Below are positions 1-64,000 of a stretch of DNA of 64,000 nucleotides, piece by piece; position 1 is the first letter of the stretch; the number at the start of each line of letters is the position of its first letter. The notes under the pieces were generated by a model. The model saw only the letters and a program-made list of their open reading frames with translations. It was not told where the DNA came from and ran no database searches. Source of the DNA: Nonomuraea antri (GTDB taxonomy: Bacteria > Actinomycetota > Actinomycetes > Streptosporangiales > Streptosporangiaceae). The DNA is taken from assembly GCF_013283785.1 (NCBI RefSeq), contig NZ_JABCPZ010000031.1:1-64000 (forward strand), written 5' to 3'. The position numbers and the translations under genes are program-made.

Positions 1-554
1 GGGGTGGGGGACGGGCTGCCGCCGGTCACCGGGCGCAGCGACCACTGCTTGGTGGCCACCGAGTCGCAGGAGTTCTGCTGCAGGACGGCGCCCGCGGCGG
101 TGGAGCTGTCCTTGACGTTGAGACACTTGCCGCCGTTGGCGTTGACCACCCGGTAGTGCGCCCCTGCGGCGACCAGTTGCCAGGTCTGCGAGGCGGCGCC
201 GGTGCACGTCTCCTGCTGCACGGCCTTGCCCGCGCTGGTCGAGGCGTCGCGCACCCCGGCGCACTTGCCGCTGTGCCTGGCCTTGAGCTGGTAGTTCGAC
301 CCGGCGGCGACGAGCGTGAACACCTGCCCGGCGCCCTCGGCGCAGGCGCTCTGCACGAGCTGCACGCCGTCGGCGGTGCTCTGCCCGGGCACGGCGGCGC
401 ACAGCCCGCTCCCGGCGTTGGCCAGCAGGTAGTCGCCGGCGGCCGGGGCGGCCGCGGCCGGCGTGTGCAGCGCGGCCACCAGGCCGCCGGTGGCGATGAG
501 GCCGGAGGTCAGCACGACCGTCAGGCGTCTGCCCAGGGGTCGGTTCTCGCGCAC
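1..554 (-). CDS. Secreted ricin-type beta-trefoil lectin protein, 3' end beyond window edge
   Basis: The reverse strand is open from a GTG at 554 to the left edge (about 184 codons seen). A GGAG sits about 8 bases upstream of the GTG. Residues 1-35 form a Sec signal peptide: charged start (RENRPLGRR), hydrophobic core, AAAAPA cleavage region. The rest reads as ricin-B repeats, with spaced Cys and the Q-x-W-type motifs SQTWQL and TKQWSL plus GKCLNV. The domain binds galactose or other sugars. Because it sits at the N-terminus, a catalytic or second binding domain may follow to the left, and the last visible residues (Gly-Ser-Pro-Thr) look like a linker. It is divergent from the glycan-use cluster, so a role in extracellular glycan binding is likely (inference). 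An ATG at 565 is out of frame. Confidence 0.85.
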   Translation of the reverse strand, partial: MRENRPLGRRLTVVLTSGLIATGGLVAALHTPAAAAPAAGDYLLANAGSGLCAAVPGQSTADGVQLVQSACAEGAGQVFTLVAAGSNYQLKARHSGKCAGVRDASTSAGKAVQQETCTGAASQTWQLVAAGAHYRVVNANGGKCLNVKDSSTAAGAVLQQNSCDSVATKQWSLRPVTGGSPSPT

Positions 555-898
555 GTTGGCTCCATTCGTTACGAGCGTGGGCTCGCGGTTCGGGGGGTGG
601 AACGGGGATCGCCCTACGATTCAGATACCAACCGGTTGCAGACACAGTGAGCCGGAAGCTGAGGGCTCAGTCAAGATGTCCAGCTAAAACTGCAAACGCC
701 CGCAGGCGTTATGCCAGGTTATGCGGATATTTCTGCAACAACCGCTTGTAAGAAACATCGAGTAAACCCTCATTCCCCGATGCCTGTTGACTCCGTCCGC
801 GCTGTTGATTACGTTCTGGGAAAAATCAGCAATCGATTTCTCACGAGCGGGCGAAGCGAAGGCAGACATCGGACCGGCACCCACGCGAAGGGCGGGCC
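555..898. other. Intergenic region upstream of the glycan cluster
   Basis: This 344-base divergent region between the lectin gene and the isomerase-like gene has no convincing gene. Its right half is noticeably AT-richer than its surroundings (about 690-845) and should hold the promoters. It contains the first AATCGATT-type operator at 829-840. A possible -35 (TTGATT, 805-810) lies 17 bases before the operator, but I cannot assign a clear -10. Confidence 0.6.
829..840. promoter_or_regulatory. Operator site 1 of the AATCGATT family
   Basis: GCAATCGATTTC holds the 8-bp palindrome AATCGATT with G and C at the outer positions. Closely related sites occur at 2532-2543 and 4154-4165. The geometry (12 bp, central CG) is that of LacI-family operators, which is an inference. 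It lies 59 bases before the isomerase-like gene. Confidence 0.6.
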
Positions 899-2530
899 AT
901 GTACCAATTCCCTCAGCTCATCGAGCCGCCGGCGGCCGAACCCGGCGTCGTCTACACCGTGGCCAGCGGCGACCTGCGCCAGGGCGCGAACCGTACCTGC
1001 TGGCCGGTGCAGGAGAAACTGGAGCGGGACCTCGCGGCGGCGGTGCGCGACCTGGGCTGGACGGTGCGCCGGGGCCACGACGTCGACCCGGCCAAGGGGC
1101 ACGGCTTCATCGACAGCCAGCGGGCCGGCATCGAGGTGTTCAAGCGCTTACCCCCCGACGCGCCGCTGATCGTGGTCGAGGCGGTCTGGCAGTACAGCCA
1201 CCACGTGCTGGCCGGGCTGCGCGGCCACCGCGGCCCGGTCCTCGTCGTGGCCAACTGGAGCGGACGCTGGCCCGGCCTGGTCGGCCTGCTGAACCTGGCG
1301 GGCAGCCTGACCAAGGCGGGCCGGCCGTACTCGGTGTTGTGGAGCGCGGACTTCACCGACGAATGGGGCAGGCAGGGGCTCAAGACCTGGCTCGACACCG
1401 GCGAGCTGACCCACGACACCAGCCACGTCACCGACCTGCCGGACCTGGCCGAACTGCCCCCGACGCCGGAGTCCGAGCTGGGCCGGGCCATCGCGCGCCG
1501 GCTCGTCGCGGACAAGGCGATCATCGGCGTTTTCGACGAGGGCTGCATGGGGATGTACAACGCCATCATCGACGACGAACTGCTCAACCCGCTGGGCATC
1601 TACAAGGAGCGGCTGTCGCAGAGCGCGCTCGTCGCCGAGATGGACCGGGTCGGCGACGCCGAGGCGCACGCCGTCCGCGCCTGGCTCGACAAGGCGGGCC
1701 TGACCTTCCACCTCGGCGCCGACGACGCCACCGAGCTCACCGAGGCGCAGCTCACCAGCCAGTTCAAGATGTACGTCGCGGCCCTGCGCATCGCCGACGA
1801 CTTCGGCCTGGACGCCGTCGGCATCCAGTACCAGCAGGGACTCAAGGACGTGGTCCCGGCCAGCGACCTGGCCGAGGGGCTGCTCAACAACGTCGAGCGC
1901 CCGCCGGTGCGCAGCCGCGACGGCGCCCGCGAGCTCTACCCGGGCCGCCCGCTGCCGCACTTCAACGAGGTGGACGAGGGCGTCGCGGTCGACTCGCTGA
2001 TCACCAACAGGATCTGGACCGCGATGGGCCTCGACCCCGCCACCACCCTGCACGACGTGCGCTGGGGCGAGGCGTACGAGGGCCGGTTCATCTGGGTCTT
2101 CGAGATCTCCGGCGCGGTGCCCGCCTCGCACCACGGCGGCTACCACAGGTCGTGGAGCATGCGGCAGCCGCCGATGTACTTCCCGCTGGGCGGCGGCACG
2201 CTGAGCGGGGTGTCCAAACCCGGCGAGATCGTCTGGTCGCGGGTGTTCATCATGGACGGCGACCTGCACCTCGACCTGGGCCGGGCCACCGTGGTCGCGC
2301 TGCCCGACGAGGAGACCAGGCGCAGGCTCGACGCCACCACCCCGCAGTGGCCGATCATGCACGCGTTACTGCACGGGGTCACCCGCGACCAGTTCATGGC
2401 CCGCCACCGGGCCAACCACCTCAACGTGGCCTACGCCCCCGACGCCGAGAGCGCGGACCGGGCGCTGACGGCCAAGGCCGCGGCGTTCGCCGAGCTCGGC
2501 GTGCACGTCCACCTCTGCGGAGTCTCGTAG
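899..2530 (+). CDS. L-fucose/L-arabinose isomerase-family protein
   Basis: A 543-residue cytoplasmic protein without signal or membrane segments, the usual size for the L-fucose isomerase family (aldose-ketose isomerases that need a divalent metal). The family-like stretches are an N-terminal sugar-isomerase fold with VLVVANWSG (about residues 115-123), a middle FDEGCMGMYNAI motif (about 206-217) and a C-terminal half with GIQYQQGLKD. I could not place the metal-binding Glu/Asp/His with certainty, so the substrate is open. It is the first gene of a co-directional cluster with a sugar ABC importer and a GH116 glycosidase. This suggests it processes a deoxy- or pentose sugar released from the imported glycan. 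The start is ATG 899 with a GGGCGGG just upstream. Confidence 0.7.
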   Translation: MYQFPQLIEPPAAEPGVVYTVASGDLRQGANRTCWPVQEKLERDLAAAVRDLGWTVRRGHDVDPAKGHGFIDSQRAGIEVFKRLPPDAPLIVVEAVWQYSHHVLAGLRGHRGPVLVVANWSGRWPGLVGLLNLAGSLTKAGRPYSVLWSADFTDEWGRQGLKTWLDTGELTHDTSHVTDLPDLAELPPTPESELGRAIARRLVADKAIIGVFDEGCMGMYNAIIDDELLNPLGIYKERLSQSALVAEMDRVGDAEAHAVRAWLDKAGLTFHLGADDATELTEAQLTSQFKMYVAALRIADDFGLDAVGIQYQQGLKDVVPASDLAEGLLNNVERPPVRSRDGARELYPGRPLPHFNEVDEGVAVDSLITNRIWTAMGLDPATTLHDVRWGEAYEGRFIWVFEISGAVPASHHGGYHRSWSMRQPPMYFPLGGGTLSGVSKPGEIVWSRVFIMDGDLHLDLGRATVVALPDEETRRRLDATTPQWPIMHALLHGVTRDQFMARHRANHLNVAYAPDAESADRALTAKAAAFAELGVHVHLCGVS

Positions 2531-2531
2531 C

Positions 2532-2543
2532 GAAATCGATTCC
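2532..2543. promoter_or_regulatory. Operator site 2 of the AATCGATT family
   Basis: GAAATCGATTCC lies immediately after the isomerase stop codon and 17 bases before the next start. It shares the AATCGATT core with the sites at 829 and 4154. Confidence 0.6.
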
Positions 2544-2560
2544 CCTTCCAGGAGGGCCCG

Positions 2561-4108
2561 GTGCAGCTCCTACGCATCACGATCGCGCTGATCCTGTTGG
2601 CCGGCCTGCTCCCGGCCGCGCACGCCCAGGCCACCACCGCCACCACGACCGCCACCGCCACGTCCGCCGCCGCGACCACCACCGCGACCGCCGCCCGCTC
2701 GCCGGCCGTCGTGGTGAGCAAGCTGACCGGGCCAGGCTCGCTCAGCGCCACCGACGTGAACTGGAAGGTCAAGGCGACCGATCTCGGCATCATGTGGGAC
2801 AACGGGGCCGGTCAGATCCTGGCCGCCTTCGGTGACACGTTCGGCGACACGTGGCGGCCGCCGGGCGCGAACGGCGACGACTGGCGCAGCCAGGTGCTCC
2901 TGCGCAGCACGGACCGGAACCTGGCCGACGGCATGTCGTTCAGCGGCGCGGCCACCGACGCGCCCGGCCACGCCAAGCAGCTCATCCCGAGCAAGAAGAT
3001 CGACGGCGACGAGATCACGGTGATCCCCACGGCCGGGGTGTCGGTGGGGACACGCCAGTACCTCGCCTACATGTCGGTACGGCACTGGGGCGACCCGGGC
3101 GTCTGGGACACCAACCACGCCTCGATCGCCTACTCCGACGACAACGGCCAGAACTGGGTCACCGGCGGCCCCCGCTGGGACAACCCGGGCGGGACGAACC
3201 ACTTCCAGATGGCCGCGTTCGTCCGCCGCGACGGCTACGTCTACCTGTTCGGCACCCCGAACGGCCGCAACGGCGCCGCCTACCTGGCCAGGGTGCCGGA
3301 GACCGCGGTGCTGACCAAGTCCGCCTACCAGTACTGGACCGGCGACGCCTGGCGCACCGGCCAGGACACGCAGGCCGTCCCGGTGGTCGCGGCCCCGGTG
3401 TCGGAGCTGTCGGTGCAGTTCAACGCCTACACCGGCAAGTGGCTGATGACGTACCTGCGGGGCAGCGACGTGGTGCTGCGCAGCGCGCCCGCGCCCACCG
3501 GCCCGTGGAGCGCGCCGTCCGTGGTGGCCAGTTCCGCGGACTTCCCCGGCCTGTACGGCGGCTTCATGCACCCCTGGTCGCCGGGCCCCGACCTCTACCT
3601 GGCGCTGTCGGAGTGGACGCCGTACAACGTGTACCTGATCAGGATCCGGCTGAACCCCGACGCGACGATCACCAACCCGAACCTCGTCGGCGACCCGAGC
3701 TTCGAACGCCAGACGACGGGCACGGTGTCGGCGCCCTGGGCGGTGCGCGGCAACGGCGGCATCGACCACGGCACCTGGGCGTTCACCGCCGACCGTAACG
3801 CCTTCGTCCGCTACAACCGGGGCTGGCACGACCTGCACCAGGTCGTCGCGGTCGAGCGGAACACGAACTACACCCTGACCGGCCGGCTCAGGACCTCACC
3901 GAACAACGACAACGGCTTCTTCGGCGTGCGGAACCCGGGCGGGCTCCCGTTCGCCGAGGTCAACTTCCGGGCGGTCGGCGCCTGGACCAAGTTCACCGTC
4001 ACCTTCAACAGCGGGCAGCGCGGCTCCGTCGAGGTCTTCGCCGGGATCTGGACCGACAACGGCGACATGTGGCTGCAGCTCGACGACGTCGCTCTGGTCA
4101 AGCCCTGA
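2561..4108 (+). CDS. Secreted DUF4185 beta-propeller protein with C-terminal carbohydrate-binding module
   Basis: 515 residues from GTG 2561, preceded by AGGAGGG (2550-2556). Residues 1-22 are a Sec signal peptide ending AHAQ, then comes a Thr/Ala-rich linker to about residue 45. Residues about 50-370 match DUF4185, a glycosidase-like propeller domain, with GDTFGDTW, the YSDDNGQNW Asp-box-like motif and GGFMHPW. Residues about 375-515 look like a CBM4/22-type jelly roll: it opens with NLVGDPSFE and closes with WLQLDDVALVKP. It probably acts outside the cell, binding or cutting a glycan whose products the adjacent importer takes up. The enzymatic activity is not proven for the family. It is separated from the isomerase by only 30 bases. 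Confidence 0.8.
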   Translation: MQLLRITIALILLAGLLPAAHAQATTATTTATATSAAATTTATAARSPAVVVSKLTGPGSLSATDVNWKVKATDLGIMWDNGAGQILAAFGDTFGDTWRPPGANGDDWRSQVLLRSTDRNLADGMSFSGAATDAPGHAKQLIPSKKIDGDEITVIPTAGVSVGTRQYLAYMSVRHWGDPGVWDTNHASIAYSDDNGQNWVTGGPRWDNPGGTNHFQMAAFVRRDGYVYLFGTPNGRNGAAYLARVPETAVLTKSAYQYWTGDAWRTGQDTQAVPVVAAPVSELSVQFNAYTGKWLMTYLRGSDVVLRSAPAPTGPWSAPSVVASSADFPGLYGGFMHPWSPGPDLYLALSEWTPYNVYLIRIRLNPDATITNPNLVGDPSFERQTTGTVSAPWAVRGNGGIDHGTWAFTADRNAFVRYNRGWHDLHQVVAVERNTNYTLTGRLRTSPNNDNGFFGVRNPGGLPFAEVNFRAVGAWTKFTVTFNSGQRGSVEVFAGIWTDNGDMWLQLDDVALVKP

Positions 4109-4129
4109 GCCGCGCCCGGCGCGCGGCTC
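4107..4129 (+). terminator. Hairpin at the end of the DUF4185 gene
   Basis: GAGCCGCGC and GCGCGGCTC pair perfectly over 9 bp around a 5-base loop, beginning within the stop codon. There is no T run. It may terminate partly, or protect the upstream message before the transporter operon. Confidence 0.5.
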
Positions 4130-4153
4130 CGCGGCGCACTCGATGAGATCGGG

Positions 4154-4165
4154 GTAATCGATTTC
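4154..4165. promoter_or_regulatory. Operator site 3 of the AATCGATT family
   Basis: GTAATCGATTTC, 51 bases before the sugar-binding lipoprotein gene, with the same core and outer G/C as the sites at 829 and 2532. Confidence 0.6.
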
Positions 4166-4216
4166 CAGCTCCGGGGCATTCCCGGACTCACCCCCACGTC
4201 CCCGGAAGGAGACGAC

Positions 4217-5539
4217 GTGCGCACACCACTCATCAGGTTGATCGCGGTCGTGGCCGGCGCGGCGGCGCTGGCCGCCGGCTGCGGGTCGGGCGGCAGGACC
4301 CCCGCGCAGGGCGGCGGCAAGGCGGAGATCACGCTGTGGCAGCAGAAGTTCACCGACCAGGAGGACGCCTGGTACAAGAAGGCGGTCGCCGCGTTCAACA
4401 AGGCGCAGAACCAGGTCGTGCTCAAGCACGTGATCGTGCCTGCGGACGTGTGGGACCAGAAGATGAAGGCCGCCCAGGCCGCGCGCAAGGCGCCCGACGT
4501 CTACACGGTGAACTACAGCAAGGTCCCCGGCTTCGCCCGCACCGGCCAGATCCAGGCGCTCGACCAGCTCATCCCGGCCGACAAGTGGGCCGGCCTGCGG
4601 GAGCCGGTGGTCGGCTCGGTGCGTTACCAGGGCCGCACGTACGCCTACCCGATGCTGGTCGAGCCGTCCACGGTGCTGTACTACCGCAAGGACCTGTTCG
4701 CCAAGGCCGGGCTCGACCCCGCCCGCCCGCCGGCCACCTGGCAGGAGGTCATCGACTACGGCAGGAAGCTGACCACCAAGGACGTGGCCGGATTCGTCAC
4801 CGCCGCCAACCAGATCGACCTGGGCTGGTCGACGTGGGGCCTGCAGCTGAACGCCGCAGGCCACCTGCCGATCAGCGACGACTGGTCGGCCCCGCGCGCC
4901 GCCGACCCCAAGTACAAGCAGTTGCTGCAGGTCTACCAGACCCTCTACCAGCAGGGGATCATGCCCAAGGAGCCGCTGGCGCCGTACGCGGACGCCAACC
5001 CGCTGGGCCAGGGCAAGACCGCGATGATGGTCTGCGGCTCGTGGGCGGCGAGCGTGTTCCTGTCGGACTACCCGAACCTGGTGCCGCAGATCGGCGCGGC
5101 GGCCCTGCCCTCCTTCGACGGCGACGCCACCAAGCCCACCGCCACGCTCGGCGGCTGGACGCTCGCCGTGGACGCCAGGTCGAGGAACGCCAAGGCGGCG
5201 GCCGACTTCGTCTCCTGGCTGCTGGCCGGTGACACCGCGCTGCTGACCGAGTTCTTCAGGACCACCAAGTTCTCCAAGTACTCGCCCAGGGCCGCGGTGG
5301 CCGACGCGATCAACGGCGACCCGGCGGCGGCGCAGAACCCCTGGGCCAAGACCATCGAGGAACAGGTGGTCAAGTACGCCAAGCCCGAGCCCAGCTACGA
5401 CTGGGCGATCAGCCTGGCCTTCGGCAAGGCGATGGAGCAGGCGATGCAGGGCAAGGACGTCGACCAGGCGCTGCGGGCGGCCGACGCCGAGATCAAGGAC
5501 CTGATCGCCAAGAACGACCTGGCCGGACAGGGTTCCTGA
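4217..5539 (+). CDS. CUT1-type sugar ABC transporter substrate-binding lipoprotein
   Basis: 440 residues from GTG 4217 with GGAAGGAG upstream. The N-terminus is a lipoprotein signal with lipobox LAAGC (Cys about residue 22), so the mature protein is lipid-anchored outside the membrane. The body is a group 1 extracellular solute-binding fold, with ITLWQQKFTDQE near the start, YAYPMLVEPSTVLYYRKDLF and VCGSWAASVF. It captures an oligosaccharide and delivers it to the two permeases that follow. The substrate is unknown. The flanking GH116 glycosidase and fucose-isomerase-like enzyme suggest a heteroglycan fragment. Confidence 0.9.
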   Translation: MRTPLIRLIAVVAGAAALAAGCGSGGRTPAQGGGKAEITLWQQKFTDQEDAWYKKAVAAFNKAQNQVVLKHVIVPADVWDQKMKAAQAARKAPDVYTVNYSKVPGFARTGQIQALDQLIPADKWAGLREPVVGSVRYQGRTYAYPMLVEPSTVLYYRKDLFAKAGLDPARPPATWQEVIDYGRKLTTKDVAGFVTAANQIDLGWSTWGLQLNAAGHLPISDDWSAPRAADPKYKQLLQVYQTLYQQGIMPKEPLAPYADANPLGQGKTAMMVCGSWAASVFLSDYPNLVPQIGAAALPSFDGDATKPTATLGGWTLAVDARSRNAKAAADFVSWLLAGDTALLTEFFRTTKFSKYSPRAAVADAINGDPAAAQNPWAKTIEEQVVKYAKPEPSYDWAISLAFGKAMEQAMQGKDVDQALRAADAEIKDLIAKNDLAGQGS

Positions 5540-5592
5540 CCAGAGCGCCCGCCGCCGGCCCCCGGCCCGGCGGCGGGGAAGGGAGTGCCCCC

Positions 5593-6528
5593 GTGGCTGT
5601 CACGTCACTGCGCGCCGCCACCCGCGCGCGGCGCGCCGCCGGCGTCCGCGCCGGTCCCAGGCGGGCGAACCGGACGGCGTACGTCATGCTCGCGCCGCTG
5701 CTGGTCCTCCTGGCCGTCTTCGTGCTCTGGCCGCTGCTGCACGCGGTCTACATCAGCTTCTTCACCTGGAGCTTCTACGACCCGGCCGTCTTCGTCGGGC
5801 TGAAGAACTACCTCGACGTGCTCACCGACGCCGAGTTCGTCGACGCCGTCGTACGCGGGCTGCTCTTCTCGGCCATGGTGGTGCCCGCCCAGGTCACGAT
5901 CGCCTTCGTGTTCGCGAACCTGGTCAAGGCGGTGAGCAGGCGGATGGCGGCGGTGCTGAAGGTGACCATCTACGTCCCCGCGGTGATCTCCGAGGTGATC
6001 GCCGCCATCGTGTTCGCGCTCATCTACACCCATCGCGGCGGCGTGCTGAACTGGTTCCTGGACTTCTTCGGCGTCGAGGCCGTCCCCTGGCTCGGCGACA
6101 CCGCCACGGCGCTGCCCGCCCTGGCGGTGCCGGCGATCTGGATCGGCATGGGCGTGGCGTCCCTGATCATGCTGGCCGGGCTGCTCGACATCCCGGAGGC
6201 GTACTACGAGTGCGCCTCGCTGGACGGCGCCGGCCCGTGGACGAAGATGTTCCGCATCACGCTGCCGCTGATGAAGAACGTGATCCTGTTTCTGCTGGTC
6301 ACCGGATTCGCGGCGTCGCTGCAGTTCCTCATCCTGCCGCTGGTCATGACCCAGGGCGGGCCGGTGAACTCCACCAACCTGCCGAACCTGTTCATCCTGC
6401 AGCACTTCAACACCGACCTGTACGTCGGCTACTCGATCGCCGCGGCGCTGCTGCTGCTCGGCGTGCTCGGCGCGGTGTCGGCGGTCATCTTCCGGCTGGT
6501 CAGATCCGAGAAGGCGATGGACGGATGA
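5593..6528 (+). CDS. Sugar ABC transporter permease, MalF/UgpA type
   Basis: 311 residues from GTG 5593 with GGGAG upstream. It has six predicted membrane helices, beginning with MLAPLLVLLAVFVLW near residue 36. The inner-membrane EAA loop that docks the ATPase is seen at about residue 208 (EAYYECASLDGAGPWTKMF). It lies 53 bases after the binding-protein gene and overlaps the next permease by ATGA. No ATPase gene is in the cluster. Actinomycete CUT1 systems usually share one ATPase (MsiK type) encoded elsewhere. Confidence 0.92.
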   Translation: MAVTSLRAATRARRAAGVRAGPRRANRTAYVMLAPLLVLLAVFVLWPLLHAVYISFFTWSFYDPAVFVGLKNYLDVLTDAEFVDAVVRGLLFSAMVVPAQVTIAFVFANLVKAVSRRMAAVLKVTIYVPAVISEVIAAIVFALIYTHRGGVLNWFLDFFGVEAVPWLGDTATALPALAVPAIWIGMGVASLIMLAGLLDIPEAYYECASLDGAGPWTKMFRITLPLMKNVILFLLVTGFAASLQFLILPLVMTQGGPVNSTNLPNLFILQHFNTDLYVGYSIAAALLLLGVLGAVSAVIFRLVRSEKAMDG

Positions 6529-7343
6529 GAGATCTCGGTGGAGCGCTCGTCAGGTACGCCCTGGCCGCGCTGTTCGTCGTCGCCGCGCTGTTCCCGCTGG
6601 CCTGGCTGGCGGTGGCCGGGTTCAAGGCGAAGACCGAGGTCGTGGCCACGCCGTTCCAGTTCTTCCCCGAGGTGTGGCGCTGGGACAACTACGCGCGCAT
6701 GGTGTCGGACGAGGCGTTCCTCCGCTCCCTGGGGGTGACCTTCGCCGGCGCGAGCCTGTTCGCGGCGCTGACCCTGGTGATCAACGCGCTCGGCGCGTAC
6801 GCGTTCGCCCGGCTGGAGTTCGCGTTCAAGCGCACCCTGTGGATCATCGTGATCGGCACCATGTTCATCCCGGGCATCGCGATCATGCTGACCTCGTTCA
6901 TCGTGGTGACCCAGCTCGGCCTGCTGGACAGCCTGGCGGTCCTGGTCATCCCGGGCGCGGCGTCGGGGTTGCAGGTGTTCTTCCTGCGCCAGTTCTTCCT
7001 GTCGGTGCCCGCCGCGCTGGAGGAGGCGGCGCAGCTCGACGGGGCGGGTCCGTGGCGCGTCTTCCGCCACATCTTCATCCCGCTGTCCAAGGGCGCGTTC
7101 GTGGTGGTCGCCGCCACGTCGTTCCTGCTGTTCTGGAACTCCTACGTCTGGCCGGTGCTCACCATCACCGACCCGGCGCTGTTCCCGGTGCAGCAGTACC
7201 TGGCCACCTTCCGCTCCGAACGCACGACCGAGGCGGGGCTGCTCATGGCCGGCTCGACGCTCGCCGCGCTGCCGGTCGTCGTCCTGTTCCTGATCTTCCA
7301 GCGGCACATCATCCGCGGCGTGCGCCTGTCGGGGCTCAAGTGA
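6525..7343 (+). CDS. Sugar ABC transporter permease, MalG/UgpE type
   Basis: 272 residues. The start is ATG 6525, overlapping the previous stop as ATGA. The frame stays open upstream, but only this start gives a normal MalG-like N-terminus (MRDLGGALVRY followed by the first helix). It has six membrane helices and an EAA loop (EEAAQLDGAGPWRVFRHIFIP). It forms the heterodimeric channel with the preceding permease. Its stop overlaps the GH116 start by GTGA, so all are translationally coupled. Confidence 0.92.
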   Translation: MRDLGGALVRYALAALFVVAALFPLAWLAVAGFKAKTEVVATPFQFFPEVWRWDNYARMVSDEAFLRSLGVTFAGASLFAALTLVINALGAYAFARLEFAFKRTLWIIVIGTMFIPGIAIMLTSFIVVTQLGLLDSLAVLVIPGAASGLQVFFLRQFFLSVPAALEEAAQLDGAGPWRVFRHIFIPLSKGAFVVVAATSFLLFWNSYVWPVLTITDPALFPVQQYLATFRSERTTEAGLLMAGSTLAALPVVVLFLIFQRHIIRGVRLSGLK

Positions 7344-9844
7344 ACCCGGCCTTCGGCCGCGCCCGGCCGATCCCGTACGACGAGGGCAGGCACGTGGCCC
7401 TGCCGCTGGGCGGCATCGGCACCGGCAACCTGGCCGTCTGCGCCGACGGCGGGCTGCGGCAGTGGCAGTTGCAGAACGTCGGCAACCATCGCGGGTCACT
7501 GCCGCACACCTTCTTCGCGCTGCGCGTCAGCCGGTGGGAGCCGCCCGCCGACGAGCGGTTCGTTCTCCAGGCCCCGCCGCCGGAGCCGGGGTCGGCGGGC
7601 ACGCCGCTGGTCGACGACGATCACGTGCCGGACTGGCAGCGCGAGCTGCTGGCCAGGCATCGCGGGGTGCGGGGGACCACCTTTCGCGGGCTGTACCCGT
7701 TCGCGCACGTGCGTTACCACGGGCTGCCGGTGGAGCTGGAGCTGGAGGCGTTCAACCCGCTGATCCCGCTGGAGGTGGACGACAGCTCGCTGCCCGCCGC
7801 GCTGTTCACCTTCACCGTCGCCAATCCCGGGCCGCTTCCGGCGCAGGTGTGGCTCGCGGCGGCCATGCAGAACCCGGTCGGCCACGACGGCGCCACCCCC
7901 GTCGACGGCGTGCGCGGGCCGGGGTACGGCGGCAACACCAACCGGGTCCGCCGCGCCCGCGGCTGGACGTCGCTGGTCATGGAGAACACCGCGATCGACC
8001 CGGCGGCGCCCGGAGCGGGCCAGGCGGTGCTGGGCGTGGACGCGTCCGACGCCGCCGCGCTGCCGCAGTGGACGCATCCCGACGAGTTCCTCGCCTTCCT
8101 GGCCGGGCGGGCGGTGCACGCCGGGGCGGAGAAGGCGAGGTACGCGTCCTGGCTGCCGGACTACCAGGCGAGCGGGCCGCAGCCGGGCCACCTGCCCAGC
8201 CCGGCGGGTCAGACCTGGAACGGCGGCCTCGTCGCCCCGATGATCCTCCAACCCGGCGAGTCCCGAAATATCAGGATCTGTATGACCTGGTACTTCCCGA
8301 ACCGCTACGCCAACTTCGTGCAGTTCGGCGTGCCGGAACCGGCGTGGGGCCCGACCAGGTTCTGGCTCGGCAACGCCTACGCGACCAGGTTCGCCGACGC
8401 GATCGACGTCGCCGAGTATGTTCGCGACCGGTGGTCCCGGCTCCGCGAGACCTCGCTGCGCTGGGTGGACACGCTGGCCGGCAGCAGCCTGTCCGACCAG
8501 GCGGTCGAGCACCTGGCCGCGCAGGCGGCGATCCTGCGCAGCCCGTCCTGCTTCCGCACCGCCGACGGCGCGTTCTTCGGCTTCGAGGGCGTGCTCGGCG
8601 CCTCGACCGTCATGTGGGCGGGCGACACGGGTGGCTCCTGCCCGCTCAACTGCACTCACGTGTGGAACTACGCGCAGGCCGCGGCCGAGCTGTTCCCCGA
8701 GCTCGAACGCGACATGCGCGCCACCGAGTTCGACGTCGTGCAGGCCCCGGACGGCTGCCTGCCGCACCGCGTGATCGTGCCCACCTACCTGCGCCAGCTC
8801 TGGGACGCCCCCATCGGCGGCCCGGCCGAGCCCGCCCTCGACGGCATGCTCGGCGCGATACTCAAGACCTACCGCGAGGTACGGCACGGCGCCGACTGGC
8901 TCGACCGGTACTGGCCCCGGGTGAAACGCCTGCTGGCCCACATCCGGGCCAAGTGGGACCCGGACGGCACCGGGGTGCTGCGCGGGGTGCAGCCGTCCAC
9001 GCACGACATCGACCTGCGCGGGCTCAACCCGTACATGGGCACGCTCTGGCTGGCCGCGCTGCGCGCCGCCGAGGAACTGGCGTTGCTGACCGGGGAGCCG
9101 GGGCTCGCGGCGGAGCTGCGCGAGCTGTTCACCAGGGGCGCCGCGCGCTACGACGCGGAGCTGTTCAACGGCGAGTACTACGTGCAGCGGCCGGCGGACG
9201 GCGAATCCGCCGAGTTCCAGTGGCTGGACGGCTGCCTGTCCGACCAGCTCATCGGCCAGTGGTGGGCACACCACCTCGGCCTGGGCCACCTGCTGCCGCG
9301 CGAGCACGTGGTGAGCGCGCTGCGTGCCGTCGTCCGGCACAACCTGCGCACCGGGTTCGACGGCTTCGAGCACCCGTACCGGGTCTTCGCCGACGGGGAC
9401 GACCGCGGCCTGCTCATGTGCACCTGGCCGCGCGGCGGCCGTCCCGACGTCCCGACCCGGTACTGCGACGAGGTGTGGACCGGCAGCGAGTACCAGGTCG
9501 CGGCGCACTGCCTGTGGGAGGGACTGACGGAGGAGGCCGACGCGATCCTCGGCGGGCTGTGGGCCAGGTACGACGGGCGGCGGCGCAACCCGTACAACGA
9601 GATCGAGTGCGGCGACCACTACGTGCGGGCGATGGCCGGGTGGTCGGTGCTGGGCGCGCTGTCCGGCGCCCGCTACGACGCGACAACCCGGCGGCTCACC
9701 CTGTCGTCACGCGCGCACGGCCGCTGGCCGCTGCTGCTGCCGACCGGGTGGGGCACGCTCGTCCGCGACGCCGACGGCGTCCGGCTGTCGTGCGCCCACG
9801 GTGACCTGAAGGTCGGGGAGATCCAGGTACAGGAGGGTTCGTGA
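7340..9844 (+). CDS. GH116 glycosidase (beta-glucosidase/glucosylceramidase family)
   Basis: 834 residues from GTG 7340, which overlaps the permease stop as GTGA. The N-terminal half (about 1-330) is the GBA2-type beta-sandwich, with LPLGGIGTGN at about residue 16 and LRQWQLQN. The C-terminal half is the (alpha/alpha)6 catalytic domain, with THVWNYAQAAAELFPELE near residue 440 and STHDIDLRG followed by YMGTLWLAALRAAEEL near residue 555. The latter is where family members carry the acid/base Asp. I cannot fix the nucleophile Glu by eye. There is no signal peptide, so it acts in the cytoplasm on sugars imported by the upstream transporter. Known GH116 members cut beta-glucosides, beta-xylosides or GlcNAc. 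The start was chosen because the open frame upstream overlaps the permease. Confidence 0.88.
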   Translation: MNPAFGRARPIPYDEGRHVALPLGGIGTGNLAVCADGGLRQWQLQNVGNHRGSLPHTFFALRVSRWEPPADERFVLQAPPPEPGSAGTPLVDDDHVPDWQRELLARHRGVRGTTFRGLYPFAHVRYHGLPVELELEAFNPLIPLEVDDSSLPAALFTFTVANPGPLPAQVWLAAAMQNPVGHDGATPVDGVRGPGYGGNTNRVRRARGWTSLVMENTAIDPAAPGAGQAVLGVDASDAAALPQWTHPDEFLAFLAGRAVHAGAEKARYASWLPDYQASGPQPGHLPSPAGQTWNGGLVAPMILQPGESRNIRICMTWYFPNRYANFVQFGVPEPAWGPTRFWLGNAYATRFADAIDVAEYVRDRWSRLRETSLRWVDTLAGSSLSDQAVEHLAAQAAILRSPSCFRTADGAFFGFEGVLGASTVMWAGDTGGSCPLNCTHVWNYAQAAAELFPELERDMRATEFDVVQAPDGCLPHRVIVPTYLRQLWDAPIGGPAEPALDGMLGAILKTYREVRHGADWLDRYWPRVKRLLAHIRAKWDPDGTGVLRGVQPSTHDIDLRGLNPYMGTLWLAALRAAEELALLTGEPGLAAELRELFTRGAARYDAELFNGEYYVQRPADGESAEFQWLDGCLSDQLIGQWWAHHLGLGHLLPREHVVSALRAVVRHNLRTGFDGFEHPYRVFADGDDRGLLMCTWPRGGRPDVPTRYCDEVWTGSEYQVAAHCLWEGLTEEADAILGGLWARYDGRRRNPYNEIECGDHYVRAMAGWSVLGALSGARYDATTRRLTLSSRAHGRWPLLLPTGWGTLVRDADGVRLSCAHGDLKVGEIQVQEGS

Positions 9845-10050
9845 TGGCCGGCATCTCGGAGACGAGCGGATCCCTGTCCGGCAGGCGGGTCCTCATCACC
9901 GGCGCGGCCGGGTTCGGCCTGCGCGGGGTGTCCGAAGTGCTCAGGTTCGACCTGCGGCAACACGGGATCGCGGTGACGCTGGTGTGCCCCGGCGGTGGAC
10001 ACCCCGCTGACGGAGACCGTTGAGATCGCCGGGGTGGACCAGGAGGGCGA
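9844..10050 (+). pseudogene. Short-chain dehydrogenase remnant (internal deletion plus frameshift)
   Basis: Translation from ATG 9844, coupled to the GH116 stop (GTGATG), begins like an SDR: LSGRRVLITGAA is the start of the Rossmann fold. It then jumps directly to GLRGVSEVLRFDLRQHGIAVTLVCPGG, which normally lies about 130 residues later, just after the catalytic Tyr-x-x-x-Lys. From about 9990 the reading continues in another frame as VDTPLTETVEIAGVD, a normal SDR continuation. So the gene lost its middle, with the active site, and suffered a small indel. It probably was the last gene of the glycan operon. The right end (about 10050) abuts the oppositely oriented isochorismatase gene. Confidence 0.8.
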
Positions 10051-10051
10051 A

Positions 10052-10657
10052 TCAGGCGGGCAGGGCGTCCGCGGTGGGCACCACCACGCCGAACAGGTCG
10101 CCGATCGTGGTCAGGGCGGCGGCGTGCAGGGCCTCGGCCGAGAGCGGCGCGCCGTCCGGGCCGGCCAGCGGGCGGGTGGCGCAGGCGTCGGCGACGACGG
10201 TCGGGCGGTAGCCCAGGTTGAACGCCCCCTGCGCGGTGAAGGCCACGCACATGTGCGTCATGAAACCCGCCACGACCAGGTCCGGCCCGGCGTCCAGGTC
10301 CGTGAGCACCTGCCGCAGGCCGGTCTGGTGGAAGGCGTCGGGGAACGTCTTGACCACCACCGGCTCCCCGTCGCGCGGCGCGACCTGCGGGCTGATGGCG
10401 CCGATCTCGGCCCGGACGTCGTACGGGGTGCCGGGCCCGCCGTCGTTGACCACGTGGACGACACGCGTCCCCGCGGCGCGGGCCCGCTCCAGCAGGCGAG
10501 CCCCGGCGGCCAGGGCCAGGTCGGCGCCGGGCAGGGCCATGACGCCGGTGCGGTAGGTGTTCTGGTAGTCGATCAGGAGGAGGGTCGACTCGGACAGCCG
10601 GGCCGGTTCGGCGGGCAGCCTGGAGACCTGGCGGAGGGTGGAGGAGACGTTACTCAT
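10052..10657 (-). CDS. Isochorismatase-family cysteine hydrolase
   Basis: 201 residues, cytoplasmic. The family catalytic triad is complete: Asp30 in LLLIDYQN, Lys103 in VVVKTFPDAF and Cys137 in THMCVAF. Such enzymes hydrolyse amides, nicotinamide-like compounds or vinyl ethers. The substrate cannot be told from sequence. It lies 90 bases downstream of a GlxA-type regulator on the same strand, a very common pairing, so the regulator probably controls it. Confidence 0.88.
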   Translation of the reverse strand: MSNVSSTLRQVSRLPAEPARLSESTLLLIDYQNTYRTGVMALPGADLALAAGARLLERARAAGTRVVHVVNDGGPGTPYDVRAEIGAISPQVAPRDGEPVVVKTFPDAFHQTGLRQVLTDLDAGPDLVVAGFMTHMCVAFTAQGAFNLGYRPTVVADACATRPLAGPDGAPLSAEALHAAALTTIGDLFGVVVPTADALPA

Positions 10658-10747
10658 GACTGATCTTCCTTCGTTGGGTGCGCGGATCTTTTCGCGCAGG
10701 CTGACGCCGCCGCCGGGCGGCGGCGGGTGCGATGGACGGGTACGGGG

Positions 10748-11731
10748 TCAGGCCACCGTGCGGAAGCGACGGCGGTAGGAGCCGGGGCCGGTGCCCAGGC
10801 GGCGGCGGAACGCGCGATGCAGTGTCTCCACCGAGCCGAGCCCGCTGTCGGCGGCCACCCGCGGCAGCGGCAGATCGGTGGTCTCCAGCAGCCGGCGCGC
10901 CGCCTCCACCCTGGCCGCCTCGATGTAGGCGGCCGGGGTGGCCCCGGTGAGCTGCTTGAACACGCGGGTGAACTGGCGCTGGCTGAGCCCCATCCGGGCC
11001 GCCAGCTCGATCGTGGTGAGCTCTTCCGCGAGGTGTTCGGCGATCCACAGGCGCAGGTCGTCGATGTCCCTGCGGCCGGAGGAGGCGTGGGTGAGCGGCA
11101 CGCTGAACTGGCTCTGGCCGCCCTGGCGCTTGAGGTACATGACCAGCTCGCGGGCCACCGCCAGCGCGGTCTCCTCGCCGTGGTCCTCGGCCACCAGGGC
11201 GAGCGTCAGGTCCAGGCAGGCGCTGATGCCCGCGCCCGTCCACACCCGGCCGCTGGACCGTACGAAGATCGGGTCGGGGTCGACCGTGACATTCGGGTGG
11301 TCGGCGGCCAGTTGCGCGGCGGTGGACCAGTGGGTGGTGGCGGTCAGGCCGTCCAGCAGCCCGGCGTCGGCCAGGATGTGCGCGCCGACGCACACCGAGG
11401 CCACCCGGCGGGCGGCGGGGGCGGTCCGCCGCACCCAGGCCACCACCTCCGGCTCGCTCAGCGCGACCGGCCCGCCGGGGGTGACCCGCACCGCGCCGGG
11501 CACCAGCAGGGTGTCCACCCGGTCGCCGACCTCGTCGAACGTCAGATCGGCCACCAGCCGCACCCCGGCCGACGTGGTGACGTGCCCGCCAGTGAGCCCG
11601 GCCAGCCGCACGTCGTAGAGCTCCCGGCCGGCGATCCTGTTGGCCAGGGCGAACACCTCGGCAGGGCCGGTGACGTCGAGCAGGTCGACGTCGGGGAAGA
11701 GCGCGATGACGACGCGGTGCGCGGAGGACAT
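10748..11731 (-). CDS. GlxA-family transcriptional regulator (DJ-1/PfpI domain plus AraC HTH)
   Basis: About 327 residues. Residues about 1-170 form a DJ-1/PfpI-like domain (VVIALFPDVDLLDVTGPAEVF at the start, ASVCVGAHILADAGLL holding the elbow Cys). Residues about 215-320 are two AraC-type helix-turn-helix motifs (ARMGLSQRQFTRVFKQ and DSGLGSVETLHRAFRR). I chose ATG 11731. A GTG at 11752 in the same frame adds seven residues and cannot be excluded, since neither start has a good ribosome site. It likely activates the downstream isochorismatase-like gene. Confidence 0.85.
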   Translation of the reverse strand: MSSAHRVVIALFPDVDLLDVTGPAEVFALANRIAGRELYDVRLAGLTGGHVTTSAGVRLVADLTFDEVGDRVDTLLVPGAVRVTPGGPVALSEPEVVAWVRRTAPAARRVASVCVGAHILADAGLLDGLTATTHWSTAAQLAADHPNVTVDPDPIFVRSSGRVWTGAGISACLDLTLALVAEDHGEETALAVARELVMYLKRQGGQSQFSVPLTHASSGRRDIDDLRLWIAEHLAEELTTIELAARMGLSQRQFTRVFKQLTGATPAAYIEAARVEAARRLLETTDLPLPRVAADSGLGSVETLHRAFRRRLGTGPGSYRRRFRTVA

Positions 11732-11827
11732 GACCTGATTGTCATGGAACACACGAAATGACGGTAACGACAGTTATCTGGCAGATCCGGTCATCGCCGA
11801 CCACGATCACCCCCGTGACCAGGTGTG

Positions 11828-13234
11828 ATGCCCGGCACCGCCGGGCATGAGGGGAGCGAGGGCATCTCGGGGGGTCAGGTGGGCGCGCAACGGCCGGAGG
11901 AGGGTGTCTCGTTCGGCGAGGACCTGGGGCCGCTGGGCGCCGAGGGCTGGCAGCGGCTGCAGGCGGGTCTGGCGCAGATCCGCGATCTGCACGGCCGGAT
12001 GGAACGCCTGCTCGAAGCGGTGCTGGCGATCAGCTCGGAGCTGGAGCTGAACACGGCGCTGCGCACGATCGTGGAGGTCTCGGCCGACCTGGTCGACGCC
12101 ACGTACGGCGCGCTGGGCGTGCTGAACGAGAACGGCGAGTTCGCCGACCTGTTCACCTGCGGCGTCTCGGAAGACGTGCCCGCGGCCATCGGCCGGATGC
12201 CCACCACCCATGGCCTGCTCGACGAGCTGATGGCCCAGCCCAGGCCGCTGCGCGTGGACGACGTGTCGGCCCATCCCCGCTTCCGCCAGTTCCCGCCGGG
12301 GCACCCGGAGATGCACTCCCTGCTGGGCACGCCGATCCTGGTCCGCGGCACCGTCTACGGCAACCTGTACTTCGCCGACAAACGGACGGGCGGCACGTTC
12401 ACCGGCGACGACGAGCGGATCATCGGCGCCCTGGCGAGCGCGGCCGGCGTCGCCATCGAGAACGCCCGGCTCTACGACCGCATCCGGCGCAGCACCGAGG
12501 ACTTCCAGCGCAGCCTGCTCCCGCAACTGCCCGACCTGGGCGCGTTGTCGGCCTGCGCGCGCTACCTGCCCTCCAGCGAGGTGCCGCAGATCGGCGGCGA
12601 CTGGTACGACGCGATCATCCTGCCCGACGGCGTGCCCTGCCTGATGGTCGGCGACGTGATGGGCCACGACCTGAGGTCGGCCACCGTCATGAGCCAGATC
12701 AGCAACATGCTGCGGGTGATCGCCTACGAGCAGTGCAAGCCGCCGTCCCGCATCCTGCAGCGGCTGGACGAAGTGCTGCACGGCCTGCACGGCGGTCCGA
12801 TGGCCACGGTCGCGCTGGCCAGGCTGGAGAAGCACGGCGAGTCCGGCTGGCGGCTGCGCTGGTCCAACGCCGGGCACCCGCCCCCGCTGCTGGTGCCGCC
12901 CGGCGGCCCGGTCCGCTACCTGCGCGAAGACGGCGGCCACCCGCTCGGCGTCACCCCCGAGCTGCCCCGGCCCGACCACGAGGAGATCGTCCAGCCCGGC
13001 TCCACGCTGCTGTTCTACACCGACGGGCTGATCGAGGACCGCGAGCACGACATCGACGAGGGCATGGAGAGCCTCGCCCGAGCCGCGGACATGCTGCGGA
13101 ACCTGTCGCTGGAGGACATGTGCGACCGGCTGCTGGAGCACCGCAGGGAGCGGTTCACCGACGACGTCGCCCTCATCGCGGTGCGCCTGGCCGACCCGTC
13201 CGCCCTGCCGCTCATGGCCGAACTGCTCGGCTGA
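11828..13234 (+). CDS. GAF-domain PP2C (SpoIIE/RsbU-type) protein phosphatase
   Basis: About 468 residues from ATG 11828. GTG 11879, after a run of G, is an alternative start. A GAF sensor domain occupies about residues 65-215 and a SpoIIE phosphatase domain about 240-460. The metal-binding signatures are present: GGDWYDA, VGDVMGHD, FYTDGLIE and the terminal DDVALIAVR. SpoIIE-type enzymes dephosphorylate anti-anti-sigma factors in partner-switching pathways. No anti-sigma or STAS gene is adjacent. The gene converges on a group 2 sigma-factor gene, but SpoIIE pathways usually act on SigB-type factors, so a direct link is only speculative. A 13-bp repeat follows the stop. Confidence 0.9.
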   Translation: MPGTAGHEGSEGISGGQVGAQRPEEGVSFGEDLGPLGAEGWQRLQAGLAQIRDLHGRMERLLEAVLAISSELELNTALRTIVEVSADLVDATYGALGVLNENGEFADLFTCGVSEDVPAAIGRMPTTHGLLDELMAQPRPLRVDDVSAHPRFRQFPPGHPEMHSLLGTPILVRGTVYGNLYFADKRTGGTFTGDDERIIGALASAAGVAIENARLYDRIRRSTEDFQRSLLPQLPDLGALSACARYLPSSEVPQIGGDWYDAIILPDGVPCLMVGDVMGHDLRSATVMSQISNMLRVIAYEQCKPPSRILQRLDEVLHGLHGGPMATVALARLEKHGESGWRLRWSNAGHPPPLLVPPGGPVRYLREDGGHPLGVTPELPRPDHEEIVQPGSTLLFYTDGLIEDREHDIDEGMESLARAADMLRNLSLEDMCDRLLEHRRERFTDDVALIAVRLADPSALPLMAELLG

Positions 13235-13270
13235 CCGGCCCGCTCGACCGGCCCGCTCGACCGGCTGGCC
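13233..13270. repeat. 13-bp tandem repeat spanning the phosphatase stop codon
   Basis: GACCGGCCCGCTC begins at 13233, 13246 and 13259, the third copy diverging at its end. The first copy includes two bases of the TGA stop. It fills most of the gap between two convergent genes. Confidence 0.75.
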
Positions 13271-13281
13271 TCGGCCCACGA

Positions 13282-14193
<912 letters not shown>

Positions 14194-14243
14194 CGCGCAA
14201 GTCCTTTCGACGGGTCCCCGCCGGACGACCACTGGCGAGGCAC

Positions 14244-14259
14244 GACCTAAACTTAGGTC
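14244..14259. promoter_or_regulatory. Palindromic operator between sigma-factor and TetR genes
   Basis: GACCTAA-AC-TTAGGTC is a perfect inverted repeat of two 7-bp arms. A further half-like AGACCTAA follows at 14260-14267 and an ACCTAGGT palindrome at 14296-14303. The cluster lies in the divergent promoter region, so autorepression by the TetR protein and control of the sigma gene are likely (inference). Confidence 0.65.
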
Positions 14260-14302
14260 AGACCTAAAAAGATGTCAAGAACAATTTTGGGACGAACCTA
14301 GG

Positions 14303-14308
14303 TATAGT
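14303..14308 (+). promoter_or_regulatory. -10 element of a leaderless promoter for the TetR gene
   Basis: TATAGT ends seven bases before the GTG start at 14315. There is no ribosome site, so the message is probably leaderless. The -10 abuts the ACCTAGGT element, fitting repression by occlusion. Confidence 0.5.
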
Positions 14309-14314
14309 GATCCC

Positions 14315-14959
14315 GTGAGCGAGCAGACGTCCGGCCTCCGGGCCATGAAGAAGCGCCAGACCAGGGAGAACATCTCGAACCAGGCCACCAGGCTGTTCCT
14401 GGAGCGCGGCTTCGACCACGTGACCATCGCCGAGGTGGCGGCCGCCGCCCAGGTGGCCAAGATGACCGTCACCAACTACTTCCCCCGCAAGGAGGACCTG
14501 GCGCTCGATCTGCACGACGCCTTCGTGCAGGGTCCCGCGACGACCGTGCGCGAGCGCCGGCCGGGCGAATCCGCGCTGGCCGCGCTGCGCCGCGCCTACC
14601 TGGCCGCGGTGGCCGAGCATGATCCGGTCATCGGCTTCTCCGGCCCCAGGTTCGCCGAGATGATCACTGAGAGCCCGGCGCTGACCGCCCGGCTGCGCGA
14701 GTTCCACGACGACCGCGAGAAGGCGCTGGCCGCCACGCTCGCCGACGAGACCGGCGCGGCCCCTGGCGACCTCCTGCCCCGCGTCGCGGCGACGCTGCTC
14801 GGCGGCGTGCACCGGCTGCTGTTCGAGGAGACCCTGCGCCTGACGCTCGACGGGCACGCCGACGACGAGATCGCGCGCACGCTCGACGGGCACGCCCGCG
14901 TCGCCTTCGGCGCGCTGGAGCCCGCGCTGTCCGGCTACGCCGTCCGCCCGGCGGCATGA
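14315..14959 (+). CDS. TetR-family transcriptional regulator
   Basis: 214 residues from GTG 14315. The N-terminal helix-turn-helix is at about residues 14-60 (TRENISNQATRLFLERGFDHVTIAEVA, then the recognition stretch KMTVTNYFPRKEDLAL). The C-terminal half is helical and ligand-binding (about 75-210) and not similar to any member I can name. The gene diverges from the sigma-factor gene and shares its palindromic control region. It ends in a shared terminator facing the phytase gene. Confidence 0.9.
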   Translation: MSEQTSGLRAMKKRQTRENISNQATRLFLERGFDHVTIAEVAAAAQVAKMTVTNYFPRKEDLALDLHDAFVQGPATTVRERRPGESALAALRRAYLAAVAEHDPVIGFSGPRFAEMITESPALTARLREFHDDREKALAATLADETGAAPGDLLPRVAATLLGGVHRLLFEETLRLTLDGHADDEIARTLDGHARVAFGALEPALSGYAVRPAA

Positions 14960-14989
14960 CCTGCCGCGCTGGACGCTGTCGCAGGGAAG

Positions 14990-15021
14990 GACCTGGCCCC
15001 GCCGGTGGGTGGGGCCAGGTC
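14990..15021. terminator. Bidirectional terminator between TetR and phytase genes
   Basis: GACCTGGCCCC and GGGGCCAGGTC form a perfect 11-bp stem with a 10-base loop, midway between two convergent stop codons. There is no T run, as is usual in high-GC actinomycetes. Confidence 0.8.
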
Positions 15022-15032
15022 GCGTGCGGGTG

Positions 15033-16307
15033 TCAGTCGCGCGGGTTCCAGCCGCCGGTGTCGACGTCCAGGTCGAGCTCGTCGGCGATGTCGTCCCACT
15101 CGGCGAACTTGAAGTTGGTGCTCTCGCGATCGGGCTGCGCCGGGGTCTGCGCGCCGTCGTGGGCCACGAACAGGCCCTCGTCGAAGTCGCCCAGCGGGAC
15201 GTTGAGCACGGCCGCGCCGTCGCTGTGCTCGACCGCGTCGATGCCGTCGTCCGCGCCGATGCGGAAGCGGCCGATGAAGGCGTTGCCGCTCTCCCTGCGG
15301 TAGACGGCGAAGTGGTCGTCACCCTGGCTCGAGGCCAGCAGGTAGCCCTTGCCGTTCTCCCGGTGGTAGATGGTCAGTCCCTCGACGTCGGCGGACAGGT
15401 GGGCGCCGCCGAAGCCGGGGTCGGCGCCGGGCGCGCACTCCTCCGTCTCCGGGTCGTAGACGCCGGGCACGCCGTACTCCTTGACCTTGTCCACCAGCAC
15501 CGGAGTCCCGGTCAGGCCGGCGGGCATGCGCCAGATGCCGACGTCCTCCTGGGCGGCGTAGAGCACGTCCCGCTGCTGGTCGACGACCATGCCCTCGACC
15601 TGGGCCAGCTCGCCGGGCTCCAGGCAGGGGGCCCACGTCTGGCCGTTGGGCAGGGTGAAGGAAGCGGGCAGGTCCAGCGTCCTGATCACCTGGTAGCCGA
15701 CCTTGCCGCCGGGCTTGGCCAGCAGCTTGACCAGGCCGATCGAGGTCGTGTGCCGGCGGCTGACCAGGGCGTAGGTGCCCGTGCCGTCCTTCCAGGCGGC
15801 CAGGCCGTAGACCGTCCTGGCCTCGTTGACCTCCTCCTGGCTGGTGTTGAACACGAAGGGCGCGGCCGGGTCGGTCACGTCGGTGAGCCGGCCGTCGGAG
15901 ATGGCGTAGAAGCGCAGCGTGTCGCGGCCGCGGTCGGAGACGACGGCCAGGTCACGGCCGGCGAAGCCGTAGGTGACGTCGACGTTGTTGAACCGCCCGG
16001 GCTCGTCGTCGGGGCCGGGCGGCGCGGGTGCGGGGAAGTGCTGGAGCTGCTCGCCGTCGAGGTCGTAGACGTACAGGCCGCCTTCCTTGGCGGTGGCGGC
16101 CACCACGCTGTCGCCGGAGTCCGACGGGTGCAGCCAGATCGCCGGGTCGTCGCCGTTGGCGTTGCCGCCGGCCTCGTCGTCGTACAGGGCGGGCGTCTCC
16201 ACCTGCGGGTCGATGGAGGGTGCGGAGGCGCCGGCGGCGGGGCCGGCCAGGCCGCAGGCGAGTGCGAACGTCGGTGCCACGAGGAGCGGCCGGGGGGTGC
16301 GTCGCAT
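15033..16307 (-). CDS. Secreted beta-propeller phytase (3-phytase type)
   Basis: 424 residues from ATG 16307, with GGGAGAA just upstream. The open frame extends 13 codons further but lacks a better site. Residues 1-28 are a Sec signal peptide (RRTPRP, hydrophobic core, AAGASA). The mature part is a six-bladed propeller with the phytase hallmarks: DDPAIWLHP (about residue 53), NNVDVTYGF, EVNEARTVYG, VEGMVVDQQRD and ADVEGLTIYH. These acidic loops bind Ca2+ in the family, which removes phosphate from phytate outside the cell. A perfect palindrome lies upstream at 16332-16349. The gene is probably monocistronic and phosphate-responsive, although no PHO-box match was evident. Confidence 0.88.
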   Translation of the reverse strand: MRRTPRPLLVAPTFALACGLAGPAAGASAPSIDPQVETPALYDDEAGGNANGDDPAIWLHPSDSGDSVVAATAKEGGLYVYDLDGEQLQHFPAPAPPGPDDEPGRFNNVDVTYGFAGRDLAVVSDRGRDTLRFYAISDGRLTDVTDPAAPFVFNTSQEEVNEARTVYGLAAWKDGTGTYALVSRRHTTSIGLVKLLAKPGGKVGYQVIRTLDLPASFTLPNGQTWAPCLEPGELAQVEGMVVDQQRDVLYAAQEDVGIWRMPAGLTGTPVLVDKVKEYGVPGVYDPETEECAPGADPGFGGAHLSADVEGLTIYHRENGKGYLLASSQGDDHFAVYRRESGNAFIGRFRIGADDGIDAVEHSDGAAVLNVPLGDFDEGLFVAHDGAQTPAQPDRESTNFKFAEWDDIADELDLDVDTGGWNPRD

Positions 16308-16331
16308 CGTTCTCCCTTTCTCCCTGACATG

Positions 16332-16349
16332 CATATGTCCTGACATATG
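16332..16349. promoter_or_regulatory. Perfect 18-bp inverted repeat upstream of the phytase gene
   Basis: CATATGTC-CT-GACATATG has arms of 8 bp with a 2-base centre. It lies 25 bases before the phytase start and is a strong repressor-site candidate. The TGTC...GACA arms would suit a GntR- or TetR-type dimer (inference). Confidence 0.7.
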
Positions 16350-16401
16350 ATGACACGGGAGTGTCCGCCCGTCCCTGGCGAGAAGGTGAATTCCCGGCGA
16401 C

Positions 16402-17436
16402 TCACCAGTTGCCGTCGGGGGCCTCGGGCAGGGGGTGCCCGGGCGGGTGCAGGACGTAGGCCACGCCGCCGCTGCCAGGGCTCCGCAGCCAGACGTTCTC
16501 GAAGGCGGCCCGGGGATAGACCCGGCGCACCAGGCCCTGCTCGGGACCGGCCGGATCGTTGGCCACGACGTCGCCGGCGGCGGTGAAACCCGTCACGACC
16601 ATCAGGTGCCCGTCGGTGTCGTAACCGGATCCGGGCAGCTCGTGCGCCTTGAACGACTGCGAGGTGATCACCGGGACGCCGGCGCGCACCAGGCGCTCCA
16701 GCTCGGCGGCCGAGCGCAGCCTGGTGACGAATCCGGTCAGGCCGAAGCAGCCGGCGTAGGCGATGTTGAACGGCCAGTTGCCGGTGCCCTGGTAGCTGTG
16801 GTCGTACGTGCCGCGCGCGGCGTGGACCACGGCCGGGCCAGGGTCACCGTCGGCGACCCACGTCAGGTCGGCGGGCGCGGGGCCGAGTCCCCAGTAACCG
16901 AGCACCATGGCCAGCGACACCGGGCTGCACCAGCCGGCGCCGCCGCCCCACTGCGGGTGCAGCCCGGCGTGCGCGTACTGGGACAGCGGGGGCACGGCCA
17001 GCTCGACGGCGTCCTGCCCGGCCGGCGGGCTGGGAGTCACCGCGCGCGCCGGGACGGCCGAGGCCAGCACGCTCAGCGAGGTCACCCGCGCGCCAGCGCC
17101 GTGCGGGGTGACCCGGGTACGGAAGGACGTCACCGGCCGCCGCGCGACGAAGGTGTCGACGGCCACGTCGCCGTCGTCGTCGCCCTGGCCGGGCACGGAG
17201 GTGCGGTGCTCGCCGTGCTCGTCCCAGCGGCCCATGACGTACCACTTCGTGCGGGTGCCGAAGACCGTCGTGGCCTGCAGTTCCACCTCGATCCAGGTGC
17301 CCGGCGCGGTGCGCCCGGTCCAGGACGGGATGAGCTGGGTGGCGGCGAAGCCGATCTGCCGCTCCTCGCTGGTCCAGCCGCCCGCGGACGCCGTGAAGCG
17401 CATGAGGGACAGCGGGACCAGATCGGTGGCGTGCAT
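16402..17436 (-). CDS. C39-family-like cysteine peptidase
   Basis: 344 residues without a signal peptide. Residues 1-150 form a beta-rich N-terminal domain seen in actinomycete C39-like proteins. Residues about 165-335 are the papain-like C39 domain: the nucleophile Cys in GGAGWCSPVSLAMVLGYW (about 183), the His in DGHLMVVTGF (about 285) and the Asp in VVANDPAGPEQG (about 300). It could cut a peptide or be a pseudo-peptidase. No ABC transporter or bacteriocin precursor is nearby, so a leader-peptidase role is not supported. It is the third gene in a co-directional run with two membrane proteins. Confidence 0.8.
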   Translation of the reverse strand: MHATDLVPLSLMRFTASAGGWTSEERQIGFAATQLIPSWTGRTAPGTWIEVELQATTVFGTRTKWYVMGRWDEHGEHRTSVPGQGDDDGDVAVDTFVARRPVTSFRTRVTPHGAGARVTSLSVLASAVPARAVTPSPPAGQDAVELAVPPLSQYAHAGLHPQWGGGAGWCSPVSLAMVLGYWGLGPAPADLTWVADGDPGPAVVHAARGTYDHSYQGTGNWPFNIAYAGCFGLTGFVTRLRSAAELERLVRAGVPVITSQSFKAHELPGSGYDTDGHLMVVTGFTAAGDVVANDPAGPEQGLVRRVYPRAAFENVWLRSPGSGGVAYVLHPPGHPLPEAPDGNW

Positions 17437-17479
17437 CGGCCCATCATGGTTTCGCCCATGGTGACGGGCATCGGAAGGT

Positions 17480-17977
17480 TTACGTATGTTCGGGGGCGGG
17501 TTCGTCCAGCTCGGGGGTCTCGTCCGGCGGCGCGGCGGCGGCCGGGCGCGGCTTGCGTATCCGCCTGACGCCCACGACCAGCACCGCGAGCCCGGCCAGC
17601 GCGAGCAGGCCGGTGAACACCCACTCGTCCGAGCCGTCGGGCCCGTAGACGCGGGTCTCGCGCCCGGTGTCGACGGCCTGGACGATCTGCCCGGCCGTCA
17701 GCGTGCCGCGGTCGCTGCCGTACATCTCGATGCCCTGGCGCCTGATCTGCCCGTCGCCGGAGGCGAAGTCCCCCGTCCAGACGCAGGACTCGTGCCCGGG
17801 GTGCTGGATGCACTGCAGTTGCCTGGCGGTGAACGCGCCGCTCACCCCGTCCCCGCGCGCCGCCCGGATGGCCGGGCCGAACTCGGGGACGGAGGCGAGC
17901 AGCAGCAGCACCCCCACCACGGCCAGCACCACGGAGAAGCCGCTCACCCGCCGCTTCTGGACCGCCATGACCGTCAT
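17480..17977 (-). CDS. Two-helix membrane protein, unknown function
   Basis: 165 residues from ATG 17977, or 162 from the in-frame ATG 17968. Helix 1 is at about residues 13-30 and helix 2 at about 120-138. The loop between (about 90 residues, with CIQHPGHESC holding two Cys) is probably outside the cell. The C-terminal tail is Pro/Glu-rich and cytoplasmic. It begins 12 bases after the stop of the upstream membrane protein, so the two are co-transcribed. I do not recognise a family. Confidence 0.65.
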   Translation of the reverse strand: MTVMAVQKRRVSGFSVVLAVVGVLLLLASVPEFGPAIRAARGDGVSGAFTARQLQCIQHPGHESCVWTGDFASGDGQIRRQGIEMYGSDRGTLTAGQIVQAVDTGRETRVYGPDGSDEWVFTGLLALAGLAVLVVGVRRIRKPRPAAAAPPDETPELDEPAPEHT

Positions 17978-17989
17978 GAGCAGCCCTGC

Positions 17990-18529
17990 CTAGTGGTGGG
18001 AGACCGCGCAGGTGCAGGTCGCACCGGCGGAGTGCTCGGAAGCGCGGCGGTGCAGCAGCATCGCCACCACCATCGGCACGAAGACGAGGGCGTTGTAGAA
18101 CAGGTGCAGCTCCATCCGGGGCCAGACCAGCTGCAGGATGCTCGTCGGGACCGGCCGGCCGGCCAGGTTCACGCCGATGATCTTCTGCAGGAGCAGCAGC
18201 AGGTGCTCCAGGTGGTGCCACACCTGGATGCCGAGCGAGATGTTCCACCAGGTGCGCGACAGGCCCGTGAAGCCCTTACGGAGCAGGATCAGGCCGATGA
18301 GCATGATTAACGCGTAGCCGTAGTGCATCCACTCGGAGGTCACCAGCCACGGGAAGGGGATGCCGAGCACGCCGCGGGCCTCGGCCATGGGCCAGCCCCA
18401 GGCGTAGACCTGGATGGCCTGCACCACGTGCTCGGCCCAGTGGGCCACCACGATGATCAGGTAGAACGTGAGCGCGGCCTTGTGGTGGCGCCCGTTGAGC
18501 GTGGACACGCTGATCGTCGGCGTCGCCAT
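17990..18529 (-). CDS. Conserved polytopic membrane protein with intramembrane histidines
   Basis: 179 residues with a GAGGTGAG ribosome site. It has about four or five membrane helices (near residues 18-38, 60-85, 100-125 and 145-165). Histidines cluster at the membrane faces: HHKA, VAHWAEHV, QVWHHLEHLL and MELHLFYN. The C-terminus ends CTCAVSHH. Such spacing could hold a metal, as in membrane oxidases or hydroxylases, but I recognise no named family. It heads the minus-strand run leading to the C39-like gene. Confidence 0.65.
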   Translation of the reverse strand: MATPTISVSTLNGRHHKAALTFYLIIVVAHWAEHVVQAIQVYAWGWPMAEARGVLGIPFPWLVTSEWMHYGYALIMLIGLILLRKGFTGLSRTWWNISLGIQVWHHLEHLLLLLQKIIGVNLAGRPVPTSILQLVWPRMELHLFYNALVFVPMVVAMLLHRRASEHSAGATCTCAVSHH

Positions 18530-18692
18530 TTCTCACCTCGTGTTTCTTGCGATGCGCGGTCTGAGTGATCCGGGTGCAGCGTCGGCTCGGCTCCGGGCGG
18601 TCCCCGATCCGCCCTTCGCCGGCATGCGTCGCCCGCCGTTCGGCGTCCCCGAGCGCATGCGCGGCACGCAGCGATGATCGCCGACCGCACTA

Positions 18693-18705
18693 GCAAGCGG
18701 CTTGC
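18693..18705. promoter_or_regulatory. Short palindrome in the divergent region upstream of the MFS gene
   Basis: GCAAGC-G-GCTTGC, a 13-bp inverted repeat about 45 bases before the MFS promoter. Its GCAA ends resemble the two larger MFS operators, so it may be an auxiliary site (inference). Confidence 0.35.
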
Positions 18706-18745
18706 AATCGGCTGGTTGGTCGACGTTCGCGTACGGCGCAATCCT

Positions 18746-18774
18746 TTGACGCAACCAATTGGTTGCCATAATGT
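18746..18774 (+). promoter_or_regulatory. Promoter of the MFS efflux gene
   Basis: TTGACG (18746-18751) and TAATGT (18769-18774) are separated by exactly 17 bases. The spacer contains a perfect palindrome, so the promoter is likely repressible. Confidence 0.75.
18751..18766. promoter_or_regulatory. MFS operator 1
   Basis: GCAACCAATTGGTTGC, a perfect 16-bp palindrome overlapping the last base of the -35 and filling the spacer of the MFS promoter. This is typical TetR-family operator placement. Confidence 0.75.
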
Positions 18775-18775
18775 G

Positions 18776-18791
18776 GCAACCGTTCGGTTGC
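18776..18791. promoter_or_regulatory. MFS operator 2
   Basis: GCAACCG-TT-CGGTTGC, arms of 7 bp, lies just after the -10 and overlaps the expected transcription start. It shares GCAACC...GGTTGC ends with operator 1, centre to centre 25 bp. Confidence 0.75.
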
Positions 18792-18809
18792 TACTAACTG
18801 GAGGCTGTC

Positions 18810-20204
18810 ATGGCTGTTCCCGCTCTGACCATCGACACCGCCGCGCCGCCGCGCCTCGACGGCAGGCGGCGTCTGATCGCGTTCGTGCTGCTCGGCGCCA
18901 GTTTCATGTTGTCCGTCGACTTCTCGATCCTGAACGTCGCGCTGCCCGAGGCCGGGGCGGGCGTCGGGCTCGGGCTGGCCGAATTACCCTGGATCACCTC
19001 CGCGTACGCGCTGCCCGCGGCCGGCTTCACCCTGGCCTTCGGCCGCATGGGAGACCTGTTCGGCCGCCGCAGGATGTTGCTGCTGGGCATGGTCGTGCTC
19101 ACCGGAGCCTCACTGCTGGGCGGCTTCGCGACCGGCCCCGAGGCGCTGCTGACCGCGCGGGTGCTGCAGGGCCTGGCCACCGCGATGACCCTGCCCGCGG
19201 CGTTGTCGCTGCTCACCACCACGTTCGAGGAGGGCCCGCTGCGCGCCAGGGTGCTCGGGCTGAACGGCGCGCTGCTGTCGGGCGGATTCACCGTCGGCGC
19301 GCTGGTCGGCGGCACCCTGGTCAGCCTGCTGAGCTGGCGGGCCGCGTTCTTCATCAACGTCCCCGTCGCGGTGGCGATCCTGCTGCTGACGCCGTTCCTG
19401 ATCAGCGAGAGCCGGCTGCCCGACCGGGTGCGGGCCGACCTGCCCGGGGCCGTGACCGTCACCGGCGGCCTGCTGGCGGTGATCTACGCGGTCATCGAGA
19501 AGAACGCCGTCGCGGCCGTGGCCGGCCTGGCGCTGCTGGCCGCGTTCTGGGTGATCGAGCTGCGCTCGCCCGCGCCGCTCGCGCCCATCCGCATTCTCAA
19601 GCGGCCCACCGTGAAGTGGGGCAACTACGCCGGCCTGGTGATCTTCACGATGGAGCCGGCCATGATCTTCCTGCTGACCCTCTACCTGCAGCGCGTCCTG
19701 GGGATGTCCCCGCTGGTCACCGGGCTGATCCTGGGCGTGCCCGGACTGGCCTCGGTGGTCGCCGGGGTGATCGCGGGGCGGTTCATCGGGCGCTTCGGCA
19801 GCCGCGTCGTGCTGGTCACGGGGCTGAGCGTGCAGGGGCTGGCGACGATCCCGCTGATGTTCATCGGGGCGGGGACGTGGGCGCTGGCGATCATCGTCCC
19901 GGCCCTGTTCATCGGGTTCTTCGGGCACGTGAGCGCGATCGTGGCGCACACCGTGACCAGCACCTCCGGGCTGCCGAACGAGGAGCAGGGTCTGGCCACC
20001 GGCCTGACCTCGATGACCCAGCAGGTGGCGCTGACCGTGGGCATCCCGATCCTGGGCGCGGTCGCCGCCACCCAGAGCGCGGAGCTGACCGGCATCCGGC
20101 TCGCCCTCGGCGTGAACGTGGTCGTGACGCTCCTCAGCGTGGCGCTCATCTGGTTCGGGCTGCGCACGCGTGACGCGGCCCGGCCGGCGGCGGGGCGGAC
20201 CTGA
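18810..20204 (+). CDS. DHA2-type MFS efflux transporter
   Basis: 464 residues from ATG 18810, with GGAGG upstream. The predicted helices (about 14) start at residue 25. The antiporter motif A between helices 2 and 3 is present (GRMGDLFGRRRMLLLG, about 72-87), and motif C-like glycines occur in helix 5 (LNGALLSGGFTVGALVGG). It is typical of drug or metabolite export in exchange for protons. Two palindromic operators cover its promoter, but no TetR gene is adjacent. The following AHSA1 and ArsR genes are separated by 72 bases and have their own ribosome site. Confidence 0.9.
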   Translation: MAVPALTIDTAAPPRLDGRRRLIAFVLLGASFMLSVDFSILNVALPEAGAGVGLGLAELPWITSAYALPAAGFTLAFGRMGDLFGRRRMLLLGMVVLTGASLLGGFATGPEALLTARVLQGLATAMTLPAALSLLTTTFEEGPLRARVLGLNGALLSGGFTVGALVGGTLVSLLSWRAAFFINVPVAVAILLLTPFLISESRLPDRVRADLPGAVTVTGGLLAVIYAVIEKNAVAAVAGLALLAAFWVIELRSPAPLAPIRILKRPTVKWGNYAGLVIFTMEPAMIFLLTLYLQRVLGMSPLVTGLILGVPGLASVVAGVIAGRFIGRFGSRVVLVTGLSVQGLATIPLMFIGAGTWALAIIVPALFIGFFGHVSAIVAHTVTSTSGLPNEEQGLATGLTSMTQQVALTVGIPILGAVAATQSAELTGIRLALGVNVVVTLLSVALIWFGLRTRDAARPAAGRT

Positions 20205-20240
20205 CCCGCTCGGCCGGCGGCGGAGCGGACCTGATCCGCG
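20181..20240. repeat. 30-bp tandem repeat spanning the MFS stop codon
   Basis: Two adjacent 30-bp units (20181-20210 and 20211-20240) differ at three positions. The first contains the last codons and stop of the MFS gene, and the second is an untranslated copy of the same segment. Confidence 0.8.
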
Positions 20241-20276
20241 AGACCGTTACATTGCTACCTATCGGAGGAGGCTGTC

Positions 20277-20708
20277 ATGGGTTTTCCTGATCGCATCGAG
20301 CGGACCATCGAGGTCGCCCGGCCGCCGGCCGAGGTGTGGGCCGCGCTCACCACGGCCGAGGGCCTGAGCGCCTGGCTGGGCCACGAGGCGAGCATCGACC
20401 TGCGCCCGGGCGGCGCCGCCCAGATGCGCTGGAACGACGGGCACACGGCCGACCTGCGCGTCGAACGCGTGGAGGAGCCCGTCGTGTTCGGGTTCACCTG
20501 GCAGATCTTCGGGCTGCCCAAGGACGACCCGCGCCGCACGTACGTCGAGTTCACCCTCGAACCGGCCGGCGCGGGCACCAGGCTGCGCATGGTCGAGACC
20601 GGCTTCGCGCAACTGCCTGAGGACGCCTACCGCAAGGCGTACGACGCCCACCACGACGGATGGGGGCACGAACTGGGCGAACTGGCCGGCCACCTCGATG
20701 CCGCCTGA
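20277..20708 (+). CDS. AHSA1/SRPBCC-domain protein
   Basis: 143 residues from ATG 20277, with a strong GGAGGAGG ribosome site. The whole protein is one SRPBCC (Bet v1-like) fold of the AHSA1 type: IERTIEVARPPAEVWAALTT at the start and GWGHELGELAGHLD at the C-terminal helix. Such proteins bind a hydrophobic ligand or act as stress-linked activators. It overlaps the ArsR gene by 11 bases, a widespread pair in actinobacteria in which the ArsR protein controls the AHSA1 gene. Confidence 0.88.
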   Translation: MGFPDRIERTIEVARPPAEVWAALTTAEGLSAWLGHEASIDLRPGGAAQMRWNDGHTADLRVERVEEPVVFGFTWQIFGLPKDDPRRTYVEFTLEPAGAGTRLRMVETGFAQLPEDAYRKAYDAHHDGWGHELGELAGHLDAA

Positions 20709-21027
20709 CGTCGAGGCGATCGCCGAGCAGGTCTTCATCGCCCTGGCCGACCCGAGCCGGCGCGCCATCCTGGCCGCGCTGGCCTCGGGCGGCCCGGCCA
20801 CGGCGACGGACCTGGCCGCCCGCCTGCCGATCACCCGGCAGGCGATCGCCAAGCATCTGGCCCTGCTGTCGGAGGCCGGTCTGGTGACGGCGGAACCGGG
20901 GGAGCGGCGGCGGGTGCGCTACCGGCTGCGCTCCGCGCCGATGCAGGTGGCCCAGCAGTTCCTGGCCGCGCTGGCCCGCGACTGGGACGGCCCGCTCGAC
21001 GCGTTGAAGAACCACCTCGACCGCTGA
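20698..21027 (+). CDS. ArsR-family winged-helix regulator
   Basis: 109 residues from ATG 20698, overlapping the AHSA1 gene. The HTH_20-type winged helix covers almost the whole chain: IALADPSRRAILAAL, then TATDLAARLPITRQAIAKHLALL as the recognition region and a wing at EPGERRRVRYRL. There is no Cys metal site, so it is unlikely to be a metal sensor. A perfect terminator follows at 21054-21080. Confidence 0.88.
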   Translation: MPPDVEAIAEQVFIALADPSRRAILAALASGGPATATDLAARLPITRQAIAKHLALLSEAGLVTAEPGERRRVRYRLRSAPMQVAQQFLAALARDWDGPLDALKNHLDR

Positions 21028-21053
21028 CCCGGCCGGCCCCCCAGCTTTTTCCG

Positions 21054-21080
21054 AGACGCCCCGCGTGACGCGGGGCGTCT
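21054..21080 (+). terminator. Strong terminator after the ArsR gene
   Basis: AGACGCCCCGCG and CGCGGGGCGTCT pair over 12 bp around a 3-base TGA loop, followed by TGCGTTT. It ends the MFS-AHSA1-ArsR stretch. Confidence 0.9.
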
Positions 21081-21332
21081 TGCGTTTCCGGGCCCCCGCG
21101 CACCCCCGATACGCCAAGAGCGGCCTCTCCACGGACATTCCAGCCATTGGCCATGGCCTTTGAATTGAGCTTCAACATAGCGGAACGGTGGCAAAAGAGC
21201 CTTTCGCTGTGCTCCCCACCTGGAGAACCGAGAGAGCCGCGCCACGTGCGCGAAAGGCTGCCGCAAGAAGATGCATGATCTGCTGAAGGGGGCTACAGTA
21301 CCCTGCAACCGTAAACGTAATTGGAGCACCCT
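21081..21332. other. Control region upstream of lsr2
   Basis: About 250 non-coding bases with locally lower GC around 21150-21200 (TTGAATTGAGCTTCAA at 21160-21175 is an imperfect palindrome). A plausible -10, TACAGT, lies at 21294-21299 with no clear -35 at the right distance. The relative AT-richness would fit self-binding by Lsr2 (inference). Confidence 0.4.
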
Positions 21333-21674
21333 ATGGCGAAGCGCATTGTTGAGTCCTTTATCGATGACATCGACGGCAGTGACGCCGAGGGGACCACGAG
21401 GTTCGCTCTCGACGGCACCAACTACGAGATCGACCTCTCCGGGTCCAACCGGGAGAAGCTGGAGAAGGCCCTGGCCCCCTTTATCGCCAAGGCCCGCCCG
21501 GTCCGGGCCGAGCGGGGCGTGCGCGGCAGGCGGGGCGGCGGCGTGTCCGCCCGGGCCGTCAGCCGTGAGAAGGCCACCGAGATCAGGCGCTGGGCCAAGG
21601 CCCAGGGGCTGCCGGTGAGCGAGCGCGGCCGCATCGCCGCTTCCGTCGTGGAACAGTACGAGCAGGCCCACTGA
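21333..21674 (+). CDS. lsr2: Lsr2 nucleoid-associated protein
   Basis: 113 residues from ATG 21333 (MAKRIVES), with GGAG 7 bases before. An upstream in-frame ATG would add four residues but overlaps the ribosome site. The N-terminal dimerisation domain runs to about residue 60 (DDIDGSDAEGTTRFALDGTNYEIDLS). The C-terminal DNA-binding domain (about 75-113) holds IRRWAKAQGLPVSERGRIAASVVEQY with the SERGR segment that reads the minor groove of AT-rich DNA. It silences AT-rich, often foreign DNA. A highly basic RGVRGRRGGG linker joins the domains. Actinomycetes often carry a second, shorter paralogue, and I cannot tell which this is. Confidence 0.93.
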   Translation: MAKRIVESFIDDIDGSDAEGTTRFALDGTNYEIDLSGSNREKLEKALAPFIAKARPVRAERGVRGRRGGGVSARAVSREKATEIRRWAKAQGLPVSERGRIAASVVEQYEQAH

Positions 21675-21682
21675 TTCGGCGC

Positions 21683-21715
21683 CGTAGAGCCGGCTTCGCC
21701 GAAGCCGGCTCTACG
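21683..21715. terminator. Bidirectional terminator between lsr2 and styB
   Basis: A perfect 15-bp stem (CGTAGAGCCGGCTTC with its complement) and a 3-base loop. The right arm contains the stop codon of the convergent flavin reductase gene, so one hairpin serves both genes. Confidence 0.85.
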
Positions 21716-22193
21716 ACGCGCGGCCGATGGCCAGCTCCGGCATGCACTCCCGGTAGCGTCCGGCGTGGAAGACCAGCGGGTCGCCTTCGGCCCGCTGGTA
21801 ACGCTCCACCTCGCCGACGAAGATGTGGTGGTCGCCGCCGTCGTGCACGCGCACCGTACGGCAGACGAAATGGGCCAGCGTCCCGGCGAGCAGCGGCAGC
21901 GGCGTGCCGAGCAGCTCCACCCCGGCGAACTTGTCGGCCGCCCCGGTGGCGAACCGCCGCGACAGGTGTTCCTGCCCGGCCGCCAGCACGTTGATGGCGA
22001 ACTGCCCGGCCCGCAGGAACGACGGCGCGCTGGGCGCCCGCTCCGACAGGCACCACAACACCAGCGGCGGATCGAGCGAGACCGACGTGAACGAGTTGAC
22101 GGTCACCCCGGCACGCGTCCCCTCCGGGGTCACCGTGGTGATCACGGCGACCCCGGTCGCGAACTGCCCGAAGGCCTCACGCAGCGATCTCAT
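21711..22193 (-). CDS. styB: Flavin reductase component of a styrene/indole-type monooxygenase
   Basis: 160 residues from ATG 22193, overlapping the monooxygenase stop by ATGA. The whole chain is a flavin reductase-like FMN/FAD-binding split-barrel: FGQFATGVAVITT at the start, VTVNSFTSVSLDPPLVL, SFLRAGQFAINVLA, and the NADH-side GDHHIFVGEV. It makes reduced FAD with NAD(P)H and passes it to the adjacent StyA-like oxygenase. The tight coupling supports a two-component pair. The gene name is by analogy, as the true substrate could be indole or another aryl alkene. Confidence 0.8.
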   Translation of the reverse strand: MRSLREAFGQFATGVAVITTVTPEGTRAGVTVNSFTSVSLDPPLVLWCLSERAPSAPSFLRAGQFAINVLAAGQEHLSRRFATGAADKFAGVELLGTPLPLLAGTLAHFVCRTVRVHDGGDHHIFVGEVERYQRAEGDPLVFHAGRYRECMPELAIGRAS

Positions 22194-23413
22194 GCCGCGA
22201 CCCGGTTCAGGTAGGCCTCGGCGCGGCCGGCGTCCAGGTACCAGTCGGCGTAGTCGCTGGGGTCGTCGAAGCCGTTGACGAAGCGCGAGGCGATCCGCGG
22301 GTGCTCGCCGGCGGCGCCCAGCAGCGCGAGGTGGTGCGCCTGCGGCGGGGCGAGCAGGGTGTTGGTCCAGCCGGTGACGTGCTGCGCGTCGGCCCAGAAC
22401 CGGTCGAACGTCTCGCGCATCCACTCCGTGTCGAACGGCCGGTCGCCGCGCTCCACGATGGCCGCCAGGTAGGCGGCGGCGCACTTGGCGGCGTTGTTGC
22501 TGCCCTGCCCGGTGATCGGGTCGTTGAGCACCACCACGTCGGCGACGCCGAGCACGGGCGCGCCGGACGGCAGCACCGCGACGGGCCTGCGTACCGTGGG
22601 GGCGAAACGGCCGGTCAGGGTGCCGCCCGCGTCGGTGAGCTCGATCCCGGCGCAGCGCTCGGCCTCCCAGGGGAAGAACCGCTGCAGGATCTCGCGGCTG
22701 CGCGCCAGGTGCTCGGCCGGGGTGCGGACGTCGGCCCAGCAGTCCATCGGCCCGCCGGGCAGGCCCTCGAACACCATGATCTCGCACGGGCCCGTGCGCG
22801 TGAGCGCCGGGAAGACGAAGTACTCGCCCACCCCGGGCAGCAGGTTGAAGCAGACCGCCGAGTAGTCGGGCCTGGGCGCCAGCCCGTGGACGTAGGTGAG
22901 CGCCAGCGCCCGCTGCGGCGTCGTGTACGGCGAGAGTGCCGGGTCGCGCTCGAACAGCGAGGCGATCTCCCCCTTGCCGGCCGCGACCAGCACCAGGTCG
23001 TACTGGGCGGCGTAACCCTCCAGGTCCTGGACGCCGGCCTCGTGCACGACCAGCTTGCCGCCGAGCCGCTCCAGCTCCGCCAGCCAGGCCGGCATCTTCA
23101 TCCGCTGGTCGACCGAGCGGGCAGGGACGTCCAGCCGGGCCGCCCAGTCGAGCGCCTTGCCGCCTTCAGGAGAGGGCACCGCGAGCGCGATGCCCTCGAT
23201 CGGCGGGCACTCGCCGGCCCAGAAGTCCAGGCCGAGCGCGTGCTCGTGGGCCTGGGCGGTGCCGAACATGGCCTGGCTGGACAGCACCCGGCCGTCGCGG
23301 ATGGACTCGGGGGTGCGGTTGGAGACGACGGTGACGTCGTAGCCCTGCTTGAGCAGGCCGAGCGCCAGGTGCAGGCCGGCCTGCCCGGCGCCGACGACGA
23401 GGATGTTTCGCAT
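22190..23413 (-). CDS. styA: StyA-like FAD-dependent styrene/indole monooxygenase
   Basis: 407 residues from ATG 23413, close to the usual 410-415 of StyA. The open frame runs upstream, but this start gives the dinucleotide-binding motif ILVVGAGQAGLHLALGL at residue 4. Other family stretches are VTVVSNRTPESIRDGRVLSS, LVLVAAGKGEI, GEYFVFPAL and the flavin-binding VVVLNDPITGQGSNNAAKCA near residue 300. It epoxidises aromatic alkenes or indole using reduced FAD from the coupled reductase. An AraC-type regulator lies directly upstream on the same strand, separated by about 100 bases that should hold the promoter. No styrene oxide isomerase or aldehyde dehydrogenase is near. Confidence 0.85.
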   Translation of the reverse strand: MRNILVVGAGQAGLHLALGLLKQGYDVTVVSNRTPESIRDGRVLSSQAMFGTAQAHEHALGLDFWAGECPPIEGIALAVPSPEGGKALDWAARLDVPARSVDQRMKMPAWLAELERLGGKLVVHEAGVQDLEGYAAQYDLVLVAAGKGEIASLFERDPALSPYTTPQRALALTYVHGLAPRPDYSAVCFNLLPGVGEYFVFPALTRTGPCEIMVFEGLPGGPMDCWADVRTPAEHLARSREILQRFFPWEAERCAGIELTDAGGTLTGRFAPTVRRPVAVLPSGAPVLGVADVVVLNDPITGQGSNNAAKCAAAYLAAIVERGDRPFDTEWMRETFDRFWADAQHVTGWTNTLLAPPQAHHLALLGAAGEHPRIASRFVNGFDDPSDYADWYLDAGRAEAYLNRVAA

Positions 23414-23513
23414 GGTGGGTGGTCCCTTTCCGTCAGGAGTTGAGTGGTGGTCGGCGCCTGACATGAAAGGTACGGCCGGCGCCGCCGCCCGAGCCATCCG
23501 CTGAGCGCGGATC

Positions 23514-24497
23514 TCATCCACCTGACGCGGAACCGCGGCGCAGCGTCTCCGACGGCTGCTGCCCGAACCTCTCGCGGTACATGGCGGCGAAACGTCCCTG
23601 GTGCAGGAAGCCCCAGCGGGCGGCCACCGTGGTCACCGTCGCCCTGGCCGGGTCGGCGACGGCCAGTTCCTCGTGCACCCGCACCAGCCGCACCGACCTG
23701 AGGTGGGCCATCGGGGTCAGCCCGAGATGGGCGCGGAACCCCTCCTGCAGCGAACGGCTGCTCACCGCGACGGCGGCGGCGACGTCGCTGGTGGTGAGCG
23801 GCAGATGGGCGTGTCCCTCGATGAACTCCATCGCCCGCCGCACCACCTTGGGCAGCGCGGGCGGCCGGGGCGCGGTCAGCCGCTCCAGATAGTTGGACGG
23901 CTGGCTGGTCAGCAGCAGGCTCATCATGGCGTTCTCCAGATGCGCCACGGCCAGGGGCTGGGCGGTCAGCCCGTCGTCGTGCTCGGCCTCCCTGACCAGC
24001 AGGTCGGCCATGCCGCGCCAGGACCTGGTCCAGCCCAGCGTCATGTCCACGCCCAGGCCGAAGATGATCGGCTCGTCCAGCGGCTCGCCGAGCAGCTGCT
24101 CCAGCGCGCGTTCGAGCGCGGTGCGCTCGAACTTGATGAGCAGCTGCGGGCAGCCCGCCGCCCAGCGCATGTCCAGGTGGCGGGTCGGTGAGGGCAGCGA
24201 GGCCAGGGACGGCGTCGAGACGATCTCCTTGTCACCGGCGCGGATCAGGCTGCGCCCGGTGAGCGGGATCATGGCCAGGAAGAAGGTGTCCAGGTCGCCG
24301 GGCTCGATGTGCACGTCGGCCCCGTAGTCGAGGTAGCTGATGCGTACCGAGCCGAGCTGGACCGAGTTGAACTGGGCCGCCAGCAGGGCGGCGTCTCCGG
24401 CCAGGTCCAGTCGGTGCGGGCAGAACACCTTGGCCACCTCGTCCCGGACCTCGTCGAGGTCCGAGCTGGCGAACACGGCTCGATTGCTGAGGAGCAC
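23514..24497 (-). CDS. AraC-family transcriptional regulator
   Basis: About 327 residues. The start is uncertain: GTG 24497 is used, GTG 24476 is equally possible, and neither has a good ribosome site. The N-terminal AraC_binding_2-type domain begins ASSDLDEVRDEVAKVFCPHRL and includes RISYLDYGADVHIEPG. The C-terminal AraC double helix-turn-helix is at about 225-320 (TSDVAAAVAVSSRSLQEGF and VAARWGFLHQGRFAAMYRERFG). This architecture is common next to aromatic oxygenase genes. It probably activates styA-styB in response to the substrate (inference). Confidence 0.85.
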   Translation of the reverse strand: MLLSNRAVFASSDLDEVRDEVAKVFCPHRLDLAGDAALLAAQFNSVQLGSVRISYLDYGADVHIEPGDLDTFFLAMIPLTGRSLIRAGDKEIVSTPSLASLPSPTRHLDMRWAAGCPQLLIKFERTALERALEQLLGEPLDEPIIFGLGVDMTLGWTRSWRGMADLLVREAEHDDGLTAQPLAVAHLENAMMSLLLTSQPSNYLERLTAPRPPALPKVVRRAMEFIEGHAHLPLTTSDVAAAVAVSSRSLQEGFRAHLGLTPMAHLRSVRLVRVHEELAVADPARATVTTVAARWGFLHQGRFAAMYRERFGQQPSETLRRGSASGG

Positions 24498-24558
24498 ACC
24501 AGATGATCGGTGTCCGGGGCGGCGGCGTTCCAGGTAAAAGTACGCAGACCAGCGGCCG

Positions 24559-25230
24559 TCACACCGCGGGCGCCGGACGCGGGCGCACCCAGGCCGCGCC
24601 GGCGGCGCCGAACCCGGTGGCGAGCAGCAGCCAGCCCAGCGCGTTGACCGGCATGGCCACGAATCCACCAGCCATGACCAGCGGGAACGAGGCCGGCATG
24701 AGCGCCGCGGCCCACCGGGGCACCTGACGCCCGCGCCACAGCGCCACCGCGAGAAGGACGATCCCGAGGAACATCAGCGGGACGAACACCGCCCCGCCGA
24801 GCGCCGGCGCCTGGAAGGCGTCCAGCCCGGCCAGCAGCCGCTCGGTTGCGGCCTGGCCGAGGCCCGCCTGGCGGGAGGCGACCGCCGCCGCGTCGTACCC
24901 GGCCCCGCTGAAGCCCAGCGCGGCGAATCCCACGTACGTCAGCGCCATCCCCGCCGTGCCCAGCCCGGGCGAGCCGCGCCTGGCCACCAGGCCGGTCACG
25001 ATCGCGCCCACCCCGGCGGTGAGCGCGAACACCAGCAGCATCCACATGGCCAGTTGCAGCCGGCCGACGCCGGCGGCCGCCTTCGGTATCCACACGTCCG
25101 GGGCGTCGGCCACGGCGTAGGGCACCAGCAGCGCCCAGGCCGCCATCGCCAGCGGGCCCGCGGGAGCGAGCAGTGCCAGCGCCCGGTGCACCCGGGTGAC
25201 CTGCGCGGACGGGGGTGCGATCAGGTCCAC
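24559..25230 (-). CDS. Six-helix membrane protein, unknown function
   Basis: 223 residues from GTG 25230, chosen because GGAGGAGA stands 7 bases before it. An ATG 15 bases upstream would put that site inside the gene. Six hydrophobic helices fill the chain (near residues 20-40, 58-80, 88-108, 138-160, 168-188 and 190-212). There are no charged motifs or cysteines to suggest an activity. It stands alone between the AraC gene and a two-component system on the same strand and could be an operon partner of either. Confidence 0.7.
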   Translation of the reverse strand: MDLIAPPSAQVTRVHRALALLAPAGPLAMAAWALLVPYAVADAPDVWIPKAAAGVGRLQLAMWMLLVFALTAGVGAIVTGLVARRGSPGLGTAGMALTYVGFAALGFSGAGYDAAAVASRQAGLGQAATERLLAGLDAFQAPALGGAVFVPLMFLGIVLLAVALWRGRQVPRWAAALMPASFPLVMAGGFVAMPVNALGWLLLATGFGAAGAAWVRPRPAPAV

Positions 25231-25303
25231 GTCGTTCTCCTCCATCGTCGGGGGGTGATACGGGAACGACGCTACGATCGCGGGCCCGGCCGCCACATCC
25301 GAG

Positions 25304-25951
25304 CTAACACCGGTTCAGCCACATCAGCGCGGCACGCACCCGGCGGTTGTGGTCGGCGTCGGGCGGCAGGGCCAGCTTGGTGAAGATCGACGCGACGTGC
25401 GAGTCGACGGTCCGCTCGGAGATGACCAGCCGGCCGGCGATGGCCACGTTGCTGAGCCCCTGGGCCAGCAGCCCGAGCACGTCGCGCTCGCGGCCGGTGA
25501 GCGTGCCCGGGCCGGTGGGCGTGCTCGGGCCGGCCAGGTAGTGGTCGACGACCTGGGCGTCGATCGCGGTGCCGCCGGCCGCGACCCGGCGGACGGCGGC
25601 CACGAAGTCGTCCAGGTCGAGCACCCGGTCCTTGAGCAGGTAGCCGAACCGCGCCGGACGTTCCGCGGCCAGCGTCATGGCCAGCGCCGGTTCCACGACG
25701 TGCGAGAGCATCACCACGGCCAGCTCGGGGAAGCGCTCGCGCAGCAGCACCGCCGCGCGGGCGCCCTCGTCGGTGAACGTGGGCGGCATCCGCACGTCCG
25801 CGATCACCAGGTCCGGCCGCTCGGCGACGACGGCCGACACCAGGCTCGCCGCGTCACCCACCTCGGCGGCGACCTCGATGCCGTCCGCACGCAGCAGCCT
25901 GGCGATGCTCTGCCTGAGCATCACCAGGTCCTCGGCGATCACGACCCGCAC
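25304..25951 (-). CDS. NarL/LuxR-family response regulator
   Basis: 215 residues from GTG 25951, overlapping the kinase gene by 13 bases, with GGAGG upstream. The receiver domain (1-120) has the acidic pocket VIAEDL, the phospho-acceptor Asp52 in LVIADVRMPP and the Lys in YLLKDRV. The C-terminal LuxR helix-turn-helix (about 145-210) reads LTGRERDVLGLLAQGLSNVAIAGRL and ERTVDSHVASIFTKL. It is the cognate partner of the upstream kinase. Confidence 0.93.
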   Translation of the reverse strand: MRVVIAEDLVMLRQSIARLLRADGIEVAAEVGDAASLVSAVVAERPDLVIADVRMPPTFTDEGARAAVLLRERFPELAVVMLSHVVEPALAMTLAAERPARFGYLLKDRVLDLDDFVAAVRRVAAGGTAIDAQVVDHYLAGPSTPTGPGTLTGRERDVLGLLAQGLSNVAIAGRLVISERTVDSHVASIFTKLALPPDADHNRRVRAALMWLNRC

Positions 25952-27846
25952 GGCAGGATCACCTCCAGTTCCGTGCCGCGCGGCCGGCGGTCGCAGACCA
26001 GCAGCCGGCCGCCGGCCGCCTCGACCCGTTCCGACAGCCCGCGCAGGCCGGTGCCCGCCCGGGGGTCGGCGCCGCCGCTCCCGTCGTCGGTGACGCTCAC
26101 CCGGGCGTGGCCGCCGGTGACCGTCACGTCCACGGTGATGGAGCTCGCGCCGGCGTGCTTGAGCGCGTTGGTGACCGCCTCGCACACCACCAGGTACGCC
26201 ACGCTCTCGACGCGTGGCGGCAGCCGCTCGGCCGGCACGTTGAGCGTGATCGGCAGCGGGATCGCGCCGGTCAGGTCGGCCAGCGCGACCCGCAGGCCAT
26301 GCCTGCTCAGCGTCTCCGGCACGTTGCCCGCGACCAGCGCGCGCAGCTCCTCGATCGCGGTGGCCAGGTTGTCGCTCGCGCCGGTGAGCAGGTTCCGCGT
26401 CTCGGCGTCCGGGAAGCGCCGCCAGGCCATCCGCAGTTCCAGCGCGAGCGCGAGCAGCCGGCCCTGCACGCCGTCGTGCAGGTCGCGTTCGAGCCGCCGT
26501 CGTTCCTCGGCCGCCGCCGACTCGGCCCGGCCGGCCTGCTCGCGTACCGCGGCCTGGAGCACCGCCCGTTCGACCAGCTCGGCCACCTCGGCTACGCCGC
26601 CGCCGGCGTCCGCGGCCGCGCCGCGATGCATCAGGTACGCCCGCGTGCCGATCGGCACCGCGCCGGGCGGCGGCTCCGCCATGGCCGCGCCGTCGGCGTC
26701 CACCCAGCCGCGCCCCTCGGGCAGCCGCAGCGCCAGGCCCGCGCTGGGGTCGCCGAGCGCGGCGCGCAGAATGTCCCTGGCGGTCTCGGCCGGCCGGCTG
26801 GTCTCGCCCGCCTCCCGGACGAGACGCGCCGCCCGCGCCCTGACCGGGTCGGTACGCAGCACCAGCGCCCGCACCACCCACCGGTCGAGCGGGACGGCCA
26901 GCGCGGCCACCGCCAGCGTCACCAGCACCACCGGCAGCACCGCCCCGGCGCCGAGCAGGTCACCGAGCACCGCGCCCGCCGCCACCACCAGCAGCGCGAA
27001 CAGCAGCCCCACGACCAGGCCGATCAACGACGGCACCCGGCCCGCCCAGCGCGCGCCGCCGTGCCGCGCCACCGCGACTAGCAGGAGCGGGCACACGGCG
27101 AACGGCGCGCAGAACCCCACCGCCAGCGCCGCCTCACCGGCCGCCGGGGTCAGCACGCCGAAGCCGCCCGCCATCGCCGCGGCCAGCGCGCAGAGCAGCA
27201 CGGTGACGATCGGCACCAGCGCGCACGCGGCCAGGACGAGCAGCCGCAGGCGCTCCTCGCCGCGGGCCGCGGGCGCCGCCCGCCACAGCAGCACCGGCGC
27301 CACCAGCACCGACGCCATCCACGGCAGCGCCGCGGGCCCGGCCGCCTCCGGCAGCTCCCACAACGGCCTGATCCGCGAGTACGGCTCGCCCACCGGCAAC
27401 ACCGCCATCGCCAGCAGGGCGAAGGCGATCCCGTAGCCGAGCACCAGCCGTACCGCCCAGGCCGGACGCGACCCGGCCACCAGCAGGGCCACCTGTAACA
27501 GGGTGATCGGCAGGATGTATCCGGCCGCGTGCCAGGTCACCGCGAGCCAGGCCAGGGCGTCGGTGTGGCCCTTGGCGCCCGCGTACTCGGCGGCGACGGC
27601 GGTGGTGACCAGGTAGGCGAGCAGTGCCCAGCAGGTCGCGGCCACCCACCGGCCGGTGCGCGGCCGGCCCGCCCTGGTCAGCGCGGCGGCGCAGAACGAG
27701 CAGACGATCGCCGCTGCGGCCAGCGGGAGCACGAAGATCGGGCTGTTGCCGCCGTAACGGAAGCCGGACAGGTACGTTCCGACCGCGATCGCCGCGGCGG
27801 TGAGCGCGGCCGGCGAGTGGATCGCCGGCCAGGAGGGGGCACCCAT
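25939..27846 (-). CDS. NarL-type sensor histidine kinase
   Basis: 635 residues from ATG 27846. About ten hydrophobic helices in residues 15-330 make a membrane sensor domain of unknown ligand. The HisKA_3 dimerisation helix has its phospho-accepting His in RRLERDLHDGVQGRL near residue 450. The HATPase domain at the end has the asparagine box (CEAVTNALKHA) and glycine boxes (VTDDGSGGADPRAGTGLRGL). Its stop overlaps the response-regulator start, so they are translated together. The signal is unknown. Confidence 0.9.
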   Translation of the reverse strand: MGAPSWPAIHSPAALTAAAIAVGTYLSGFRYGGNSPIFVLPLAAAAIVCSFCAAALTRAGRPRTGRWVAATCWALLAYLVTTAVAAEYAGAKGHTDALAWLAVTWHAAGYILPITLLQVALLVAGSRPAWAVRLVLGYGIAFALLAMAVLPVGEPYSRIRPLWELPEAAGPAALPWMASVLVAPVLLWRAAPAARGEERLRLLVLAACALVPIVTVLLCALAAAMAGGFGVLTPAAGEAALAVGFCAPFAVCPLLLVAVARHGGARWAGRVPSLIGLVVGLLFALLVVAAGAVLGDLLGAGAVLPVVLVTLAVAALAVPLDRWVVRALVLRTDPVRARAARLVREAGETSRPAETARDILRAALGDPSAGLALRLPEGRGWVDADGAAMAEPPPGAVPIGTRAYLMHRGAAADAGGGVAEVAELVERAVLQAAVREQAGRAESAAAEERRRLERDLHDGVQGRLLALALELRMAWRRFPDAETRNLLTGASDNLATAIEELRALVAGNVPETLSRHGLRVALADLTGAIPLPITLNVPAERLPPRVESVAYLVVCEAVTNALKHAGASSITVDVTVTGGHARVSVTDDGSGGADPRAGTGLRGLSERVEAAGGRLLVCDRRPRGTELEVILPCGS

Positions 27847-27943
27847 GCCGCGATGATGACAGGGGGGCCGGTCCGGCGGAATCGGTGCGAGCACCGGAAC
27901 CGCCTGGGGTCGCGGTCGCTCGCCCGGACCAGCAGGCGTTTGC

Positions 27944-28003
27944 GCGGGTCAGCGGCGGCCTGGGCGGGTCGGCGGCCGTCCGGGCGGGTCAGCGGCCGTA
28001 GAA
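27944..28003. repeat. 20-bp tandem repeat spanning the SDR stop codon
   Basis: GCGGGTC begins units at 27944, 27964 and 27984, each followed by a similar (A/G)GCGGC-rich tail. The last unit contains the stop codon of the minus-strand SDR gene (27989-27991). Confidence 0.7.
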
Positions 28004-28684
28004 CCTGGCGGGGTCGGCGGCGAGCGCGGCCTTGACCTTGGCGCTCCACTCGTCGACGACCACCTCCAGCTCATCGGCCTCGATGCCGTCGAGCGCGGCG
28101 CGGGCCACGTCCTCGGGGTCGATCATCTCGCCCTCGTACCCGGCCATCATGTCCGTGGCGGCGGCGCCCAGATGCAGGCCGGTCACCAGCGTGCCCTGGC
28201 CGCGCAGTTCGAGCCGGACGCCGTTGGTCAGGCTCCACTCGGCCGCCTTCGCGGCGCTGTACGCGTTGGCCCCGTCGTGGGAGAACCAGGACAGCGCGGA
28301 CAACACGTTGAGCACGGCGCCGCCGCCGTTGCGGCCGAGGATCGGGGCGAAGGCACGCACCATGGCGAGCGTCCCGTAGTAGTGGGTCTCCATCTCCAGG
28401 CGGATCGTGGCGAGGTCGCCGGCGATCAGGTTGGTGCCCGTGCTGATGCCGGCGTTGTTGATCAGGAGCGTCACGTCGCCGGCGACGGCGGCGGCCGCCT
28501 CGACCGAGGCCGGGTCGGTGATGTCCAGCCGCAGCGCCTCGACGCCGGGGACGTCGACGTGCTCGGGATTGCGCGCGGCGGCGTAGACCTTCTTCGCGCC
28601 GCGCTCCAGCAGTTGCCGCGCGAAACGCAGGCCGATGCCGCGGTTGGCGCCGGTCACGAGCGCGGTCGAGCCGGAAATACGCAT
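27989..28684 (-). CDS. Short-chain dehydrogenase/reductase
   Basis: 231 residues, with GGAGG before the ATG. A classical SDR: cofactor motif TGANRGIG (about 11-18), NNAG (about 75), the catalytic Ser in VLNVLSALSWFS and Tyr-x-x-x-Lys in YSAAKAA (about 150). The cofactor is likely NADP(H), because an Arg follows in the turn (TGANR). The substrate is unknown. It diverges from a MerR regulator, whose operator-like dyad sits in the shared promoter, so it may be induced by a toxic carbonyl or aldehyde (inference). Confidence 0.9.
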   Translation of the reverse strand: MRISGSTALVTGANRGIGLRFARQLLERGAKKVYAAARNPEHVDVPGVEALRLDITDPASVEAAAAVAGDVTLLINNAGISTGTNLIAGDLATIRLEMETHYYGTLAMVRAFAPILGRNGGGAVLNVLSALSWFSHDGANAYSAAKAAEWSLTNGVRLELRGQGTLVTGLHLGAAATDMMAGYEGEMIDPEDVARAALDGIEADELEVVVDEWSAKVKAALAADPARFYGR

Positions 28685-28736
28685 GGCTGCCTCCAGGCAG
28701 TTCTCAGTGACGAGTGATTCGCGGATACGCTAAAAC

Positions 28737-28752
28737 CTGACGTTGACGTCAG
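28737..28752. promoter_or_regulatory. MerR-type dyad in the SDR/MerR divergent promoter
   Basis: CTGACGT-TG-ACGTCAG is a perfect inverted repeat with 7-bp arms. On the minus strand a -35-like CTGACG and a weak TATCCG lie 19 bases apart, the long spacer typical of MerR-activated promoters. The -10 match is poor, so this reading is tentative. Confidence 0.6.
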
Positions 28753-28790
28753 AGGCAAATGTTGTGACGCGAATCACCAGGGAGGCCGTC

Positions 28791-29159
28791 ATGCGCATCG
28801 GGGAACTCGCCGCCAAGACGGGCGTGAGCGTGCGGGCCCTGCGCTACTACGAGGAGCAGCACCTGCTCGTCGCCGAACGCAGCGCCAGCGGCCAGCGGCA
28901 CTACCCCGAAGACGCGGTGGAGCGGGTCTGGCTGATCCAGCAGCTCTACGCGGCCGGGCTGGCCAGCAAGTCGATGGCCGACCTGATGCCGTGCGTGGTG
29001 ACCGGCGAGGTCACCCCCGAGCTGCTCCGGCGGCTGGGCGGCGAGCGCGACCGCATCGAGAGCCGGATCGGCGAGCTGGTCAAGGCACGCGACAAGCTCG
29101 ACTTGATCATCGACCTGGCCGCCGAGGCCGCGCACGCGGGCCGGCCATGCCCGCGCTGA
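28791..29159 (+). CDS. MerR-family transcriptional regulator
   Basis: 122 residues from ATG 28791, with GGGAGG upstream. The N-terminal winged helix is canonical (MRIGELAAKTGVSVRALRYYEEQ, LLVAERSASGQRHY), followed by a dimerisation coiled coil at about 80-112. There is no Cys metal-binding loop, so it senses an organic or redox signal rather than a metal. It diverges from the SDR gene across a perfect dyad. Confidence 0.9.
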   Translation: MRIGELAAKTGVSVRALRYYEEQHLLVAERSASGQRHYPEDAVERVWLIQQLYAAGLASKSMADLMPCVVTGEVTPELLRRLGGERDRIESRIGELVKARDKLDLIIDLAAEAAHAGRPCPR

Positions 29160-29358
29160 ACCGCCGACTCCCACTGCGGACGGTCGAAGGCGAGTCGCCT
29201 GGCGGTGCGCGGCGGAAGCTTTAGCCAGGCATTAGCGCGGGCATGCCGACCGCACTCGATCACGCGGGTAAGCACAACGTGACCATGGCATTCCGGATCG
29301 TCACCTCCCTCCGGGGCCTGGCACCACAGCTGATTCCTGCGAGAGAGACGGAAGTCCC

Positions 29359-29991
29359 ATGCCCGCAAACCCGATGATCCGGCTGACGTATGTCGTCTTC
29401 GCCGCGTCCGCCGCCCTCGTCCCGTTCACTCCGGCGGTCGCCGGGGCGAACGCCGACCTGACCACCCGCGTGACGGCTCAGGCCGTCAAGAGCGACGAGA
29501 AACCGCCGCTGGTGGCCGGTCGTGGCTGTCACGGACACCGCTGGTGCGGCGGCGGCTGGCGGCACTGGAACCACTGGCGTCCGTGGCACCGCGGCTGCCA
29601 CCACCGCTGCCACGGCCGGACCGGCCCGCAGGGTCCCCAGGGTCCGCAGGGCCCGGCGGGTCCGGCGGGGACCGCCGGCTCCAGCGTCGACACGGCCTTC
29701 CACGGCAACCGCAAGTTCGTCGCGCAGGCGCCCGGCGACGGCCGGACCCTGGTGCGCGACCCGCGCACCACGCCGACGTGGCACGACCTGTCGTCGATCG
29801 ACAACTACCCGGGCGGCGTCACGGGCGTCTCGCTGGCCAACAGGCTCGGGCGCCTGCACGTGACCGTGCGCACCGCGTCCGGGCAGGTCTTCCAGACGGA
29901 GTGCCGGCTCAACCCGACGCCGGGAACGGGCATGAACGATCCCTGGCCGGGCAACTGCAGCGACTTCATCGACCTGACCCCGCCCAACTGA
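29359..29991 (+). CDS. Secreted protein with His/Trp/Cys-rich and collagen-like segments
   Basis: 210 residues, with ATG 29359 after a GGAAG. A Sec signal peptide runs to about residue 31 (ending AVAGANA). Residues about 54-88 are extraordinarily rich in His, Trp, Cys and Gly (HGHRWCGGGWRHW, then WHRGCHHRCHGR): about nine His, six Trp and four Cys. Then comes a collagen-like Gly-x-y run, GPQGPQGPQGPAGPAG (about 91-106). The C-terminal 100 residues form a small domain with SSVDTAFHGNRKFVAQ and two Cys. The His/Cys block could bind copper or zinc (inference). The short collagen run could trimerise the protein only weakly. No family is recognised. Confidence 0.75.
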   Translation: MPANPMIRLTYVVFAASAALVPFTPAVAGANADLTTRVTAQAVKSDEKPPLVAGRGCHGHRWCGGGWRHWNHWRPWHRGCHHRCHGRTGPQGPQGPQGPAGPAGTAGSSVDTAFHGNRKFVAQAPGDGRTLVRDPRTTPTWHDLSSIDNYPGGVTGVSLANRLGRLHVTVRTASGQVFQTECRLNPTPGTGMNDPWPGNCSDFIDLTPPN

Positions 29992-30052
29992 ACGCCGCGA
30001 CCGCTGATCCCGCCGGCGTCCGCCGGCCGCCCCTGATCGGGCCGGGATGAAA

Positions 30053-30092
30053 CGCGCGGGTGGACGCCACACGAAAGGCGTCCACCCGCGCG
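30053..30092 (+). terminator. Terminator of the collagen-like protein gene
   Basis: A perfect 16-bp stem (left arm CGCGCGGGTGGACGCC) with an 8-base loop ACACGAAA, 61 bases after the stop. No T run follows. Confidence 0.9.
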
Positions 30093-30116
30093 CACGCGTT
30101 TCAGGGCAGGACCCAG

Positions 30117-30291
30117 GAAAGGCCGGCGCACCGCGCCGAACGGCTGTCCCCGAAAGGCCGGCGCACCGCACAGACCGGCTGTCCTCGAAAGGCCGGTGCA
30201 CGGCACTGACCGGCTGTCCGCGAAAAGTCTGCGCGCCGCACCGACGGGCCGGTGCGGGAATGGCCGGTACGCCGCACCGACCGTCCCGAGA
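30117..30291. repeat. Five tandem units of about 35 bp
   Basis: Units begin with GAAA/GAA at 30117, 30152, 30187, 30222 and 30258. The shared pattern is GAAAGGCCGGCGCACCGC followed by a variable 4-5 bases and CGGCTGTCC. Units 1-3 are close, while 4 and 5 have decayed. They touch one another with no spacers, so this is a minisatellite and not a CRISPR array. Confidence 0.85.
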
Positions 30292-30354
30292 AATTTACCG
30301 AAGATGACCGTTTTTCCAGGATCATCATGCCCTGATCACGGCAAATCCACATAC

Positions 30355-31101
30355 GTGATCAAAATGCGGTGGTTCGCCGTCCTCGTCGTCAGTTGCACGG
30401 CGCCGCTGGTCCCGGGCGGGATCGCGGCGGCCGACACCGTGGTGGCCCCAGGCGATCGCAGCGCCGAAGTCGAACGCCTGCAGCGCAAGCTGCACCAGGG
30501 CGGGTTCTACTGGGGCCGGATCAACGGGAACTACGACGTCCAGACCCGCTACGCGGTCTGGACCCTGCAGAAGAGCCAGGGACTCACGCCGCGCGGCGAG
30601 GTGAGCACCGCGGAGTGGCAGGCGCTGGAGCGCCCGCGGCGACGGCGTCCGCTCGTGCCGCGCGGCCCGGACGACCGGGTCGAGATCAACCTGCGCACCC
30701 AGCTCCTGACCGTCTACCGCAGGGATCGCCCGGTCCTCGTCTCGCACGTCTCCACCGGGGCCGGGATCGAGTTCTGCAACGGCGGCCGGTGCCGGGTGGC
30801 CAACACCCCGATCGGCGACTTCCGGGTCGGCGCCCGCTCTCCGGGCTGGTCCACCGGGGCGCTCGGCTCGATGTTCAACGCGATGTACTTCAACGGCGGC
30901 ATCGCCATGCACGGCTCGTCGCAGGTGCCGCTCCGGCCGGCTTCGCACGGGTGCGTGCGGCTGCCGCTGGCCACGTCCAAGCGGCTGTTCAAGCTGGTCG
31001 GGCCGGGAGAGCCGGTGTACGTCCGCGGCGCCTGGCACGACCGGGGCGAACGCCGGCGCGCGGCCGCCAGGCACGGGCGATCGGCGAGGCCGCACCGCTG
31101 A
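30355..31101 (+). CDS. L,D-transpeptidase (YkuD) with peptidoglycan-binding domain
   Basis: About 248 residues. GTG 30355 is used (ATG 30364 is three codons later), and no ribosome site is seen for either. A signal peptide ends near residue 28 (GGIAAADT). A PG_binding_1 domain follows (about 35-85: SAEVERLQRKLHQGGFYWG and YAVWTLQKSQGL). The YkuD catalytic domain lies at about 105-225, with the signature AMHGSSQVPLRPASHGCVRL and nucleophile Cys200. It would form 3-3 peptidoglycan cross-links outside the membrane, insensitive to most beta-lactams. The basic C-terminal tail (RGERRRAAARHGRSARPHR) may hold it near the wall. Confidence 0.9.
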   Translation: MIKMRWFAVLVVSCTAPLVPGGIAAADTVVAPGDRSAEVERLQRKLHQGGFYWGRINGNYDVQTRYAVWTLQKSQGLTPRGEVSTAEWQALERPRRRRPLVPRGPDDRVEINLRTQLLTVYRRDRPVLVSHVSTGAGIEFCNGGRCRVANTPIGDFRVGARSPGWSTGALGSMFNAMYFNGGIAMHGSSQVPLRPASHGCVRLPLATSKRLFKLVGPGEPVYVRGAWHDRGERRRAAARHGRSARPHR

Positions 31102-31287
31102 CCGCCGGGACCCGTCGCTTGTGACCGTCAGGACCTCCGTCGTCCGGTTCGTGGGGTGATGTCAACGGCCGGTCGAGGATGGGTCAGCACTTCTCCGGCG
31201 GGTGCCGCGCCGTGCTCGGCGCCGCGTCCGCGAGGGCTAGACACGAAGTTGCGTTGATCTTCGTCGTGGTGGCCGGAGGAGGCACGG

Positions 31288-33081
31288 ATGTCGAACGCTG
31301 GACGGATCGTCACGGGCGCGGTGCTGGTCGCCGCGGCCGTCGTGCCTGGTCAGGCCGTCGCGGACCCGGGAAGGCCGCCGCAGGCCGCCCCGGATGCCCG
31401 GCCCGCGCCACCCGCGACGCGCTCCGCGGCCCAGCCGGTCGAGCTGGTGCTGACCGGCGGCGCGTTCTCCATCAGGGACGCCTTCGCCGTCCTCGACGGC
31501 CGTCCGCTGACGGTACGGCTCGCCCCCGCCGCCCGCGCCCGCATGACCCAGGCGCGCGAAGGCGCGCTCGCGGCGCTGGAGAGCCAGCGGGTCTACGGCT
31601 GGAACCAGGCGCTGGGCCCGCTGAAGGACCGTCCGCTGACCGTGGACGAGCAGCGGCTGTTCCAGCGCAACACGCTGCGCTCGCACGCCGCGGGCGTCGG
31701 CCCGGCCCTGCCAGACAACGTGGCGAGGCTGGCCCTGGTGCTCAAGGCCAACCAGATGGCCAGGGGGAAGGTGGGGGTCCGGCCGGAGGTGCCGGAACGC
31801 CTGCTGGCCATGGTCAACGCCGGTGTCGTGCCGGTCATGCCGCAGATCGGCTCGCTCGGCACCGGTGATCTGCAGCCGCAGGCGGCGGCCGGGCTGGCCG
31901 CGATCGGCGAGGACGCGCCGGTGCGTTACCGGGGCGGGCAGGGTCCGGCCTCGGCCATGTTGCCGCTGGCCGGGCTGCCCAGGGACTTCGTCCTGGAGGC
32001 GGGGGAGGCGTTGCCGATCATCAGCGGCAGCACGGTCGTGGCCGCGTCGCTGCTGCACGCCGTGCACCGCGCAGACGCGCTCGCCGACCAGGCGGAAGGC
32101 GCGTTCGCGCTGTTCCTGGAGGCGACCAGGGCCGAGCGCGGCTCACTCGACGGCCGCACGCACGCCGAGCGGCACATCCCGGAGGAGAACGCGATCGCCG
32201 CGCGGCTGCGCGCGCTGGTCGCCGGCTCGGGCTGGATGACCGAAGAGGGACGAAAGCGCCTCGACCCGGCCAACTACCACCCGCGTGTGCAGGACGCGGT
32301 GTCCGTTCGCGCCGCCCCGCACATCATGGCCGGGCTCAGGAAGGTGCTCGGCGACGCGCGCACGACCCTGATCAGGGAGGCCAACTCCTCGACCTCCAAC
32401 CCGCTGGTCTTCCGCCGCAAGGACGGCAAGGGCCACGAGTTCGTGATGGGCGGCAACTGGGACGGCTCCATCATGGGCCACACCGCCGACACGCTGAACG
32501 CGGAGATCGCCGACCTCGGCGTGCTCTCGCAGGAGCTGTCCGCACGGCTGCTGTCGCCGAGCTGGAGCTACGGCCTGCCGGCCAACCTGGCGGGCGGCGC
32601 GGTCGGCCTGAACTCCGGCCTGGTGCAGGTGCAGACCGTGGCCACCGCGCTGGTCCCGGAGATGCAGATACGCGCCACGCCCGCGGGGACGTTGTCACGC
32701 CCGGCCAAGAACGGCCAGGAGGACCACAACACGATGGCCATGGCCTCGGTCAGGAACCTGCACGCCAACCTCGACCGGCTGGAGACCGTGCTGGCGGTGC
32801 AGTTCCTCATGTCGGCCCAGGGCATCGACCTCATCGCGGCCCGGATGAGGCCGCTGCCGCTCGGCGTGGGCACCCGCTACCTGCACGCGCAGTTCAGGCG
32901 CTACGTCCGGCCGCTGGGCGACGACCGCTACCTGACCCCGGACCTGCTGCGCGCCACCTGGCTGGTGCGCAACAACCGCCTCCTGCCGCCGGCCCTGCCC
33001 ACGGCCAGTGCCAGGAAGGCGGGCGGCGTGAGGAAGGCGGCCAGTTCCAAGAAGGCGGGCGGCGCCAGCAAGGCGGCCTGA
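31288..33081 (+). CDS. Exported histidine/phenylalanine ammonia-lyase homologue with altered MIO triad
   Basis: 597 residues, with GGAGGAGG before ATG 31288. It aligns by eye along the whole HAL/PAL fold: Tyr103 in RVYGWNQ, LRSHAAGVG, GVRPEVPERLLAMVNAG, Arg341, and the NGQEDHNTM Glu near residue 480. Several active-site positions differ. The Ala-Ser-Gly triad that cyclises to MIO reads Gly191-Thr192-Gly193 (SLGTGDLQP). The usual Asn of INGT is Ser246, the usual Tyr of QDxYSxR is Val338 and GGNFHG is GGNWDG. It also has a Sec signal peptide (ending AVADPG), unlike cytoplasmic family members, and a Lys/Ala-rich C-terminal tail. It may be a non-canonical lyase or a non-enzymatic exported protein. 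It converges with pobA. Confidence 0.85.
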   Translation: MSNAGRIVTGAVLVAAAVVPGQAVADPGRPPQAAPDARPAPPATRSAAQPVELVLTGGAFSIRDAFAVLDGRPLTVRLAPAARARMTQAREGALAALESQRVYGWNQALGPLKDRPLTVDEQRLFQRNTLRSHAAGVGPALPDNVARLALVLKANQMARGKVGVRPEVPERLLAMVNAGVVPVMPQIGSLGTGDLQPQAAAGLAAIGEDAPVRYRGGQGPASAMLPLAGLPRDFVLEAGEALPIISGSTVVAASLLHAVHRADALADQAEGAFALFLEATRAERGSLDGRTHAERHIPEENAIAARLRALVAGSGWMTEEGRKRLDPANYHPRVQDAVSVRAAPHIMAGLRKVLGDARTTLIREANSSTSNPLVFRRKDGKGHEFVMGGNWDGSIMGHTADTLNAEIADLGVLSQELSARLLSPSWSYGLPANLAGGAVGLNSGLVQVQTVATALVPEMQIRATPAGTLSRPAKNGQEDHNTMAMASVRNLHANLDRLETVLAVQFLMSAQGIDLIAARMRPLPLGVGTRYLHAQFRRYVRPLGDDRYLTPDLLRATWLVRNNRLLPPALPTASARKAGGVRKAASSKKAGGASKAA

Positions 33082-33091
33082 GCGGGCCCGG

Positions 33092-34279
33092 TCAGCCGCC
33101 CGCCACCAGGTCGGCGAAGGCCCGGCCGGCCACCTCGGAGGTGAACAGCCGCTCCAGCCGCGCCCTGGCCAGCCGCCGGCGGAAGGCCCCGGCCAGCCGG
33201 TCGTCGCCGGCCTCGTGCGTCATCTCGGTCAGCCAGCGGCAGAACTCCTGGTAGTTCCACACCCGCTGGAGACACGTGTCGGAGTACGCGTCGAGCTGCT
33301 TGTCGTCCCCGTCGCGCACGGCCGCGCGCAACGCGTGGGCCAGGACGTTCGCGTCGCCGATGGCCAGGTTCATGCCCTTGCCGCCCATCGGCGTGACGAT
33401 GTGCGCGGAGTCGCCGACCAGGAAGAGCCTGCCGTGACGCATCGGCTCGGCGACGAAGCTGCGCATCTCCACCACGGACTTCTCGCCGATCGGCCCGGTG
33501 GGCAGCCCCTGGTCGCCGAGCCGTAACCGGAGCTGGTCCCAGATCCGCTCGTCGGCCCAGTCGCCGGGCACGTCGGCGGGCGCGCATTCGAGGTAGAAGC
33601 GGCTGGCGCGCGGGCCACGGGGGAAGTGCGCGGCGAAGCCGTGCGAGGTGATCGCGAACAGCGGGTGGCGCGGCGGCGGCGCCTCGGCCAGCACGGTCAG
33701 CCAGCCGATGCCGTGGTCGTAGGCGTAAGTGGTCAGCTCCCCTTCGGGGATGACGGCCCGGCTGACCCCGTGCTGGCCGTCGCACCCGGCCACGTAGTCG
33801 CAGACGATCTCGTGCTGGACGCCGTCCGCGTCACGGTAGGCGACCGTGGGCCGGGGGCCTTCGAGGTCGCGCGGGCGCACCTCGGCCGCCTCGAAACGCA
33901 GGTCGCCGCCGCCGTCGAGCAGGGCCTTCATGAGACGGCCGACGAGCAACTGCTGCGGGACGATCACGCCGGCCCGGCCGCCGGACAGCGTGGGGATGTC
34001 GAGGAAGCGCGGTTCCCCGTCGACGCGGATCTCCAGCGTGCTGTCCCTGGGCATGCCGGACAGCACGGCGTCGGCCAGGCCCCACTCGTCGAAGATGCGG
34101 GTGCCGTCGTAGTCGAGCACGCCGGCCCGCTGCCGTTGCTCGACGTAGGACCGGCTCTGCCGTTCCAGCACCACGCACGCGACGCCGGCCCGCATCAGCA
34201 GATTGGCCAGGGTCAGGCCGGCCGGCCCGGCCCCGATGACGACGACCTGCGTGCTCTCACGACTGCTCGGCTGCGCCAT
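33092..34279 (-). CDS. pobA: 4-hydroxybenzoate 3-monooxygenase
   Basis: 395 residues from ATG 34279, with AAGGAG upstream, matching the usual 394. The open frame extends further, but only this start has a ribosome site. Family A flavoprotein hydroxylase: FAD motif VIGAGPAGLTLANLL (about 14-28), QRQRAGVLDYDGTRIFDEWGL as in PobA, the DG motif YVAGCDGQHGVSR (about 160) and the GD motif LVGDSAHIVTPMGGKGMNLA (about 285). It converts 4-hydroxybenzoate to protocatechuate with NAD(P)H and O2, feeding the beta-ketoadipate pathway. No pcaHG or PobR gene is in the window. Its 3' end lies 10 bases from the lyase-like gene. Confidence 0.88.
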   Translation of the reverse strand: MAQPSSRESTQVVVIGAGPAGLTLANLLMRAGVACVVLERQSRSYVEQRQRAGVLDYDGTRIFDEWGLADAVLSGMPRDSTLEIRVDGEPRFLDIPTLSGGRAGVIVPQQLLVGRLMKALLDGGGDLRFEAAEVRPRDLEGPRPTVAYRDADGVQHEIVCDYVAGCDGQHGVSRAVIPEGELTTYAYDHGIGWLTVLAEAPPPRHPLFAITSHGFAAHFPRGPRASRFYLECAPADVPGDWADERIWDQLRLRLGDQGLPTGPIGEKSVVEMRSFVAEPMRHGRLFLVGDSAHIVTPMGGKGMNLAIGDANVLAHALRAAVRDGDDKQLDAYSDTCLQRVWNYQEFCRWLTEMTHEAGDDRLAGAFRRRLARARLERLFTSEVAGRAFADLVAGG

Positions 34280-34402
34280 GTCGCTCCTTCTGCGAACACT
34301 CCGGACAACTGGACGAGGCGAACACACCGGACACCTGGGATGCGGCGAACACCCCGATGACACGAACCCTAGACAGCTCGCCGCGATCGCGACACCCGGT
34401 CG

Positions 34403-37400
34403 TCAGCGAGCATGTCCAGGGCACACCTCCAGCGCCGGGAACTCCTTCAGGTGCCGCCGCCGCTCGCCGTCCGTGAGATCCCGGCCCACCCGGGCGCAGA
34501 CCGCCGCCGCGACCTGCGGCCCGGCGAGCGGATGCGCGAACAGCGCGCCGAGCCGGTCGATGCTGTACAGCCTGCTCCCGTCCGGGCTGAACGCCACGGA
34601 CGAGATCCCGCCCATGTGGTCGGCGGTGAGCGTGCCCAGGCTCAGGCCGGTGTCCGGCTCCCACAGCCGCACCCGGTGGTCGAGCCCGGCCGTGGCCAGC
34701 ACGGTCCCGTCCGGCGAGTACGCCAGCGCGGTGACGGCGTCGTCGTGGGCGTTCAGCACGTGACCGGTCGGGGCCAGGTCGGAGGTGGCGCGGAAGCGCA
34801 CCTGTCCATGCTGCGGGTCGCTCACGGCCAGCACCCGGCCGGCCGGATGGAAGGCGGTGAAGGGGCCGGGCGGGGCGTTCCTGCTCTGCGTGGGCTCCTC
34901 GACCCGGCCGGTACGCAGGTCCACCACCTTGGTGAAACCGGCGAAGGCCCACAGGCGGCGTGCGCCGGGGTCGAAGGCCAGGATCGCGCCGCCGACCTCG
35001 TCCAACGTCTTGACGCGGCGCTGGGCGGGCACGTCCCACAGCCACGTCCGCGAGGTGGTGAACGCGGAGACCGCGAGCGTGCGGCCGTCGGCGCTCAGGG
35101 CCAGCCCCCACGACCAGACCGGCTCGCCGCGCAGCTCACCCGCGGGGACCGAGCCGAGCAGGCGGCCGGCGGCCGTGTCCCAGAGCGCCACCGACGGCGG
35201 GTCGGCGACCACCACGGCCAGCACCCGTCCGTCGGCGTTGAGCGCGGTCACCGGCAGGCTCTCGACGCCCGGCGCGGTCGCCGTCATGCGCACGCCGGGA
35301 AGCGGGGCGCGCCGCGCCACGTCCACGACGTTCAGCTCCCAGGACTCGCCGCCGCCGCGCCAGGCCACCGCGAGCCGGCCGTCGTCCGACATCGGCCCGG
35401 CCGCGGCGGCGCCGGGCATGGCGAGCGGGGGGTGGGTGAAGCGTGAGACGTCGAGCGTCAGCACGGCCGACTGGTCGGTCAGCACGCGCAGCGTGCGATC
35501 GCCCGCGCCGAACGCCAGCGACCCGCTCTGCCCGCGCACCCGGTACCGCATCACCTCCGCGCCTTCGGCCGTGGTCCACAACCTGACCAGCCCGGACGAC
35601 GTGAGCCCCGCCACGAACCTGCCGTCACCGCTGAAGCGCACCTCGGCCAGCCCCGGCGTGGACGCGACCCGGCTGACGGTCTTGCCGGTGCCGACGTCCG
35701 TGACGGACATCGACGAGCCGTCCGTGGCGGCCAGCAGGCGCCCGGCCGGGCTGAAGTCGGCCGCGTGGACACCCGACTCCGGGTGGTACCGGTGCTCCTT
35801 GCCCGGCAGCGGCCGGGTCTTCCCGGAACGGACGTCCACCAGCCGCAGGCCCTGCTCGGCCGAGAGCACGGCCACCGCCAGCCGGCCGTCGGCGGAGACG
35901 ACCGCGGGCGGCAGGACGACCATCTTGCCGCGTTCGCGGTGGAACAGCCGGGTCCGGGTGCGCACGTCCCAGAACTCGACGCCGTCCCTGTCGATGGCCA
36001 GCACGCTGCCGTCGCGGCTGAAGCGCAGGTCCTCCGCGATGGTCACGCCCGCCCCCGACGGGCCGAAGGCCGGGCCCACCTGCTCGCCCGAGCCGATGTC
36101 CCACAGGCGCACGCCCGCCTCGTTGCCGATGACCAGCGTGCGGCCGTCCGGCGTGACCGTGACCTCCTGCTTGGGCAGGCGGTCGGCGGCGAGCGTGGTG
36201 TGCCGCCCGGTCTCCAGGTCCCACACCCGGACCGCGTGCGGCGGGTTCAGGTCGGTGGCCAGCAGGGTTCTGCCGTCCACCAGGTGGTAGACCGAGGCGT
36301 CGGCGTCGGCGCCCGGCTCGGTGAAGGCCGACAGCTCCCGCTGGCCGAGCGCGGCCGCCAGCCCGGCCCGCACCTCGCGCGACCCGGGGGCCAGCCGGTG
36401 CGCGGCGACCGAGAGCAGCATCGCCACCGCCGGGTCGGCCGCGCGCAGCGCCGCCGCCTCACCTGGCAGGCGGCGGCCCACCGCCTCCCTGAGCTGCCTG
36501 CTGACCGTCTCGCCCTGCTCGGCGATCGTCCGGCGCTGCTGGTCGACGACGAACACCGCGCCCAGCGAGATCAGCAGCAGCACGGCCAGCGCCGCGGTGA
36601 GCGTCCGCCTGCGCCTGGTCCGGGTCCTGCGGTGGGCGATGCAGGCCGCCAGGAAACCGCGTTCGACCGGGGTCAGCGGCAGGCGCTGCCGGCCGTCGGC
36701 CGCCCGTTCGAGCATCCGGTCGAGTGAGGTGCCCTGGTGGAGGTCGGCGGTCTTGGCGCCGTTGTCGCGCCACAGGCGGGCCGCGTTGCTCAGCTCGTGG
36801 TGCAGGCGCAGGCCGTCGCGGTCGGCGTCGACCCACTCGCGCAGCCGGGGCCAGGCGCGTAACAGCGCCGCGTTGGCCAGCATGACCGTGTCGTCCTGGC
36901 GGACGAGCAGCCCGTCGAACGCGGTCAGGACCCGCTCGGCGGTGTCCGGGTCGTCGCCGTGCAGCAGTTCGTCGGCGCCGGCCGGGCGCAGCACGTCGGC
37001 GGCCTGCTGCAGCGGGCTCACCAGGCGCAGCAGCAGGTGCGGCGCGAGCCGCCGGCCCGCCTCGTCCAGCCCGGCGTACGCCTGCTCGGCCAGGTCGGCG
37101 AGCGCGGGGTCGCCTTCGGCGTCCCGTGGCCGGACCTCGGCGGCGGCATCGCTGCCCGCCCGAAGCAAGTCCCCGCCGCCCGCGGGGGCCGCCTGGTCGA
37201 GGGACGGGTCATCGGGGGGTGCCTGGTCGAGGGGCGTGCCGGTGCCGCCCAGCAGCCCGCGCAGCAGCGTCTCCGCCGTCGGCCGCGCGGCCGGGTCCTT
37301 GCGCAGCGCGGCGGCCACCAGCGTGCGCAGCGGCTCGGCCAGCACGGACACGTCCGGATCCGCGGTGATCACCTGGTTCATCACGTAACCGAGGTGCTCG

Positions 37401-38035
37401 CCCTCGAACGGGTCGCGCCCGGTGGCCGCGAACAGCACCACCGCGCCCCACCCGTACACGTCGGCCGGCCGCCCGGCCCTGTCGCCGTGCAGCAGCTCCG
37501 GTGCCATGTACCGGGGCGTGCCCGCCACCTGCCGCGACGCGGTCAGCGACATGTCCTCGGTACGGGCGATGCCGAAGTCGATGACCCGCGGCCCGTCCGC
37601 GCCCAGCAGGACGTTCTCCGGCTTCAGATCCCGGTGGACCACGCCCGCCCGGTGGATGGCCAGCAGCGCGGTCGCGATGCCGATCGCCAGCCTGCGCAGG
37701 TCGTCGCCGGTGAAGACGGGCCCGCCGGCGACCGCCTGGCGCAGGCTGGGGCCTTCGACGTACTCGCTGACCAGGTACGGCCTGGCCCCCTCGCCGTCAC
37801 CGTCGCCGCCCACGGCCAGCACCCTGGCGGTGCAGAACGACGCCACCCGGCGCGTCGCGGTGACCTCCTTGTCCAGCCTGCTCATGGTCCCGTGCAGCAC
37901 CTTGACCGCCACCCGGGCGCCCGCCGCGTCGTACGCCTCGTACACCACGCCCTGGCCGCCCGCCCCCAGGCGGCCCGCGAGCCAGTAGTCCGCGATCTGC
38001 CGGGGGTCGCCCGGCAGCAGTGGAACGCGTCCCAT
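34403..38035 (-). CDS. Membrane serine/threonine kinase with WD40 beta-propeller sensor
   Basis: 1210 residues from ATG 38035 with GGGGGT upstream. The kinase domain (about 12-270) is complete: glycine loop GRLGAGGQGVVYEAYD, VAVKVLHG, catalytic HRDLKPENVLL, DFGIARTED and APELLHGD. Residues about 300-475 are a helical region like that of nSTAND-WD40 proteins (LREWVDADRDGLRLHHELSNAARLW). One membrane helix is at about 480-498, after a stop-transfer of arginines. Residues about 550-1200 form two WD40 propellers (for example YSPDGTVLATAGLDHRVRLWEP and FSPDGSRLYSIDRLG). The propellers are therefore probably outside and could sense a ligand or wall state. It is divergent from the PL8 lyase gene. 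Confidence 0.92.
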   Translation of the reverse strand: MGRVPLLPGDPRQIADYWLAGRLGAGGQGVVYEAYDAAGARVAVKVLHGTMSRLDKEVTATRRVASFCTARVLAVGGDGDGEGARPYLVSEYVEGPSLRQAVAGGPVFTGDDLRRLAIGIATALLAIHRAGVVHRDLKPENVLLGADGPRVIDFGIARTEDMSLTASRQVAGTPRYMAPELLHGDRAGRPADVYGWGAVVLFAATGRDPFEGEHLGYVMNQVITADPDVSVLAEPLRTLVAAALRKDPAARPTAETLLRGLLGGTGTPLDQAPPDDPSLDQAAPAGGGDLLRAGSDAAAEVRPRDAEGDPALADLAEQAYAGLDEAGRRLAPHLLLRLVSPLQQAADVLRPAGADELLHGDDPDTAERVLTAFDGLLVRQDDTVMLANAALLRAWPRLREWVDADRDGLRLHHELSNAARLWRDNGAKTADLHQGTSLDRMLERAADGRQRLPLTPVERGFLAACIAHRRTRTRRRRTLTAALAVLLLISLGAVFVVDQQRRTIAEQGETVSRQLREAVGRRLPGEAAALRAADPAVAMLLSVAAHRLAPGSREVRAGLAAALGQRELSAFTEPGADADASVYHLVDGRTLLATDLNPPHAVRVWDLETGRHTTLAADRLPKQEVTVTPDGRTLVIGNEAGVRLWDIGSGEQVGPAFGPSGAGVTIAEDLRFSRDGSVLAIDRDGVEFWDVRTRTRLFHRERGKMVVLPPAVVSADGRLAVAVLSAEQGLRLVDVRSGKTRPLPGKEHRYHPESGVHAADFSPAGRLLAATDGSSMSVTDVGTGKTVSRVASTPGLAEVRFSGDGRFVAGLTSSGLVRLWTTAEGAEVMRYRVRGQSGSLAFGAGDRTLRVLTDQSAVLTLDVSRFTHPPLAMPGAAAAGPMSDDGRLAVAWRGGGESWELNVVDVARRAPLPGVRMTATAPGVESLPVTALNADGRVLAVVVADPPSVALWDTAAGRLLGSVPAGELRGEPVWSWGLALSADGRTLAVSAFTTSRTWLWDVPAQRRVKTLDEVGGAILAFDPGARRLWAFAGFTKVVDLRTGRVEEPTQSRNAPPGPFTAFHPAGRVLAVSDPQHGQVRFRATSDLAPTGHVLNAHDDAVTALAYSPDGTVLATAGLDHRVRLWEPDTGLSLGTLTADHMGGISSVAFSPDGSRLYSIDRLGALFAHPLAGPQVAAAVCARVGRDLTDGERRRHLKEFPALEVCPGHAR

Positions 38036-38099
38036 CGACAACCCCCGTGATCGAGTTCCCTGACGTCTTTGATGCGGGAAAGCGGCGAGCGGTTGGACA

Positions 38100-38111
38100 G
38101 CAAGCGCTTTC
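38100..38111. promoter_or_regulatory. LacI-like operator 1 before the PL8 lyase gene
   Basis: GCAAGCGCTTTC has the palindromic core AAGCGCTT. Its layout (G-N-A-A-N4-T-T-N-C) is the same as the AATCGATT sites at 829-4165 but with a different central tetranucleotide. Confidence 0.6.
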
Positions 38112-38187
38112 TATCCGGCTTTACCGGAGCGCCGCAGTAAGGCGATGGAAAGCGGCAGAAAGATCGGGAAAGCCGTTGACGGCTTCG

Positions 38188-38199
38188 GAAAGCGCTTAC
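38188..38199. promoter_or_regulatory. LacI-like operator 2 before the PL8 lyase gene
   Basis: GAAAGCGCTTAC, core AAGCGCTT, 39 bases before the lyase start and 88 bases from operator 1. Further half-site-like GGAAAGC(C/G)G strings occur at about 38077, 38156 and 38167. Confidence 0.65.
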
Positions 38200-38237
38200 A
38201 TACTCTGCGTGCATCCCCCCACGTTGCAGGAGAGAGC

Positions 38238-40631
38238 ATGCCGTCCATTCGTCCAGGACGCCGGGCCTTCCTCGGCACGCTGGCCGCAGGCGCCGGCGCG
38301 GCGCTGCTCGGCGGCACCCCGGCCGCCGCCGACACGGCCACCCCCGCCACTGCCACCCCCGCCACCAATGCCGCCGCTCCCACGCCCGAGACGTACGCCG
38401 CGCTGCGCGCCAAGGCCGCCGCGCTCATCACCGGAGTCCCCTTCGACCCGGCGGACCCCGCCTTCGCCGCGCCGCTGGCCAGGCTGAACGCCGCCGCCAC
38501 CGAGCTGCGCGCCGGACTGAACACCGCCGCGGGCCGCACCTCGCTCTGGGCCGACCTGCCGCTGACCGGCGTGTCCGGCGACATCGCGAGCAGCTACCAG
38601 CGGCTGCGCACCCTGGCCGTCGCCTGGGCCACGCCCGGCTCGGCCCTGCACGGCGACGACACGCTGACCGCCGACCTACTCGGCGGGCTCGACTTCCTCC
38701 ACGCCCGCGCCTACAACGAGTCCAAGCGCGAGACCGGCAACTGGTGGCACTGGGAGATCGGCGCGCCCCGGGCGCTGATGGACACCTGCGTCCTCATGCA
38801 CGAGGTGATCAGCGATACGCAGCGGGCCGCCTGGATCAGGGCCGTCGACCGGTTCTGCCCCAACCCGGACCGCCGTACCAACCTCGCGAACTTCGCCGAG
38901 ACCGGCGCGAACCGGGCGGACAAGGCGCTGATCGTGGCGCTGCGCGGCGCGGTCGGCGACGAGCCGGCCAAGCTGGCGCTCGCCCGCGACGGCCTGTCCG
39001 ACGTGCGCGACGGCGGCCGGCGCACCCTGTTCGGCTACGTCAGCTCGGGCGACGGCTACTACGCCGACGGCTCGTTCATCCAGCACGACGTGGTGGCCTA
39101 CACCGGCTCGTACGGCGTGGTGCTGCTGCAGTCGGTCAGCGCCGTGCTCGGCCTGCTCGGCGGCTCGCCCTGGCAGGTCACCGACCCGGCCGTGGCCGTC
39201 GTGCTCGACGCGGTCGAACGCACCTACGCGCCGTGGATCCACGACGGCCTGATGATGGACAGCGTGCGCGGCCGGGCGGTGTCACGGCAGTTCAACCGCG
39301 ACTCCGACGCCGGACGCGACACCGTGGACGCCATCCTGCAACTCGCCGCCGGCGCGCCCGAGCCGTACGCCACCCGGTTCCGCTGCCTGGCCAAGGGCTG
39401 GATCGAGCGGGGTGAGTTCCTGGCGAGCGCCGGGATCGCCGCCACCGCCAGGGCCGGCGCCGTGCTCGCCGACGCCCGGCTCACCCCGGTGCCCAGGCCC
39501 ACCGCGCACCACGTGTTCGCGGCCATGGACCGGGTCGTGCACCGCCGTCCGGGCTGGTCGATGGCGCTCAGCCTGTCGTCGAGACGCATCGCCATGTACG
39601 AGTGCGGCAACGGCGAGAACTACCGGGCCTGGTACCAGGGCGACGGCGTCACCTACCTGCACACCGACACCGGGCACTACGCCGACGACTACTGGCCGAC
39701 GGTGAACTCCTACCGGCTGCCTGGCACCACCGTCGACACCAGGCACCGCGACCCGGCGGTCTCGTCCGGCGGCACCGGCACGTTCCGCCCGGCCAACGCC
39801 TGGGCCGGCGGCGTCGCGGCGGGCACGTACGGGCTGGCGAGCCTCGACCTGATGGCGGCGGGCACCACGCTGCGGGCCAGGAAGAGCTGGGTGTTCCTGG
39901 ACGACGCGGTGGTCTGCCTGGGCGCGGGCATCACCAGCGGCGACGGCCGCCCGATCGAGACGGTCGTGGAGAACCGGGGCACCACCGCCGAGCTGACCAC
40001 CGGCCAGGACGGACGCTGGGCGCACCTCGACGGCGTCGGCGGCTACGTCTTCCCGTCCGGTTCGAGCGGGCTGCGCACGCTGCGCGAGCGGCGTGCCGAC
40101 AGCTGGCGGGCGATCAACGACGGCGCCTCGACTGGCGGCGGGAACGGGCAGGTGGCACGCGACTACGTCACGCTCTGGCTGGACCACGGCGCGAACCCGG
40201 CGAACGCGGCCTACGCCTACATCCTGCTGCCGACCGCGAGCCTGGCGCAGACCGAGGCGTTCGACCGGGCCGAGGTGCTGGCCAACACCGCCGAGGTGCA
40301 GGCCGTGCGCGCGCACGGCAGATCGGTCGGCCGGGGCGTCCTGCTCGCGGCCACGTTCTGGGCGGCGGGCGCGGCGGGCGGCGTGACCGCGAGCGCGCCG
40401 TGCGCGGTGCTGGTCAGGCAGGCGGCCGGCCGGATCACGGTGGCGGTCTCCGACCCGGGCCGTACGGTGAGCGGCGTGACCGTCACGCTCGACCACCCGG
40501 CGCACCGCCTGATCGCGGCCGACCCGACGGTCACCGTGGTGCCGGGGGAGCGCCCGGCGATCACGGTGAACCTGGCCGGGTCGCGCGGCCGTACGCACAC
40601 CGCCGAACTGGCGGTCGGCCGCGGCGCCTGA
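38238..40631 (+). CDS. PL8-family polysaccharide lyase (hyaluronate/chondroitin/xanthan lyase type), Tat-exported
   Basis: 797 residues from ATG 38238 with AGGAGA upstream. The N-terminus is Tat-like (RPGRRAFLGTLAAGAGAALL), followed by an Ala/Thr/Pro linker to about 55. The alpha-toroid domain (about 60-390) has the aromatic patch NWWHWEIG near 168, the catalytic Asn225 in TGANR, His283 in DGSFIQHD, Tyr292 in TGSYG and the Arg region VRGRAVSRQFNRDSD. A beta-sandwich C-terminus follows. The enzyme cleaves uronic-acid polysaccharides by beta-elimination outside the cell. Two AAGCGCTT operators upstream point to sugar-controlled expression. Confidence 0.9.
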   Translation: MPSIRPGRRAFLGTLAAGAGAALLGGTPAAADTATPATATPATNAAAPTPETYAALRAKAAALITGVPFDPADPAFAAPLARLNAAATELRAGLNTAAGRTSLWADLPLTGVSGDIASSYQRLRTLAVAWATPGSALHGDDTLTADLLGGLDFLHARAYNESKRETGNWWHWEIGAPRALMDTCVLMHEVISDTQRAAWIRAVDRFCPNPDRRTNLANFAETGANRADKALIVALRGAVGDEPAKLALARDGLSDVRDGGRRTLFGYVSSGDGYYADGSFIQHDVVAYTGSYGVVLLQSVSAVLGLLGGSPWQVTDPAVAVVLDAVERTYAPWIHDGLMMDSVRGRAVSRQFNRDSDAGRDTVDAILQLAAGAPEPYATRFRCLAKGWIERGEFLASAGIAATARAGAVLADARLTPVPRPTAHHVFAAMDRVVHRRPGWSMALSLSSRRIAMYECGNGENYRAWYQGDGVTYLHTDTGHYADDYWPTVNSYRLPGTTVDTRHRDPAVSSGGTGTFRPANAWAGGVAAGTYGLASLDLMAAGTTLRARKSWVFLDDAVVCLGAGITSGDGRPIETVVENRGTTAELTTGQDGRWAHLDGVGGYVFPSGSSGLRTLRERRADSWRAINDGASTGGGNGQVARDYVTLWLDHGANPANAAYAYILLPTASLAQTEAFDRAEVLANTAEVQAVRAHGRSVGRGVLLAATFWAAGAAGGVTASAPCAVLVRQAAGRITVAVSDPGRTVSGVTVTLDHPAHRLIAADPTVTVVPGERPAITVNLAGSRGRTHTAELAVGRGA

Positions 40632-40738
40632 TCAGCGCGGGTTCCGGCGCGGGGCCGATCAGCGCGGGTTCCGGCGCGGGCCCGATCAGCGCGGACTCCG
40701 CCGGGGCGCCTGGTCAGCGCGGGTTCTGATACCCGGTG
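40630..40738. repeat. 27-bp tandem repeat, four units, between the PL8 and glycosylase genes
   Basis: Units start with GATCAGCGCGG at 40630, 40657 and 40684 and GGTCAGCGCGG at 40712. The fourth unit is the end of the minus-strand glycosylase gene, including its stop codon, and the first starts within the PL8 stop. The array links two convergent stop codons. Confidence 0.85.
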
Positions 40739-41601
40739 GCGCGGAACAGGAAGGAGGCCCACGAGCGGTAGGGCCGCCAGGCGTCGGCCAGCTTCCGGTA
40801 GGCGGCCGGCGTGGCGTCGTCGGGCAGCCCGTAGACCTCGCGCAGGATCCCGAACAGGCGCGGCTCGTCGCCGGGGAACGCGTCGGGCGCGCCCGCGCCG
40901 CGGATCAGGATCAGCCCGGCGGAGAACGGCCCCACGCCGGGCAGGGCCCGCAGCTCGGCCAGGGCGTCGTCGGGGTCGAGCGAGCGCAGGTGCTCGGCGG
41001 TGAGCACGCCGTCGAGCGCCGCCTGGGCCAGGCCGCGCACCCACTCCTCCTTCTGCGCGGGCAGGCCGAGCCCGTCGGCGTCGAGCAGTGACACCGGCGG
41101 CGGGAAGGCGGTGTATTCGTGCCCGTCGACGGTGACCCGCGCGCCGTAGCGGTCGGCGATGCGCTGCTTGATGCGGGCCGCGATGTGCATCGACGAGCGC
41201 TGCACGATCACCGCCCAGCACGCCGCCTCCCACGGGCTCCAGAAGCACACCGGACGCAGCCCCGGCCGCAGCCGCTGCACGTCGCCGAGCACCGGATCGG
41301 CCGCGCCGAGCGCGGCGAAGCCGGCGCCGTCGACGTCGAGCGACAGGATGCGCGCCACCTCGCCCCGGATCGCCGGGCCCGCCGGCCGCGTGGTGACGAC
41401 CTCGACCCCGCCCGGCGCGGCGGTCACGCTCACGCCGATCGGCCGCCAGTCGGACTCGGCGCAATAGGCGAAACGCAGCGTGCGCCCGTCGGAGGGCAGC
41501 GCGCTGGTGGCCGGCCAGTCTTCGACGAAACGCAGCATGGCGCCGAAGTCGAACGGCCCCTTCGCGGCCAGCGTGAATGCGTGCGTGCTCATGGCCGTCA
41601 T
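40714..41601 (-). CDS. AlkA-like DNA-3-methyladenine glycosylase (HhH-GPD)
   Basis: 295 residues, with ATG 41601 or ATG 41592 as starts. The N-terminal part (about 1-110) is an AlkA-type wing. The HhH-GPD domain follows (about 115-285), with WEAACWAVIVQRSSMHIAARIKQRI, the helix-hairpin-helix LRALPGVGPFSAGLILIRGAG and a GDEP segment carrying the likely catalytic Asp. It removes alkylated bases from DNA. It lacks the four-Cys iron-sulphur cluster of MutY/Nth. It is isolated and not linked to neighbours by function. Confidence 0.85.
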   Translation of the reverse strand: MTAMSTHAFTLAAKGPFDFGAMLRFVEDWPATSALPSDGRTLRFAYCAESDWRPIGVSVTAAPGGVEVVTTRPAGPAIRGEVARILSLDVDGAGFAALGAADPVLGDVQRLRPGLRPVCFWSPWEAACWAVIVQRSSMHIAARIKQRIADRYGARVTVDGHEYTAFPPPVSLLDADGLGLPAQKEEWVRGLAQAALDGVLTAEHLRSLDPDDALAELRALPGVGPFSAGLILIRGAGAPDAFPGDEPRLFGILREVYGLPDDATPAAYRKLADAWRPYRSWASFLFRATGYQNPR

Positions 41602-41681
41602 GGTAGGAGGCCGGTACGACCGTTCTGGACGCGGAAGGTCACCGGCAGCCGGCAGGAACGCCGACCGGCGACACTGCCGGG

Positions 41682-42149
41682 TCAGTCCGGCGGCGTCGTG
41701 CGGCGGGCCACGCGCAGGCTCGCCAGCAGGGCCAGCGCGCTGAGGAAGTAGAACGGCGCGAGGAAGAACTGCTCACCCATCCCGGCGCTGTCCGCGTGCT
41801 CCAGCGCGCTCATCCCGACCCAGCCGCTGATCACGCCGTACGCGGCCAGCAGCCCGGCCGCCCACCGGGTGGCCGGGCGAGTGTGCCGGTCGGGCAGAGC
41901 GAACACCACCGCGAGCACCAGCACGACCAGCCCGGACGACCCGACGAACTCGAACCACTGCTGGGCGAGCGGCGGATCGAAGTAGCCGTCGGCCACCTGC
42001 ACGCTGCCCACCACGAACGCGTGCTCCCACTCGTCCTCGGCCATGGGCGGGCTGGGGAGCCGGAGGTCGAGCAGCCGGGGGAGCGCGGCCAGGGCCAGCG
42101 CCAGCAACCGCAGTGAGGTGGCTGAGCGCCACCGGTCCCACCGTTCCAT
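41682..42149 (-). CDS. Small membrane protein, unknown function
   Basis: 155 residues from ATG 42149, chosen because GGGAG lies 5 bases before. Four hydrophobic segments lie near residues 12-30, 65-85, 92-112 and 125-145. A hydrophilic loop at about 35-60 contains AEDEWEHAFVVG. No family is recognised. It stands between the DNA glycosylase and an ABC transporter, all on the minus strand. Confidence 0.6.
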   Translation of the reverse strand: MERWDRWRSATSLRLLALALAALPRLLDLRLPSPPMAEDEWEHAFVVGSVQVADGYFDPPLAQQWFEFVGSSGLVVLVLAVVFALPDRHTRPATRWAAGLLAAYGVISGWVGMSALEHADSAGMGEQFFLAPFYFLSALALLASLRVARRTTPPD

Positions 42150-42191
42150 CCGCACTCCCGCCGGCCGATCCGCCCCGATGACCCGTCGAGA

Positions 42192-43312
<1,121 letters not shown>

Positions 43313-43316
<4 letters not shown>

Positions 43317-45061
43317 CCGCCCTGCCTTTCCGAAGAGACTCTGTGCAGCGTGGGGGCCCGGCCGACGATCAGCCTGATGACCCCGAACCCGGCCAGCACC
43401 AGCGCGGTCAGCACGGTGCAGTAGGCGAAGGCGACGCCGTAGCGGCCGGTGTTGGCGGCGCTGAGAATCTGCGAGGTGATGATGCTGGTGCCGGGCGTGA
43501 CCAGCAGGATGATCGTCGAGATCGAGGTCATGCAGCGGGCGAAGCCGTAGCCGAGCCCGGTGAGCAGGGCCGGCCGGATCAGCGGCAGCGTGACCCGGCG
43601 GAACGTGCGCAGCGGCCCCGCGCCCAGGTCCGCCGACGCCTCCTCCAGGCTGGGGTGCAGCTGCGACAGCGCCGCCGTCCCGGTACGCAGCCCCGCGGGC
43701 ACGGACCGGATGATGTACGCCAGCACGATCGCGACCGCGCCGCCGCCGACCGCGCCGCCGCCCACGATTCCCGGCACGACCAGCCAGTCGCCCACGTACC
43801 GGTCCGGACGGTAGGCCAGCAGGTAGCCGATGCCGAGCACGGTCCCCGGCACGGCCACGCCGAGCGTGCCCGCCAGGTCGAGCCAGCCTCCGGCCCTGGG
43901 CAGGTGCCGGACCGCGAGCCAGGCGATCACCAGCCCGGACACCCCGGCCACCGGCGTCGCGATCGCGGCCAGCAGCGTGGTGTCCTTCAGCGCCTCGCGC
44001 CCGACGCCGAGCAGCACCTCGCGCAGGTGCTCGAAGGTCAGCGCGTAGTCGACGCCGAACACCCGGGTGATCCCGCCGGCCACCACGGTGCCGTACACGG
44101 CGACGATGACCAGCGCCACCAGCACGGCCAGCGCGTAGACGGGCCAGCGCACCCAGCTCGTGACCAGGTGCACGCTGCCGGACGGCCGCCCGGTGACGGT
44201 GGCCCGGACCTTCCTGCTCAGCCAGTATCGCTGCGCGGCGAACACGCCGAGCGCGGGCACCAGCAGGATCAGGCTGTAGACGGCCGCGCTGGTGGTGTCG
44301 TACTCGCCGGTGACGGCCAGGTACGCGCGGCCGGCCAGCACGGTGTGGTCCCCGCCGAGCACGAGCGGATTGGCCAGGTCGGCGATGGCCTCCACGAACA
44401 GCAGCAGGAACGGCGCCGCGAGCCCCGGCGCGAGCAGCGGCAACATCACCGTGCGGAACACCCGCCAGCGGGAGGCGCCCATGGTCATGGCGGCCTCCTC
44501 CATGGCCGGGTCCAGGCCCCGCATCATGCCGAGCAGGCCCAGGTAGGCCACCGGGAAGAGCGACAGCGACAGGACGAACACCAGCCCGTCGAGCCCGTAG
44601 ATGTCGTAGGAGAGGCCGAACAGGCCGTGCGTCACCAGGCCGCGCCGGCCGAACAGCACGATCGTGGCCGTGGCCACCGCGAACGGCGGGCTGACCACCG
44701 GCACCAGCGCGATGACGTGCAGCACCCGCTTGCCCGGCACGTCCAGCCTGGTCTGGGTGAACGCGAACAGGAACCCGATCGCGGTGCCGCACAGCCCGGT
44801 CAGCACGCCGAGCACCAGCGTGTTCCACAGGATGCGCAGGCCGACGGCGGAGGTGAAGAAGCGCACGTAGTGCGGCATGGCCTCGCCCGACAGCGCCGCG
44901 CTCAGCACCGCGGTGAGCGGGACGACGCTCCCCGCGACCACGAGCACGACGCAGCCGGCGATGGCCAGCACGACCACCGGCTCGCGGCGCCGGCGGCGCG
45001 GCGCGGCCGGCGGCGACTCGGCGGCCGGCGGTGATTCCGAAGAGGGCAGCACAGTGGTCAT
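43313..45061 (-). CDS. Fused double-domain ABC transporter permease (FbpB/PhnV-like)
   Basis: 582 residues from ATG 45061, with GGGGAG upstream. The open frame continues upstream but would run through the binding-protein gene. It has two six-helix halves, each with its own EAA loop: EEAAMTMGASRWRVFRTVMLP (about 215) and EEASADLGAGPLRTFRRVTLP (about 500). It is thus a complete channel in one chain, like FbpB and ThiP. The N-terminus is a Pro/Ser/Arg-rich cytoplasmic tail. Confidence 0.9.
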
Positions 45062-45083
45062 GAACGTTCTCCCCGCTGGTGAA

Positions 45084-45124
45084 CCGGCCCGGGCGACGGG
45101 CCCCTGTATCGCCGCCCGGGCCGG
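45084..45124 (-). terminator. Intercistronic hairpin after the binding-protein gene
   Basis: CCGGCCCGGGCG pairs with CGCCCGGGCCGG over 12 bp around a 17-base loop, three bases after the binding-protein stop on the minus strand. Such hairpins commonly keep binding-protein message in excess over permease message. Confidence 0.75.
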
Positions 45125-45126
45125 GG

Positions 45127-46188
45127 TCAGGATTTCGGTGCCTGCGCGACCTCGGCGTCGAAACGCCTGATCAGGTCGCTCTTGAGCGCGCCGGCCGCGG
45201 CCGCGTCGTAGTCGATGAGCTTGACCGCGGACAGGTCCACGGCCTTGTCGGACCGCTTGGCCTTCGGGTTGGTCGGCGCCTGGTACGACCGGACGGTCGG
45301 CCCGATCTCCTGCGCCGCCGGGGTGAGCGCCCAGTCGATGTACTTCTTCGCGGCGGCCGGCGACGGCCCGCCCTTGATCAGCGCGACGCCGCCCACCTCG
45401 TAGCCCGTGCCCTCGGTGGGGAACGTGACGGTCAGGTCGGTGAACCCCTGCTCCCTGGTGGCCACGCAGTCGTGGGAGAAGACGACGCCCACGCCGATCT
45501 CGCCCCTGGCGACCTGCTGCGCGGGCGCGGCCCCCGACTTGCTGTACTGCAGCACGTTGGGGTGCAGCTGCTTCATGTACCGCAACGCCGCGTCCGCCGC
45601 GCCGCCGTTCAGCGTGACCTGCGTCCACAGCGCGGTGTACGCGGTGCCGGAGGTGACCGGGTGCGCGATGCCGACGTTCTGCTTGAGCGCCGGGTCGAGC
45701 AGGCTCTGCCACGAGCGCGGCGCCTGCACCCGCTTCTCGCCGAGCACCCTGGTGTTGTCGCAGAAGCCGAGCACGCCCACGTAGACGCCGGTCCAGCGGC
45801 CGTCCGCGTCCTTGTACCTGGCCGGGATGTCGGCCGCGTTCGGCGAGACGTACCGCTCCAGCAGGCCGTGGCCGACCGCCGCCGCGTACCCGTCGGCCGG
45901 GCCGCCGTGCCACACGTCGAACTCCGGGTTGTCCCTGGCGGCCAGGATCCTGGCCTGCGCCTCGCCGCTGGACAGGCGGACGAACTCGGCGGCGATCCCG
46001 GTCTTGGCGGTGAAGGCCGCGGTCATCGCCGCGCACCACTCCTCGGTCGCGCCGCAGGCGACCGTCACCTTGTTCGGTTCTTCCGTACGCGCCCCGCCGG
46101 CCGGGCGGACGCAGCCCGCGCAGACCAGGACGCCGACAGCGGTGAACACCAGAGCCGGACGCAGGCGGCGGCGATGCGGTGAAGCCAT
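45127..46188 (-). CDS. ABC transporter substrate-binding lipoprotein, Fe3+/2-aminoethylphosphonate type
   Basis: 353 residues from ATG 46188, with AGGAGG upstream. The lipoprotein signal has lipobox VCAGC (Cys about 26). The fold is class II periplasmic-binding (AfuA/FbpA/PhnS-like): KVTVACGATEEWCAAMTAAF, then PEFDVWHGGPADGY, GVVFSHDC and YEVGGVALIKGGP. The Tyr pair typical of FbpA iron binding is not evident (the C-terminal region reads LIDYDAAAAG), so iron is not assured. It is first in an importer operon with the fused permease and ATPase. A two-component system lies directly upstream on the same strand. Confidence 0.85.
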   Translation of the reverse strand: MASPHRRRLRPALVFTAVGVLVCAGCVRPAGGARTEEPNKVTVACGATEEWCAAMTAAFTAKTGIAAEFVRLSSGEAQARILAARDNPEFDVWHGGPADGYAAAVGHGLLERYVSPNAADIPARYKDADGRWTGVYVGVLGFCDNTRVLGEKRVQAPRSWQSLLDPALKQNVGIAHPVTSGTAYTALWTQVTLNGGAADAALRYMKQLHPNVLQYSKSGAAPAQQVARGEIGVGVVFSHDCVATREQGFTDLTVTFPTEGTGYEVGGVALIKGGPSPAAAKKYIDWALTPAAQEIGPTVRSYQAPTNPKAKRSDKAVDLSAVKLIDYDAAAAGALKSDLIRRFDAEVAQAPKS

Positions 46189-46291
46189 GAGATGACCTCC
46201 TCGGACGGGCCGTTGGATTCCCGTGATCAGAACCTAGGCCGCGCGGAGGTCATCGCCGGTAACAGGTCGGTGAGGCTTGGTGACGGCGGCG

Positions 46292-46984
46292 TTACCCGGC
46301 CTTTGGATCTTCCGGCATCAGGTAGCCGACGCCGCGCACGGTCTGCACGTATCCGGCGGCGCCCGGCAGCGCGGCCAGCCGGGAGCGCAGCCGGTAGACG
46401 GTGCTCTTGACGATGTCGCGGCCGCCGATCAGCTCGGTGGTGCCCCACACCGCGCGCAGCAGGTCGCGCCACGACTGCGGCTGCCCGGCGTACCTGGCCA
46501 GGTGGGCGAGCAGCGCGAACTCGGTGTACGGCAGGTCGAGCGGCACCCCGTCGAAGGTGGCGACGCGCTGCCTGGCGTCGATGCCGAGCTTGCCGGCCTT
46601 CATGGTGTCCTTCCCGGTGTCCTTGTTCGCCCGCCGGATCAGCGCGGCCGCGCGCAGGGCGACCTCGCGCGGGTGGAACGGCTTGGCCACGTAGTCGTCG
46701 GCGCCGCGCTCCAGGCCGGCGATGACGTCCTCGTGCTGGGAGAGCGCGGTGAGCAGGATGATCGGCACGTCCGAGGTGGCCCTGATGCGCTCGCAGACGG
46801 TGAGCCCGTCGAGCACGGGCATGAGCACGTCGAGCACGACCAGGTCGACGTGCCGGCGGCTGAGCAGGTTGAGCGCGGTCGCGCCGTCGGGCGCGGTGTG
46901 CACGGTGAAACCGTGGGTCTGCAGGGCGAACTCCACGATGGTGCGCATCTGCGGTTCGTCGTCGACGACCAGGACGGTGCTCAT
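46292..46984 (-). CDS. OmpR/PhoB-family response regulator
   Basis: 230 residues from ATG 46984, overlapping the kinase stop by ATGA, with AAGGGGG upstream. The receiver (1-115) has VVDDEP, phospho-acceptor Asp52 (LVVLDVLMP) and the Lys in YVAKPFHP. The C-terminal winged helix (about 130-225) has LPYTEFALLAHLARYAGQ, the recognition helix VKSTVYRLRSRL and the closing YVQTVRGVGYLM. It probably controls the adjacent importer. Confidence 0.93.
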   Translation of the reverse strand: MSTVLVVDDEPQMRTIVEFALQTHGFTVHTAPDGATALNLLSRRHVDLVVLDVLMPVLDGLTVCERIRATSDVPIILLTALSQHEDVIAGLERGADDYVAKPFHPREVALRAAALIRRANKDTGKDTMKAGKLGIDARQRVATFDGVPLDLPYTEFALLAHLARYAGQPQSWRDLLRAVWGTTELIGGRDIVKSTVYRLRSRLAALPGAAGYVQTVRGVGYLMPEDPKAG

Positions 46985-47907
46985 GGTGCCCCCTTCGGCA
47001 GGGTGAACAGGAACGTGGTGCCGCGCATGGAGGTCGTGTCGACCATGATGGATCCGCCGTGCAGTTCGACGATCGTCTTGGTGATGACCAGCCCGAGCCC
47101 GGTGCCGTCGGCCAGCGGCCGCCCGGTGGCGAACCGGTGGAACAGCCGCCGGCGCTGCTCTCTCGTCATTCCCGCGCCGTCGTCGGTGACGTACACCGCG
47201 ATCCCCGTGTCGATGACCATCACCCGTACATCGATGCTGCCACCTTCGGTGGTGAACCGGCCGGCGTTGGACAGCAGATTGGTGAACGCCTGCGCGACCA
47301 GCATCGGGTCGGCCGCGATGAGCGGGGTGACCTGCGGGGTGTCGAGCGTGATGCGCTGGTTCCGCTCGGCGCACAGCGCGCGCATGGCGGTGACCACGTC
47401 GCGGGCGACGACCGAGACGTCGATCTTCTCCAGCCGGGGGGTGAAGAGCCCGGCCTCGATCTTGGCCTGGGTGAGCAGGCTCTCGCACAGGCCGATCACC
47501 TGGCCGCACTGCTGGTCGACGGTGGTCAGGAAACGTTCCTGGGCGGCGGTGAGCGGGCCGGGGGTGCGTTCGAGCAGCAGGTCGACGCCGCCTTTGATCA
47601 TGCTGAGCGGGGTGCGCAGCTCGTGGCTGAGCGCGGTCACCTGCTCGGCCCGGCGCTCCACCAGCTCGCCCAGCCTGGTCAGCTCGGCGTTCTGCGCGGC
47701 GGCCACGCCGCGCAGCCCGGCCAGGGTCAGCCCCGCGCCGCTGACGAATCCGGCCGCGGTGGCGAGCTCCGGCCACGCGCCGGTGACCAGGGCCGCCGCC
47801 GCGCAGGCCGCCGCGGCCACCCCGGCCAGCAGGGGTAATCGCGGCGATCGCGACACGACCCGGCGGGCCAGCCGGTACGGCCCGCCGGAAGGCACCTCTG
47901 ACGTCAT
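46981..47907 (-). CDS. Sensor histidine kinase (HisKA type) with short membrane anchor
   Basis: 308 residues from ATG 47907. Two adjacent membrane helices at about 24-62 leave almost no extracellular loop, so it senses within the membrane or through another protein. HisKA follows at once, with the phospho-accepting His about 95 in TALSHELRTPLS. The HATPase domain has FTNLLSNAGRF (N box), VTDDGAGM (G1), GTGLGLVITKTIVELHGG (G2) and a final FLFTLP. The neighbouring binding protein could be the true sensor, as in some solute-responsive systems (inference). Confidence 0.9.
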   Translation of the reverse strand: MTSEVPSGGPYRLARRVVSRSPRLPLLAGVAAAACAAAALVTGAWPELATAAGFVSGAGLTLAGLRGVAAAQNAELTRLGELVERRAEQVTALSHELRTPLSMIKGGVDLLLERTPGPLTAAQERFLTTVDQQCGQVIGLCESLLTQAKIEAGLFTPRLEKIDVSVVARDVVTAMRALCAERNQRITLDTPQVTPLIAADPMLVAQAFTNLLSNAGRFTTEGGSIDVRVMVIDTGIAVYVTDDGAGMTREQRRRLFHRFATGRPLADGTGLGLVITKTIVELHGGSIMVDTTSMRGTTFLFTLPKGAP

Positions 47908-47987
47908 CTCCGCGCCGCCTCTCAGCGAAGGCCATCGGGGTGGCTTGCGGAGGAATTATCGGCGGTGCGGGATCACTCGCGCCATGC

Positions 47988-49322
47988 TCAGAAGCGGGCG
48001 GCGTCCAGCACCTTCTGGGCGTCGCGCTCGAACGAGGCCCGCGCGCCCAGCGTGAGCAGGCCGCCGGCCACCATGGGGACGATCAGCAGGTACATGCCGG
48101 CCGTGAGCGAGCCGAACCCGTCCGAGGCCGCGCCGACCACCAGCGACCCGAACGCGGCGCCCAGCGTGGTGAGCAGTTGCAGGACGGCGAAGCCCATGCC
48201 GCGCACGCCGGCCGGGACCACGTCGGCCAGGCAGGCCGTCATGTTCGGGATGGCCAGCGACATCAGGCAGCAGGCGAGCAGCGTCAGCACGGTGAGCCAG
48301 GTGACGGAGTCCATGGCCAGCGCCACGGCCAGCACGGCGGAGCCGGCGGTGATGCCGCCGCCGCCGGCCAGCAGCCGGCCGCCCTTGCGGGTGCCGTGCC
48401 ACTTGCGGCCCAGCCACGAGCCGGCCAGGGTGCCGATCAGCGTGCCCGCGATGGTGATCAGCCCGGTCAGGGAGGCCGCCGACCCGGTGCCCACGCCGTA
48501 GGCGCGGACCATGAGCATGGGCAGCCAGTAGAAGATGCCGGCCAGGCCGAGCGTGAGCAGGGAGAGCCCGGCGCAGACGAACACCAGGCTCGGCACGGTC
48601 AGCACCCGGAGCAGCTGTGGCAGGAAGGTGGCCCTGGTGATCTTGGGGTGCGCGGGGGCGGGGGCGGGCGCGGCGCCCGGCTGGGCGAGCGCCACCTGCC
48701 TGTCCAGCTCGCCGCGCGCGGGCTCGCGCAGGAACCAGACCAGCAGCGCCGTCAGCAGGCCGGGGACGACCATGATGTAGAAGGCGACGCGCCAGTCGTC
48801 GAAGGTGTCGGCCAGCACGCCGCCGAGCATCGTGCCCAGGCCGCCGAGGTAGGTGGTGACCCGGGTCAGGCCGTAGGCCTTGGCGCGGGTGATCGGCGGG
48901 TAGTAGTCGGCCAGCAGGCTGCCCGAGGCCGGGTTGTCGATGGTCTCCGCGGCGGCCAGCAGCACGCGCATCAGGTAGAACATCACGAACCCGGTGGCCA
49001 GCCCGGAGCCGAGGGTGGCGATGGCCCAGACGAAGACCACCACCGCGATGATGCGGGTGCGGTTGAGCCTGTCGGCGAGGTATCCGGCGGGCAGCGCGAC
49101 GAGCACGCCGGCCAGGGCCGCGGCGGTGGGGATCGAGCCGAGCGTGGTGTCGCTCAGCGCCCACTCGGTCTTCAGTTCGGGGAGCACGCCCGCCAGCAGG
49201 TTGTGCTCGATGCGGTCGACGAGTCCGACGATGAAGAGCACGACCAGTGGCGCCCAGCCGAACGGCGCCCTGGTCCGCGCGTCGATGGCGCCGGCGCGCG
49301 GAGAACCCAACGTCCCGACCAT
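47988..49322 (-). CDS. MFS transporter, Spinster-like
   Basis: 444 residues from ATG 49322, with AAGGA 5 bases before. ATG 49328 would overlap that site. Twelve helices, with FIVGLVDRIEHNLLAGVLPELK near residue 30 as in Spinster-type carriers, and motif A-like GYLADRLNRTRII (about 80). The central loop (about 205-225) is Ala/Pro-rich. The substrate is unknown. A palindromic operator lies in its promoter region, and no regulator gene is adjacent. Confidence 0.85.
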   Translation of the reverse strand: MVGTLGSPRAGAIDARTRAPFGWAPLVVLFIVGLVDRIEHNLLAGVLPELKTEWALSDTTLGSIPTAAALAGVLVALPAGYLADRLNRTRIIAVVVFVWAIATLGSGLATGFVMFYLMRVLLAAAETIDNPASGSLLADYYPPITRAKAYGLTRVTTYLGGLGTMLGGVLADTFDDWRVAFYIMVVPGLLTALLVWFLREPARGELDRQVALAQPGAAPAPAPAHPKITRATFLPQLLRVLTVPSLVFVCAGLSLLTLGLAGIFYWLPMLMVRAYGVGTGSAASLTGLITIAGTLIGTLAGSWLGRKWHGTRKGGRLLAGGGGITAGSAVLAVALAMDSVTWLTVLTLLACCLMSLAIPNMTACLADVVPAGVRGMGFAVLQLLTTLGAAFGSLVVGAASDGFGSLTAGMYLLIVPMVAGGLLTLGARASFERDAQKVLDAARF

Positions 49323-49345
49323 GCCCATCCTTCCAGTAGGAAAAT

Positions 49346-49375
49346 CTAGAATGCTGTTCTAGGCATCCGTTCTAG
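49346..49375. promoter_or_regulatory. CTAGAA/TTCTAG operator cluster before the MFS gene
   Basis: CTAGAA-N5-TTCTAG (49346-49362) is an inverted repeat with 6-bp arms. A third TTCTAG arm at 49370-49375 lies 13 bases further on. It sits 24 bases before the MFS start and within 80 bases of the divergent cobQ start. Confidence 0.6.
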
Positions 49376-49440
49376 CCAGAGTGGCAGAAGTCACAGATTT
49401 CGTAAATGGGTGATTTTTCGCGAGATGTAGCCTGATCCGC

Positions 49441-50922
49441 ATGAACGGGGCGTTGCTGGTGGCGGGAACCACGTCGGACGCGGGCAAGAGCGTGGTGACC
49501 GCGGGAATCTGCCGCTGGCTGGCCCGCCGGGGCGTCCGCGTCGCGCCGTACAAGGCGCAGAACATGTCGCTCAACTCGTACGTCACCGCAGGCGGCGCCG
49601 AGATCGGCCGGGCCCAGGCCATGCAGGCGCAGGCCGCCGGGCTCGAACCCGTCGCCGACATGAACCCGATCCTGCTCAAGCCGGGCAGCGACCGGCGCAG
49701 CCAGGTCGTGCTACTCGGCCGGCCGGTCGCCGACGTGGACGCCATGGAGTACGGCGAGCTACGCGACCTGCTGCGCGCCACCGCGCTGGAGTCGCTGGAG
49801 CGGCTCAGGAAGCAGTACGACGTGGTCGTCTGCGAGGGCGCGGGCAGCCCGGCCGAGATCAACCTGCGCCGGGGCGACATCGCGAACATGGGGCTGGCCA
49901 GGGCCGCGAACCTGCCGGTGATCGTGGTCGGGGACATCGACCGCGGCGGCGTGTTCGCCTCCTTCTACGGCACGGTCGGCCTGCTGGAGCCCGCCGACCA
50001 GGCCCTCATCTCCGGATTCGTGGTGAACAAGTTCCGCGGCGCGCTCGAACTGCTCGAACCCGGCCTCGACCAGCTGCGCCGCCTGACCGGGCGCGCGGTC
50101 TACGGGGTGCTGCCCTGGCTGGACGGGCTCTGGCTGGACGTCGAGGACTCCCTGGCCCTGGACAGCCGCGCGGTCGTGCGCGGGCGGCCGTACGGGCGGC
50201 AGACGCTGCGGGTGTCCGTGGTGCGCCTGCCGCGCATCTCGAACTTCACCGACCTGGACGCCCTGGCCGCCGAGCCCGGCGTGGTGGTGCGCTTCGTCAC
50301 CGACCCGGCCGAACTGGACGACGCCGACCTGGTCGTCCTGCCCGGCTCCCGCGCCACCGTCGCCGACCTGGCCTGGCTGCGCGCGAGCGGCATTGCCGGG
50401 GCGCTGCTGGAGCGGCGCGGGCCGGTGCTCGGCATCTGCGGCGGCTTCCAGATGCTGGCCAGGGAGATCGTGGACGAGGTCGAATCGGGCGCCGGCCGGG
50501 TGGACGGGCTCGGGCTGCTGCCCGTGCGCGTGCGATTCGACCGGGACAAGCGGCTGGCCCGGCCGGTGGGCGAGGCGTACGGGCAGGTGGTGTCGGCGTA
50601 CGAGATCCATCACGGGCGGGCGGTGGTCGAGGGCGGCGAGCCGTTCCTCGACGGCTGCCGGGTGCGCGACGTCTGGGGCACCACCTGGCACGGGGCCATG
50701 GAGAACGACGGCTTCCGCCGCGCGTTCCTGGCCGACGTGGCCGCCCGCGCGGGCCGCGACTTCACGCCCGCGCCCGACACCGACTTCGCCAGGCTCAGGG
50801 AGGAGCGGCTGGACGCGCTCGGCGACCTGGTGGAGCGCCACCTCGACACCGACGCGCTGCTCCGCCTCATCGAAGACGGCCCGCCCGCCGTGCCGGTGCT
50901 CCCGCCCGGCGCCCCCGCCTGA
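49441..50922 (+). CDS. cobQ: Adenosylcobyric acid synthase (glutamine-hydrolysing)
   Basis: 493 residues from ATG 49441. No ribosome site is present, but TAGCCT ends about seven bases before the ATG, so it may be leaderless. The N-terminal dethiobiotin-synthetase-like ATP domain (1-230) has [36 protein letters not shown] and [15 protein letters not shown]. The C-terminal class I glutamine amidotransferase domain (about 255-460) has nucleophile Cys333 in [10 protein letters not shown] and the His in [12 protein letters not shown]. It amidates cobyrinic acid a,c-diamide at four side chains in B12 synthesis. No other cobalamin gene is in the window. Confidence 0.95.
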
Positions 50923-50935
50923 CGCCCCCGCCTGA
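50910..50935. repeat. 13-bp duplication of the cobQ stop region
   Basis: CGCCCCCGCCTGA occurs twice in direct tandem (50910-50922, 50923-50935). The first copy ends with the cobQ stop codon. Confidence 0.85.
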
Positions 50936-51010
50936 TGGGGCGCTTGCCCGTCGGGCGCCCGAGCCGCCAGGATCTAGGCGATCACAACCGCCCACGGTGA
51001 GGGAACGACG

Positions 51011-51469
51011 ATGGCATCGAACGTCTTCGGGATGGTCGCCGTGATCGCGGTGATCGTGGGCGTGGTGTTGTTCCTCAGGCTGAGGCGGCGGCCGGAGACC
51101 CGGGTCGGGGCGTACGCGGGAGCCGGGATCTTATTCCTAGCCGCGGGGATGCTGGCGCTGGGCCACTTCTCGTTCGCGGGCCTGGAGTCGGCCATGCTGA
51201 GCACGTTCTCGGCGGCCGAGCGCGCGGCGGCGCTGCCCTGCGAGGCCGCGGTCCTGACCGCCGAGAACACCGAGAACAAGCTCAACGGGCGCTACGTCTG
51301 GTGGCTGAAGCTCCGGGTGACGCCCCGGTCCGGCGGCGCGTACGAGATCGAGCGCGCCGCCCGTCCCGCCCGGGCCATGGAGGACCGCCTGGAGCGGGGC
51401 GGCGTCGTGCTGCCGTGCCTGGTGGCGCCGGACGACCCGGCCAGGATCGAGATCGCCGCCATCGGCTGA
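51011..51469 (+). CDS. Small membrane protein, DUF3592-like
   Basis: 152 residues from ATG 51011 with GAGGGA upstream. Two membrane helices lie at about 5-24 and 33-52. The remainder is a beta-rich soluble domain (NGRYVWWLKLRVTPRSGG, VLPCLVAPDDPARIEI) resembling DUF3592-type proteins. The function is unknown. It is monocistronic. Confidence 0.65.
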   Translation: MASNVFGMVAVIAVIVGVVLFLRLRRRPETRVGAYAGAGILFLAAGMLALGHFSFAGLESAMLSTFSAAERAAALPCEAAVLTAENTENKLNGRYVWWLKLRVTPRSGGAYEIERAARPARAMEDRLERGGVVLPCLVAPDDPARIEIAAIG

Positions 51470-51476
51470 GCGTGGG

Positions 51477-51773
51477 TCAGGGGATGTAGTAGAGGAAGTA
51501 GTAGCCGGCCGGGCGGTACCGGTCGCCGTTGTACCAGCGGCAGGGCGCGAGGCCGGTGTACTGGCCGTTCTGGGCCTCGTCCGTGAAGGCCGCCCGGCAG
51601 TCGGCCAAGGTGGCGTAGTGGCTGGACCAGTACCAGTCGGGCGGCAGCGGCGAGAGCGCGTGCGCTCCGGCCGGGACGGTCGCGGCGCCGGCGGCGGGCA
51701 CGGCGCCGGCCAGGACGGCGGCGCCCAGGGCGGTCGCGAGCAGGGCTGCGGCGGGCAGGCTGCGGATCTTCAC
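51477..51773 (-). CDS. Small secreted protein
   Basis: 98 residues from GTG 51773, with GAGGAG upstream. The open frame upstream runs through another gene and is not used. A long Sec signal peptide runs to about residue 31 (ending PAAGAATV). The mature 65 residues are aromatic-rich (WYWSSHYATL, PCRWYNGDRYRPAGYYFLYY), with two Cys that can form one disulphide (DCRAAF and APCRWY). No homologue is recognised. Similar tiny secreted proteins are frequent in Streptosporangiaceae. Confidence 0.75.
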   Translation of the reverse strand: MKIRSLPAAALLATALGAAVLAGAVPAAGAATVPAGAHALSPLPPDWYWSSHYATLADCRAAFTDEAQNGQYTGLAPCRWYNGDRYRPAGYYFLYYIP

Positions 51774-51907
51774 GGGTCTCCTCGCGGTCGGGTGGGATGA
51801 CCCCTTCAGATCAGCATTGATCGCCCCGGCTGGGGAGCCACCGGTTTTCCATATTTTCGGGCGTTTGTTCCCATGATGGAAATCGCTTTCTGCCCCGTCC
51901 GCCCGGC

Positions 51908-52921
51908 TCAGGTGCGGGCCATGCGCTGTTCGCCGATCCAGGCGTCGATCCGCTCCCAGTGGTCGAACAGCCAGCGGATCTGCGCCTCGCGCTCCCTGGG
52001 CACCTGATCGGCGGGCACCCGCCACCACTTGGCCGTGATCCGCGCGCTGACCGGCAGCTTGCGCCAGACGTCGCCGAGCGTGATGAGGTCGTCCAGGCCG
52101 GTGTGGGCGACGAAGACGACGTCGGCCGACGGGCAGGCCTCGATGGCCGCGATCGAGCCGTTCGGCCGGGGCGGCAGCAGATGGTCCATGCCGCGGGCCC
52201 GCGACGCCTCCTCGGCCAGCCCCTTCTCCTCCAGCCGCCGGATGGCCAGCCGGCGGCGGCGCGGGGTGAAGTTCCCGCCCTCCGGGAAGATCACCAGCGC
52301 GTCGCGTTCGCCCATCGTCGAGGCCAGCCGGCGGATCTCCTCGACCACGCCGCTCTGCGCCGTCCGGCGCGGGACGAAGGCGTTCGGCAGCCGGTTGACG
52401 ACCACGTCGAGCGAGGGGTCGAACTGCAGGGCGGCCTTCATGACGATGCGCGGCTGCCGCGTATAAAGGGATAAAAGGTGATAAATCAGTAAAAAGGAGT
52501 CGCCTGGGCCGGCATGCCGCGCCAACACCACGATGGGCCGCGACAACCGCGCCGCCCGTTCCTCCTCGGTGACCTCCGGCTCCTCGATCTCCACCGTCAA
52601 CCGGAAGATCCGCACCGCGGCCCCGTACACCTTGGCCAGGAACCACCTGATCAGCCCGTAGTGCCGGGCCTGATGCCGGTCGCGGCCGAACGCGCCCGCC
52701 ACCCACAACCACAGGCAGGCGATCAGCACGGCCGACTCCAGCGTCAGCCACGCCACCGCGAACCACACGAACCTGGCTCCGCGCCGCTGCGGCGGCGGCA
52801 GCCGCAGCGAGGCCGCGGCCGTGACGACGAGCCACAACGGCAGGGTGACCAGCATGAACACGGTCACCACGATGACCAGAGGAGCGAGGATCAACCGCCT
52901 GATGATGCGTGGGGGGAGCAA
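51908..52921 (-). CDS. PlsC-like 1-acylglycerol-phosphate acyltransferase family protein
   Basis: 337 residues from TTG 52921, with GGGAGG 6 bases upstream. Two N-terminal membrane segments (about 8-42 and 50-78) precede the acyltransferase domain (about 120-310). The acyltransferase His-x4-Asp motif is seen as LARHAGPGDSFLL (about 133), and the substrate motif as VIFPEGGNFTP (about 215). It would acylate a lysophospholipid or related acceptor at the membrane. The next gene on the same strand encodes a patatin-like lipase, so the two may remodel lipids together. Confidence 0.82.
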   Translation of the reverse strand: MLPPRIIRRLILAPLVIVVTVFMLVTLPLWLVVTAAASLRLPPPQRRGARFVWFAVAWLTLESAVLIACLWLWVAGAFGRDRHQARHYGLIRWFLAKVYGAAVRIFRLTVEIEEPEVTEEERAARLSRPIVVLARHAGPGDSFLLIYHLLSLYTRQPRIVMKAALQFDPSLDVVVNRLPNAFVPRRTAQSGVVEEIRRLASTMGERDALVIFPEGGNFTPRRRRLAIRRLEEKGLAEEASRARGMDHLLPPRPNGSIAAIEACPSADVVFVAHTGLDDLITLGDVWRKLPVSARITAKWWRVPADQVPREREAQIRWLFDHWERIDAWIGEQRMART

Positions 52922-52948
52922 CGTCGGCCTCCCTGAAGGGTCTCGCCC

Positions 52949-53761
52949 TCATCCTCCCCTGGTACGCAGATAGCGGGAAGACGCGGCATAGGCCCGCTCC
53001 ATGTATTTCGAGATCTGCGACAGATCCCGGTAACGCAGCGGCGACAGCGGCTCGCCCACGCCCGCCGGCATCACGTGCACCTCCACCCCGGGCGGCAGCG
53101 CGGCCATCTCCTCGGCGAACCGGTGCCTGCGGGCGATCTCGAAGGCCACCATGCCCACCTCCCACGGCCGCCGCGGCGCGGTCAGCGGCCGCTCGATCCG
53201 CCCGACGTGCAGCACGTACACGCGTTTGGCGCCGAGCCGCACGGCCCGGCCCACCGGGATGCTGTGCACCAGGCCGCCGTCGAAGAAGTGCTCGCCGCCG
53301 ATCACCGCCGGCGGCAGCAGCCCGGGCACCGCGCACGACGCCAGCACCGCCTCCACCAGCGGCCCGCTGGTGAACCAGTGCGCGCTGGCCCGCTCCACCG
53401 AGGCCGCCACGCACTGGAACGGCAGCGCCAGGTCCTCGATCAGCGACACCCCCACCGCCGCGCCGAGCGCCTGGCGCAGCGGGCCGATCGGATGCAGGTG
53501 GGTGCCGGTCCTGGCCAGTGTGGACAACCTGGTCATCCAGTTGCCGGCGAACGCGGTGCGTACGACGTCGGAGCGCCACAGCTCGGCCAGCCTGGCGACC
53601 GCCCCGGCCGGGTCGGCGGCGACGAGCGCGCCGTTCAGCGCCCCGACGGAGGTGCCCACCACCACGTCGGGCTTGATGCCCGCCTCGTCGAGCGCGCGCA
53701 GCATGCCCACCTCGTGCGCGCCGAGCACGCCCCCGCCACCGAGCACGAACGCCGTGTCCAC
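52949..53761 (-). CDS. Patatin-like phospholipase
   Basis: 270 residues from GTG 53761. The patatin fold is complete: oxyanion loop LGGGGVLGAHEVGMLRAL (about 7-24), nucleophile Ser in VVGTSVGALNGAL (about 38) and catalytic Asp in FFDGGLVHSIPVG (about 165). There is no signal peptide, so it acts in the cytoplasm or at the membrane's inner face, hydrolysing acyl esters. It is 27 bases upstream of the PlsC-like gene and co-directional. Confidence 0.9.
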   Translation of the reverse strand: MDTAFVLGGGGVLGAHEVGMLRALDEAGIKPDVVVGTSVGALNGALVAADPAGAVARLAELWRSDVVRTAFAGNWMTRLSTLARTGTHLHPIGPLRQALGAAVGVSLIEDLALPFQCVAASVERASAHWFTSGPLVEAVLASCAVPGLLPPAVIGGEHFFDGGLVHSIPVGRAVRLGAKRVYVLHVGRIERPLTAPRRPWEVGMVAFEIARRHRFAEEMAALPPGVEVHVMPAGVGEPLSPLRYRDLSQISKYMERAYAASSRYLRTRGG

Positions 53762-53860
53762 CCCCTCATTGTGGTTGCCCGATGCCGGAAGTGAAGCCCG
53801 CCGCCACGCTGCCGGAACCTGCCGATGACGAGCCCGCGGTCCCGGCGCGACGATGCCGCC

Positions 53861-54772
53861 ATGACAGCAGTGGTGCAGGCCGAAGGGCTGACCAAGTATT
53901 ACGGCAGGCGCCGGGGCCTCGAGGACCTGACGCTCGACATCCAACCGGGCGAGATCTTCGGCTACCTGGGGCCGAACGGCGCCGGCAAGACCACCACGAT
54001 CAGGCTGCTGCTCGACGTGATCAGGCCGACCGGCGGCCAGGTCAGGGTGCTCGGCCTGGACCCGCGCGAGGCGGCGCTGCGCGGCAGGACCGGCTACCTG
54101 CCGGGCGAGCTGGCACTGGAGGGCCGCGACCGGGCCAGGGACTACCTGCGCTTCCTCGGCGGCATCAGGGGCGGCGTGCCCGACGGCAGGATCGAGGAGC
54201 TGGCCGAGCGGCTGGACGTGGACCTGTCGGTGCAGATCCGCAAGCTCTCCAAGGGCAACAAGCAGAAGGTCGGGCTGATCCAGGCGTTCATGCACGAGCC
54301 CGAGTTCCTCATACTCGACGAGCCGACCAGCGGCCTCGACCCGCTGGTGCAGCAGGAGTTCCTGGCCATGGTGCGCGAGGTGCGCACCTCGGGCCGGACC
54401 GTGCTGATGTCCTCGCACGTGCTGGCCGAGGTCGAGAGCGTCTCCGACCGGGTCGGCATCGTCCGCGGCGGCCGGCTGGTGGCGGTGGAGAACGTGACCG
54501 CGCTGCGCGAGAAGGCGGTGCGCCGGGTGGAGCTGCACTTCGAGTCCCCGGTGCCGCGTGCGGCGTTCGAGGACCTGCCCGGCGTGCGCGAGCTGCGCGT
54601 GGAGGGCGCGAGCGTGCGCTGCACGATCGACGGCCGGCCGGACGCGCTGATCAAGGCCGCCGCCCGCTTCACCGTGGTGCACCTGGTCAGCGCCGAACCC
54701 GACCTGGAAGAGATCTTCCTGACGTACTACAGCGAGGAGGAGCGGCACCATGTTCGCCAAGAGTCTGCGTGA
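53861..54772 (+). CDS. ABC exporter ATP-binding protein
   Basis: 303 residues from ATG 53861. ATG 53825 in the same frame is an alternative, and neither has a good ribosome site. ATPase motifs: Walker A GPNGAGKTT (about 38), a divergent signature LSKGNKQKVGLIQAF, Walker B FLILDEPTSGLDP and H-loop LMSSHVLAEVES. The C-terminal 80 residues are the extension typical of CcmA/BcrA/DrrA-type exporters. It overlaps the permease gene by 23 bases. Confidence 0.92.
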   Translation: MTAVVQAEGLTKYYGRRRGLEDLTLDIQPGEIFGYLGPNGAGKTTTIRLLLDVIRPTGGQVRVLGLDPREAALRGRTGYLPGELALEGRDRARDYLRFLGGIRGGVPDGRIEELAERLDVDLSVQIRKLSKGNKQKVGLIQAFMHEPEFLILDEPTSGLDPLVQQEFLAMVREVRTSGRTVLMSSHVLAEVESVSDRVGIVRGGRLVAVENVTALREKAVRRVELHFESPVPRAAFEDLPGVRELRVEGASVRCTIDGRPDALIKAAARFTVVHLVSAEPDLEEIFLTYYSEEERHHVRQESA

Positions 54773-55541
54773 GTACCGGCGGGCGCTCATCTGGTGGACG
54801 ATCGGACTGTCCGCCTTCGTCGCCATGTACGTGGGGATCTACGGCAACTTCAAGCAGGACGCGGCGAGCATGGAGGCTCTCGTGTCCGCCAAGTACCCGG
54901 GGCTGCTCAGAGACGCGATGGGCGGTTTCCAGGACCTGGCCTCCGGCGCCGGATTCCTGCAGTCGGTGGTCTACCAGCTCTTCGTCCCGCTGCTGTTCGT
55001 GGTGCTCGCCACGGTGCTGGCCAACCGGGCGCTGGTGCTCCCCGAGGAATCCGGCACGCTGGAACTGGTGATCACCCTGCCCATCGAGCGCAAGCGGCTG
55101 GTGCTCGACCGCTTCGCCGGGCTGCTGGTGTCGCTGCTGGTGGTGGCCGTGGTGACGCTGGCCGTGTTGTGGGCGGTCGGCGAGGCGGTGGAGCTCGGGG
55201 TGCCGTTCGGCAACGTGGTGGCCGCGCACCTCGGCGTGTACCTGCTGGCGCTGTTCTTCGGCACGGTGGCGCTGGCCGTCGGCGCGGCCACCGGGCGCAG
55301 GCTCTACGCCACCACCGCGGTCGGCGTGTGGGTGGTGATCGGCTACATGGTCGTCACCATCGGCAAGGACGTCGCCGCCGTCTCGTGGCTGAAGTGGGTC
55401 TCGCCGTTCCACTACTACGCCGAGGGCCGGCCGGTCTATGAAGGTCTGCCGGTCGGGGACTACCTTGTGCTCGCGGGGGCGACGGCCGTGCTCGCGCTCA
55501 CCGCGGTCCTCGCCTTCGACAGGCGTGACGTAGGAGTGTGA
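54750..55541 (+). CDS. ABC exporter permease (ABC-2 type)
   Basis: 263 residues from ATG 54750, with GAGGAGGAG upstream inside the ATPase gene. Six membrane helices (about 15-32, 62-85, 112-135, 145-170, 178-200 and 232-252). A long first extracellular loop precedes the conserved cytoplasmic segment LPEESGTLELVITLPIERKR. It pairs with the upstream ATPase to export a drug, lipid or metabolite. Its stop overlaps the next start as TGATG. Confidence 0.9.
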   Translation: MFAKSLREYRRALIWWTIGLSAFVAMYVGIYGNFKQDAASMEALVSAKYPGLLRDAMGGFQDLASGAGFLQSVVYQLFVPLLFVVLATVLANRALVLPEESGTLELVITLPIERKRLVLDRFAGLLVSLLVVAVVTLAVLWAVGEAVELGVPFGNVVAAHLGVYLLALFFGTVALAVGAATGRRLYATTAVGVWVVIGYMVVTIGKDVAAVSWLKWVSPFHYYAEGRPVYEGLPVGDYLVLAGATAVLALTAVLAFDRRDVGV

Positions 55542-56581
55542 TGACGAGCCCCCGGATGCCCGCTGACCTGCTCGGCGGGCATCTTCACGCGCTGGCGCAG
55601 GCCGCCGCGACCGGCCGCATGCCGGACCGCAAGGCGCTCGACGACTACCGCGCGGCCGGCGCCACGGCGGCCGAGCTGGGCGTCCCGCTGCGGGCCCTGG
55701 TCGACGCGGCGCTGGCCGCAGGCGAGGGCACGGCGGGCCCCGGGGTGCTCGCCGCCCTGCGCAGGGCGGTGTCCGCGCTGATGGAGGGGTACGAGCAGGC
55801 GCAGCTCGCGGCGATCCGCGGCGAGGAGACGGCCCGCAGGGAGTTCGTCGACGACCTGCTGCAGGGCCGCGCCGAGCGGCTGGCCGAGCGGGCCGAGCAC
55901 TTCGGGCTGCGGCTGGCCGAGTCGTACGTGGTGGCGGTGGCCAGGGGCATGCTCGACGGCTCCGCCGCGGGCGAGGGGGCGGATCCCGGGCGGATCGAGC
56001 GCGAGCTGATCGCCCGGTTCGGCTCGCACAACGTGCTGGTGGCGGTGCGCGACGATCTGCTGGTCTGCGTGGCGCCGGCCACGCTGCCGGCCGCAGTGGG
56101 GGAGTTCACCCATCACGTACGGGCCCGCTTCCCGGCCGGATGGCGGGTCGGCGTGGGACGTCCGCAGCGCGGCCCCGGCGGCGTGGTGACCTCGTTCAGG
56201 GAGGCGGCCGGCGCGCTCGACCTGGCCGACCGGCTGGATCTCAGGGCCGACGTGGTCAAGGCCGCCGACCTGCTGGTCTTCCCGGTGCTGCTGCGTGACA
56301 GGAGCGCGATCGAGGACCTGGTGACCAGCGTGCTCAGCCCGCTGCTGCAGGCGCGCGGCGGCCACGAGCCGCTGCTGGAGACGCTGGAGGCGGTCTTCGC
56401 CGCGCACGGCAACCAGACCGCGGCGGCGCGCCGGCTGGGGATCAGCACGCGCGCGGTGACGTACCGGATGGAGCGCATCCGCCGCCTGACCGGGTTCTCG
56501 CCGGACGATCCCACCCAGCGCTTCACCCTGGAGACGGCGGTGCTGGGCGCCCGCCTGCTGGAGTGGCCCTGGAACTCCTAG
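55541..56581 (+). CDS. PucR-family transcriptional regulator
   Basis: 346 residues from ATG 55541, translationally coupled to the exporter permease (TGATG). The N-terminal and central parts hold a degenerate GGDEF-like domain (about 120-260: GLRLAESYVVAVARG, LIARFGSHNVLVAV, GWRVGVGRPQRG). The C-terminus is the PucR helix-turn-helix (AHGNQTAAARRLGISTRAVTYRMERI, about 287-325). Members respond to metabolites such as purines or amino acids. Its position as the third gene of the exporter operon suggests it controls the exporter. Confidence 0.9.
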   Translation: MTSPRMPADLLGGHLHALAQAAATGRMPDRKALDDYRAAGATAAELGVPLRALVDAALAAGEGTAGPGVLAALRRAVSALMEGYEQAQLAAIRGEETARREFVDDLLQGRAERLAERAEHFGLRLAESYVVAVARGMLDGSAAGEGADPGRIERELIARFGSHNVLVAVRDDLLVCVAPATLPAAVGEFTHHVRARFPAGWRVGVGRPQRGPGGVVTSFREAAGALDLADRLDLRADVVKAADLLVFPVLLRDRSAIEDLVTSVLSPLLQARGGHEPLLETLEAVFAAHGNQTAAARRLGISTRAVTYRMERIRRLTGFSPDDPTQRFTLETAVLGARLLEWPWNS

Positions 56582-56598
56582 ACAGCGCTATCTTGAAA

Positions 56599-56616
56599 TG
56601 AGACACGTATGTCTCA
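56599..56616. promoter_or_regulatory. TGAGACA-type operator before the ketosteroid dehydrogenase gene
   Basis: TGAGACA-CGTA-TGTCTCA has perfect 7-bp arms and a 4-base centre. It lies 12 bases before the start and nearly matches the site at 60560-60577 between the TetR and SDR genes. Confidence 0.8.
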
Positions 56617-56628
56617 TGGAGGATGGTT

Positions 56629-58296
56629 ATGCGCTGGGATCACAGCTATGACGTCGTCGTGGTCGGCTCGGGCGCCGCGGGCCTGGCCGCCGCGCTCACC
56701 GCGCGGTTGCGCGGGCTGAGCGCGCTGGTGGTGGAGAAGACCGGCAAGTACGGCGGTTCGAGCTCGCTGTCCGGCGGCGCGATCTGGGTGCCGGGCAACC
56801 TCTACCTGGACGGCACCGCGCTGCGCGACAGCAAGGACGACGCCAGGACGTACCTGAAGGCCACGGTGGGCGACCGGGTGCCGCCGGAGCGGCTGGAGGC
56901 GTACCTGGAACGCGGGCCGGAAATGGTGCGCTATTTCCACGACAACACTAGGCATGTGCGCTTCGAGTACACCCCGGGCTACTCCGACTACTTCCCCGAG
57001 CGGCCCGGCGGGCGGCCGCTCGGCCGGTCGGTCGAGCCGTCCCTGTTCGACCTGCGCAAGCTCGGGCCGCTGCGGGCGACGATGCGGCGGGCCGAGCTGC
57101 CGACGTACGGCATGGTGATGAACTCGCGCGAGTTCCACAAGGTGAACATGATCGCGCGGACCTGGCGCGGCCGGCGGGTGGCGGTCAAGATCGGGCTGCG
57201 CGCGATCTGGTCGCTGCTCAGCGGCGCCCGCTACGCCTCGCTCGGCGAGGCGCTGATCGGCCGGCTGCGGCTGTCGCTGGCCGAGGCGGGCGGCGAGGTG
57301 TGGGTGAACACGCCGTTCGAGGACCTGGTCGTCGAGGACGGGCGCGTCACCGGCATCCACGCGGGAGGCAAGGCCATCCAGGCGCGCGGCGGCGTGATCC
57401 TGGCCGCCGGCGGGTTCTCGCACAGCCAGCCGCTGCGCGAGACGTACCTGCCGCAGCCAACCGACGCGGCCTGGACCTCGGCCGCGCCCGGTCAGACCGG
57501 CGACACGATCGCCGCCGCGCTGGCCGCCGGGGCCGAACTGGACCTGATGGACCGGGTCTGGGGCATGCCCACCGCGGTACCGCCCGGCGAGGCGCCGGTC
57601 TTCCTCGTCACCGACCGCGCCGTGCCCGGCATGATCATCGTGGACGGCCGCGGCGAACGCTACGTCAACGAGGCGGTGCCGTACCACGAGTTCGTGGACA
57701 CCATGTACGCCAAGGACGCCGTACGTTCGTGGATGGTCATCGACCAGCGCACCAAGAACCGCTACCTCATGCTCGGCCACTTCCCCGGGCAGCCGTTCAA
57801 GAAGGCGTGGCTGAAGAACGGCTTCATCAAGAAGGCCGAGTCGGTGGAGGCGCTGGCCGGCCGGATGGGCGTCGACCCGGTGCGGCTGAGCGCCACCGTC
57901 AAGCGGTTCAACGAGCAGGCGCGCCAGGGCCGCGACGCCGACTTCGGCCGCGGCGACAGCGCCTACGACCGCTACTACGGCGACCCGACGCTGCCCAACC
58001 CCAACCTGGCGCCGCTCGACAAGGGCCCGTTCTACGCGATCCCCATCGTCCCCGGCGACATCGGGACCAAGGGCGGCGTGGTCACGGACGTCCACGGGCG
58101 GGCGCTGCGCGCCGACGGCACCCCCGTCGAGGGCCTGTACGCGGCCGGCAACGTCTCGGCGGCGGTCATGGGCGAGACCTACCCGGGGCCGGGCGCCACG
58201 CTCGGACCTGCGATGACCTTCGGCTACGCCGCGGCCACCCACATCAAGGACACGCTCAGTCCTGGAACGCCAGGCGAACGCCGAACCCCACGATGA
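56629..58296 (+). CDS. kstD: 3-ketosteroid-delta1-dehydrogenase-like FAD protein
   Basis: 555 residues from ATG 56629, with GGAGG 6 bases before. ATG 56623 would abut that site. FAD-binding domain: DVVVVGSGAAGLAAALTARL (about 9-28), VVEKTGKYGGSSSLSGGAIWVPGN. KstD hallmarks are EYTPGYSDYFPERPGG (about 112-127, holding an active-site Tyr region) and the C-terminal GNVSAAVMGETYPGPGATLGP (about 508-528) with the second Tyr. It would introduce the 1,2 double bond into ring A of 3-ketosteroids or a related ketone. Its operator matches that of the TetR/SDR pair 3.9 kb downstream. The last 41 bases overlap the convergent LysE gene. No other steroid catabolic genes are seen, so the substrate is not proven. 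Confidence 0.85.
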   Translation: MRWDHSYDVVVVGSGAAGLAAALTARLRGLSALVVEKTGKYGGSSSLSGGAIWVPGNLYLDGTALRDSKDDARTYLKATVGDRVPPERLEAYLERGPEMVRYFHDNTRHVRFEYTPGYSDYFPERPGGRPLGRSVEPSLFDLRKLGPLRATMRRAELPTYGMVMNSREFHKVNMIARTWRGRRVAVKIGLRAIWSLLSGARYASLGEALIGRLRLSLAEAGGEVWVNTPFEDLVVEDGRVTGIHAGGKAIQARGGVILAAGGFSHSQPLRETYLPQPTDAAWTSAAPGQTGDTIAAALAAGAELDLMDRVWGMPTAVPPGEAPVFLVTDRAVPGMIIVDGRGERYVNEAVPYHEFVDTMYAKDAVRSWMVIDQRTKNRYLMLGHFPGQPFKKAWLKNGFIKKAESVEALAGRMGVDPVRLSATVKRFNEQARQGRDADFGRGDSAYDRYYGDPTLPNPNLAPLDKGPFYAIPIVPGDIGTKGGVVTDVHGRALRADGTPVEGLYAAGNVSAAVMGETYPGPGATLGPAMTFGYAAATHIKDTLSPGTPGERRTPR

Positions 58297-58873
58297 CCAC
58301 GCCCGTTACCCGGTCGAGGAACCGGCGCACCGCCGGGGTCCTGAGGAAGCCGCTCATCAGCGTGGCGAAGCCGATCAGCAGCGTGCTCCACAGCAGCCCC
58401 TCCACCACGTGCACCCCCGCCAGCGCCAGCCCCATCAGCGCGTGCGGGGCCTCGGCCGGGATGAACTGAGGGAGCATGGCCACGTAGAACGCGCCCACCT
58501 TGGGGTTGAGCAGGTTCGTGACGAGGCCGCGGGTGAACCCGCGCCCGAAGCCCTCCGGCTTCTGGTCGGGCGACTCGGCGGCCTCCTGCCTGGTCAGCAA
58601 CATCCGCAACCCCATCCAGACCAGGTACGCCGCCCCGGCCCAGCGCAGGACGTCGTAGGCCAGCTGGGAGGCGGCGAACAGGGCCGACAGGCCGGCCGCG
58701 GTCAGCACCCCCCAGGCCAGGGTGCCCAGCTGCACGCCCAGTACCACACCCCAGGCTGACGTCCGGCCGGCGACCAGGGACGTGCGCAGGATGAGGGCCG
58801 TGTCGAGGCCGGGGGTGATCGTGAGCAGGGCGACGACGGCGGCGAACGACCAGATGGAACCTGCTATGTCCAT
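58256..58873 (-). CDS. LysE-family translocator
   Basis: 205 residues, six membrane helices filling the chain, with the family start FAAVVALLTITPGLDTALILRTSLVAG and the conserved KVGAFYVAMLPQF (about 125-138). The TPGLD segment replaces the usual TPGP. It exports amino acids or related small solutes. Its 3' end overlaps that of the ketosteroid dehydrogenase gene by 41 bases in tail-to-tail orientation. Confidence 0.9.
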   Translation of the reverse strand: MDIAGSIWSFAAVVALLTITPGLDTALILRTSLVAGRTSAWGVVLGVQLGTLAWGVLTAAGLSALFAASQLAYDVLRWAGAAYLVWMGLRMLLTRQEAAESPDQKPEGFGRGFTRGLVTNLLNPKVGAFYVAMLPQFIPAEAPHALMGLALAGVHVVEGLLWSTLLIGFATLMSGFLRTPAVRRFLDRVTGVVIVGFGVRLAFQD

Positions 58874-58993
58874 AATCGGCAGGGTATCGCCCCGGGGGCT
58901 GGCCGCCCGGCTTCCACCGGGGCCTTCCCCTGGGGCCTTCCCTGGGGGGCGGCTGCTCGGCTTCCCCCGGGCCGGCCACCGAGCGCTCCGGGG

Positions 58994-59827
58994 CTATTCG
59001 TAGCGAGCCCGGCGGGCGATCACCTCGAATCCGAGGCCCTGGAAGAGCGCGGCCGAGGCCGGGTTGTTGACGTTGATGTCCAGGAAGGCCTCGCCGGCCC
59101 CGTCCGCGCGCATGCGATCGAGCGCGGCGACCGCGAGCGCCTTGGCGAGCCCGCGCCGCCGCCACTCGGGCACCGCGCCGACCTGGACCAGGAACCCGGC
59201 CGCACACGTCACGAAGCCGACGGGCATGCCCCCGGCACGCGCCACCAGCGAAGCGCCGGGCACGAACTCGTCGTCGACCAGCCAGTCCACCCACTCGGCC
59301 TGAGACCAGCCGGGAAACCCCGGGCGGTCGGCGAACGACGCGGAGTAGGCCGTGTAGAAGGCCGCCTCGGTGTCCGGCGACCATTCCTCGATCTCCAGCC
59401 CGTCCGGCAGCGGGACCTCAGGGAGCGGTCGGGACAGGTCGAGGCGGTAGACGTCCTCGGCGAAGGTCTGGCGGAACCCGCGCGCGACGAAGAGCGCGTG
59501 CGCCTGCGGGGTCAGGGACTCGGTCTCCAGCCGGACCGGTTCCTTGGTCAGCCGATCGAGCAGGTCGGAGCCCAGGCCGCGGCCCCGGTGGTCCGGGTCG
59601 ACCAGCCCGGTCGCCGCCGACGTCTCGCCCACCGGCCGCACGGCGCCGCAGGCGATCAGGCGACCGTCCTCGAACGCGCCCACCGCCGGCCCGGCGGTGT
59701 ACCTGCGCTCCAGGAAGGAGGGGGACGTCGTCGCCTGAAGCCCGCCGTCGTGCGCCATGCAGCGGCGGGCGAGCTCGACGATCGCCGGCAGGTCCGCGGC
59801 GGACAGATCGGCCCACTCGATGGTCAC
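58994..59827 (-). CDS. Double-domain GNAT N-acetyltransferase
   Basis: 277 residues from GTG 59827, with AAAGGAG upstream. Two GNAT modules: the first (about 1-125) has a CoA loop DPDHRGRGLGSDLLDRL and the second (about 140-277) VPEWRRRGLAKALAVAALDRM. Both keep the Arg/Gln-x-x-Gly-x-Gly/Ala loop, though the second is RRRGLA. The layout recalls mycothiol synthase MshD, but the sequence does not convincingly match it and the neighbours do not support it. The substrate is unknown. Confidence 0.85.
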   Translation of the reverse strand: MTIEWADLSAADLPAIVELARRCMAHDGGLQATTSPSFLERRYTAGPAVGAFEDGRLIACGAVRPVGETSAATGLVDPDHRGRGLGSDLLDRLTKEPVRLETESLTPQAHALFVARGFRQTFAEDVYRLDLSRPLPEVPLPDGLEIEEWSPDTEAAFYTAYSASFADRPGFPGWSQAEWVDWLVDDEFVPGASLVARAGGMPVGFVTCAAGFLVQVGAVPEWRRRGLAKALAVAALDRMRADGAGEAFLDINVNNPASAALFQGLGFEVIARRARYE

Positions 59828-60000
59828 TGTTGACTCCTTTTCATGTGCGAGTGACCGAGTATGTCACCGGCCATGCAGGTAGTTCATCGGCATTTCCGCC
59901 CCCCACCCGCGCCTTGGGCACGCCTTGGGTGCGCCCCACTCGCCGTGCCCCATCCGCGCCTCGGCCGTCGTGGGATGTGCGTGCGGGGGACCTCGAGTGG

Positions 60001-60543
60001 TCAGGCGCGGGAGCCGTCCAGGAACACCGAGACGATCGTGTCGGTGGCGTCCTCGACGCCCAGCTCAGAAAGCGGCGGGATGCTCAGCGCGCCCAGCACG
60101 AGCGAGCCCAGCAACGTGGAGAGGTGATCGGCGGGCAGGTCGGCGCGCAGCAGCCCGTCACGCTGCCCCCGCTCGGCCAGCACCCGCAGCCGCACCCCCA
60201 CCTCTTCCTCCTCCGGCCACAACTGCGCCCGGTGGCGGCTCACCACCCAGAACTCCCGGCCCACCGTGAGCAGCGCCCGGACCATCCTGGCCAGCCCCTC
60301 GCGGACCGGCACCCCGTCGATGCGGGCGGCGTCGATCACCCTGATCGACTCTTCTGCCGCGAACCTGCCCAGTTCGACCAGCAGGTCTTCGCGATTGGCG
60401 AAATGGCGGTAGAGGGTCGCGCGGCCGACCCCGGCTGCGGCGGCGATGTCGGCCATGCCGGCGCGCTCGTGGGTACGCAGCGCCGAGGCGGCGGCACGCA
60501 GGATCGCGTCCCGCGTCCTGGTCATGGAATCGGAAGTCGTCAT
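60001..60543 (-). CDS. TetR-family transcriptional regulator
   Basis: 180 residues from ATG 60543. No ribosome site is seen, and TAGGAT (minus strand, 60556-60551) ends eight bases before the ATG, so it may be leaderless. The helix-turn-helix lies at about 9-55 (RDAILRAAASALRTHERAGMADIAAAAGVGRATLYRHFANREDLL). The C-terminal domain belongs to the AcrR/SbtR-like type. It diverges from the SDR gene across the GAGACA operator, so it probably represses itself, the SDR and the ketosteroid dehydrogenase gene at 56629. Confidence 0.9.
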   Translation of the reverse strand: MTTSDSMTRTRDAILRAAASALRTHERAGMADIAAAAGVGRATLYRHFANREDLLVELGRFAAEESIRVIDAARIDGVPVREGLARMVRALLTVGREFWVVSRHRAQLWPEEEEVGVRLRVLAERGQRDGLLRADLPADHLSTLLGSLVLGALSIPPLSELGVEDATDTIVSVFLDGSRA

Positions 60544-60559
60544 CGACAGTTATCCTAGA

Positions 60560-60577
60560 CGAGACACAACTGTCTCA
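60560..60577. promoter_or_regulatory. TGAGACA-type operator between TetR and SDR genes
   Basis: CGAGACA-CAAC-TGTCTCA has 6-bp arms and a 4-base centre. An extra TGAGACA half site follows at 60581-60587. It overlaps the expected promoters of both divergent genes. Confidence 0.8.
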
Positions 60578-60598
60578 TAATGAGACATAGGAGGAGAC

Positions 60599-61330
60599 GT
60601 GGAGCGTTTCGCAGGTAAGAACGTCCTGCTGACCGGGGCGGCGACGGGCATCGGAAGGGCCACGGCACTGCGCCTGGCCGCCGAGGGCGCCCGCGTGTTC
60701 GCCGTCGACCTGAACGAGGCCGCGCTGGCGGAACTGGCCTCCGACGCCGTGATCACGCACGTCGCGGACGTCTCGGACGAGACCTCGGTCCGGGAAGCCG
60801 TCGCGCGGGCGGCGACGACGCTGGGCGGCATCGACGCGCTGGTGAACGTGGCCGGCATCCACAAGACCACGCCCCTGGCCACGCTCACGCTGGCCGAGTT
60901 CCAGCGGCTGCTCGACGTGAACCTGCTCGGCACGTTCCTGTTCTGCCGCGAGGCCATGCCGTACCTGGTGGCGTCCAAGGGCGTCGTCGTCAACACCGCC
61001 TCGACGTCCGCGACGCACGCGCACCCGTTCATGACGGCGTACGCGGCCAGCAAGGGCGCGGTGCTCGCGTTCTCCCTGAGCCTGGCGGCGGAGGTCGCGC
61101 CGAGCGGCGTGCGCGTGGTCGCGGTGTCGCCCGGCGGCGTGGTGACCCCGCTGATGACCAGCGTCGCCTTCCCCGAGGGCGTCGACGCGTCCTTCTACGG
61201 ACGCATCATGCCCCAGGTCGGCTTCGGCGATCCGGAGGCCATCGCGGGCACGATCGCCTACGCGGCCTCGTCGGACGGCGCGTACCTGACGGGCGTCGAA
61301 CTCCGCGTGGACGGCGGCTCCCACGTCTGA
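60599..61330 (+). CDS. Short-chain dehydrogenase/reductase linked to the TetR/ketosteroid regulon
   Basis: 243 residues from GTG 60599, with AGGAGGAG upstream. Classical SDR: TGAATGIG (about 12-19), the acidic cofactor residue in VFAVDLNE (Asp, suggesting NAD+), NVAG, the Ser in VNTASTSAT and YAASKGA (about 147). The C-terminal VELRVDGGSHV is typical. It probably oxidises a hydroxyl group on a steroid- or terpenoid-like substrate, given its shared operator with the ketosteroid dehydrogenase gene (inference). Confidence 0.9.
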   Translation: MERFAGKNVLLTGAATGIGRATALRLAAEGARVFAVDLNEAALAELASDAVITHVADVSDETSVREAVARAATTLGGIDALVNVAGIHKTTPLATLTLAEFQRLLDVNLLGTFLFCREAMPYLVASKGVVVNTASTSATHAHPFMTAYAASKGAVLAFSLSLAAEVAPSGVRVVAVSPGGVVTPLMTSVAFPEGVDASFYGRIMPQVGFGDPEAIAGTIAYAASSDGAYLTGVELRVDGGSHV

Positions 61331-61752
61331 CGGCCCCCCCGCCGACCACGGGACGACCATTGGCATGGTCAGGTAGTGCTGTGACCAGATCGGGTGAAAG
61401 GTTCGGACTGCCCGGCGTGAGCGGGCGGCCATCCCCACGCCGTCCAAACCCGGGCCCTGCATGCCGCCTACCTGCACTGGCGCTACGCCAACGCCCGTCG
61501 TCCCGATGCGCCGGTCGCTCAACGCCGCGAGCGCGCCCGGAGCCGCAGTGAGAAGGGCATCCACCGGCGATGCCCGGCGACGTGGGTGGGCGCGGATCCC
61601 GCCGGTGCGGTAACCCTTGCCGGCCACCAGGTGATCAGGCGGACCCGCGCCACGGCCCGCACCTACTCGCGGACCCCAGATGGCCGGCAGGACCTGCGCC
61701 CAACGCGTGGAGCCATTGACGTCGCCGCCGCCAGACCGCCCTCCAAGTACTG
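61331..61752. other. Gene-poor stretch after the SDR gene
   Basis: About 420 bases without a convincing intact gene. The codon bias of the surrounding genes is lost. The middle contains the transposase-like scrap at 61442-61584. The rest gives only short frames with no recognisable domain. Confidence 0.5.
61442..61584 (+). pseudogene. Possible transposase C-terminal remnant
   Basis: An open stretch without a start reads VQTRALHAAYLHWRYANARR followed by PDAPVAQRRERARSRSEKGI. This resembles from memory the C-terminal tails of transposases common in Streptomyces and relatives. It has no start, catalytic core or terminal inverted repeats, so it is at most a fragment. Confidence 0.35.
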
Positions 61753-62304
61753 CTACTTCACTCCCCAGACGATGACATCACGTTCGATCCACCAGTCGTT
61801 CGCATCCGTTGAGTCATGTATCTTTTCCACGCGGAGCGAGGCGGTATTCCCGTCACTTGTCGTAAGGCATAGCAGCGAATTCACGCCGAACCCCTTCGTC
61901 GCGCCACCCGCACCTGCCGGCCTGATGCTGTCCACGATATTCCAGGCGTTAGTGCAGGATCGAGAGTCCGCCAGCCGAGATTGATTCAACGGATCAAGAC
62001 TTAGGTCAGCGGTGTTGTCGTCGGCCCCCACGCTGATCGTGTCGATGTCGAAGCCGTCCTGAGCGAACGTCAGCCGTGCGGTGCCTCTCTCGATGACCTG
62101 GGCAGTCGGCGACGGGCTCGATGCATCCTGCGGACTGGTGGTCGATGTCGCCCCAGACGAATTCACGGGTTTCATCGGAGAAGACGGCGAAGTCGATCTC
62201 AGGAGAGTTTCAGGCGTTGCCGCGGGAGCGGACAAAGTGTCGCCCTGCCATATTGCGAATATGTCGGCCAGCGCTCCTATTATCCCAGCTACAGCGCCAA
62301 TCAC
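61753..62304 (-). CDS. Membrane-anchored hypothetical protein, probably extracytoplasmic
   Basis: 183 residues from GTG 62304. A hydrophobic anchor comes at once (IGAVAGIIGALADIFAIW, 2-19), then a Ser/Thr/Pro-rich linker (about 25-65), then a 110-residue domain with two or three Cys (SRSCTNAW, LLCLTTSDG) and closing DWWIERDVIVWGVK. The upstream region stays open in the same frame for about 36 codons with protein-like content (YRANDVLDDG, VLGNHRGPIP) but has no ATG or GTG. The true gene may therefore be 5'-truncated or start elsewhere. GC and codon use are lower than in neighbours, suggesting transfer. No family is recognised. Confidence 0.55.
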   Translation of the reverse strand: MIGAVAGIIGALADIFAIWQGDTLSAPAATPETLLRSTSPSSPMKPVNSSGATSTTSPQDASSPSPTAQVIERGTARLTFAQDGFDIDTISVGADDNTADLSLDPLNQSRLADSRSCTNAWNIVDSIRPAGAGGATKGFGVNSLLCLTTSDGNTASLRVEKIHDSTDANDWWIERDVIVWGVK

Positions 62305-62638
62305 CGGTATCGGCCCACGGTGATTGCCGAGAACTCGGGCTACTCCAGCTGCGCAGCCATCATCGAGGACATCATTCGCTCGATACAGAAGGCCGCCAAC
62401 GCCTAGCGCATCGCCTCAAAGACGTCACTGCAGATCGAGATTGACCGACTGGATCCGCTGATGGCCGTCGTCTGGGCCAAGGTTTGTCCGGTGAGGCGCC
62501 ACCGGCACTGACGATGTGGCGCCTGCCTGCCAATCCGCCACCGGATCCCGTCGATCAACTGCCGCTGTCCCCGAGCAATCCCTTCGCATGTCGCAAATAG
62601 ACAGCTCACCCGCTACGGACAGGAATGACGTCGTCGCA
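62305..62638. other. Gene-poor stretch before the LysR gene
   Basis: About 330 bases with no supported gene. Part (to about 62411) is the open upstream extension of the hypothetical gene, which ends at an in-frame stop. The remainder contains the hairpin at 62494-62524. GC is lower than elsewhere. Confidence 0.45.
62494..62524. terminator. Hairpin downstream of the LysR gene
   Basis: AGGCGCCAC and GTGGCGCCT form a perfect 9-bp stem with a 13-base loop. It lies 115 bases after the LysR stop on the minus strand and could end that transcript. Confidence 0.5.
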
Positions 62639-63496
62639 TCAGCCGGGACCGGCCAGGTCGAGGAAGGCCCGTACCGCCGGCCCGCAGTCGTCCGGTGACA
62701 GGACGGCCAAGGCCAGCGTCCGGGTGAGGCGTGGTTCGAGCGGTCTGGTCACCACCGCGCCGAGTTCGGCGGGCAAACCGAGCGTGGGCACGATGCTGAC
62801 GCCCAGGCCCGCGGCCACCATTTCGAGGATGGCCGATTGGCCGCCGGCCTCGTAGGCGATGTCGAGCCGCGCGTCGGCCTGTCGGGCCGCGTCGGTGATG
62901 AGCGGTCGGCAGCCCGCCGTGGTGAGGATGAACGGCTGCCCGGTCAGGTCGGTGATGTGGATGGTCTCCCGCTCGGCCAGGTGATGTCCGACCGGCACGA
63001 CGGCGACCATCTCATGGGTGTCCAGCGGGATCGTGTACAGGCCGGGAGCCGGGAGCGTGACCACGCCGACCTCGGCCGCGCCTCCGCGTAGCCAGCCGCG
63101 GACGTCATCGTCGGCCCCCTCGAACAGACGCACCTGGACCTGGGGGTAGCGATCGGTGAAGGTCCGCAGCCGGTGGACGATGAGGGTGCCGGTGGCGCTG
63201 GGCAGGCTGGCCAGGCGCAGCGGCCCGGTGACCTCGCCGGCGGCGTCCGCCACCTCCGCGCGGATGAGGTCGAAGTGGCGCAACGCCTCGCGAGCGCGGA
63301 GGTGGGCCCGCCGCCCGGCCTCGGTGAGCGCGATGCCGTCGGCGTGCCGGACGAACAGCGGGGCGCCGAGTTCGCGTTCGAGGCTGGCGATCGCGCGGCT
63401 GACGGCCGGTTGGGACATACCGATGAGGTCCGCCGCCGCGGTGAAACCGCCGTGCTCGGCCACCGCGATCAAGGCCCGGAGCTGCGTCAATGTCAT
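62639..63496 (-). CDS. LysR-family transcriptional regulator
   Basis: 285 residues from ATG 63496. Upstream in-frame codons were rejected because the LysR fold starts at MTLTQLRALIAV. The winged helix is at 1-60 (AEHGGFTAAADLIGMSQPAVSRAIASLE) and the effector domain at about 90-285. A TAGGGT (-10-like) ends eight bases before the ATG, so it may be nearly leaderless. It diverges from the alpha/beta hydrolase gene about 50 bases away and probably controls it. Confidence 0.92.
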   Translation of the reverse strand: MTLTQLRALIAVAEHGGFTAAADLIGMSQPAVSRAIASLERELGAPLFVRHADGIALTEAGRRAHLRAREALRHFDLIRAEVADAAGEVTGPLRLASLPSATGTLIVHRLRTFTDRYPQVQVRLFEGADDDVRGWLRGGAAEVGVVTLPAPGLYTIPLDTHEMVAVVPVGHHLAERETIHITDLTGQPFILTTAGCRPLITDAARQADARLDIAYEAGGQSAILEMVAAGLGVSIVPTLGLPAELGAVVTRPLEPRLTRTLALAVLSPDDCGPAVRAFLDLAGPG

Positions 63497-63543
63497 AGCC
63501 CCATACCCTAAGCGGTATTTGACCGGGGGCAATCCATTCCCCG

Positions 63544-64000
63544 ATGGTTATGGCCATGTCCACACGTATGACGATCGACGTTGACGGCCGTACGGCCAGC
63601 TATCTGACGGCGGGCGAGCACGGCCCGCAGGTCCTGCTGCTCCACGGCACCTACTGGAGCCGGGTCTGGCTCCCGGTGCTCGACGAGCTGGCCGCGGCCG
63701 GGTTGCGGCCGGTCGCGGTCGACCTGCCCGGCCTGGGCCGCTCGGAGGGGGAGTTGACGCTGGAAACGGCCACCGTCCCCGCGCTGGCCGCATGGGTGAC
63801 GCGGTTCGCGTCGGCGCTCGGCATGGACGCGCCGGCCGGGGTGGCCGGGCACGACATCGGCGGCGCGATCGCCCAGCACCTGCTGGTCGGCGGCGAGCTG
63901 ACGGTTCCCCGGCTGGCCCTGGTCAACTCGGTGACCTACGACTCGTGGCCGGTGCCCGGCGTACGGCGCTACCGCGACCCCGCCGTGGTCGCCGGCACGA
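63544..64000 (+). CDS. Alpha/beta hydrolase with Asp nucleophile, cut by right edge
   Basis: About 152 codons are visible. Three in-frame ATGs (63544, 63550, 63556) could start it and no ribosome site decides. The oxyanion segment is LLLHGTYWSRVW (about 34-45), then DLPGLGRSE. The nucleophile elbow reads VAGHDIGGAIA near residue 103, with Asp where lipases and esterases have Ser. Asp nucleophiles mark epoxide hydrolases and haloalkane dehalogenases, so one of these is likely. The cap domain and the catalytic His lie beyond the edge. It diverges from the LysR gene. Confidence 0.85.
   Translation, partial: MVMAMSTRMTIDVDGRTASYLTAGEHGPQVLLLHGTYWSRVWLPVLDELAAAGLRPVAVDLPGLGRSEGELTLETATVPALAAWVTRFASALGMDAPAGVAGHDIGGAIAQHLLVGGELTVPRLALVNSVTYDSWPVPGVRRYRDPAVVAGT

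Follow-up and report, generated by a model that had tools for sequence, protein, structure and literature searches.

Relationship to ergothionase of a predicted exported lyase of the HAL/PAL fold with a shortened MIO loop in Nonomuraea antri

Introduction

A stretch of 64,000 nucleotides from Nonomuraea antri (the window) encodes a homologue of the histidine and phenylalanine ammonia-lyases (HAL/PAL) that begins with an apparent signal peptide and in which the MIO-forming triad is altered. Which reaction such a protein may catalyse, if any, and on which side of the membrane, is the question raised by this locus. The original prediction held that known members of the family are cytoplasmic and need MIO, and considered a new extracellular enzyme type, an aminomutase-like variant or a pseudo-enzyme. 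The premise does not hold in general: ergothionase, a PF00221 enzyme, removes trimethylamine from ergothioneine without MIO, according to the part of PMC13405746 that cites Maurer 2019, and a Burkholderia/Serratia group described below is short-looped and mostly signal-peptide-like.

We propose, with a probability of about two in three, that the window protein is an exported HAL/PAL-fold lyase which no longer has MIO and, by acid/base catalysis like that of ergothionase, removes trimethylamine from a quaternary histidine-type betaine. The protein is best read as part of what is probably a new branch, mostly exported, of ergothionase-like lyases that do without MIO. The functional reading is based on the linkage of relatives to ergothioneine-catabolism (ert) genes and on the active-site residues; the clade itself, its short loop, its residue set and its export signal are read directly from sequence.

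The gene and its product

The open reading frame encodes 597 amino acids, and its product matched the PF00221 (Lyase_aromatic) profile far above the gathering cut-off of 27.3 bits (Table 1). The predicted signal peptide is MSNAGRIVTGAVLVAAAVVPGQAVA, followed by DP. That it is a clear signal peptide was borne out, and an artefact of start choice is unlikely, since the Shine-Dalgarno-like GGAGGAGG precedes the start of the reading frame. The Lys/Ala tail had been suggested to bind the wall or DNA, which is unsupported: 12 tail columns (579 and 587-597) are gaps in 110-118 of 120 homologues in the alignment (best 120 of 689), and a tail almost private to the window protein is uninformative on function. 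The active site of the HAL/PAL fold is assembled from several subunits; in the AlphaFold2 monomer of the window protein it is not placeable, and residues 471-480 have a mean pLDDT of 58.

Table 1. Features of the lyase gene in the window and of its product; x/120, among the best 120 of 689 homologues.
Feature	Position	Strand	Evidence
CDS, predicted exported MIO-less HAL/PAL-family lyase, 597 aa	31288..33081	+	PF00221 381.8 bits; AlphaFold2 pLDDT 84.7, pTM 0.84
Shine-Dalgarno-like GGAGGAGG ahead of ATG	31275..31282	+	sequence
Predicted Sec-type signal peptide, residues 1-25	31288..31362	+	core GAVLVAAAVV, mean hydropathy 2.74; cleavage inferred after AVA
YGWNQALGPLKD, residues 103-114, with Tyr103 and Lys113 (Tyr+10)	31594..31629	+	both 120/120
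Shortened MIO loop GSLG-TG-DL, residues 188-195	31849..31872	+	8 residues, 120/120; L001, L002, L003 have 9
Ser246, position of HutH Asn195	32023..32025	+	Ser in 120/120
Val338 (HutH Tyr280 position) to Arg341	32299..32310	+	Val338 in 111/120; Thr in 10/10 ert-linked loci
Trp391-Asp392 (HutH Phe-His of NFHG)	32458..32463	+	W 112, Y 8; D 117 (120 homologues)
Thr450, position of the ergothionase GTIQK Lys	32635..32637	+	T 105, S 14, A 1 (120 homologues)
Lys474 (clade-specific) and Glu478 (HutH Glu414)	32707..32721	+	both 120/120
Lys/Ala-rich C-terminal tail, unconserved	33007..33078	+	mostly gap columns in 120 homologues; pLDDT <50 from 585

The MIO loop and active-site residues

Clade counts out of 120 refer to the best 120 of 689 matches, the window protein included. 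The loop Gly188-Leu195 has eight residues in all of them, and nine in L001, L002 and L003, the MIO-type paralogues of the same genome; the window protein reads GSLG-TG-DL, one residue short of the MIO-type GSLGCSGDL. The triad is altered, as had been noticed, but not by plain substitution with Gly-Thr-Gly: a deletion is combined with a change. The A/C-S-G of a nine-residue loop is absent from the eight residues GSLGTGDL, whereas HutH (P. putida 1eb4 and 1b8f; L001 in the own genome) has an ASG/CSG triad. Position 192 is occupied by Thr (103), Ile (10), Ser (5) or Val (2). From the length of the loop, the window protein is probably MIO-free.

The other named substitutions are present as well. 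In relation to HutH, Asn195 is replaced by Ser246, Tyr280 of QDxYSxR by Val338 and Phe329-His by Trp-Asp (NFHG to NWDG), and the window protein is, by prediction, exported. Tyr103, RSHAAGVG, Arg341 and Glu478 are kept, also as described. Eight residues (Tyr103, Lys113, Ser246, Gln335, Arg341, Lys474, Glu478 and Asn481) are invariant in 120 of 120 homologues, as would be expected of a functional enzyme whose chemistry has changed. His133, at the position of HutH His83, is His in 109, Asn in 9 and Thr in 2. Among the relatives' loci with a readable site, Lys474 is replaced only in L051, by Met.

The window protein scored 305.2 bits against the hutH equivalog, below the cut-off of 539.15, and 221 and 157 bits against the MIO-dependent tyrosine and phenylalanine aminomutases, with cut-offs of 501 and 800, respectively; their triad is also absent. 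The protein is named histidine ammonia-lyase in the database, very probably in error.

Comparison with ergothionase and other MIO-free lyases

The ergothionase of Treponema denticola (6s7j, 6s7q) and the window protein share the HAL fold, a short loop (SIG-EG-DI in Treponema), a Lys at Tyr+10 (YGLNRGVGWNKD in Treponema, Lys113 of YGWNQALGPLKD in the window), Ser at the HutH Asn position and the Glu of xEDH, at 23-24% identity. They differ in that the GTIQK Lys of the Treponema enzyme, which we take to be one of its catalytic residues, is Thr450 in the window protein; in that Lys474 of the window clade is Ala in Treponema; and in that the crystallised Treponema chain, as printed, begins at the domain, without the signal peptide found in the window. 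Of the residue features that mark the Treponema-type ergothionase, the short loop and the Tyr+10 Lys are present and the GTIQK Lys is absent. Since this Lys is absent and the AU tests given below decide no grouping, the window protein is not assigned to the Treponema-type family. The short loop, the Tyr+10 Lys and the Ser for HutH Asn are all absent from ten MIO-type rows of the alignment, and the own-genome paralogues L001, L002 and L003 lack all three.

Two further groups were compared. The Rhizobium-type lyase (L067:1199-2770), the step-1 lyase of an ert cluster, is about 28% identical to the window protein. Among its 120 listed homologues, the short loop occurs in 120, the Tyr+10 Lys in 119 and a signal-peptide-like N terminus in 5; the HutH Asn position is Ser, as in the window, in four of five aligned rows and Ala in the fifth. 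The cluster around this canonical lyase served as positive control: its genes score above all four cut-offs, those of thiourocanate hydratase, desulfurase, ErtD and ErtE. The Burkholderia/Serratia-type lyase (L068:10993-12621) is also about 28% identical; all 120 of its listed homologues have the short loop, 116 have NKD at Tyr+9 to +11 and 99 begin with a signal-peptide-like N terminus; exported MIO-less lyases are therefore not confined to the window clade. The Burkholderia enzyme has Ser at the HutH Asn position, as in the window, but this type keeps a GTIQK-type Lys, which the window protein does not; in B. arboris its gene adjoins that of a thiourocanate hydratase (1040 bits), and in a quick tree the type groups with the canonical ergothionases.

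A second short-loop PF00221 protein, apparently cytoplasmic, is encoded in the own genome on contig C221 (L005:1479-2801, equal to L070:10228-11553). It reads GAIG-TG-DL, YGRSTGVGANKD and FISSG, and no ert neighbours were seen. Five more genes of this type occur in five other actinomycete genomes (L092, L093, L097, L098 and L100). The type has the short loop and the Ser; of the five examples from other genomes, four have Arg where the Tyr+10 Lys would stand. In two Sciscionella genomes, an L005-type gene is adjoined by a gene for another PF00221 protein (L088:1171-2988 and L089:1171-2991), with the broken loop GSVG-YLG-PEAH and with the HAL-type NGT and QDTYSLR kept; it is a further MIO-less kind, not ergothionase-like. 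As the loop is broken there while the HAL-type Asn and Tyr are kept, loss of the triad alone is not diagnostic, and it is the three features together that count.

Phylogeny and export

The window clade formed one group with full support in trees with and without the diagnostic columns. The quick tree separated the known ergothionases and the L005-type from the clade plus the MIO enzymes (95); deep nodes were unsupported once the diagnostic columns were removed. The AU test rejected none of three groupings: the clade with canonical ergothionases (p 0.38), all MIO-less rows together (p 0.331) and the clade joined with HutH (p 0.254). One or two losses of MIO are both compatible with these tests. 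In a search of 394 genomes of the class at E 1e-90, with three candidates scored per genome in the rows listed, the clade was found in one, the own genome.

The signal-peptide scan is loose: with any M, V or L allowed as start, it also passed 294 of the 825 neighbouring genes and, among 20 paralogue rows, four (one being the exported-looking L096 and two being rows that duplicate a neighbouring gene). As a fairer control among listed homologues, 86 of 120 clade proteins passed versus 5 of 120 Rhizobium-type lyases, or 108 versus 6 without the charge requirement. The 58 relatives' loci come from one pattern scan of a species-genome collection, which covers close relatives, all named actinobacteria. 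Forty-eight of them and the window protein pass the scan, and the pass of L053 looks spurious. L048, L050, L052, L058 and L061 have no signal peptide and form one group with L053 (support 100), all ert-linked; the other misses (L026, L038, L060, L062 and L063) are partial or start at the domain. Export is the usual condition in the clade, and a single change on a 19-row clade tree accounts for its absence.

Co-occurrence of the triad and the signal peptide as a clade had been posed as a check. There is one clade and it is mostly exported, but six ert-linked short-loop members have no convincing signal peptide, so the two traits are not strictly linked. The idea of a new extracellular enzyme type is broadly supported by a conserved, mostly exported clade with its own active-site set and no ordinary MIO route, although exported MIO-less lyases also exist outside it. 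No paper on an ergothionase with a signal peptide was found in the literature search.

Of 50 genomes of relatives, 45 have EgtD (ergothioneine biosynthesis) above its cut-off; so do 43 of the 98 class genomes searched, among them 14 of the 15 that have at least 7 Mb; four of the six cytoplasmic members also belong to EgtD-positive genomes. Export as a shield for the cell's own ergothioneine was considered and is unsupported as a rule, EgtD being common class-wide and present with cytoplasmic members too.

Gene neighbourhoods of the relatives

Genes for ErtB (thiourocanate hydratase) and ErtC (thiohydantoin desulfurase) adjoin the lyase gene in 10 of the 58 relatives' loci, and ErtD, ErtE and an IclR regulator are present as well in eight of these ten. 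The genes run in a single direction as ErtD-IclR-ErtB-ErtC-ErtE-MFS-lyase in Amycolatopsis, Allokutzneria and two Sciscionella. ErtE of L036 scored 529 bits against the NCBIfam cut-off of 520; the other ert proteins are best matches below their own cut-offs. The ten ErtB-like proteins scored 697-712 bits as thiourocanate hydratase versus 562-605 as HutU. A whole-genome search for ErtC in 50 of the 58 relatives' genomes (eight Nonomuraea left out) gave ten strong genes (348-369 bits; next match, 99 bits), all within 10 kb of the lyase and one per ert-linked genome, their contig coordinates agreeing by hand with the lyase-flank positions; the other 40 genomes gave no strong desulfurase.

The window gene has no adjacent ErtB-ErtE genes in its neighbourhood. 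Among the unlinked members, some of which have short flanks (L037, L038, L046 and others), no gene family was found within 4 kb in more than five loci by our own ORF caller, which missed some genes.

The PF00221 search of the ten ert-linked genomes and that of L051 gave 32 matches, one being L048's own lyase. Both Rothia genomes (L053 and L061) have no PF00221 gene but that of the clade lyase, and those of L040 and L050 have just a HutH in addition; the clade lyase is the sole MIO-less candidate in 4 of the 10 ert-linked genomes and the ert-adjacent one in 10 of 10. The genomes of L036, L044, L052 and L057 also hold an L005-type gene, and L044 and L057 also a GSVGYLG protein.

The genome of L048 (Pseudonocardia eucalypti) holds a Burkholderia-like exported lyase, L096 (G428:C1:3235728-3237203, minus strand), ergothionase-like in YGLTVGVGQNKD, GTVG-ES-DI and GAVQKTF; its C-terminal hydrophobic segment and RYRRQ end suggest that it is perhaps membrane-anchored. 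That of L058 (Pseudonocardia acaciae) holds L106:570-2435 (G438:C22), a short-loop, signal-peptide-bearing PF00221 protein with GSPG-EG-DL, in which the YG motif reads YW. The Rothia MAGs, of about 2.1-2.2 Mb, contain the lyase together with ErtB and ErtC and gave no EgtD match; they are candidate ergothioneine consumers.

Proposed mechanism and substrate

In the proposed reaction, ergothioneine would be converted to thiourocanate, or hercynine to urocanate, or a near relative would be used, with release of trimethylamine. MIO would be unneeded because a quaternary amine leaves readily by itself. Tyr103 would serve as the base at the beta carbon, the carboxylate would be held by Arg341, and the charge otherwise given by MIO would come from Lys113 and Lys474. 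In the exported members this chemistry would take place outside the cell.

Position 338 divides the clade. Thr338 occurs in 10 of 10 ert-linked sequences and Val338 in 43 of 46 readable unlinked ones, the window protein included; the three unlinked members with Thr338 are Nocardia. The Val338 subgroup was not seen beside ert genes in the 58 loci, and it may nevertheless share the substrate of the linked one. The association between Thr338 and ert linkage (Fisher p 8e-9) is pseudo-replicated because there are few independent changes: the 19-row clade tree has two changes of Thr338 and three of ert linkage, and independent pairs are too few for a test. L051 (Tamaricihabitans halophyticus, 3757-11584), with Val338, adjoins a true HutU (675 bits) and HutI (325 bits), an MFS gene separating the lyase from HutU. 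This neighbourhood suggests conversion of hercynine to urocanate; the locus is a candidate hercynine pathway. Besides the Met for Lys474, L051 has lost the His of QEDH, which the window protein keeps. The window's own genome has an EgtD match of 369 bits and a true HutU, and the genome search gave no real desulfurase. Taken with Val338 and the context of L051, ergothioneine and hercynine are both possible substrates of the window protein, as is another betaine.

Alternative explanations

The alternative that the Val338 subgroup, the window protein included, is a betaine lyase of other specificity, e.g. a hercynine lyase making urocanate for the Hut pathway, is unlikely, though it is favoured by the split at position 338, the HutU and HutI beside L051 and the true HutU in the own genome. 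Against it, L051 differs from the window protein in both Lys474 and the QEDH His, the changes are few (Thr338 needs two on the tree), and the unlinked members have no widely conserved neighbour. A different history of the clade is about as doubtful, namely that it lost MIO independently, the short loop, the Tyr+10 Lys and the Asn-to-Ser change having arisen by convergence and the second lysine having moved (Lys474), and that ergothioneine or another betaine is broken down by the exported Val338 branch outside ergothioneine-making cells. No description of ergothioneine made inside and destroyed outside cells was found in the literature on ergothionase, ergothioneine catabolism and hercynine.

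That the protein is inactive, a pseudo-enzyme retained for binding outside the cell, is very improbable. The classical HAL MIO loop, Asn and Tyr are indeed lost, but none of the 120 homologues departs from Tyr103, Lys113, Ser246, Gln335, Arg341, Lys474 or Glu478, and ten relatives adjoin the later genes of a catabolic pathway whose first step they would supply. Very improbable, too, is a modified MIO formed from Gly191-Thr192-Gly193, with ethylidene for methylidene, in a protein still acting as ammonia-lyase or aminomutase. Thr or Ser at position 192 in 108 of 120 would allow it, but the loop is one residue short and the HutH Asn is Ser in all 120, and Ile or Val at 192 in the remaining 12 means that a threonine-derived MIO is not general. 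An aminomutase-like variant is likewise unlikely, since the known aminomutases of the HAL/PAL family use MIO.

Implications for annotation and other genes of the window

The short loop and the Tyr+10 Lys together mark three MIO-less groups, whose 120 listed proteins each have mostly HAL, PAL or aromatic-lyase names where the source names one, and many database entries named histidine ammonia-lyase probably do not deaminate histidine. In the part of PMC13405746 available, ergothionase was judged not widely distributed, BLAST having returned only HAL, PAL and TAL names, with the warning that divergent homologues could be missed. The window clade, with its two Rothia genomes, is a place where the missing distribution may partly hide. 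An exported form also poses the question of which organisms degrade extracellular ergothioneine, and the Thr338 and Val338 subgroups make that of the substrate directly testable.

The window neighbours of the lyase (MerR, L,D-transpeptidase, FAD monooxygenase, kinase-WD40 and polysaccharide lyase 8) were considered for its function and gave no clue. In the product of 34403-38041 (-), a Ser/Thr protein kinase is joined to nSTAND1-like and WD40 repeats; 38145-40631 (+) encodes a family 8 polysaccharide lyase whose start is twin-arginine-like. The product of 29359-29991 (+), for which no Pfam match was found, has a start resembling a signal peptide, a stretch rich in His, Trp and Gly, and a short collagen-like run of GPQGPQGPQGPAGPAG.
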